Shown here piece after piece: positions 1 through 37,538 of a DNA stretch of 37,538 nt (position 1 is the stretch's first letter; every line of letters starts with the position of its first letter). The DNA is from Chrysophaeum taylorii (taxonomy: Eukaryota; Sar; Pelagophyceae; Pelagomonadales; Pelagomonadaceae): assembly GCA_029834535.1 (NCBI GenBank), contig JAQMWT010000637.1, positions 1 to 37,538 of the forward strand, in the 5' to 3' direction. Made by a program: the position numbers and the translations under genes. The notes under the pieces were generated by a model. The model was not told the origin of the DNA and did no database searches. It saw nothing but the letters and a program-made list of their open reading frames with translations.

Positions 1-2049
1 TCTGGGGGGGGGAGAATCCTACTGGTCCTCTACAGAGTTTATCACCCAGGTCTTACATACCGACCCTCTATCCATATCCAACTGAAATCTCTGCCCCTAC
101 TACTCCTACTGACGCTGTTTTCCGCTTATCCCGAAGTTGCGCACACTGCCCTCGCCATCGCCGCAACGTCGCTAAACTAGAATTCACCAGCCATTGTTGG
201 TCCTGACGAATGTAAGGTCCAAGAAGCGGACGTTTCCATTGACGAATATAAACTTAAGTGCCTCCCACGGTTTGTCGCCTGAAAACAGGCACGCCTACCT
301 CAAGGCCATCGCCAAGGAACTCAACGACATTATACGCTTCGGCTGCTTCAAACTTTCCTTACCCGACGGTGTCTCTCGTCCTATTGACAGCAAGATGGTC
401 CTGAAGATTAAAACAGACTCTGCAGGCAAATACGTTAAGCACAAGGCTCGCCTCGTCCTACGTGGCTTCGTAGCATCTCTTGGCGCCGATTTCTTTGGTA
501 CCTTCAGCCCCATGGCCACCATGACCGCAATCCGGGTACTACTAGCTATCGCAGCATACAAGCAAATGCCTGTCTACCATGCAGACGTCCCGAACGCCTT
601 CGTTCAGTCTGACATCGATGCCAATGTATATGTTCAGTTACCAGACGGCATCAGGCTTATCGACCCCGATGACGCTAAGTACAAGGGCCGACGTCTACCG
701 AAACTGCTGAAGTCACTTTATGAACTTGGGCAAACACCATCCCATTGGAACAAAGAGATAGACGGTTTCTTCCGTAGCCTTGGCTACAAACGCCTGCATT
801 CGGACTCTTGCCTATATGCTCGAGTATCCGCACATGCCAAGTTCGTCGTATGCAGTCTGTCTGTAGACGACATTGTTATTGTGTCCAATGACGACCCACT
901 TCGTACTGAATTACAGGATGCCCTCCGCAAACGGTATGCTGTAGAGCAGTTTGAACCTGTCCATACCCTCCTAGGCATGCGTGTGTGTCGCACATCTGAC
1001 GGCTCCATTTCTCTGGATGTGCAAGCCAAGCTGGATGAACTCTTCGCTGATCACCCTGTCTTGCAGCAACTGACCCCGCTTAAATATCCTATGTCATCGT
1101 CCTTCAAGTATAGAGATGGCACTCCCAGCACTGAAACAGAGTTGTACATCAATTCGCACTTTGCCACCCTCCTTGGCAAGCTGGTGTTCATGCAAGTTGC
1201 CTGCAGACCTGACTTCTCGCAAGCCTTGGGCAGATGTTCGCGTGGTATGCATGCACCCACATATGTTCACGTCCAAATGCTAGAGCATTTGCTTCGCTAC
1301 CTCAAGAAGCCGGAAAACCGCTCACTTCGCCTCTGGTTTCACCCTAAAGGTAATGCCATTGAAGCTCACCTTCGCACTGTCTCCGCTAATCGAATTGATC
1401 TATCCACTGTGGTCGACTACCAACCACAGGATGTATCTACTGGACAGTTTGACCCCTTAGTTGCATGGTTGACGCTGACAATGCCCGTTCCTTAGCACAG
1501 GAAGATAAGAAATCTACCACCGGGTTTGTCTTCTATCTTTTCAACTGCCTTATTGGTTGGAAAAGCAAACTTCAACCGATTGTCTCCTGCTCAACTCACG
1601 AAGCTGAGTTGATTGCCCTCAGTATTTGTGCTGATGAAGCTGTTTGGCTACGCAGGCTGTTGTTGGAACTCTCCTTTGTCGTCAACCCCACCTTCTACGT
1701 CAACAATGCTAATGGTGAGAACACCGCTGACCCTGTTGACTGCGATGACAATGACAACCCAATTGCTGAAGATATGCGCTTCATCAGAAGCCTACCTCTC
1801 TTGTCTGACAATGCTGCCGCTGTTCACACCTCTAATAACCCAGATGGGTCCTCTCGATCCAAGGCACTGTCGTCCAGATGGTTTAAGATTCGTGAGTACA
1901 TGTCGCTTCAGAAAATACGAGTCCATCATGTTCCCGGCAAGCTAAACGTGGCGGATGGTTTTACAAAGCCACTTGCTGCTGAGTTCTCCACCTTTCGCTC
2001 TCTACTCGGCATGCATCCTGCCTCTGACGACAATCCTTTACAGGACTGA
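1..2049 (+). pseudogene. Ty1/copia pol fragment (family A, copy 1): linker, reverse transcriptase, RNase H
   Basis: The window opens inside the integrase-RT linker of a copia polyprotein. The RT domain (about 230-1400) shows an HKARLVLRG block, the motif A region HADVPNAFVQ, and SVDD in place of the usual YVDD. RNase H follows at 1465-2049 with the acidic set seen in DAD, HEAEL and LSDN, and ends in a typical ADGFTKPLA tail. The RT frame stops at 1495, while RNase H lies in the frame starting at 1465, so a one-base shift separates the domains just before DAD. In the 'LYGLKQ'-type motif this copy reads LYELGQ, which looks degenerate. There is no genuine ATG for RT, because the integrase part lies outside the window. 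The RT-RH part is about 97-98% identical to 23656-25489. It would copy element RNA into cDNA inside virus-like particles, but the frameshift suggests it is dead. Confidence 0.93.
161..180 (+). repeat. 20-bp direct repeat upstream of RT-A (partner at 2069-2088)
   Basis: CCGCAACGTCGCTAAACTAG occurs here, and again with one change at 2069-2088, just past the RNase H stop. The second family A copy has the same pair at 23232-23250 and 25509-25528. The repeats bracket the RT-RNase H module. Confidence 0.7.
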
Positions 2050-2068
2050 AGATGCCTAACCCTAGTGA

Positions 2069-2088
2069 CCGCAACGTCGTTAAACTAG
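2069..2088 (+). repeat. 20-bp direct repeat downstream of RNase H-A
   Basis: Partner of 161-180, lying in the 106-bp spacer between the RNase H stop (2049) and the next ATG (2156). That spacer is too short for a normal LTR. Confidence 0.7.
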
Positions 2089-2155
2089 CAAACTAGCCCT
2101 CGCCCTATCTTCTTTTGCCACATTTTTTTTTGTACGTGTCGTGTGAGTGTCGCTC

Positions 2156-4141
2156 ATGTCTTTTTCTTGGCACTCCCGTGGCCGTGGCCGTGGCCGTGGC
2201 ATCTCTCCAGTCGTTCGAAGGACAATTCCACGTTCGCTTTTCACGGCCGAGCCTTCTCCCAAGTTGTTTCAAAAGCGACAACCCATAACCACAGTCACTC
2301 CTACTACCTCCCAGGCTGCTACTGTCTCACCGACACCAGCTGAACCTGTTATACTACAATCCCTAACACTCCAGGATGGCCTCAACATGGATTTTGCCCT
2401 GATTGAACGAGGATTCTCTCTTTCTGAGAGCTTCCGTACTCCTGCTACGCCCTTTCTCTCTTCTGCTAAGCGAGCGGAAATCTCTACGGCACTCAACTCG
2501 ATATATGAATATGCTGACTCTTTACTGTTTGTGGAACTAACGACATTCATATCCATGCGCCTACCCATTACTACATTTTGGTAAGCTGCTCCTGCTATTA
2601 CTTCTATTGGCTGCTACAGAGGCACCAAACGTGAACGTTTCATCCTGTCATCCTACTGTACGCAATGCCTCAACGATTTGGGGCAGACTACATTTCTTGC
2701 TTCCACCGCATATAATTCGAAGTCACAAGCACCTAGTGAACTCCCCACTGAAGTGCTGAGTCACCTCAACACAGATGACCACAAGAAGAATGGTCACATC
2801 CCCATCTCAACTATCACCACTAACATTTGTTGTGCTTGTCACAACACTGATCAGGCGCCCATACAACCTAACGTATGTGCACGTAATGCTACTTCCTTCC
2901 AACCCTCCTGTGATGGGTGCTCAGCTGGTCATATACGCGCAACCATCATACGCACGTATCATTTGCCAAAGGAGCTACATACTCTCTTGACTAGCAGTCT
3001 AACGCAACATTCGTCACTTGCTCATTTAGTCTTATCAGTAACCGATGCAGCCACAGACTCCACTACTCAATTACCATTGGCACTGGATCTTCGGCTTATT
3101 ACTCAGATGCACCTGGAGCATCTTAACTTTCTTGTAACGCTCGAGCGAACACAAGCTCGTAAAACTCAGGCTATGTTCAAGCCCACCAAATACCACCATG
3201 CGATTCATACTGTTATCCAATCGTGGGTACAACACCTTGACGACTACGTATCATCCTCAGACGATACAAAGCCGCCATCACTCTTGGATGTAATGTTCGG
3301 CCCCACCTATACTCCGGCCGAACGTCAAGACTTTCTGCACTTCCTAAACACGAAATACCCCCTACTTGCACAGCATATGTTGACCGAAACGTCATTTAAC
3401 TACTCACTTCCCTCATCAGAATCTACTCTGGAAATGTCTTCGCCATCGACACACCCTGCTCCTTCTGCCTCGCCTGATGATGTCGATGCATTGCGTCAAC
3501 AAGTCGAACAACTCCAGGAAACTCTTCGCCTATATATTCGCAAGGTCAACACCCTCAGCGCTGAGAATCTATCTCTGCGCACAGATCTACAGGCTGCCAT
3601 TACTTCAATTACCTCCCTGGAAAACCGGGTCTTCCCTCCTACAGCCAATGCACACGTGTTGCTTGTAACACTGTTCAAGATCACAGAGCTACTGTCTCGC
3701 TTAACGCCAACAGCTCATGACCAATATGCCGCCAACCATTCCTCCCCGGACGATCACCTCCATCGTCTGCGTGATAATTTGCTCTCGTGTATTCAAAGCA
3801 TTCCCTTCGCATGTGAATCGGAAGACCCTTCTATCCTCTCGGATCCGTTCGCTGAGTCCAACTTTTTGGAAAACCACCTGGACACCCTAAAACTTGACTC
3901 ACTAGTGCCATCCCTACTGAATGCTTTACTTGCACTCACGTTTCGTATGGTACCACACCATTCTGCTATTGGCATTCACCACCCGACAGCAGAAGCTGAC
4001 GAAGACGATACCGATACTCTCGAACCAGTAACGTCCACCACCTCAGATAGCTTTAACACACTGTCTGCCGTACCTGTGTTTCGTAATGCTCTGTTCAAAA
4101 GCGTCAAGTCGACTCTCAGCTCCACCAAGTCCAAGCCCTAA
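2156..4141 (+). pseudogene. Third ORF downstream of copia-A pol (structural/Gag- or env-position protein, function unknown)
   Basis: One frame of about 660 codons starts at ATG 2156 and is broken by a single TAA at 2582-2584. The degraded second copy has a glutamate codon at the equivalent place. The N-terminus carries an RGRGRGRG run. The middle has several CxxC pairs (CTQC, CCAC, CDGC) that could bind zinc. Around 3480-3640 there is a probable coiled coil (DALRQQVEQLQETLRLYI and following heptads), and the C-terminus is acidic and then Ser/Lys-rich. I do not recognise the family. Three related copies occur in this window (here, 4607-5577 and 25580-27130), so it is a retroelement protein. 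It lies 106 bp after RNase H in the same orientation and is followed by a purine tract. It could be Gag in an unusual position or an env-position accessory protein. Confidence 0.65.
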
Positions 4142-4540
4142 GACACCCTGCTATACTCTTGATGCTTTTTATGTGACCTCTGCGACCATCAAGACTGTAT
4201 TCTCCTTCCTTTCCTTTTTTTCTTCATCATCATCTTTCTCAAGAGATGCTCTACAGTCGCACCTTGCGCTTAAGACATCTCGAGGGGGTGCAGAGCAATC
4301 TGCTGCCTCTCACCCTTATCCGTCCGTTTAGAACGTGATCTCTTCCTTACCCTTCTTCTTCCTTTCTACACAATCTAATAGTCCTCTGATTTGTGCCTAC
4401 GCTCATCATCATGGTCTAGCGCGTCCCGAGGTATCTAGCACTGTACACTTTACCTTTCTCGTGTAGTTCTAGATGCCGCCTGTCGTGTTCTGAGGATATA
4501 GGGAACACACCTTTTCATTCCCCGAATTAACTACTTCCAG
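4142..4540 (+). other. Noncoding, pyrimidine-rich segment with possible polypurine tract and LTR start
   Basis: There is no convincing gene. GAGGGGG at 4282-4288 is followed directly by TG, which is the layout of a polypurine tract abutting a 3' LTR. The same GAGGGGG-TG arrangement occurs at 27260-27268, and GAGGGGG-TC at 5688-5696, each time about 110-140 bp after an ORF3-like sequence. The LTR ends could not be fixed. Confidence 0.4.
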
Positions 4541-4606
4541 ACGTTCACGATGAGGCGGGATGGTTTCCCAGGTGACTTACCACTGCTTGCTAAATGCTCT
4601 GCAGTT
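4541..4606 (+). pseudogene. Short copia-B-like pre-integrase fragment
   Basis: Nearly identical to 27528-27593 (a peptide like GDLPLLA). The match stops abruptly at about 4606, where sequence related to the ORF3 C-terminal half begins. This marks a recombination or insertion breakpoint. Confidence 0.6.
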
Positions 4607-5577
4607 ACAGTCTGTTGAAGATAAAGTATGTGTAGTGTCCAACCCGGATGAGCTTCTTACTGTGCTTGTCGAACGCTTCGTTAATGATGTTTCCCACCAA
4701 TGTGACACAATCTCTTCCGAGACGTTACCGCCAATACTTAATTATTTTCGTCAGCTATCACTTGTCCAGAAAACTGCCTTTTAAAATGTGCTAATCCAGG
4801 TTGGCTACCCTTCGGACATAATTGATGTCTTTTCAGATGATACGTCTTCTTAAGATGTTTCACCACCGCCGATCGACAATCCACCCGCTGAACCCACACC
4901 AGATAAAGCTAACGACAATATGGCTGAATCTTTACACCAATTAAAAGAAGAGGTTCGGTCTTTATCCTTACGTCTCACTAATACCGAACTGCAATTGATG
5001 GCGCGAGATCAACAACTATCGCTTGCACCAACATCTCTCACACAGATGCAAGAGACTTACGAAAATTTAAACACTCAAGTAATTGAGAACATCAACCATG
5101 TCTCTGTTAGACAACATCTCGTCAAGTCTTCAGATGCATCAGGACACCATAGTCCCGTCCTCTGCTGTATTTGTCCATATCATTTCTCGGTCGCTTATCT
5201 CATCTATTGGACAGCTCCCTCCAGATACGTATAATGAGGCACAGCAAGTTCAAATCGACGCAGCAGCTCATCACCTCCACACAGCTATGTCTGATGCAAA
5301 TGATCGTGTTATTCCTGCATTGGATCTACACGCTCCTACTCCCGACTCTGCTATGTCTTTCCTTTCATCTGTCATATCACCCTTGGTTACCTTGAGTGAT
5401 GCAATGACTACGCACAATACTAACACTACTAACGACCCACCATCAGATGTTCATGATTCACCTTCTCCAGAGTTAAAGGAACTGGATGATAATAGCGAAC
5501 ACGAATTGGACCATACATCTGACGTGGATACTGATACAGCTTCTTTGCGTAACATTACAACACGCTCGACATCATAA
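4607..5577 (+). pseudogene. C-terminal half of a divergent ORF3 relative
   Basis: Degenerate coding sequence is spread over at least two frames (4920-5234 and 5083-5577), with stops before 4920. It resembles the C-terminal half of the ORF at 2156-4141 in layout: a Pro-rich stretch, then a coiled-coil-like helix (SLHQLKEEVRSLSLRL), then a helical region, then an Asp/Glu/Ser/Thr-rich tail. The resemblance is in architecture more than close identity, so homology is inferred. It joins a copia-B fragment at 4606, making a chimera. Confidence 0.45.
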
Positions 5578-5996
5578 TTAATTTGTCCTGTTCTGTTGTT
5601 GTTTGTTCCATTGTCCATTGTTGTCATGTATATTGCACAAGTTCCGCCTCAAGAGCGTCTGAAATGCATAAACTGTTTCCACACGTTGAGGGGGTCCAGA
5701 GAGCTACACTATTATGTGTGCGACACTGGAACATTTTCACACCTATCTCTACACGAGGGTTTTCTCTCCGTAATGCGGCTTTCCCTCTTTCTTCCTTTTC
5801 CTTACCCCTTCCGCCCCTTTTCTTTCACGACTATGAAGAGCCCAGTCTGAAGCTCTTTTCCAATATGGAGTAGGCCTCCAGGTGCGTACCGTCGGGTACG
5901 GGGTTTTCTGTTTAATTAACAGAGACTTCGTTCCCCGTTGTCAGTGTAAACGTTTCTATGGGACCTAATGTCCGTAAGGAGTTAGGGCCTAAATCC
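5578..5996. other. Noncoding region, LTR-like tail of the preceding element
   Basis: Pyrimidine-rich sequence with a GAGGGGG tract at 5688-5694. Near 5885-5955 there is a G/C-rich stretch (GTACCGTCGGGTAC can fold into a short hairpin) followed by TTAATTAA. No gene is recognised. Confidence 0.4.
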
Positions 5997-6042
5997 CTAC
6001 CTTGTGTAGTAGCATGTGACAAGCGGAATGGTCTGTACACGC

Positions 6043-8057
6043 CTAAGACTGCACGCAGTCTCTACCATGTACCCGGAGAGGGTCAAATCTCTCCAACACA
6101 GGGGAATCTGTGCCATCTTCATTATCTTCGTTGGGTAGATTATTGGGGAGCTCAGAGTGCGAGGAAGTTTCCCGAGCTTGACGACGAACGATAGCATTAT
6201 GAGCTTTAACATTTATGTGCTGCAATAGCGGCCGAGGGATGTTATCGATTTTATCATCTTTAATGGACAGAAAAGTGTGGAATATTTTCTCTGTATCAGC
6301 AGTCCCCCTCTGCTCCGCATCACTGGGGGATGCTTCAGGAGCAGATGTTTCAGGTTGATACTTTTCTTCTGAAACAAGAGCTTCCTTATCGGCTTCTAAG
6401 AGGTTCACAATGGTATTGGACATAGTATCAACTCGAGATAAGTAGAGATGAACTTGGGTGGCTTCATCAGGATCTAAGGACTGTGTCGAAGCTTGAGAAG
6501 CGGTTGTCCAGAGGGTACTCAGTAAGCTTTTCATTTCCTCCTGTACCATTTTAGAGTCGGTAGAGGGGTTGGGATTCGCTTCCTGTAATTTACCAAACAG
6601 GTGGCGAAGACGATCAACTTGATAAGTAGCCCGGTCCATAAGAGACATATTAGAACGTGCATTACGGTTAGAGGAGGGTGAGTAGACAGGACGATCGAAG
6701 CTGGTACCTTTGACGTTATAATTTGAAGGTGGACGATAGTACGACGTGTCACGGGGTGAGATTGTCGATGCTTTATCTTTTGCATTACGAAGCTTACGAG
6801 CGTTGAAGCCAGACTGTCCAGCTACAGTAGCGAACAACGAGTAAGCGTTGTTTAGAGCGTCGTGGGATTGATGAATAGTATCCATAAATAATACATTAGG
6901 TGGCTTGGTAGCGGTAGTACCAGGGATGTAAGGGATCCAGGAAGCGGGTTTATCCAAGCGTCGGTTAGAGGAAAACTTTGTTTCATTGTATATATTTAAC
7001 AAGAACTCCAATAACGGACGAACGTCGTTAGGATCAACGAGCTTTAACAATTCAGGATCGTGAATCGAGTTGTTCCCAGAGCGTGTCTCGTAGAGTTTAC
7101 ACTATTCCAATAAAGATTGAGAATAGCGCTCGTGATCCGAGGGATTAGCATATATGCGGTAGATCTCCTCGTGAGCTTTAAGAGTGATCATGGAGTTATT
7201 AAATTGGATTGATGCTTCATCATTACTTAATTGCTTTGCCTGAGATTGGAAAGCAAGGAGCTGTTCGACAAATACATGGGCATCCCAATTAACATTTAAA
7301 GACATTCGATTAAAACGAGATTCAAGCTCAGTAACATCTGTACAAGACACTGTCTCATAGTAATGGTAAGCTAAAAGCTTTACTGCACGTAGTTTATTAG
7401 GATGTGCAGTAAGTGCACATATCTTCTTTAATTGAGGCCACATAGCGAGTGCGGGTTTGTCTTGTGATTCCAGATTAAAAAATGTGTACAAGAAACCAGC
7501 ATAAGTTTCGCAGTGTTTGATCCAGTCGGTAATAGAGAGACCTGTAAAGGATAAGTTAGTTAGAGATGAATCATACACAATTGATTTAGGGAATCGGGTA
7601 TCTAATAGAGTGAGGACACGTTCAACATCCTCATTTAATTCGGGACGAACGAGATTGTATGACTCTTGGTAATAAAGTCGTTCGAGATTATTACGGACAT
7701 CAACTGTTAGTTGATGTGATGAGTTGACGTGCCAAGTTTTAAATAATCAGGCAGGGCGTCTTCATCAGGTAAGTTTAAATCGTTTACTTGTTCAGCTTTC
7801 CATTGAGCGAAGATGATATCAACTTCATGTTCAAGAAGTTGGTTATACTCCGGTGCATTCCGGGTGTAAGCTTCATATGAATCGAAGCAGAATAACGCGT
7901 CCGCGTATGGACTTGTCATATGCCTGCGAAGCACCTCAATTTGCAAGCTCACCTTGGTTGAGTTGTCTTGGAAACGCAATCCTACGTTAATCTTATCAAC
8001 GAGGATTTGTTCTTGTTTGTAGATATCCGTAGTGGATATTGGTTTTTGTTTTGACAT
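6043..8057 (-). pseudogene. Gag-like retroelement gene, broken by one frameshift and one stop
   Basis: It starts at ATG 8057 on the minus strand, preceded by a hairpin-forming leader. The first 116 codons end at 7707. The frame then shifts near 7710 and continues to a TAG at about 7099-7101. After that stop the same frame carries on to 6043. In total there are about 660 codons of helix-rich, low-cysteine protein. The middle part (ITDWIKHCETYAGFLYTFF, then a long helical region) resembles retroelement capsid domains in general character, but I see no zinc knuckle. The last third is hydrophilic and disordered, rich in Pro, Ser, Glu and Asp. It lies downstream of the methyltransferase-like ORF on the same strand. 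Gag identity is an inference from composition and context; another structural protein is possible. Confidence 0.45.
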
Positions 8058-8060
8058 AGT

Positions 8061-8104
8061 TGCGACCTATTAAGGAATAGGTTGTAGGATTGATAGACAT
8101 ATTC
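8061..8104 (-). other. Leader of the gag-like gene with short hairpin
   Basis: CCTATT and AATAGG flank a 4-nt loop about 15 bp upstream of the ATG. It may be part of an untranslated leader; no primer-binding site could be identified. Confidence 0.3.
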
Positions 8105-8151
8105 TAACTAACTAACTAACTTCAGACCTCTCCCGAGCATGGGAGCCAGGC
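8105..8151 (-). repeat. Short retroposon copy S6, severely 5'-truncated
   Basis: About 30 bp of the conserved 3' end (minus strand ends AGGTCTGAAGTTAG) plus an (AGTT)n tail. It matches the ends of the longer copies at 15556-15925 and 23286-23646, and is cut just after CCTGGCTCCC. Confidence 0.75.
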
Positions 8152-8660
8152 ACATGCGAATGAAGGGTTTCTCGAGTGCGGGTTCTATGTACAGTACGAT
8201 ATTTTAAGCGTGAGCTTATTTACAAGACCAAACAAATCAGCATGCTATTTAAGAACAGGATGACTTGACTACTCTTTGTTGACTGAAGAATGGATTAGTT
8301 ATCGAGCAGTCAGTCATTTGTTGGGAAATGGAAGTAAAAAACCGTACAAGTTTCCGCGGTTTGTATAGGAAAATTTGTAATTTTATTAGTTGTGCGAGTG
8401 CATGTGACCAGTGACCGACCCAACTCGGTCACAAGCCAATTTAACTGGTGGGCACATACCGTCACACAACAAATATGTACAGTAGACCACCGCCAAACAC
8501 ATTGTCGGACGGTGGGCAATGGAGCAAGCACGGAGTGGATTTTAGAGCCAAGTTTGCGGTCACTTCCACGAAGATACCATATATAGCGACTATGGGACAA
8601 GTGGTGATCTTCCAAAGCGAAGTGAGAGTCCTTGCAGTCGAAAGAATTGTCGGTGGCCTT
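8152..8660. other. Intergenic region between methyltransferase-like ORF and gag-like gene; candidate LTR
   Basis: No gene is recognised. A perfect 8-bp-stem hairpin (GTGACCGA/TCGGTCAC) lies at 8411-8432. An AT-rich segment lies near 8330-8400. The position, after one ORF and before a gag-like start on the same strand, would suit an LTR shared by tandem elements, but no TG...CA pair could be verified. Confidence 0.3.
8411..8432. other. Perfect hairpin
   Basis: An 8-bp inverted repeat, GTGACCGA and TCGGTCAC, around a 6-nt loop. Confidence 0.6.
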
Positions 8661-10022
8661 TTAGGTAAGGCAGCCAGGCTTCACAAGAGAGCATCTGGAC
8701 AAGAGCTTTTGTATGGCGGTGCCATAGGGGGCAGCGGAGCCAACTTGAGGGAGGGCTTGGATGATCCACAAGAAACCCATAAACGGCTCCAAATATACAG
8801 ATCTGTCTCTGTCGCGGGGGACTTTGGAGGCAGTAAACGTATACATGCTTCCAAACGCGTCAATGGAAGCATGATATTTGGTGGCGGAGTTTTCTATGGT
8901 GAGGTTGCCGTCAGTGTGGTGGCCACCCGTTAAGAAGTAGGTGTTGTGTGATGTTGATGAGGTTGTAAGTAGTAGCCTATGTGACGGTTGGTCAGTTTCG
9001 AAAACGGTTATGTAATAGGACACAGGAGTGGGTGAGTTAGTGTGCAATCTGGCAAACGAGTTATATAATATGGCGAAGGCCTTGACACGCAATGGATTAG
9101 TTGCATGTGGCAGTGGTTCCATGGAGGAGCGTTTGAAACACAGCGGATGATAAGTACATTCGGATTGAACAGAGTGCGTGCGTTGCTCGTGAGCCTGTTG
9201 AGAGTGAAGGCGGATAAATAGTAAATTGAGTGTTTCGAGGTCAGTCATGGTAAGCTGAACAGAACCTGTGCGAGAGTAAGGTGCAAAAGTTTTAAGAACG
9301 GGGACATGTGGTGGATCGGGGAACACCCGGACCCAGTCTTTGGCGATATCTTTAGATAGCCAAAGTCGTTTAGGGAAGGCTTGTATGTCATCCACGATCT
9401 TAAAGAAGGGGCGTGGGTGGTGGATAGGCCATGGGAGTATGTCGATTGGCCCAGTAGAATACCTGCGTGCGAGGCATATCCATCTTCCCCTAGATTGGTA
9501 GTCGCCACATAGGTAGGTCGGGAACCTGTCAACAACATCAACACAGTAACCGAGTGTGGAATGGATGAGATTGGCCACAGTTATGTGGTCTTGATGACAG
9601 TACTTGTGGGGTGGTGTCATCTCAACCAGTAGTACCAAGGGTTGGAGAAGTTTGATGACAGATAGCATGCTGTCGAAGAGGGAGTCGTCGAGCAGACTGT
9701 GTAGATTCCTGTTAGTGCATGGATGAGTTATCTCTATAATATCACAATAAAATTTGCGCCTTTCCTCTGGTGAAATTTGATGAAGATGGTTAATAAAGGC
9801 GGGCAAAGATTCAAATAATAATACTGTAGGAAAAGGGTGGCGTAACATGCGCACAAGCGTATCATCAGACTCAACAACAATTTTTACATTGACATGTAAG
9901 CCTAGGTCATTAGTGGCTTGAGACAGGACGCTGGGGTTGACAAACCAGAACAAACAAACATTACAGAGGGTTTGCGAAGATTGGGCTCTTGTGAGAGAAA
10001 CACTGGACGAGAAAGCATTCAT
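8661..10022 (-). CDS. C5 cytosine-DNA methyltransferase-like protein of a retroelement
   Basis: An uninterrupted 453-codon ORF with an ATG start. Motifs appear in the order of C5 methyltransferases. A Pro-Cys in CDIIEITHPC (residues 93-102) fits catalytic motif IV. VEM at 133-135, after a helix ending QPLVLL, fits the ENV motif VI. QSRGR at 176-180 fits motif VIII. EPFMGF at 412-417 fits motif IX, and QVGSAAPYGTAI at 426-437 fits the GNAVP motif X. The 230 residues between VIII and IX would be the target-recognition region. The SAM-binding FxGxG loop (motif I) is not conserved (FWFVNPS at 25-31), and the ENV Asn is Met, so activity is doubtful. The ATG overlaps the stop of an upstream ORF as ATGA. 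If active, it would methylate cytosine in DNA, possibly that of the element itself. I am confident of the fold family and unsure of activity. Confidence 0.75.
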   Translation of the reverse strand: MNAFSSSVSLTRAQSSQTLCNVCLFWFVNPSVLSQATNDLGLHVNVKIVVESDDTLVRMLRHPFPTVLLFESLPAFINHLHQISPEERRKFYCDIIEITHPCTNRNLHSLLDDSLFDSMLSVIKLLQPLVLLVEMTPPHKYCHQDHITVANLIHSTLGYCVDVVDRFPTYLCGDYQSRGRWICLARRYSTGPIDILPWPIHHPRPFFKIVDDIQAFPKRLWLSKDIAKDWVRVFPDPPHVPVLKTFAPYSRTGSVQLTMTDLETLNLLFIRLHSQQAHEQRTHSVQSECTYHPLCFKRSSMEPLPHATNPLRVKAFAILYNSFARLHTNSPTPVSYYITVFETDQPSHRLLLTTSSTSHNTYFLTGGHHTDGNLTIENSATKYHASIDAFGSMYTFTASKVPRDRDRSVYLEPFMGFLWIIQALPQVGSAAPYGTAIQKLLSRCSLVKPGCLT

Positions 10023-10023
10023 G

Positions 10024-10271
10024 TTAATGGTGGAGTGTTTTGCTGAACAAATTTGTTCTGTTTCCGAAGATTAAGAACCAAAGGGCGGATCCACAGGCGA
10101 TCTGGTAAAACTCTCTTGAGGAGCTAGTTATAATATGCCAGTAGATCTATGTTTTCGTGGTATCGCTTGAGCGGAAATGCGAGGGAGCATAGTTCGAGTT
10201 GCTTGTCGCGGGCGATGTTGTAGGTGAAACAAGGGAGAGCAGGCAAGTTAGATGCTACGTAATGTATGTTA
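10024..10271 (-). pseudogene. C-terminal end of an upstream ORF, possibly a Ty3-type integrase tail
   Basis: On the minus strand, a frame runs from the Helitron-like junction at 10271 to a TGA that overlaps the methyltransferase ATG. It has one internal TAG near 10135. The peptide contains FTYN and, 14 residues later, AFPLKRY. This loosely matches the FAYN...SPFxLxYG segment near the end of Ty3/gypsy integrases. The match is weak. Strand and overlap indicate that it shared a transcript with the methyltransferase-like ORF. The N-terminal part is missing, having been replaced or displaced by the insert at 10272. Confidence 0.35.
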
Positions 10272-10279
10272 ACAAGTGC

Positions 10280-10625
10280 AGGCCAGTAAGTTCACCTAGC
10301 CCCAATCTCTAACCCCAGTAAGTTCACCTAATCCCAGTAAGTTTCATATAAGTTCACCTGGTCAGCAAGTTCATCTAGTCCAAATCTCTAACCCCTGTAA
10401 GTTCGGCGTAAACCCACTCGTGCTCACGCCCACTCCTTCGAGCTCGTCGCTCTCGCCTCCGCCAATCTTAGCAGCTTTGATCCGCACACGCCGCTAACCT
10501 TTGAGTTTACTCTAAAACCCCCAGTAAGTTCACCTGGTCCCAGTAAGTTCGCCTGGTCACTAAATTCACCTAGTCCCAATCTCAAACCCCAGTAAGTTCA
10601 CCTGGTCCCAGTAAGTTCACCTACA
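10280..10625. repeat. Array of ~10 short repeats, consensus CCCAGTAAGTTCACCTGGTC
   Basis: Degenerate units of about 19-20 bp (variants CACCTAG, CACCTGG) are irregularly spaced, some separated by unrelated sequence. Each unit has CCAG and CTGG at its ends, so it is a partial palindrome. Related arrays lie at 18783-19100 and 19790-19890. Confidence 0.8.
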
Positions 10626-10639
10626 GTGCGCGTGTAGAC

Positions 10640-11211
10640 GCCGGGAGGGGGCTTATCGGTATTGCGCAGCACGTGTGGGGTAGGGTGGAGTCGTCGACTG
10701 AGAAGTGCATATTCTCGGGGTTTCCGATCGACAGAGAGCCACGTAGAGCTGGACGTGACAGAAGACGGGCTTGGGCAAGAGGACGCCGACCTCGCGGGGC
10801 GTCTGGCCATAGCTCTTGTTGATCGTTTGGCGTCGGCGGGCCTTAAGGGATACAGGTTGGAGGAGCCTCGGTGACACGACACGATCGATCACGCATCTGG
10901 TACCGTTGCAGTGGCCGTGCGACGGGTCGAGGTTGCGAAGACTTTAAGCTCGCGATCAAAGTCAGCATGCCGTTGGTTGTCAGGGAGTCGAAAACTCGAC
11001 TGTAAAGAGCGAGGCGTCGTCTTGCGACCCAACCTAGTCGGCCGAAAAGAACTCCGACGCGTCGTCTCCGAGAAAAAAAGGCCGCGGTCATGCGCGCGTT
11101 GTCAGCATCGACAACATCGTTTCGACGGGGCGTGAGAATGTCGCGCCGAAAGAGCAGCCGGGGGTCGTGAAAATAGTCTGCGAAGTCGCCGTAGACGGCT
11201 TGGAGGATCAA
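10640..11211 (-). pseudogene. PIF1/Helitron helicase C-terminal fragment
   Basis: The reading order on the minus strand is a segment with DILTPRRNDVVDADNARM (near 11100-11150), matching the 'ILTPxNxDVDxIN' block of Helitron helicases, then, in other frames, TINKSYGQT and PVFCHVQLYVALCR (near 10720-10830), matching the 'TINKSQGQT...GQLYVALSR' end of PIF1-like helicases. The frames differ, so at least two frameshifts have accumulated. A functional protein would unwind DNA during rolling-circle transposition. Confidence 0.8.
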
Positions 11212-11596
11212 TGCCAGGCTCGCGGGCCTACCTGATCCTTACCCTGAATCGGTTACAACTCCACCCCCCCCCTCTTAGCAGTCAACAAGTTTGATCACTA
11301 CTCCTCAAACTTCCACGGTATTGACCAAACTTTGGCTATTTAAATCAAACTTAAGGAGGCTTTTTTAAGGGGGCGCGTGAGCGCTTTTCGTGCGACAAAT
11401 GCTGTAAAAACGAGAGCTAGGTGCTGCAGCTACGCAGAATCTACTACCGTGGCGTTACACGCGCGGCATTGGCATGGGCACCCCCCCTTGACCGCCCGCC
11501 TTATAAGGAGTTCCATCCTAAGACAGCGCGACGATACGCAAGGAGAGCGGGCAGCGACGCGCGGCCTCGAGAGCACATTCCCACGGCTTAGCGTAT

Positions 11597-11986
11597 TTAA
11601 GCTCGTCCCATTCTCGTACCTTCCATCGTTAGTAGAAGCCACCCAAACCGCGACTCACCACGGTGGTGTTGCCGTGGTCGTACGTCATTCTTCAGCAACA
11701 AGCGGACATCAGACACCAGACTTACATAGTCTGCGTGAGACGGATCACCCCATTCTGCATCCCAAAACTCGAGAGGGAGCGCGTCTTTGATAATCGACTC
11801 GGGGGTCGAAAACGCGAAACTCGACGACCTCGAGAAACTGCGTGAGTAACGCCCCTCGAGCACCCAAAGATTGTAGTCCCACACTTGTGCGGGACCGTAC
11901 AGGACCACGTACAGGAGTTCCTCACCGTCGCGTACCCGATCCGGAGTTAGCTGTCCAGCTTGATTCTGGGACGGCAACGCGAGCAC
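11597..11986 (-). pseudogene. Unidentified broken ORF
   Basis: 130 codons, no clear start, in a repeat-rich stretch. The peptide VWDYNLWVLEG is reminiscent of the segment before the helicase in Helitron proteins, and strand and order fit the helicase fragment at 10640-11211. No catalytic motif is seen. Treat as unassigned. Confidence 0.25.
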
Positions 11987-12548
11987 GTGCCGTTACGCCA
12001 GCATAAACAACTCGCACGACCGTAAGTGAACACCTCCTTATCCTCCTCCTCCTCGCGCATCTCGACAACCCCGCCCTGCCGCAAGATCTCCCCGGGAGCT
12101 GCTGCTGCACCGTCGAACACTGTACGAGAAAGTCGGCAAATACAAGCTGCGGCGCGAAGGGATGTCAAGACGTCGACAGCCTCGCTCCGGAAGATCGCCG
12201 ACACCACCCCTGTAATTCTTACCCAGTCATTAGTACGAGTCTAAAATAGGACAAGTTCGATGTGATTGTTCGAAATTTGATCACACCAAATTGAATGCCT
12301 CCAAGTTCGCCCATACACACGCATCAACATGCGAATACTCGCAGAACAACATCTACAAACAAGGCCTGCGCAAGACAACGCTGATACCACGCTGTTTCGT
12401 CGCCCAAGATTATTCGGATGCGCCGTATTAGTTCGATGTTTATGACAGACTACTGCGAACGATCCCGGTTCGTCATCTCGTGCCTTTAGCGGATGACATT
12501 GTTGCAGATGTATATCAAACGCACATGCCGAGAAAGAAGAGCCGCCTG

Positions 12549-12631
12549 ACTGACTAACTAACTAACTAACTTCAGACCTCTCCCGAGCATGGGAGCCAGG
12601 CCGGACCGGCAGGAGCCGGTACGGAATCACA
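12549..12631 (-). repeat. Short retroposon copy S5, 5'-truncated
   Basis: An (AGTT)n tail (the plus strand reads ACTAACTAACTAAC) and about 60 bp of the conserved 3' body. It is truncated near GGAATCAC and inserted within the 11262-13502 segment. Confidence 0.75.
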
Positions 12632-13502
12632 GAGGAAAATCACGCAGCTGGGGTAGAGGCGAGGGACGAGGACGGACTTGTTGATGGTGGACCGACACTG
12701 CGCGGTCTTGTGCGAGGTCGTGCAAAAGCGTCGCAGGCCGCGGACGTGTTGGTCCACGAACAATCGACCTGTCCGTCGCGCTCTGCCCAACCGAGCGAAC
12801 CCCATGATTCCCAGCGCGGACTTTTTTTCCGGGTGCTAACCGGCCAGCGAGCCGCCTGACTTGACCTCCATAAAGCCCTTGATGAGGACCGACACGGCCT
12901 CGCAGAAGTGCTTCGCGTGATAGCTGGATCTTTGTCGGCAAGAAGGTCCCGAGAGCAGGTGTGCCTTTTACAACACACGTGACGGTATTGTCTACTTGCA
13001 CATCACTACGAGCAGCACGCAGAAAAAAGCTGCATCTTGCATATGGCACTTGAACGACAGCGCTGTCGCGCTGTAGACCATGTTGTACACGCCGTCAACT
13101 TGCCGCCCGTGTCGAACATCAGATGCTGCTGCAAGTCGGCCTCGAGAACACACTTGCTGAACTTGGCATCTTGGTTATTAGGTCGAGAAAAGTGGACTAC
13201 CCTCGTATTTGCGTGCCCTGAGCTGCGACAGCGTACTCGGCGATCTCTCATAGTCGTTTACCTTCGTCTGGGCACGCGACTTCTTGTTTTCTTTCTCGGC
13301 GTCGTGGTCAACCGACGTCGGCGTGTTACCACCACGCTCCCGCTCGACCTGAGCGACGAAACCCGCATCGATACCGTGTTCGTTTCGAAGTCGAAGGACG
13401 ATCCGGAGTCACCACAGCGCGACGACATGAACAGAGCCGCTGATAGCTTGATCACGGCGGCCCTTGTTTTGTCTTTAAATGTCGACTGCTAAGAGGGGGG
13501 TG

Positions 13503-13754
13503 TGTGTGGGGAGCATGAAGGATGTGGGTGGGTTTGTGGGGTAGGAGGGATGTGCCTCACGCGCGGAGATAAGTGCGACCTTATGTTTGCTGTCTAAAAG
13601 TGCAAGTTAAGTCAACCAAGATACGGATTGACCAAACTTAAGTGACCAAACTTGTTGAGGGTTTACGGTGACCAAACATACATGGTGGTTGGAAACTTGA
13701 CTTTCCCCTAATAATAATAACGGCTCTACAGATTTATCTATCGAAAAAAATAGG
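13503..13754. other. Noncoding stretch with repeated GACCAAAC motifs
   Basis: TGACCAAACTT occurs at about 13630 and 13652, with a further TGACCAAAC near 13670; a similar motif lies at 11323. No gene is seen. An AT-rich part precedes the subterminal repeats of the MULE. Confidence 0.4.
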
Positions 13755-14022
13755 GTAAATGTCACATCACTGGTTCATGAGGTCACATCACTCGCACCAA
13801 GGGTACATCACAGGTTCTCTTAATTTCTCGGGTCACATCACTGACTCCTTACACACATCACTTGCCCTAATAATAAATAGGACATATCACTCGTCCTCTC
13901 GGGCCACATCACTCGTTCCAGGACGGAGCTCCGGAGCGACACGAAAAACGGGTCACATCACTGGTTCTTAGAAAGCAGTAATGTGACCCTGCTCGCCGAA
14001 GGCGGAACCACTGATGTGACCC
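13755..14022. repeat. Left-end repeat array of the MULE region, consensus GGGTCACATCACTSGTTC
   Basis: About eight degenerate direct copies of a 14-18 bp motif are followed by an inverted copy. GGGTCACATCACTGGTTC at 13950 pairs with GAACCACTGATGTGACCC at 14005-14022, giving a near-perfect terminal hairpin. The same motif family closes the region on the right (21298-21414). I read these as subterminal repeats of the MULE, by inference. Confidence 0.65.
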
Positions 14023-14918
14023 GAAGGTTGACCAGGATTTTTCATGCGTAATGGTCACGTCACGAGCTGTTTCGAATACTTCTTGTATCTTGATGCCCGC
14101 CGACGGGCCGCGGCGGTGCGCGCCTGTGTTACCAACGCAATGGATGTTGCGAACGGCCGCCGGGCCTGGTGCGTTGCTCGTGCCAGCAGATGTGTACTTC
14201 ATTTTGTGGCACATGGCGAGGCTCGACTACTCTTCGGGGCAATTGCGCCGCGCCGTGACAATAGACGCGGAGCCTCGGCCTGCCCCGGTGCCCCGCGGCC
14301 CTCGCCGGGACTCTGCTCGGTCCATCGCCTGAACCAGAAAGGTAGGTTCCTACCCCATCTTTCATATACTCTAAGTTGGGGCCGGGGCAGTGCTTCGGGG
14401 CACTGCTGGTCACCCCCGGCGCTTTTCGTCGGTGAACTTCCGCGTGAAGGCCCTTCTTCGGCTGAATGGCTAATTGGGGCCTCGCCGGAGGCAAGCAAAG
14501 GGGATCATGCATGCGAGTGAATGGGAGTACGCAAGTGTACTGAGGCAGGTGATGGCAGACATGCGGGGTTTTAGGATTGCCACATGCTCCAGAGGATTCT
14601 GAATTGCAGTGGGAAGAGAACGGAATAACTATCCCGCCTCGACGTGTGAATCTGGTAGGTTGGAATTCAGGGAACTGGTTAGTTCCCCTAGCTTAGGCAC
14701 ACGACAGACGACACGTTGAACTGCACCTGACTATAACATGTAAAACTTCGTGCCTTCGGGGCGCTCTAATCTATGAAGATGAGCGTGAGCAAGATCCATA
14801 GGTCGACTGCTAGGAGGTGTGCTCGAGGGGTTTTTTAAGGTCGACTGCAAAGAGGCGGGGGGTGCTTGTGGGTGCTTGAAGGTCAATCCAGGGGTTATTG
14901 ACAAGGGAAGAAGCAGGG
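14023..14918. other. No recognised gene; GC-rich part with several RNA-like hairpins
   Basis: Overlapping open frames on both strands (for example 14044-14520 plus and 14129-14512 minus) show no domain. Possible hairpins include GCAGTGC/GCACTGC around 14390, GGAACT/AGTTCC around 14670, and a UUCG-loop stem near 14750. At 14802 and 14840 two GTCGACTGC pieces match the ends of the 11262-13502 segment. Confidence 0.4.
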
Positions 14919-15149
14919 TTCACAGTGGGACGGGGTATGGCCGGGGGGCGAAGACGGAAGGTTATCGACGAGTTGGTTGTCAGTCACATCGCGGCCCCCT
15001 CGTCGCATGGCAACAAGCTTGATGGTCACTCTCCGCCGACCGACCTTTCGGCGCTCCTCGTCTACGGGCCCGTGATTCCGGACTGGCTCCTGTCGATCCG
15101 GCCTGGCTCCCATGCTCGTTAGAGGTCTGAAGTTAGTTAGTTAGTTAGA
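14919..15149 (+). repeat. Short retroposon copy S4, plus strand, 5'-truncated
   Basis: Matches the last ~215 bp of the full-length copies and ends in an AGTT tail at 15131-15149. A 13-bp flanking duplication with one mismatch (GAAGAAGCAGGGT left, GAAGAAGAAGGGT right) supports target-primed insertion. Confidence 0.8.
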
Positions 15150-15378
15150 AGAAGAAGGGTTGTAGGGGAGAGATGTCTTCTCAACGGACAGCGATGGGGT
15201 GGGCGTGCGCAAGAAAGTCGCATGCGCAAGAATAAGAAAGATCGTCGCATGTCGCATGAGCAAGAAAGAGGGCTGCATGCGCAAGAATGGCACGTCGCAG
15301 CTTGTATGAGTGGAAACTACCATGAACAGCGCCTTGCCCTCGGCAGGACACGGGCGGGTGCAGCATGGTTCTGAAGAG
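15150..15378. other. Region with short GCATGCGCAAGAA repeats; no gene seen
   Basis: Between 15206 and 15290 a GCRTGMGCAAGAA motif recurs about four times with irregular spacing. The rest holds nothing recognisable. Confidence 0.5.
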
Positions 15379-15555
15379 CTATTTGCCACGGCGGCGCTTC
15401 GCCTCGCGCTGTGGCTTGCGAATTGGCTCGCACTTGGGTTCCCAGCAGTTGTTTTGCTGGTCGCCTTCATCAACTCCCTGAGCGCGTGCAGCGCACTGTA
15501 GGTGAATAAACCGCTGGCAGCGTGAACACATGTGCTGCGATGGCAGTCCCACGAA
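15379..15555 (-). pseudogene. MULE protein C-terminus: second half of a PHD-type zinc finger
   Basis: The minus-strand frame contains MCSRCQRFIHLQC and, 17 residues on, CWEPKC. It then ends in a basic tail (KPQREAKRRRGK) and TAG at 15379. The Cx2C-x4-Hx2C-...-Cx3C pattern is the later part of a PHD-like finger. The first ligand pair (ECAVAGC) lies on the other side of the retroposon copy S3, at about 15932-15965. Deleting S3 and one copy of its duplication leaves the two halves in the same frame. The finger would bind a chromatin peptide or zinc structurally; its role in transposition is unknown. Confidence 0.7.
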
Positions 15556-15925
15556 CGAACGAACTAACGAACTAACTAACTTCAGACCTTTCCCGAACAT
15601 GGGAGCCAGGCCGGACCGACAGGCGCCAGTCCGGAATCACGGGCCTGTAGACGAGGAGCGCCGAAAGGTCGGTCGGCGGAGAGTGACCATCAAGCTTGTC
15701 GCCATGCGACGAGGAGACCGCGATGTGACTGACAACCAACTCGTCGATAACCTTCCGCCTTCGCCCCCCGGCCATACCCCGTCCCACTGCGAACGTTCCG
15801 GGTGCCAACCGGCCCGCCCGGGAGGCGAATAGGTGCCAACCTACGCCGGGAGGGCGGATGCCCTCGCAAGGCTCAGGATTCATGAGGCACCGTCCTCCAT
15901 CGCAACTGCAGTCGGCGATCAGGGT
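15556..15925 (-). repeat. Short retroposon copy S3, full length, inside the MULE gene
   Basis: The unit is about 370 bp: a 5' end (minus strand) of CCCTGATCGCCGAC, a body, then an (AGTT/CGTT)n tail at 15556-15580. It is flanked by CACGAA at 15550-15555 and 15926-15931. It is about 90% or more identical to 23286-23646, with the same 5' end. The body happens to stay open in the reading frame of the OTU ORF, adding about 115 foreign codons and the stop. No clear RNA polymerase III A/B boxes were seen, so SINE status is inferred from ends and truncation behaviour. Confidence 0.85.
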
Positions 15926-16927
15926 CACGAAGCACCCAGCAACTGCGCACTCTTGGCCTGGTTCTAAGCGCGACTGGGTGGTTTCCTGCACATGAGCGAA
16001 TGGACGAGCCGGAAAGTCCCGAGCAATCGCCATGGCAGTCGCAGCTCGAGTGCCTTTCGAGATCGGCTCACAGACACCCGCGGCGGGTTGCTGTGACGCG
16101 CGGGGTTGCTGCAAATTCGGCGCTGCTTCCTCATCAGACATCTCTTCGTCTCGGAAGCTTCGATTGCGTTCCTTCAAAATGGCGGCTTGTGCTTTCGCAG
16201 CCTTCACCTCGGCCACGAGCACCTCGTCCTCGACAGGTGGCCACAGTTGGTCTCCAGCAGCGGGTGGGGCAGCCAGCCACGGTTCGTCTCCAGCAGTGGC
16301 CGGGGTGTCAGAAGGCGGGCCATCTCGAGGAGCGTCGCGATCGCCTTCTTCGTCGTCAGTGAACACGTCGACGTTGTCATATTCGTCGCCGTCGTCATCT
16401 TCGTCGTCGTCGTGCTCGTCAGCCAAAGGCCAGAAAAAGAGATTGTAGTGCTTTTTTTGCAGGATGAGCACGACGCCTGTACGCTTGACCGCATTGTTCG
16501 GGTTGGGGGGGTTGAAGGCCATGTCACTGATCGCGGCGCTACTGTTCCCTGGTGGCCTGTTTGCAGCATGATAGCACGTGGCAAAGCGTGAAAGTTCGAT
16601 GTTCACCACCCAGACATTACGACCCGTGTGGCATGCGAAGAGTGATATGGCTCTCGCATCGAGCCAAAAGTGGCGCTCCATGCTACTATCTCGAGGGTGT
16701 GCTTTCTTGGGAAGATCGGCGAACCTGTTGATTTCATTGACGTGCTCGCGCCGCTGTTTCTGAGTGGTGTGGCCAGCGAGGTCCGTTTCGAGCGCGAGAA
16801 GCTGCTGTTGATGCCGACTGGCGCTTGCACCCAGCTCCGCCCGTAGATCCTCGCGGTCGCATTGTTGGCCTGTCCAAAGCGAGTGCAACTTGGCGAGGCA
16901 GGCCCAGCCGCAGCCTCCGTTAGACAT
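15926..16927 (-). pseudogene. MULE-encoded OTU-like cysteine protease domain plus first PHD half
   Basis: Reading from ATG 16927, NGGCGWACLAKL (Cys at residue 6) resembles the OTU nucleophile block 'DGxCGxRALA', and KKHYNLFF with His at residue 160 resembles the catalytic His block. A central TGRNVWVVNIE segment fits the strand between them. Beyond this is a long acidic run (about residues 170-198) and a disordered region, then ECAVAGC, the first half of the zinc finger. The frame is the same as the transposase and SWIM parts, separated only by a TAG at 16946, so this was one protein. OTU domains are deubiquitinase-like proteases found fused to several DNA transposases. The activity here is unproven and the gene is broken. 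Confidence 0.75.
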
Positions 16928-16945
16928 GGCTACGAATTGCGCTGC

Positions 16946-17515
16946 CTAGAGGCGTCGCCGCAGATCATGTACGTGATCAGGAAGGAAAACGGCATCGAGT
17001 TGTGTCGCTGTATGGGAGCCGAGCGATTCGAAGACAAGCACGTCGGACGGACCAGTATTCATGGATTCTGGAATGACGCATTGAAACGGGGGACGACCGT
17101 CCATTCTCGACCTGCCCCCCTGTTCGTCCCGGGATTGCCTGCACAAGATTTGGGCCTTCTCGCGAGAGCTCAAAAACCGTTTATCACCCTTAGGGCGGCC
17201 AGGTTTCGGCTTGGTAAGCGGAATCGCCCGAAACTGATTACACGGGTGGAACTGGGCACTCTCTAAAGCGCCAGCGAAGTCAGGCTGCTCGGCAAGCTTT
17301 CGTCCAGCATAGACGCCACGCCAGCGTTTGCCAGAATCATCATCACCGTAAACTCTCTGTATCTGGAGTCCGCACCTTTGGGCGGCTAGCACCAAGTGCC
17401 AGCACGGATTATTCCAGCAGTGTCCGCACTGGCGTTCAGAGACGTCCACACTAAACGACCTCATCGTTCCGCCGCATATCGAAACGCGCCCGTGTGATTC
17501 TTGTATGATCGTCAC
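16946..17515 (-). pseudogene. MULE transposase segment with SWIM zinc finger
   Basis: RQCGHCWNNPCWHLVLAA gives the CxCx5CxH pattern of the SWIM finger, which in MULEs follows the catalytic domain. About 60 residues downstream comes KPKPGRPKGDKR, matching the basic GRPxxKR stretch typical after SWIM. The frame is continuous with the catalytic part, interrupted by two stops between 17621 and 17520, and with the OTU part, interrupted by TAG at 16946. There is no real ATG, as it is an internal portion of a larger gene. Confidence 0.85.
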
Positions 17516-17620
17516 AACGACAGAGTTGCCTTTCGTGCGGGCCTCGGCCGAGAGGTGTTCCAGATCTTTTTGTGCCTACGGCGACAGCTCGCCAACATGC
17601 TTCTGAGCCTCCACTACGGC

Positions 17621-18771
17621 CTAGTTGTGCGCATCGACGTGGTCGGTGACAAGCTTGACTGCCTGCGTTATCACGTTCATGCCTCGGCAAAACCCATGGG
17701 CGGTCCACTGGGCCTCGATCGGATTCGTCGTGTGCTGCTCCATCACGCGAGGATTTGCAGCCGGGAATTGTTCGGCGTCGGAGACTTTGGAAACCAATGC
17801 GCGCGGCTTTGGCGACGTGTTCTTCTTGGCTATTTGGAGCTGTTCCGGAGTTCGCGCGCTGGTGGCGGCGTTGTACTGGTCCGCGTTCCCCTTGGGGGCA
17901 CTATTCGACACTGTGATACAGCGATGCCTCGGGCATCCAAAGGGATTCGTTTGGTCGAGATTCGCGCGAATCGATGCGAGAGCGGAGGGAGATTCGTCCA
18001 CAACCAGTGTTCCGGCGTCGTTGTTGTACGCGTCGCTATGATACTTCTTCGCCGTTTTGGTAAGGGCATTCCATGTTTGCATGCTTTCGTTCATCCCAGC
18101 AAAGCCCACGAAGGCCACGGGCACGACCCGGTGGCTCGGATCCAGCTTGACAATCCCGCCCAAGCAACCCGCCTTGGTGTGGGTGAAATCACCGAAGCTC
18201 ACGTTCGAGCAATCCGGAAGGAGCTCGTATGCGAATTGGAAGCATACCGAGTAGCCGATGACGAATCGTATGTCCTCGCCCAGATCGTCATACATTTGGA
18301 GAGGAACAGTCGCAGGATCAAACTCGGCCTTCTCCTTGATCAGCTTCCCTTTCATCAGGCGCTCCTGTTCCCTCCCGAATTTGAGCTTCTCGGCCTCGAG
18401 ATGCATGGACTTCGCCTTCGCTGCGTTGACGCAGCTAAATTTGAGATGGATGCCAGCAGCAGCACATGCTTGCTCGATATGAGTTATGGCCTTAACATCA
18501 TCCTCTGGCTTCCCGTATATCACAGCCCGCGTGTGTTTCAGCAGCCGGTGCGCGAATTCGATGTCAACTTTCCAATGAACAAACTATTGTAAAATGGAAA
18601 CCAACCCGCTCCGCGTTGCTTTGCGTTCTTGCTTCTTCTTTTGGAGGTCGTGAAGCATGGCGGATAGAACAACTGGAAGCAGCTGCTGCGCGGTGTAGGC
18701 GTGCTGCTTTCGATGGTCGTTCGAAGGCCCGCCATTCCGCGGCTGGCGTGACGAGACAGTCATCGACCGTT
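17621..18771 (-). pseudogene. MULE transposase catalytic (DDE) domain
   Basis: On the minus strand, GDFTHTKAG holds the first Asp and is followed by the VVPVAFVGFAGMNESMQTW strand-helix typical of MULEs. VVDESPSALASI holds the second Asp, then CPRHRC gives the CxxH motif. Near the end, TTNPIEAQW matches the 'TTNxxES' block with the third acidic residue. A TAG-type stop near 18584 separates the upstream piece (18584-18771), which joins the insertion at 18772. The frame is shared with SWIM and OTU parts downstream. The enzyme would cut and join DNA at the element ends. Stops and insertions indicate that it is non-autonomous now. Confidence 0.88.
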
Positions 18772-18772
18772 G

Positions 18773-19778
18773 ACAAGTGCAGGCCAGTAAGTTCACCTAG
18801 TCCCAATCTCTAACCCCAGTAAGTTCACCTGGTTCCCAGTAAGTTTCATATAAGTTCACCTGGTCAGTAAGTTCACCTAGCTCACACCAACTCCTTTGAG
18901 CTCGTCGCTCTCGCCTCCGCCAATCTAAGCTGCTTCGATCCGCACGCGCCGCCTACCTTTGAGTGAGTTTACTCTAAAAACCCTTTGCTCTAAAACCCCA
19001 GTATGTTCACCTGGTCCCAGTAAGTTCACCTGGTCACTATATTCACCTATCCCAATCTCAAACCCCAGTTAGTTCACGTGGTCCCAGTAAGTTCACCTAC
19101 AGTGCGCGTGTAGACGCCGGGAGGGCTTATCGGTATTGCGCAGCACGTGTGAGGTAGGGTGGAGTCGTCGACTCAGAAGAGCATATTCTCGGGGTTGCCG
19201 ATCGACAGAGAGCCACGTAGAGCTGGACGTGACAGAAGACGGGCTTGTGGGCAAGAGGACGCCGACCTCGCGGGGCGTCTGGCCCTGGCTCTTGGTGATC
19301 GTTTGGCGTCGGCGGGCCTTACGGGATACAGGTTGGAGGAGCCTCGGTGACAACGACACGATCGATCATGTATCTGGTACCGTTGCAGTGGCCGTGCGAC
19401 GGGTCGAGGTTGCGAAGACTTTAAGCTCGCGATCAAAGTCAGCATGCCGTTGGTTGTCAGGGAGTTCAAAACTCGACTCTTGAGAGCGAGGCGTCGTCTT
19501 CCGACCCAACCAAGTCGGTCGAAAAGAACTCCGACGCCTCGTCTCCGGGAAAAAGGCCGCGGTCATGCGCGCGTTGTCAGCATCGACAACATCGTTTCGA
19601 CGGGGCGTGAGAATGGCGCGCTGAAAGAGCCGCCGCGGGTCGTGGAAATAGTCTGCGAGGTCGCCGTAGACGGCTTGGAGGATCAATGTGTGGCTCGCGG
19701 GCCCACATGACCCTTACCCTAAATCGAGGGACAAACAGAGAGACAAACAGACAGACAAACATCTGTCGATTAGTAGTT
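18773..19778 (-). mobile_element. Helitron-like unit B (first of a tandem pair)
   Basis: From ACAAGTGCAGG to ATCTGTCGATTAGTAGTT. It carries the short-repeat array (about 18783-19100), a decayed minus-strand helicase C-terminus (19093-19686: ILTPRRNDVVDADN, then TITKSQGQT), and a GACA/CAAACAGA microsatellite (about 19728-19762). It lies head-to-tail with unit C, and the pair splits the MULE coding region between its DNA-binding and catalytic domains. Confidence 0.75.
19093..19686 (-). pseudogene. PIF1/Helitron helicase C-terminal fragment (unit B)
   Basis: Same content as the fragment at 10640-11211 but in better condition for TITKSQGQTPREVG. LTPRRNDVVDADNARM is at about 19590-19640. The frames are broken between the two blocks. 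No upstream helicase motifs (Walker A/B) are present, so it is non-autonomous. Confidence 0.8.
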
Positions 19779-20568
19779 ACAAGTGCAGGCCAGTAAGTTC
19801 ACCTAGTCCCAATCTCTAACCCCAGTAAGTTCACCTGGTTCCCAGTAAGTTTCATATAAGTTCACCTGGTCAGTAAGTTCACCTAGCTCACACCAACTCC
19901 TTTGAGCTCGTCGCTCTCGCCTCCGCCAATCTAAGCTGCTTCGATCCGCACGCGCCGCCTACCTTTGAGTGAGTTTACTCTAAAACCCTTTGCTCTAAAA
20001 CGGGGGCAAGAGGACGCCGACCTCGCGGGGCGTCTGGCCCTGGCTCTTGGTGATCGTTTGGCGTCGGCGGGCCTTACGGGATACAGGTTGGAGGAGCCTC
20101 GGTGACAACGACACGATCGATCATGTATCTGGTACCGTTGCAGTGGCCGTGCGACGGGTCGAGGTTGCGAAGACTTTAAGCTCGCGATCAAAGTCAGCAT
20201 GCCGTTGGTTGTCAGGGAGTTCAAAACTCGACTGTAAAGAGCGAGGCGTCGGCTTCCGACCCAACCTAGTCGGCCGAAAAGAACTCCGACGCCTCGTCTT
20301 CGGGAAAAAGGCCGCGGTCATGCGCGCGTTGTCAGCATCGACAACATCGTTTCGACGGGGCGTGAGAATGGCGCGCTGAAAGAGCCGCCGCGGGTCGTGG
20401 AAATAGTCTGCGAGGTCGCCGTAGACGGCTTGGAGGATCACTGTCTGGCTCTCGCTTCTACCTGATCCTTACTCTCGCGCCAACCTGATCCTTACCCTAA
20501 ATCGAGGGACAAACAGACAGACATACAAACAAACAGACAGACAGATAAACATCTGTCGATTAGTAGTT
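19779..20568 (-). mobile_element. Helitron-like unit C (second of the tandem pair)
   Basis: Same ends as unit B but with an internal deletion of about 230 bp. The sequence jumps at about 19999 from the AT-rich part of the array to GGGGCAAGAGGACGCC. It ends in the same (GACA)n-type microsatellite (about 20509-20552) and ATCTGTCGATTAGTAGTT. The helicase remnant is at 20000-20441 on the minus strand. Confidence 0.75.
20000..20441 (-). pseudogene. PIF1/Helitron helicase fragment (unit C)
   Basis: Contains ILTPRRNDVVDADNARM at about 20350. The downstream QLYVALSR-type end is lost with the deletion. About 95% identical to the unit B fragment over the shared part. Confidence 0.75.
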
Positions 20569-20570
20569 AG

Positions 20571-21097
20571 GATTTGAGCAATTGATATCATGATCCTGGG
20601 CATACAGGAGAACCCAACTCTCGCAGTCCGTGCGCGTCATGATAACGAAAAAACTATCGCACCCACCACAGCGCAGCGCAAACCTACTTCCGTTCTTCGT
20701 CGGCTTCATGTTAATGCCCGAGGCGAGCCTTTGAACAAGTGGGCAATTCGCGAGCAAGACCTTGCTGTCCCTCGCAGCCAGTTCAGTCGCTCGAAGTTCT
20801 GCGTGGGTCCGACTCGGGTACACATTGCCGACTTCGAGTTTCTCGTCGTGCGGGATTTGCGCCAGTTTTCGCGGCATCGGCTGGTTCGAGCCCTCGTGGC
20901 GGGCGTTCTCGGCTTTGATGGGCTCGGTCCTGGCCTTTCGACGCACCGCCTTGCGCTCCGTCGCTGAGACTCCTTCAGCGCCCCCGCCCCGCAGCGCATC
21001 CTCGGGCCCTCCATCCTCCGTCGTCGTCGAAAGCTGGGCTTTCAATTTGAGTCGCGAAAACTTCGGCGTATTCTCTGAATGAGTCCGAGATGTCCAT
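20571..21097 (-). pseudogene. MULE transposase N-terminal DNA-binding domain (WRKY/FLYWCH-like zinc finger)
   Basis: The minus-strand frame ending at the insertion junction reads VGNVYPSRTHAELRATELA, then CGGC, then, 21 residues on, HDINC. This is the C2HC arrangement of the MuDR-type N-terminal domain that binds element ends. The stop at 20560 is supplied by the Helitron-like insert. A candidate ATG at 21097 (MDISDSFREYAEVF) lies in a different frame, so there is probably a frameshift near 21000-21050; the open frame itself has only a non-ATG beginning. It joins in frame with the sequence at 18771 once the insert is ignored. Confidence 0.75.
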
Positions 21098-21297
21098 TAG
21101 GCTATCGACGCTCTCCCGAGACGCCGACATCCTCGCGAGAGTCTACCGACCGTCCAAGATCCGGCGGGACCGGCACCTGCAGAAAGCGCGCGTCTCTCAC
21201 TCACCCCCGTCTGCAGGACCGCTGGCAACGGTGCACTGATACGAAACTGCCGGCGTAAGTCTGATTTGAACTACGTTCCATCAACTGTTCCTTCTTT

Positions 21298-21414
21298 CTC
21301 ACATCACTTGTACCGTTTTTCTAATATGGGTCATATCACTCGTTACTATACACCGTTCGGGACACATCACTGGTACCTGTGAGCCCGCGAGACGCGGAAC
21401 GAGTGATGTGTCCC
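21298..21414. repeat. Right-end repeats and hairpin of the MULE region
   Basis: Copies of the CACATCACT motif lie at about 21298, 21329 and 21359. GGGACACATCACT (21359-21371) and AGTGATGTGTCCC (21402-21414) form a perfect 13-bp inverted repeat. Copia-A integrase sequence resumes immediately at about 21416, so this is a clean element end. Confidence 0.7.
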
Positions 21415-21415
21415 G

Positions 21416-22249
21416 TATCGCGACTTATGCACCGACTGCATCGCACACAACAAGCGCCACCCGCACAAGCATTTCAATGCGACCAAACCTTCCTTTGAGC
21501 AAACCCACAAAGCCGGTGAAGTCTGGGCGTGCGACGGCGGCTATGTGACCATCCCATCCGAATGGGGAGGCTTCACACATATCATTGTCTTCAAGGAACT
21601 CATGTCGAAATTTCTCTTGGTATACTTTACACGCACCACCAACGCCACGGAGTTCACTCAGGCTCTGGATTTTGTGTATGACTTCTGTCGTACACAACTC
21701 AACGTGCACATGCGCACCCTCTACTCCGATGCATTCAAGCCCTACTTAAGCCAGCACATTACCTCCCCGTACCGCGTCGATAAGGGCATTCAACTCATTG
21801 CCTTCCCGCCGTACATGCACCACTTTAACCTTGAAGTTGAGTCTGCCATCGGCTTCATCGCCTCCGCCTCCTCAACTCGCCTTCGTTCTCTCCTTAGTGC
21901 TCACTATCGTGGCGCCAAGATCGTGGAACCCGCTATCATGTTCCCATGGGCGGTGATACACACCGTTCAAAGCTATAACCTTCTCCCGAACGCCACGCTC
22001 GAGCGCATTCATCATGCTATTCTGAGTCCGCAACAGCTACTCTACAACCAACTCAGCACTCCCCAACACGATATGCTCAATATTTTTGGCGCTGAATGTT
22101 ACCTCCTATTGGAGCCCCATGAACACCACAAGTGGGAACCGTGCCGCTGCAAATATCTGTATCTCTGTTGCGCCAACGCGCAAAACCCGCTCGTCTCCCC
22201 ACGCGTCGACCATCTCGCTGACGTCGTCCTCAACCCTGAAAACGGATAA
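21416..22249 (+). pseudogene. Copia-A integrase (copy 2), 5'-truncated
   Basis: Coding sequence resumes right after the MULE end with the later half of the zinc-binding region (CTDCIAHNKRHPH). The catalytic core follows: Asp in WACDGG (~21533), Asp in LYSDAF (~21728), and Glu in NLEVE (~21833), which is 35 residues after the second Asp and so a DD35E spacing. The usual Leu/Phe surroundings and a C-terminal part to 22249 are present. The protein would integrate element cDNA. Gag, protease and the first zinc ligands are missing on this side, and the left MULE flank at 13750 does not contain them. Confidence 0.88.
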
Positions 22250-23285
22250 ATTCGTATTTCGTCCAAGCTGCAATTCCTCTACATGTTGCAGCATCCTACT
22301 CCTGATCCTGAACTAGCTCCCCCGCCTCACGCTCCTTCCGCGCCTTTCTCGCTCACACCCCACACCACTATCCAAGACCATGTTATTCAGAGGGGGACAA
22401 GGACTCCTCATCCTCAGAGGGGGCACTCCCCGCCTCCTTCAGCTCCGCCTTCGTCCCCTACTCCGGCCTCTTCTCCCTCTTCTGACGCTCTCGCCGACGA
22501 ATCTGGCTCTATGTCACCGCCGCCCTTGCTTCCTTCTTACAAAGACCTTTTTGCACAAGATGACCTCATTCTTGTCCCAGGTTCCAAACAGCCTAACACT
22601 CGCAAGGCCACTTACTTTTATGAAAACTATCCGAGCCCGGTTACAGGCGTCTACTATTGGTGCTTACAAAGCCGCTGGTGGCAAGCTCGCCGATTTCCGC
22701 TGGGATCTTCGCCACCACTTTATTACGTTCAAGTCTCCCGCCCTCTCCGCCCTTCATCTCAATGGTGGTATCCTCTGGTCTGGTATCTGCTCAGAGGGGA
22801 AACATGCGTTGTTAGCTCGTCTTCTTCTCCCGTTGCGCACTGACTTACTTGCCCGCTACCCATCGCCCACGCCAAGTGCGCATCCAGCATCCCAGCTGTA
22901 ACCTTTTTAACTGCGGATGGTTCACCTACGTGCCCTATTCCTCAGCCCCTTTTATCTGCTTTCACTGAACACGCTGCTGCCTTCGGCACTTCTTCCTTCC
23001 AATATGCACTTACGTACCTGGCACCGACCAGCTTTGTTGATCACAACTCATCCGAGTTTGGCGCTACATCTGCATATCTGGCTGACTTGGAGGAATACCT
23101 TCTGGTCTCTACAGAGTTTATCACCCAGGTCTTACGTACCGACCCTACTATCCATATCCAACTGAAATCTGCCCCTACTACTCCTACTGACGCTGTTTCC
23201 ACTTATCCCGAAGTTGCGCACATTACCTCGACCGCAACGTCGCTAAACTATAATTCACCAGCCACTGTTGGTCCTGACGAATATA
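22250..23285 (+). pseudogene. Copia-A integrase-RT linker
   Basis: A long Pro/Ser-rich, low-complexity stretch (about 22283-22500) is followed by fragments spread over several frames, ending in an ITSTATSLNYN-type segment just before the retroposon insertion. Frameshifts near 22250 and 22900 break continuity with the integrase and RT. The last ~190 bp match 1-193 of this window. Confidence 0.7.
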
Positions 23286-23646
23286 ACTAACTAACTTCAG
23301 ACCTCTCCCGAGCATGGGAGCCAGGCCGGACCGACAGGAGCCAGTCCGGAATCACGGGCCTGTCGACGAGGGGCGCCGAAAGGTGGGTCGGCGGAGAGTG
23401 ATCATCAAGCTTGTCGCCATGCGACGAGGAGACCGCGATGTGACTGACAACCAACTCGTCGATAACCTTCCGTCTGCGCCCCCCGGCCATACCCCGTCCC
23501 AGTGCGAACGTTCCGGCTGCCAACCGGCCCGCCCGAGAGGCGAATAGGTGCCAACCTACGCCGGGAGGGCGGATGCCCTCGCAAGGCTCAGGATTCATGA
23601 GGCACCGTCCTCCATCGCATCGCAACCATGCGGTCGGCGATCAGGG
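23286..23646 (-). repeat. Short retroposon copy S1, full length, with target-site duplication
   Basis: 361 bp, minus-strand orientation, inserted between integrase linker and RT of copia-A copy 2. ACGAATATA at 23277-23285 is repeated at 23647-23655. The empty site is visible in copia-A copy 1 (around 215-224, ACGAATGTA). The tail is ACTAACTAAC on the plus strand and the 5' end is the same as copy S3. Confidence 0.92.
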
Positions 23647-25489
23647 ACGAATATAAGGTCCAAGAAGCGGACGTTTCCATTGACGAATATAAACTTAAGT
23701 GCCCCCACGGTTTGTCGCCTGAAAACAGGCACGCCTACCTCAAGGCCATCGCCAGGGAACTCCACGACATTATACGCTTTGGCTGCTTCAAACTTTCCTT
23801 ACCCGACGGTTTCTCTCGTCCTATTGACAGCAAGATGGTGCTGAAGATTAAAACATACTCTGCAGGCAAATACGTTAAGCACAAGGCTCGCCTCGTACTA
23901 CGTGGCTTCCTAGCATCGCTTGGCGCCGATTTCTTTGGTACCTTCAGCCCCATGGCCACCATGACCGCAATCCGGGTACTACTAGCTATCGCAGCATACA
24001 AGCAATTGCCTGTCTACCATGCAGACGTCCCGAACGCCTTCGTTCAGTCTGACATCGATGCCAATGTCTATGTTCAATTACCAGACGGCATCAAGCTTAT
24101 CGACCCCGATGACACTAAGTACAAGGGCCGACGTCTACCGAAACTGCTGAAGTCACCTTATGGACTTAGGCAATCACCATCCCTTTGGAACAAAGAGATA
24201 GACGGCTTCTTCCGTAGCCTTGGCTACAAACGCCTGCATTCGGACTCTTGCCTGTATGCTCGAGTATCCGCACATGCTAAGTTCGTCGTATGCAGTCTGT
24301 CTGTAGACGACATTGTTATTGTGTCCAATGACGACCCACTTCGTACTGAATTACAGGATGCCCTCCGCAAACGGTATGCTGTAGAGCAGTTTGAACCTGT
24401 CCATACCCTCCTAGGCATGCGTGTGTGTCGCACATCTGACGGCTCCATTTCTCTGGATGTGCAAGCCAAGCTGGATGAACTCTTCGCTGATCACCCTGTC
24501 TTGCAGCAACTGACCCCGCTTAAATATCCTATGTCATCGTCCTTCAAGTATAGAGATGGCACTCCCAGCACTGAAACAGAGTTGTACATCAATTCGCACT
24601 TTGCCACCCTCCTTGGCAAGCTGGTGTTCATGCAAGTTGCCTGCAGACCTGACTTCTCGCATGCCTTGGGCAGATGTTCGCGTGGTATGCATGCACCCAC
24701 ATATGTTCACGTTCAAATGCTAGAGCATTTGCCTCGCTACCTCAAGAAGCCGGAAAACCGCTCACTTCGCCTCTGGTTTCACCCTAAAGGTAATGCCATT
24801 GAAGCTCACCTTCGCACTGTCTCCGCTAATCGAATTGATCTATCCACTGTGGTCGACTACCAACCACAGGATGTATCTACTGGACAGTTTGACCCCTTAG
24901 TTGCATGGTTGACGCTGACAATGCCCCTTCCTTAGCACAGGAAGATAAGAAATCTACCACCGGGTTTGTCTTCTATCTTTTCAACTGCCTTATTGGTTGG
25001 AAAAGCAAACTTCAACCGATTGTCTCCTGCTCAACTCACGAAGCTGAGTTGATTGCCCTCAGTATTTGTGCTGATGAAGCTGTTTGGCTACGCAAGCTGT
25101 TGTTGGAACTCTCCTTTGTCGTCAACCCCACCTTCTACGTCAACAATGCTAATGGTGAGAACACCGCGGACCCTGTTGACTTCGATGACAATGACAACCC
25201 AATTGCTGAAGATATGCGCTTCATCAGAAGCCTACCTCTCTTGTCTGACGATGCTGCCACTGTTCACACCTCTAATAACCTAGATGGGTCCTCTCGATCC
25301 AAGGCACTGTCGTCCAGATAGTTTAAGATTCGTGAGTACATATCGCTTCAGAAAATACGAGTCGATCATGTTCCCGGCAAGCTAAACGTGGCGGATGGTT
25401 TTACAAAGCCACTTGCTGCTGAGTTCTCCACTTTTCGTTCTCTACTCGGCATGCATCATGCTTCTGACGACAAGCCTTTACAGGATTGA
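23647..25489 (+). pseudogene. Copia-A reverse transcriptase and RNase H (copy 2)
   Basis: The RT has HKARLVLRG, HADVPNAFVQ, PYGLRQSPSLW and SVDD. The RNase H has DAD, HEAEL and LSDD. The same one-base shift seen in copy 1 separates the domains (RT frame ends 24935, RNase H frame from 24905). In addition a TGG-to-TAG change at 25319-25321 truncates RNase H. The open frame reaches back into the retroposon to an ATG at 23628, which is accidental. Better preserved than copy 1 in the YGL motif. The 3' end of RNase H is at 25489, again followed by a short spacer and ORF3 sequence. Confidence 0.92.
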
Positions 25490-25579
25490 AGATGCCTAGC
25501 CCTAGTGACCGCAACGTCGTTAAACTAGCCCTGGCCTTACCTTCTCTTGCCACAATTTTTTGTACACGGGCGAGTGTTG

Positions 25580-27130
25580 TTCATGTCTATTCTTGACACT
25601 CCCGTGGCCGCGGCATCTCACTAGTCGCGTGAAGGACAGTCCCTTCTCGCTCTCCACGGCCGATCCTTCTCCCAAGTTGTATCAAAAGCGACAACCCATA
25701 ACCACTGTCACTCCTACTACCTCCCAGGCTGCTACTGTCTCACCGACACCAGCTGAACCTGTTTTACTACAATCCCTAACACTCCAGGATGGCCTCAACA
25801 TGGATTTTGCCTTGATTGAACGAGGATACTCTCTCTCTGAGAGCTTCCGTACTCCCTGTCACCCCATTTCTCTCTTCTTTTATGCGAGTGGAACTCACAC
25901 TGACCTATGAGTCTACTGACTTTTCATTGTTTGTAGACCTGACCACATTCATGTGCATGCGCTTACCCATTACTATACATTGGGAAGCTGCTCCTGCTAT
26001 TGCTTCTATTGGCTGCTACAGATGCCCCAAACGCGAACGTTTCATTCTGTCGCTTTCCTTTTTTTACGCAGTGCCTCAATGATCGTGGACAACCGACATT
26101 CCTAGTCTCAACCACGTGCAGTTCCAAGGCACAAACACCTCGTGAACTCCCCACTGAAGTGCCGAGTCACCTCAACACGGACGACCATAAGAAGAATGGT
26201 CACATCCCCATTATCACAACACCGATCAGTTTACTTGTGACTCGTGTTCGAACACAGAGTCGCACAGCTGAGGCTATACAAGCCATCCATTCAGCATTTG
26301 ATTACTACTGCTGCTCGATCGCGTGTACAACATCTTAACAACTACGCATCATCCTCTGATGATACGGAATCGCTATCACTCCGGGATGTAATGTTCGGCC
26401 ACACTTATGTTCAGGCAGATTCTTAAGGCTTCCTGCACCCCTTTTTTAACGTTGACCGAAACGTCGTTAAAATACTCACACTCCACGCTAGACGCTACTC
26501 TGGAGATATCTTCGCCATCGTTACCTACGTCTTCTGCTTCGCTTGCTGATTTCGACGTCTTGTGCCAACAATTCGACCAACTCCAGGAAAGTCTTCGAAT
26601 CTATATTACCGAGGCTGCCATTGCTTCACTCACCTCCCTGGAGAACCGGCTCTTCCCTCCTACAGCCAACACCCACGTGTTACTTATACACTGTACAAGA
26701 TCATAGAGCTGTTGTCTCGCTTAACACTCACCGGTTATGACCAACATGCTACCAACTACTCCTCCCCGGACGATCACCTCCTTCAACTACGTGACAAGTT
26801 GCTCTCATGCTTCAGAGCATTCCGCCCGCTCTCATGTGAATCTGAAGACTCCTCTACCTTCGTTCGCCAAGTCCAGCCTTTTTGGAAATCCAACTGGACA
26901 CCTTTCAACTAGATTCTCTGTCGCCATCCATACTGAATGCTCTACTTGCACTCACCCTTCTCTTGGCACCACATCATTCAACTATTGGTGTTCACCACCT
27001 TACAGCAGAAGCGGACAATCCTAACACACTGTTTGTTGTATGTGTGTTTCTTAATGTTCTGTCAAAAAAAAAAAAAAAAAAAAGGGTCAAATCGACTCTC
27101 AGCTCCACCAAGTCCAAGTCCAAGTCCTAA
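25580..27130 (+). pseudogene. ORF3 of copia-A, degraded copy 2
   Basis: Roughly 80-85% identical to 2156-4141, but with deletions and many frameshifts (fragments at 25560-25910, 25816-26082, 26000-26338, 26407-26706 and 26562-26912). An A-run of about 19 at 27064-27083 replaces a short A-rich site of copy 1. It retains Glu where copy 1 has the stop at 2582. Confidence 0.75.
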
Positions 27131-27527
27131 GACCCTTCTATACTCTTGATGCTTCGTATGTGACCTCTGTGACCATCAAGACTGTATTTCCTCCTTTTTC
27201 TTCATCATCATCTTTCTCAAGAGATGCTCTACAGTCGCACCTTGCGCTTAAGACATCTCGAGGGGGTGCAGAGAAATCTGCTGCCTCTTACCCTTATCCG
27301 TCCGTTGACAGCGTGATCTCTTCCTTACCCTTCTTCCTCCTTTCTACACAATCAAATAGTCCCCTGATTTGTGTCTACGCTCATCATCGTGGTCTAGTGC
27401 GTCCCGAGGTATCTAGCACTATACACTTTACCTTTCTCGTGTAGTTCTAGATGCCGCCTGTCGTGTTCTGAGGATATAGGGAACATACCTTTCCATCCCC
27501 CGAATTAAATACTTCCAGACGTTCACG
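27131..27527 (+). other. Noncoding spacer with purine tract, homologous to 4142-4540
   Basis: GAGGGGG-TG occurs at 27260-27268. It is about 90% identical to the first copy. No gene is seen; it is a possible LTR segment. Confidence 0.5.
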
Positions 27528-27890
27528 ATGAGACGGGATGCTTTCCCAGGTGACTTACCACTGCTTGCTAATGCTCTGCAAAGCCATAAAGCAGTTCAGG
27601 TTATTGCCAGTCCTGGACACCACCCATCTGACGTACCCTACCGTAAGTTCTGTGTGGATTGTACGTTTCATAAAAAACGCTTTCCTCATCCACACCACCT
27701 TATTAAGCAACCATCATTCGAATAAAATTTTCAACCTGGTGAAGCCCGGGCATGTGACGGTGGTTGCGTCTCTGTGATCTCGGAATGGGGTTCCTTTCGA
27801 CATATCATTGTTTTCAATTGTCTCATTTCTAAATTTCTGTTAGCCGACCACGCAAAGTCGACCAAAGCGCATTACAAAAACCAACGAACT
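27528..27890 (+). pseudogene. Copia-B integrase fragment
   Basis: A zinc-binding remnant (CVDCTFHKKRFPHPHH) is followed by a stop at 27723 and the start of the core (ACDGGCVSVISEWG with the first catalytic Asp). The second Asp and the Glu are missing: after about 27890 the sequence is an unrelated low-complexity repeat. About 55% similar to the copia-A integrase, so it is a different family. Confidence 0.75.
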
Positions 27891-27909
27891 TTCATACTGG
27901 CGTTTGTCA

Positions 27910-28170
27910 ACAACGCAATGTCGATTCTGTTTCATCCTGTCACAATGTCGATTCTGTTTCCTCTGTCGTTTCTGTTTCCTCCTGTCACTCTGTGTATGTC
28001 TCTTATTCTTATGTCTTCCTTCCCCTTTGTTTAGCTAACGCCCTTGTTGATCCCCATGCACATGTTTATTACTCTGCTTCCGAAGAAACCTCTCAGTATT
28101 CATACATGGGCGACCTCTCATGTTTATTAGCTTCCGAAGAAATCTCGTATTCGTACATGGGCGAGTCAAC
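27910..28170 (+). repeat. Two short tandem duplications before RT-B
   Basis: An AATGTCGATTCTGTTTC unit is repeated at 27916-27990, with a degraded third copy. A unit encoding SEEIS/SYMG is repeated at about 28076-28162. These replace most of the integrase. Confidence 0.6.
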
Positions 28171-29757
28171 CGTTACTTCCACCCATTTACGTGAAGCTTT
28201 AGCTCAGACCAATCCTGAGCGTCCTGGCTGGTTGCAAGCCATCGCCAAAGAATATCACTCCCTTGGTCAGCTTGGTTGCTGGGATGTTGTTCGGCTTCCT
28301 TCGACTTTTTCTGGCAACATTTGTACCCTCAAGTGGATCCACCGCAAAAAGTATGACTCTGGCCGCTTCAAATCGTACAAGGCTCGCCTCGTTGTCCGCG
28401 GTTACACCCAGGTTCACGGCATTGATTATCATGACACCTACTCGCCGGTTGCCAACATCGTCACGATCCGTTTCTTTCTAACCTTTGTCGCTGTTCATGA
28501 CTGGGATTTGCACAAGTTGGATGTCAGCTCCGCTTTTATTCAAGCTCCCATTGACGAAGACATCTATGTCTGGCCACCCGAAGGCTATGCTCCCCGCCAA
28601 CCCACCGATGGTTCCAAAATCGTTTACAAGCTCCGTCGCTCTTGGTATGGTTGCAAACAAGCTTGTCGCAATTGGTGGCTTTATTTGGAACGCTTCCTTC
28701 TCAATGATTGTGGCTTCGTCCGCGGATCTGGTGACACTTGTCATTACAAGCTCGTGCTCAATTCTACCGTGGTCCTCCGTCTCGTTCTGGTCGTTGATGA
28801 TCTTCTTGTGGCGCACCCTCCTCATTGCATTGGCCATTACCAAGCCTTTTTCCTCCGTTTCCGCGCTTTCACTGACGTCAATGAACTTGATATCACCACT
28901 TACGTTGGTCTTCGCATTACGCGTGATCGCCCTCGGAGAACCCTCACTCTTGACCCATCCCATGCTATCCGTGAAATCCTTACCGAACATCGCTTCATCA
29001 AGAGTAACCCCGAACTCACACCCGCTCCCAAAGGTCTTCATCTTTCTGTGGCTGATTGTCCGGCTCCTGGTTCTCCAGATCACATCTTCATGGCACGCAT
29101 CCCTTTTCGCCGTATTGTTGGCTGTGCCCTCTTCATCTCCATCATGACTCGTCCTGATATCACTTGGTCCGTCAATCAGTGTGCGCGTTTTTCGCACAAT
29201 CCTGGTAAACCCCACTGGCACGCTTTATCCCACACTCTGCGTTATCTCAACGGTTCTCAGGATCTTGCCCTTATTCTTGGTCGCGATTCTACCCTTCGTC
29301 TCTGTGGTTATTCCGACTCCAGCTGGGCCGACGACCCTGATGACCGCAACTCCACTACCGGATTTTGTTTTCTCCTTGCTGGCTCTATGACAGCCGACTG
29401 CTGCCGCTTGCAGTACCTACTTGTTCGCTCTTCTTTTGAAGCTGAATTGCTCGCTCTTTACGCCGCTACTGCTGAGCTCTCTTGGCTTCTCAAACTTTTT
29501 GAAGACTTTGATCTCCCTCGTCACACAGTCCCAATGTAAGTCGATAATAGCACCACCGTCACCCAAGTCCGTCTCCAATGTCTCACGCGGCGCAACCGCC
29601 ATATTGATATTCGCTTTTACAGCACCGCCGAATATCATCGCAACCACATCATTGATCTCCAAAAGATTACTCGTCTTGACAACCTTAGCGAAATTTTCAC
29701 CCGCAGTACGGAAGCTCCTTCCTTCTTCCGGCTTCGTGCTCTTTACCTCACCTCGTG
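28170..29757 (+). pseudogene. Copia-B reverse transcriptase and RNase H
   Basis: The domains run in order: LREALAQ...PGWLQAI (RT start), the KARLVVRGYTQ block, DWDLHKLDVSSAFIQA (motif A), YGCKQA, and LVVDDLLVA (motif C, with Val for Tyr). RNase H then follows with YSDSSWADD, TTGFCF and FEAELLAL. A TAA at 29537-29539 interrupts it just before the VDNSTTV segment with a further RNase H acidic residue; the frame then runs on to about 29757 (RHIDIRFY, LDNLSEIFTR). Only this one nonsense codon lies in nearly 1.6 kb, so it decayed recently, but the integrase is deleted upstream. Confidence 0.9.
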
Positions 29758-29961
29758 ATCTTCGCCCTGATCTCTGTTGTTTCTTTCTTGCCACAATGCC
29801 TCTAATGACGTCTTCCTCCACGCTTCTCCTCTGTGAGGGTCTCACTTACCACTTTCCCCCTTTTTCTTTCTTTTTCCAGCACCTGTGTGAGGACCTCACT
29901 TACCCCTTTCCCCCTTTTCTTTCTTTTCCAGCACCTGTGTGAGGAAGCTATGACACTAACC
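29758..29961 (+). repeat. 52-54 bp tandem repeats in the copia-B 3' flank
   Basis: GTGAGGNNCTCACTTACC followed by a pyrimidine tract and CAGCACCT occurs about twice, with the start of a third unit (29833, 29887, 29939). GTGAGG is spaced 52-54 bp. Confidence 0.75.
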
Positions 29962-30071
29962 CCTGCACCACGTATCCAGTATCCATACGTCTTTCTCTTA
30001 TCGCTAGTCTAACGCCCCATTCCAGTTGTAACAAAGGTGCCCAAACTAACACGTAGATTTCTAGTATAACA

Positions 30072-30230
30072 TATAGGGTTAGGGTTAGGGATTAGGGTTT
30101 AGGGAGTTAGGGGTAAAGGGTAAAGGGTAAAGGGTTAAAGGTTAGGTGGTTAGGACGTTAGGTGGTTAGGACGTTAGGTTGTTAGGACGTTAGGTGGTTA
30201 GGACGTTAGGTGGTTAGGACGTTAGGTCGT
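30072..30230 (+). repeat. Telomere-like TTAGGG repeats grading into a GTTAGGTGGTTAGGAC array
   Basis: It begins with (GGGTTA) units, passes through GGGTAAA and GGGTTAAA variants, and ends in about five 16-bp GTTAGGTGGTTAGGAC units. The inverse copy lies at about 37285-37430 with more degenerate units. Confidence 0.85.
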
Positions 30231-30411
30231 CTAGCACACACACTAGACCCCCCTCATCTGGGCGCTTTCACTTACCAGGACCGGGTGTTCATCTCCGACG
30301 CAGATGTTCATCTTAAGCGGATGGCGTCGTCGTCTGCTGGGTCCCCACTGTCTCGCATACATGCTTGACTCGCCCCAGATGTTCACGTTTCACTATGATG
30401 GGGAAGCACAG

Positions 30412-30422
30412 GGGTATATATA
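30412..30422 (+). promoter_or_regulatory. TATA box of copia-C left copy
   Basis: GTATATATAG lies about 50 bp before the ATG at 30463, in a GC-rich context. The same element lies at 37086-37096 on the minus strand. A start about 25-30 bp downstream would leave only about 20 nt of leader. Confidence 0.6.
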
Positions 30423-30462
30423 GCCGCGGGCACTCGCACACACCAGGACCGGCATTCCTGTC

Positions 30463-33400
30463 ATGTCGGCCACCGAGCTCAAGGACGCACGGAAGCGCCT
30501 GCCGGAAATCGTCAACCAGCTCCGCACTTTCAACCCCGAGGGTGATGCGGTGGAGGACGCGACGCACCTGCGACACCTCGAACAGGACGTCGTGGACTAC
30601 GCCCCGTTCCTGGCTGACACCACCGGCTCCATCAAGCTCCCGCCGTTGACGCCCGAAGCCGACCTGTTCCTGCTCTGCCTCCTGCGCCGCGGCACCGCGG
30701 CGGAGGCGCAGCGCATTGTCGACCGCTGCCAGACTGGTGCCGACGCTTTGGACCGCCTACGCCAGCGCTTGGCCTTCAACAGCAAGACCGAACTCCGCCA
30801 GCATCTGCACGATCTGTCCTTCGTCTCGTTCGGCACGCCCGACCTTCACCTCGCGGCCTTCGAACGTAACATCGCGGCCCTTGAGGCCCTGGGCGACACC
30901 TTCACCGACACGGATCGCATGCTCTACTTCCTCGAGGGCCTAAAGGGACCCAAAGGGGGGGACGACCTAGCGGAGGCCCACCGTCTTCTCGCGATTGAGT
31001 CCGCCCGGACAGGCACCTCGTACGACACCTTCATTAAGGTCTTCACCCTGTACTGCCGCAACGCCGATATCAACCGCGGCAGCTCTCGCGCACGCGCCCG
31101 CCAGACCGCCGCACAACCTGCTGACCCGCCCGGCCGCACCACGCTCAACTACGCCTTCCGTCCGGACTGGACCCCCATCCCGTTCTGCAGCAAGTGCCAC
31201 GGGCTCTATCACACCGCCCGTATCTGCCCTGCCAACATCACGGGCGATATGCCGTGCGGAATCTGCCGCGTCCCCACCCACACCACCGACAACTGCGCGC
31301 TCAAGACTCCCGGCTGGCAGCCCGGAGACATCCTCTCGATCCGCGCCCTCCGCAAGTTGAGGACTTTCCGCTCCCGGGACTTGCCACCCGCCCGCCCGGC
31401 CGCGCCGCCCCACCCGGCACCCCCGCCGGCCCCGCAGGCACCTGAGCCTGCGCCGACCGATGCCGCGGCCGCCCGCCGCACCACCGACGCCTGTCGAACC
31501 GGTTACACCATCGGCGCGCGCGCCTTTATGGCGCGCGGCATCGAGCCACCGCTGGTCTATCTCAGCACCCTTCACCTGACGTTGACGCTGCTCTTCGTGG
31601 CCGCCGGGGCTTTGCTCAGTCTCTGCCTCGACGGCCGTGTTGCGCTGCCCGCTCTCCTCCTCGTCCCCGGCCTTGCATGCGTCGTCCGCACTGTCTCATT
31701 CCCGACCCTGTGCAGCACCACGGCGCGGGCAACCCGTGCCCGCGCGGCACCACCAGACGACTACGAGGAGTGGCTCGTCGACTCCGCCTGCGACAACCAC
31801 ACGCGGCCCGAGTACAGCACGGTGGTCTCCGACACGAAGACGTGGCTGTCCTGGCTCCCGGGCGGCTTCTTCGACGGTGGACGCCACAGCCACGCTGTCA
31901 GTGGACACGTCATCGAGAACGTCACGCTCCAGACTACGGACGGCCACATCGACGTCACCATCGCTGCAGCCATTACGCCCTCGCTCCCGCGGCTCTTCTC
32001 GGTCGACCAGTTCGACAAGAGCGGGGGGCGCTTCATCAGCGGGTCGCGCCCTCGCCTCGAGACGAGCGACGGCAAGATCATCCCCCTCATCAAGCGCGGA
32101 AAGGACTACGTGCTCATCACCCGGCGCACGGGGACCGAACCGGCGACGGCCGGCTCTGCGGCCGCCACCGCCACGGCCGTCACCGCCGCGGCTCCCGCCG
32201 CGGCCCCCGCCGCCGCCGCCGTCGCTGTCGGACGCCGGCTCGCGCCGCGCGCTGTCTATGGCTCGGCTTTCGTCTCCTCCCTCGTCGCGACCGCGGTCTT
32301 GGCCGGCGCTATGGCTGCTGCGGCGTCGAGCCATGCCGTTGGGGCGGCCATGCTGCAGCACCCGCGCGCACGGCCGGTCGACCCGGTCCTCATGCCGGGC
32401 CTCCGCCTCGACGACGTCAGCGCCCATCAGATGTTCGGCCACGCCAGCGATGATCGCAGGGACGCCGCCCTGAAGCGGCTCGTCCTTCCCGCTGTCGGGG
32501 CAAGTCGGCACCCCATCTGCTGCACCCTCGGCCGCTTACGCAAGGCGCCCACGCATTTCACGACGACGAGCGCGACCATGGCACCCGACGGGGCCGTCGT
32601 TGAGGTCGACTTGCAAGGCCCCTTCAACCCGCCGACACTCGGCGGGGCGCGATATGGCCTCGACTTCGCCTTTCGGCGCCCGGCTCGCCTGGCGAGCTCG
32701 CTCATTGCCAAGAAAAGCGACGCGGCGGGGGAGCTCCCCGTGCTTCTTGCGTCCGCGCGCGCGGCTGGACTGCACCCCACTACCCTCCGCGCGGACTTGG
32801 GGGGCGAGCTCGACAACCCGCACTTCCGTTCTACGGCAGCCGCCTCCGGCCTCGCCGTCGAGTACGTCGTCCCCGAACGCCACGTCAACGCCGCCGAGAA
32901 CGCCCACATCCGGATTCTGGACGTGGCGCGCGCCAACGACGTCATGGTCCGGAACGTGCTCCATCCCACATTCTGGGGCTATTCCTACCTCTACGTCGTC
33001 CGTCAGGTGAACGTCGCCGGCGGCTACATCGGCGAGCACGAGGACATTAGCGGCATGGCGCCCTACGGCTCGCTCGTTGCCTACCGCGTCGACGCCGCGA
33101 AGAACACCGCACGCGCCTTGATCGGGCTATACCTAGGATGTTGGCCCGAGGCCGGTCCCGGTGCCGTCTACGTTGTTCCAGCGCCGCGATCGGGCTGCGT
33201 CCAGGACGACCTTCGCCTCGTGCGCACGACCGCGACCGTCCGCTTCCTCGCCGCACCGGGCACGCCTGTTACGACCGACTTGCTCCGCACCACTCTCGAC
33301 AGCTTGCGTGCAGCGGTCACAGCCCCGCTCGCAGACGCCGACGCCCCGACGCCGCCGCCGCCCCCACCCCCTACCTTGACCCAAGCCTGCAAGATTGCGC

Positions 33401-34790
33401 AGGCGTACGCGACCGCGACGTCGGCGGGCGCACCCGCCCCCGACCACGCCCCGCTCCCGGGCCCGGGCTTGTTCGACGACGATCAGGACCCTGCCCTTTG
33501 GCACGAGACGCCGCCCTCGACCTTCGTCTTCGACTACCGACCCCCCGACCCGACGGCACCCCGATCCCTTCGGGAGGCCCGTGGCCGCCCGGACGCGCCT
33601 GGCTGGACGGCGGCCGTCCTCAAGGAACACGGCGCCTTCTTCCAATTCGAGGCCATCCGCGTTGTCGCCGCCCGTGACGTCTCTGATGACGCCGTGGTCG
33701 TCGGCTGCATTACCGCCCTCGCCGTCAAGCGCGATGGCACGCAGAAGGTTCGCTTCTGCTACGACGGGGCTCAAGCCAAACGGACCGAGACTGCGCATGC
33801 GCTCGCCGTCCCGGAGGACCACGACGATGCGCCTTGCACCGTCACTGCGGTTTCACCCTCGAACGCGTCGCCATGCGCTGACAACAATGCCGTACTCGTC
33901 TTCGTGGCCGTCTGCAACCGCTACGGCTATGTCGCCTGCGCTGGGGACGCACGGTGCGCCTACCTCCAATCTCACCCACTCCTGCCTCATGAGCGCCGCT
34001 ACATGCGCCCGCCTCGCCACATCGGCGACTACATGGCAGACCTTCCTCCGGACCAACGCTACGACCCGGCTCGGTCGCTGTGGCTCACGCTCAAGCCTGT
34101 CTACGGCCAGCCCGATGCGGGCCGCAAGTGGTATGAGACGTTCGTCGAGTACCTCGGCCTTCTTGGCTTCCTCGAATCGCCGTACCACCCCTGCTTCTTC
34201 TACCGCTATGAAGATGCTGGGCCGCCGACGGTACTCATCAGCGTTGTCGACAACATTCCGCTCGCGGGCCAACCGCCGTGGCAGAAGTACGCGCTGCGCT
34301 CAGCGACCGTTTTGTCATGACGTGGGCGTCGCTCACGACATCTGCGGCATCACCCTCGACTAGCGTGGCGATGGCTCTGTCTTCGCCCACCAGCGCCCGT
34401 ACATCGACAAGGTCCTCGGTCACCTCGGCTACGGCTCGATCACGGTCGGGCCTGCCACACCGATGCACCGGACGTCAACCGAGCGGGCGTACCCGACGAC
34501 GCAAGCGGCGACGTCCGTACCGAGCTCGCCGGTCAACCCACGCGAGGCCCTTGGTCTGCTCATGTTCACGCGGGCGACGTTGCCCACCTTCGCGCCCACG
34601 GTTCACGTCCTGGCCACCGCCGTAAACGTGTGGTCCAAGCGCCACGCTCGGGCCCTCGACCGTGCCCTGCGCTGGCTCGCGGCTCACCGAGACCTTGGCA
34701 TCCTGTTTTCTGCTGCCTACCGAGGCGCCTTCCACCTCTCTGCTTATGCGGACGAGAGTCTTGGCTGTGAGCTCGCTCGCGGTGCGCACG
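30463..34790 (+). pseudogene. Copia-C Gag-Pol polyprotein, left copy
   Basis: An open frame of 1285 codons from ATG 30463. A helical Gag is followed by two CX2CX4HX4C zinc knuckles (about residues 241-254 and 266-279). Next come a hydrophobic double segment (about 363-420), a protease with VDSACDN (Asp ~440), and integrase with Asp ~716, Asp ~778 and Glu ~812. The RT is divergent, ending in VVDN at 34243-34254 where YVDD is expected. The frame then breaks: two shifts near 34265-34310 and a TAG at 34361. Connection-domain and RNase H sequence (SAYADESLG) continue to about 34790 in another frame and stop at the junction with the inverted copy. Very GC-rich compared with copia-A/B. The shifts, the lost second Asp and the missing 3' end indicate a dead copy. 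Confidence 0.92.
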
Positions 34791-34799
34791 GCTCTGCCC

Positions 34800-37043
34800 T
34801 ATCGCGCCTCGGTGGTGCCTGTGGCGGCAACTCCCCTGAGGACGGCGTAGAGGTCTGGAATAGCCCCAGCATTTGAGATGGGCACGTTCCGGACCATGAT
34901 GTCGTTGGCGTGCGCCACCTCCAGATTCCGATGTGGGTTCTCGGCGGCGTCGACCACGTTCGGGGACACCGTACTCGAGTTGAAGGCCAGGCGCTGCCGT
35001 AGCCGAAGTGCGGGTTGTCGAGCTCGCCCCCCAAGTCCGCGCGGAGGGTAGTGGGGTGCAGCCAGCCGCGCGCGCGGGGACGCAAGAACACGGGGGGAGC
35101 TGAGCTCCCCCGCCGTCGCTTTCTTGGCAATGAGCGAGCTCGCCAGGCGAGCCGGGCGCCGAAAGGCGAAGTCGAGGCCATACCGCGCCCCGCCGAGTGT
35201 CGGCGGGTTGAAGGGGCCTTGCAAGTCGACCTCAACGACGGCCCCGTCGGGTGCCATGGTCGCGCTCGTCGTCGTGAAATGCGTGGGCGCCTTGCGTAAG
35301 CGGCCGAGGGTGCAGCAGATGGGGTGCCGACTTGCCCCGACAGCGGGAAGGCCGAGCCGCTTCAGGGCGGCGTCCCTGCGATCATCGCTGGCGTGGCCGA
35401 ACATCTGATGGGCGCTGACGTCGTCGAGGCGGAGGCCCGGCATGAGGACCGGGTCGACCGGCCGTGCGCGCGGTGCTGCAGCATGGCCGCCCCAACGGCA
35501 TGGCTCGACGCCACAGCAGCCTAGCGCCGGCCAAGACCGCGGTCGCGACGAGGGAGGAGACGAAAGCCGAGCCATAGACAGCGCGCGGCGCGAGCCGGCG
35601 TCCGACAGCGCGGCGGCGGCGGCGGCGGCCCGCGGCGGGGCCCGGCGTGAGGCCGCGGCGGTGGCGGCCGCAGAGCCGGCCGTCGCCGGTTCGGTCCCCG
35701 TGCGCCGGTGATGAAGCACGTAGTCCTTTCCGCGCTTGATGAGGGGGATGATCTTGCCGTCGCTCGTCTCGAGGCGAGGGCGCGACCCGCTGATGAAGCG
35801 CCCCCCGCTCTTGTCGAACTGGTCGACCGAGAAGAGCCGCGGAGCGAGGGCGTAATGGCTGCAGCGATGGTGACGTCGATGTGCCGTCGTAGTCCGGAGC
35901 GTGACGTTCTCGATGACGTGTCCACTGACAGCGTGGCTGTGGCGTCCACCGTCGAAGAAGCCGCCCGGGAGCCAGGACAGCCACGTCTTCGTGTAGGAGA
36001 CCACCGTGCTGTACTCGGGCCGCGTGTGGTTGTCGCAGGCGGAGTCGACGAGCCACTCCTCGTAGTCGTCTGGTGGTGCCGCGGGCACGGGTTGCCCGCG
36101 CCGTGGTGCTGCACAGGGTCGGGAATGAGACAGTGCGGACGACGCATGCAAGGCCGGGGACGAGGAGGAGAGCAGGCAGCGCAACACGGCCGTCGAGGCA
36201 GAGACCGAGCAAAGCCCCGGCGGCCACGAAGAGCAACGTCAACGTCAGGTGAAGGGTGCTGAGATAGACCAACGGTGGCTCGATGCCGCGCGCCATAAAG
36301 GCGCGCGCGCCGATGGTGTAACCGGTTCGACAGGCGTCGGTGGTGCGGCGGGCGGCCGCGGCATCGGCCGGCGCAGGCTCAGGTGCCTGCGGGGCCGGCG
36401 GGGGTGCCGGGTGGGGCGGCGTGGCCTGGCGGGCGGGTGGCAAGTCCCGGGAGCGGAAAGTCCTCAACTTGCGGAGGGCGCGGATCGAGAGGATGTCTCC
36501 GGGCTGCCAGCCGGGAGTCTTGAGCGCGCAGTTATCGGTGGTGTGGGTGGGGGCGCGGCAGATTCCGCACGGCATATCGCCCGTGATGATGGCAGGGCAG
36601 ATGCGGGCGGTGTGTGATAGAGCCCGTGGCACTTGCTGCAGAACGGGATGGGGTCCAGTCCGGACGGAAGGCGTAGTTGAGCGTGGTGCGGCCGGGCGGG
36701 TCAGCAGGTTGTGCGGCAGTCTGGCGGGCGCGTGCGCGAGAGCTGCCGCGCGGTCCAAAGCGTCGGCACCAGTCTGGCAGCGGTCGACAATGCGCTGCGC
36801 CTCCGCCGCGGTGCCGCGGCGCAGGAGGCAGAGCAGGAACAGGTCGGCTTCGGGCGTCAACGGCGGGAGCTTGATGGAGCCGGTGGTGTCAGCCAGGAAC
36901 GGGGCGTAGTCCACGACGTCCTGTTCGAGGTGTCGCAGGTGCGTCGCGTCCTCCACCGCATCACCCTCGGGGTTGAAAGTGCGGAGCTGGTTGACGATTT
37001 CCGGCAGGCGCCTCCGTGCGTCCTTGAGCTCGGTGGCCGACAT
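34800..37043 (-). pseudogene. Copia-C Gag-Pol, right inverted copy, truncated in integrase
   Basis: Starts at ATG 37043 and is about 95% or more identical to the left copy. About 320 bp of Gag are missing (equivalent to 30757-31077, with short homology ACCGC at the join). A frameshift in the protease region (near 36085) and others in the Ala/Pro-rich linker break the frame. Homology runs through the protease and integrase, with all three catalytic residues in altered surroundings, and ends near 34805, equivalent to left position ~33010. RT and RNase H are absent. Confidence 0.9.
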
Positions 37044-37538
37044 GACACTCGCGCGCGGTCCTGGTGTGTGCGAGTGGGGCCCGCGGCTATATATACCCCC
37101 TGTGCTTCCCCATCATAGTGAAAACGTGAACATCTGGGCGAGTCAAGCGTGTATGCGAGACAGTGGGGACCCAGCAGACGACCGACGCCATCCGCTTAAG
37201 ATGAACATCTGCGCGGAGATGAACACCCGGTCCTGGTAGTGAAAGCGCCCAGAGAGGGGGTCTAGTGCGTGTGCTTTAGACGCACCGAACGTCTAACCAC
37301 GCTAACGTCCCTAACACCCTAACGTCAAACTAACCACCTAACGTCTAACCCACCTAACCTTTAACCCTTTAACCCTTTACCCTTTACCCCTAAACTCCCT
37401 AACCCTAAACCCTAAAACTAATCCTATATGTTATACTAGAAATCTACATATTCGTTTGGACACCTTTATTACAACTGGAATGGGCGGTAGACTAGCGATA
37501 AGAGAAAGACGTATTGGATACTGATACTGTGGTGCAGG
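37044..37538 (-). other. 5' leader/LTR candidate of copia-C, right copy (inverse)
   Basis: Inverse of 29962-30462: a TATA box at 37086-37096, telomere-like repeats at about 37285-37430, and an AT-rich part to the end of the window. The match with the left copy continues to the last base, so its outer limit is not visible. Confidence 0.8.

Follow-up and report, generated by a model that had tools for sequence, protein, structure and literature searches.

The open frame and the fragment that holds it

The window, namely the whole stretch of 37,538 nucleotides of the Chrysophaeum taylorii contig JAQMWT010000637.1 that was analysed, carries on its minus strand an uninterrupted frame of 453 codons opening with ATG, whose product is called P0001 (Table 1). 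The frame is present just as the initial annotation described it, and so are the motif words PC, VEM, QSRGR, EPFMGF and QVGSAAPYGTAI in that order; while the words stand, the assignment of the last two to motifs IX and X is not supported, since the profile and fold matches to known C5 methyltransferases (MTases) span roughly motifs I to VIII only and no alignment to a known MTase supports the other two. In fact the frame belongs to a longer fragment of a Copia-type element, here family 1, which contains the end of ORF1, the ORF1/ORF2 junction and the MTase domain, and in which blastn against the longer relatives L015 and L014 revealed neither integrase nor reverse transcriptase (RT). The fragment is 91.9% identical to L015 (5824-4033, 1792 columns) and 84-87% identical to L014 in two pieces. 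Comparison with the relatives also shows that an indel directly after motif I shifts about 30 N-terminal codons of P0001, and that P0001 is without 9 residues found in the relatives immediately past the catalytic-Cys loop. The frame is thus not intact as had been claimed, and its openness is not unusual either, as in 34 of the 69 copies examined a single reading piece without stops covers nearly the whole domain.

Two further fragments are nearly identical to this one, L039 at 97.2% across 2019 bp and L069 in two parts, 98.2% across 1464 bp and 98.1% across 322 bp. In both, the similarity runs on past 10268, where the element ends on the right, and into the repeat that flanks it. They look like duplicated genomic segments, not separate transpositions. 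Judged against its relatives, the open frame is best read as a decayed remnant of a high-copy Ty1/copia element and not as an intact gene, and the window copy is very probably inactive.

Table 1. Features of family 1 in the window (positions and strand) and along the ORF2 frame of the copy L009 (residues)
Feature	Location	Strand	Evidence or remark
Copia RT of another family-1 copy	194..1495	+	RVT_2, E=1e-40
3' LTR, 315 bp, of the copy with the RT at 194-1495	4289..4603	+	CTCGAGGGGG ahead of it
Family-1 Copia fragment (1.76 kb)	8505..10268	-	blastn vs L015, L014
P0001, divergent C5-MTase-like domain	8661..10022	-	open frame and genomic matches
QSRGR, residues 176-180, motif VIII	9483..9497	-	QxRER in most relatives
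VEM, residues 133-135, ENV counterpart in motif VI	9618..9626	-
Pro-Cys of motif IV, residues 101-102	9717..9722	-	HPC; PPC in most relatives
About the first 30 codons, outside the family frame	9930..10022	-	motif I lost in the window copy
Further family-1 copy, integrase end plus RT part	21413..25103	+
SH3_retrovirus of the copy at 21413-25103	within 21545-22249	+	below cut-off
RVT_2 of the copy at 21413-25103	23628-24935	+	E=1.7e-40
3' LTR, 314 bp, of the copy at 21413-25103	27267..27580	+	CTCGAGGGGG ahead of it
L009 MTase domain	residues 1-461		87.9% identical to L015
L009 rve	residues 784-866		under its own cut-off
L009 SH3_retrovirus	residues 968-1007		under its own cut-off
L009 RVT_2	residues 1431-1651		E=7.7e-42, far over cut-off

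Elsewhere in the window, a long GC-rich palindrome takes up much of 30459-37047; its inverted arms reach 535 nt and agree at 96-100%, with one piece at 89%, and telomere-like repeats of GTTAGG types are seen at its edges (30074-30230 and 37283-37413). An ORF of 1285 codons in this region has no Pfam match. The palindrome may be genuine, an inverted repeat close to the end of a chromosome, or else a fold-back made in assembly.

Copies of the family and their Copia architecture

A search through the genome (70.8 Mb in 697 contigs) gave at least 95 matches to P0001 (93 of 1492 candidates scored), and 69 copies were read, namely 68 fetched loci and the window copy. In L009, an uninterrupted ORF2 frame of 1691 codons spans the MTase domain, the integrase and a Copia-type RT; in L010 one open frame likewise runs from the MTase to the integrase. 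Taken together, the relatives have the layout LTR, primer site, ORF1, in-frame TGA, and ORF2 with MTase, integrase and RT, so that the MTase is the first domain of ORF2. This recurrent order refutes for this genome the very improbable reading that a host MTase gene merely had retroelement pieces fall into or beside it; the frame in the window has indeed no RT within it, and the outside relative P0002 is annotated in its source, the MMETSP transcriptome set, as a complete ORF standing by itself, but the order recurs in many copies, the frames of L009 and L010 are open across the domains, and the host-like MTase genes of this genome (L077, which is DNMT2-like, and L078) are separate.

A practically negligible chance is left for an accidental open frame with motif-like words. 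Open frames are common on both strands of the window and P0001 itself has no Pfam match, and yet the many genomic matches, the outside homologues found with a P0001 relative (E=1.7e-75 and 8.1e-49) and a dN/dS of about 0.2 refute it. Among the matches listed, P0002 and P0003 are the only relatives outside this genome (about 5.8 billion proteins; 7997 candidates scored in a second search), and a pattern scan of genome-contig and viral-contig collections gave no relative.

The boundary of ORF1 and ORF2 is a TGA in 47 of the 50 copies containing the junction, and in 38 of the 50 the frame ahead of it is open for 100 codons or more. The TGA is followed by CTA in 29/50 and by ATG in 12/50 copies, so the commonest context is TGA-CTA, which is a leaky-stop context. 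Moreover, ATG is the codon directly ahead of motif I in 57/60 copies readable there (a pooled count), and the residue is Met in 49/52 single pieces. With such a junction and such a conserved ATG, both read-through and restart are possible ways for ORF2 to be expressed. As for ORF1 of family 1, Pfam gave nothing significant, and the end of ORF1 in L014 carries DSCA, which resembles a retropepsin site; ORF1 probably encodes Gag and protease.

The LTR of family 1 has 314-315 bp with TGCAGAG...CTCTGCA ends, the end reading CTCAGCA in L014. By exact ends it was found in three of the eight long loci (L009, L013 and L014) and as two 3' LTRs in the window; each locus read shows at most one of the two LTRs of a copy. 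Directly behind the LTR in L009, L013 and L014 is the primer site GGTTATGGGCCCAG, and ahead of both window 3' LTRs is the polypurine tract CTCGAGGGGG. A terminal-looking repeat of 1 kb in L014 was considered as LTR and rejected, as it starts inside the element, behind a short inserted repeat. The primer site has 14 nt complementary to nucleotides 26-39 of the host tRNA-Met(CAT), whose genes of 72 nt lie in L089 and L090 (two of the five fetched sites were called as tRNA), and a half-tRNA(Met) fragment is therefore the predicted primer of family 1.

Elements of Ty1/copia, such as Drosophila copia and yeast Ty5, have an RT of RVT_2 type, an integrase upstream in the same frame and TG...CA LTRs, and both copia and Ty5 are primed by an internal stretch of the initiator tRNA. 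Family 1 is alike in these respects, its priming being predicted from the primer site, while it differs in the extra MTase ahead of the integrase and in the in-frame TGA between ORF1 and ORF2. Since the single frame of L009 with RVT_2 comes together with TG...CA LTRs, the polypurine tract and the tRNA-Met primer site, it is nearly certain that family 1 is a Ty1/copia LTR retrotransposon. The claim that the open frame is embedded in a retroelement is accordingly borne out as to the family, which is Copia, but where family-1 RT occurs in the window, it comes from other copies, on the plus strand.

Between RT and 3' LTR of those two copies, 2.3-2.8 kb (1465-4288 and 24935-27266) contain further ORFs, so the element may have one ORF more; one of them, with 487 codons at 2678-4141, has sub-threshold coiled-coil matches only. 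A repeat of about 360 bp lies within a family-1 copy at 23276-23655, flanked by two GACGAATATAA direct repeats, and pieces related to it are found at 8103, 12553 and 15563 and, inverted, at 14918-15148. Repeats based on AAGTTCACCT occur at 10268-10650, 18770-19125 and 19775-19990, and sequence of this type adjoins family-1 fragments at 10268 in the window and at 9325 in L015, as if it were another mobile repeat inserted beside them. Besides, an ORF at 27992-29539 has a further RVT_2 match (E=1e-37) and no nucleotide match to L009, L015 or L087 of family 2 (see below); it apparently belongs to another Copia family.

Nature and constraint of the captured domain

The initial annotation named a profile search and a fold search with P0001 as checks, and neither gave an MTase: there is no match in Pfam, NCBIfam or PHROGs, nothing relevant among PDB sequences by phmmer, and no relevant Foldseek match for a structure model that is poor (pLDDT 34.9). 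A C5-MTase-like domain in a retroelement is thus upheld through the relatives and not through P0001 itself. In fact P0003 reaches 23.0 bits against PF00145, over the cut-off of 22 (E=6.1e-5), and P0002 stays just under it with 20.2 bits (E=4.4e-4). PHROG DNA methyltransferases are matched at 3e-8 and 4.6e-7. Among the Foldseek matches listed for the P0002 model, 45 of 50 are C5-MTases (best E=2.2e-5), M.HaeIII, M.HhaI and DNMT1 being included in the fold matches, for a model of low confidence (pLDDT 40.7). With VIA-align, other SAM enzymes came level with C5-MTases for this model and some rows were headed by a non-C5 chain, which means that C5 specificity cannot be read from the fold by itself. 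As regards direct comparisons, the ORF2 of L009 gave nothing relevant against PDB by phmmer, the sole PDB match of the family-1 profile is a cytosine MTase at E=0.53, and the profiles of the two host MTases align only weakly with it (E=0.067 and 0.0073).

A clearer related MTase is found in a second Copia family of the genome, family 2, where PF00145 and RVT_2 lie within one frame of 1952 codons and the order is protease-like motif (DGGAS), MTase, integrase. Five loci scanned with hmmscan score 32.1-46.3 bits against PF00145, and the family keeps ENV, with E-N in 8/8 aligned rows; no outside relatives of the family-2 piece were found at E<=0.001 among 7995 candidates scored. The profiles of families 1 and 2 align by hhalign at E=2.3e-6 with the motifs in register (in a control run 2.5e-6, against 0.0019 for the best of 30 shuffles). 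Given P0003 over the cut-off, the PHROG matches, the fold of P0002 and the alignment to family 2, we consider it very likely that the family-1 domain belongs to the MTase superfamily. Compared with the C5-MTases of PF00145, it has motifs I, II, IV, VI and VIII in the same succession and with the key residues, and likewise a predicted alternating strand-helix core, and it is unlike them in reading LCSGLS at motif I and AEM in place of ENV, single proteins of this genome falling below Pfam detection. With regard to the host gene L078 (G000:C621), its ORF at 1006-3537 matches PF00145 at E=7.9e-18 over 844 residues in a whole frame of 2086 codons, and its motif I reads CSG, not FxGxG; beside L077 there is a match to chlorophyll a/b-binding protein (E=1.2e-13), which marks the host as a photosynthetic eukaryote, tentatively a heterokont alga.

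The residues of catalysis are nearly invariant among the copies. The catalytic Cys of motif IV is present in 67/67 readable copies and the Pro before it in 66/67; in motif VI, which reads AEM or VEM, Glu is kept in 68/69 and aligns to the Glu of the family-2 ENV, while Met replaces Asn in 69/69; and in QxRxR of motif VIII, Q and the first R are kept in 66/68 each and the second R in 69/69. Motif I of family 1 reads LLCSGLS, so the lack of FxGxG that had been pointed out holds for the relatives too, whereas in P0001 it is partly an effect of the frameshift.

Selection was measured on the 34 near-complete, stop-free, single-piece copies of the 69, using pairs with dS above 0.05. Over all residues the pairwise dN/dS has a median of 0.222, with 0.176 in the core (residues 18-265) and 0.252 in residues 266-461. 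In the eight long copies it is 0.155 for the MTase core (28 pairs), 0.229 for the integrase (28) and 0.193 for the RT (15), residues 1051-1400 of ORF2 being looser with 0.521. A maximum-likelihood codon model on 41 copies gave an omega of 0.33 (fast search at kappa 1, with pooled rows among the copies), and the MTase stretch of family 2 has a dN/dS of 0.143 in nine loci (pooled pieces). The family-1 MTase domain is thus under purifying selection, its core as constrained as RT and integrase. Searching other contigs and computing dN/dS, as the initial annotation had proposed, therefore bore fruit in many copies and in purifying selection (about 0.16-0.18 for the core). The low dN/dS together with the near-invariant catalytic residues means that the domain matters to the element.

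It could matter as a non-catalytic part of the particle, kept for nucleic-acid binding or for structure, a reading which AEM for ENV, LCSGLS for FxGxG and the failure of single family-1 proteins of this genome to match any family would suit. We regard this as rather unlikely, since what is held are residues of catalysis and not only of the fold, namely Cys, Glu and QxRxR at the frequencies above, since P0002 and P0003 retain the catalytic residues as well, and since family 2 retains ENV. Of the earlier idea that the domain is a divergent or catalytically altered branch, the divergence is confirmed; an alteration does not follow, with Cys, Glu and both Arg nearly invariant, though AEM and the missing FxGxG may mean that activity is altered.

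Possible role and relation to known captures

The explanation that we favour as a whole, on balance and with only moderate confidence, is that of a decayed fragment of a Copia family whose pol carries a C5-MTase proposed to methylate cDNA. Here the ORF1 product would be Gag and protease, ORF2 would be made by occasional read-through of the TGA or by restart at the conserved ATG, and the element protease would free the MTase, which would remain with RT and integrase inside the virus-like particle and add 5-methylcytosine to the element cDNA ahead of integration; such methylation might hide the element where the host watches for unmethylated DNA, or might determine its chromatin state. Release by the protease, packaging and access to cDNA are suggested by the position of the MTase between protease and integrase in both families, where the protease is placed by its motif only, which is DSCA in family 1, at the end of ORF1, and DGGAS in family 2. 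The step of cDNA methylation is carried over from what de Mendoza et al. proposed for SymbioDIRS, according to the parts of PMC5890265 drawn on here, and active methylation of its own cDNA by the MTase has, in our judgement, slightly less than an even chance.

The copies themselves have no excess of CpG transitions, the third positions giving 0.068 (CG), 0.065 (CHG) and 0.058 (CHH) per site and copy. CpG observed/expected has a median of 0.78 in the copies, a mild depletion compared with two other parts of the window, which have 1.12-1.18, and this is at most weak support for methylation. A side question was whether decay of CGA to TGA stands behind the TGA-rich copies, and this was rejected, as transitions at CpG are not in excess and many different codons gave rise to the stops; the TGA-rich rows probably arose from including the frame-shifted N-terminus of P0001, because their P0001 matches begin at residue 1 to 5.

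The lack of a CpG transition excess would also suit an enzyme of C5-MTase fold acting on RNA, be it the primer tRNA or the element RNA inside the particle, and thus aiding packaging or priming. A tRNA-Met fragment pairs with the primer site, so that a tRNA would be at hand, and for SymbioLINE-Dnmt the portions of de Mendoza et al. (PMC5890265) drawn on here raise RNA methylation and report no DNA methylation in yeast. We consider this unlikely all the same, since no sequence feature points to RNA in particular, the DNMT2-like L077 is matched only weakly by profile (E=0.067), and the placement beside integrase and RT suits DNA equally.

Returning to the MTase in Copia pol, the captures reported in the parts of PMC5890265 drawn on here are in LINE and DIRS elements of Symbiodinium and in a Gypsy element of Klebsormidium, and the Copia elements of Symbiodinium are described there as abundant yet without any DNMT domain. 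The likeness to known captures that had been pointed out is thus right in kind, but the element superfamily here is another one, Copia. The closest case is KnitGypsy-Dnmt3 of Klebsormidium nitens, which also has a C5-MTase in an LTR-type Pol polyprotein under purifying selection (Ka/Ks <0.2 in de Mendoza et al. 2018, PMC5890265); unlike family 1 it is a Gypsy with DIRS-like repeat structure, it has fewer copies in K. nitens than are found here, and its domain clusters with Dnmt3, where family 1 was compared with two host MTases only (its features as given in the same parts of PMC5890265). SymbioDIRS-Dnmt3 and SymbioLINE-Dnmt of Symbiodinium are alike in having many intronless MTase copies inside retrotransposons, SymbioDIRS-Dnmt3 has DNMT and RT in one ORF as family 1 does, and SymbioLINE-Dnmt is an orphan MTase lineage; these are tyrosine-recombinase DIRS or LINE elements, unlike family 1 (likewise from these parts of PMC5890265).

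In the literature covered, i.e. the matches listed exclusive of subscription papers, preprints and Repbase, no C5-MTase in Copia pol was found, nor is there a Copia element with C5-MTase in the portions of PMC9998398, PMC6338049 and PMC3145265 drawn on. One passage of PMC12344493 (2025) mentions in passing DNMT3s in 'LTR Copia and DIRS' elements, citing de Mendoza et al.; as the cited work reports Gypsy (PMC5890265, in the parts used), we read 'LTR Copia' there as a slip, though we cannot exclude a new observation. Copia stands here as a further element class beside the few retrotransposons with captured MTase. Tentatively, and with appreciable doubt, we suggest that a single capture of a C5-MTase by a Ty1/copia element before families 1 and 2 split made it a permanent enzyme of pol, under the same constraint as RT and integrase, which lies behind a conserved in-frame stop, would ride in the particle and modify cDNA or primer RNA, and in family 1 has drifted (AEM, LCSGLS) out of reach of standard annotation.

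It is a puzzle why elements should carry an enzyme of the type by which hosts silence them, and few retrotransposon lineages have captured a cytosine MTase. Two diverged Copia families whose MTase is constrained like RT and integrase suggest that it is part of the element life cycle and no passing insertion. Surveys based on Pfam can miss such domains, so captures are perhaps undercounted, and Copia elements with MTase may be present yet unannotated in other protists, P0002 being from MMETSP. The small genome here suits a long-read methylation test of the question. Another algal mobile element with a methyltransferase is Sola1-1 of Ectocarpus, whose protein is given as ParB/DNA methyltransferase in the part of PMC12477816 drawn on; unlike family 1, it is a DNA transposon, and its enzyme is predicted there to be of N4-cytosine/N6-adenine type, not a C5-MTase.
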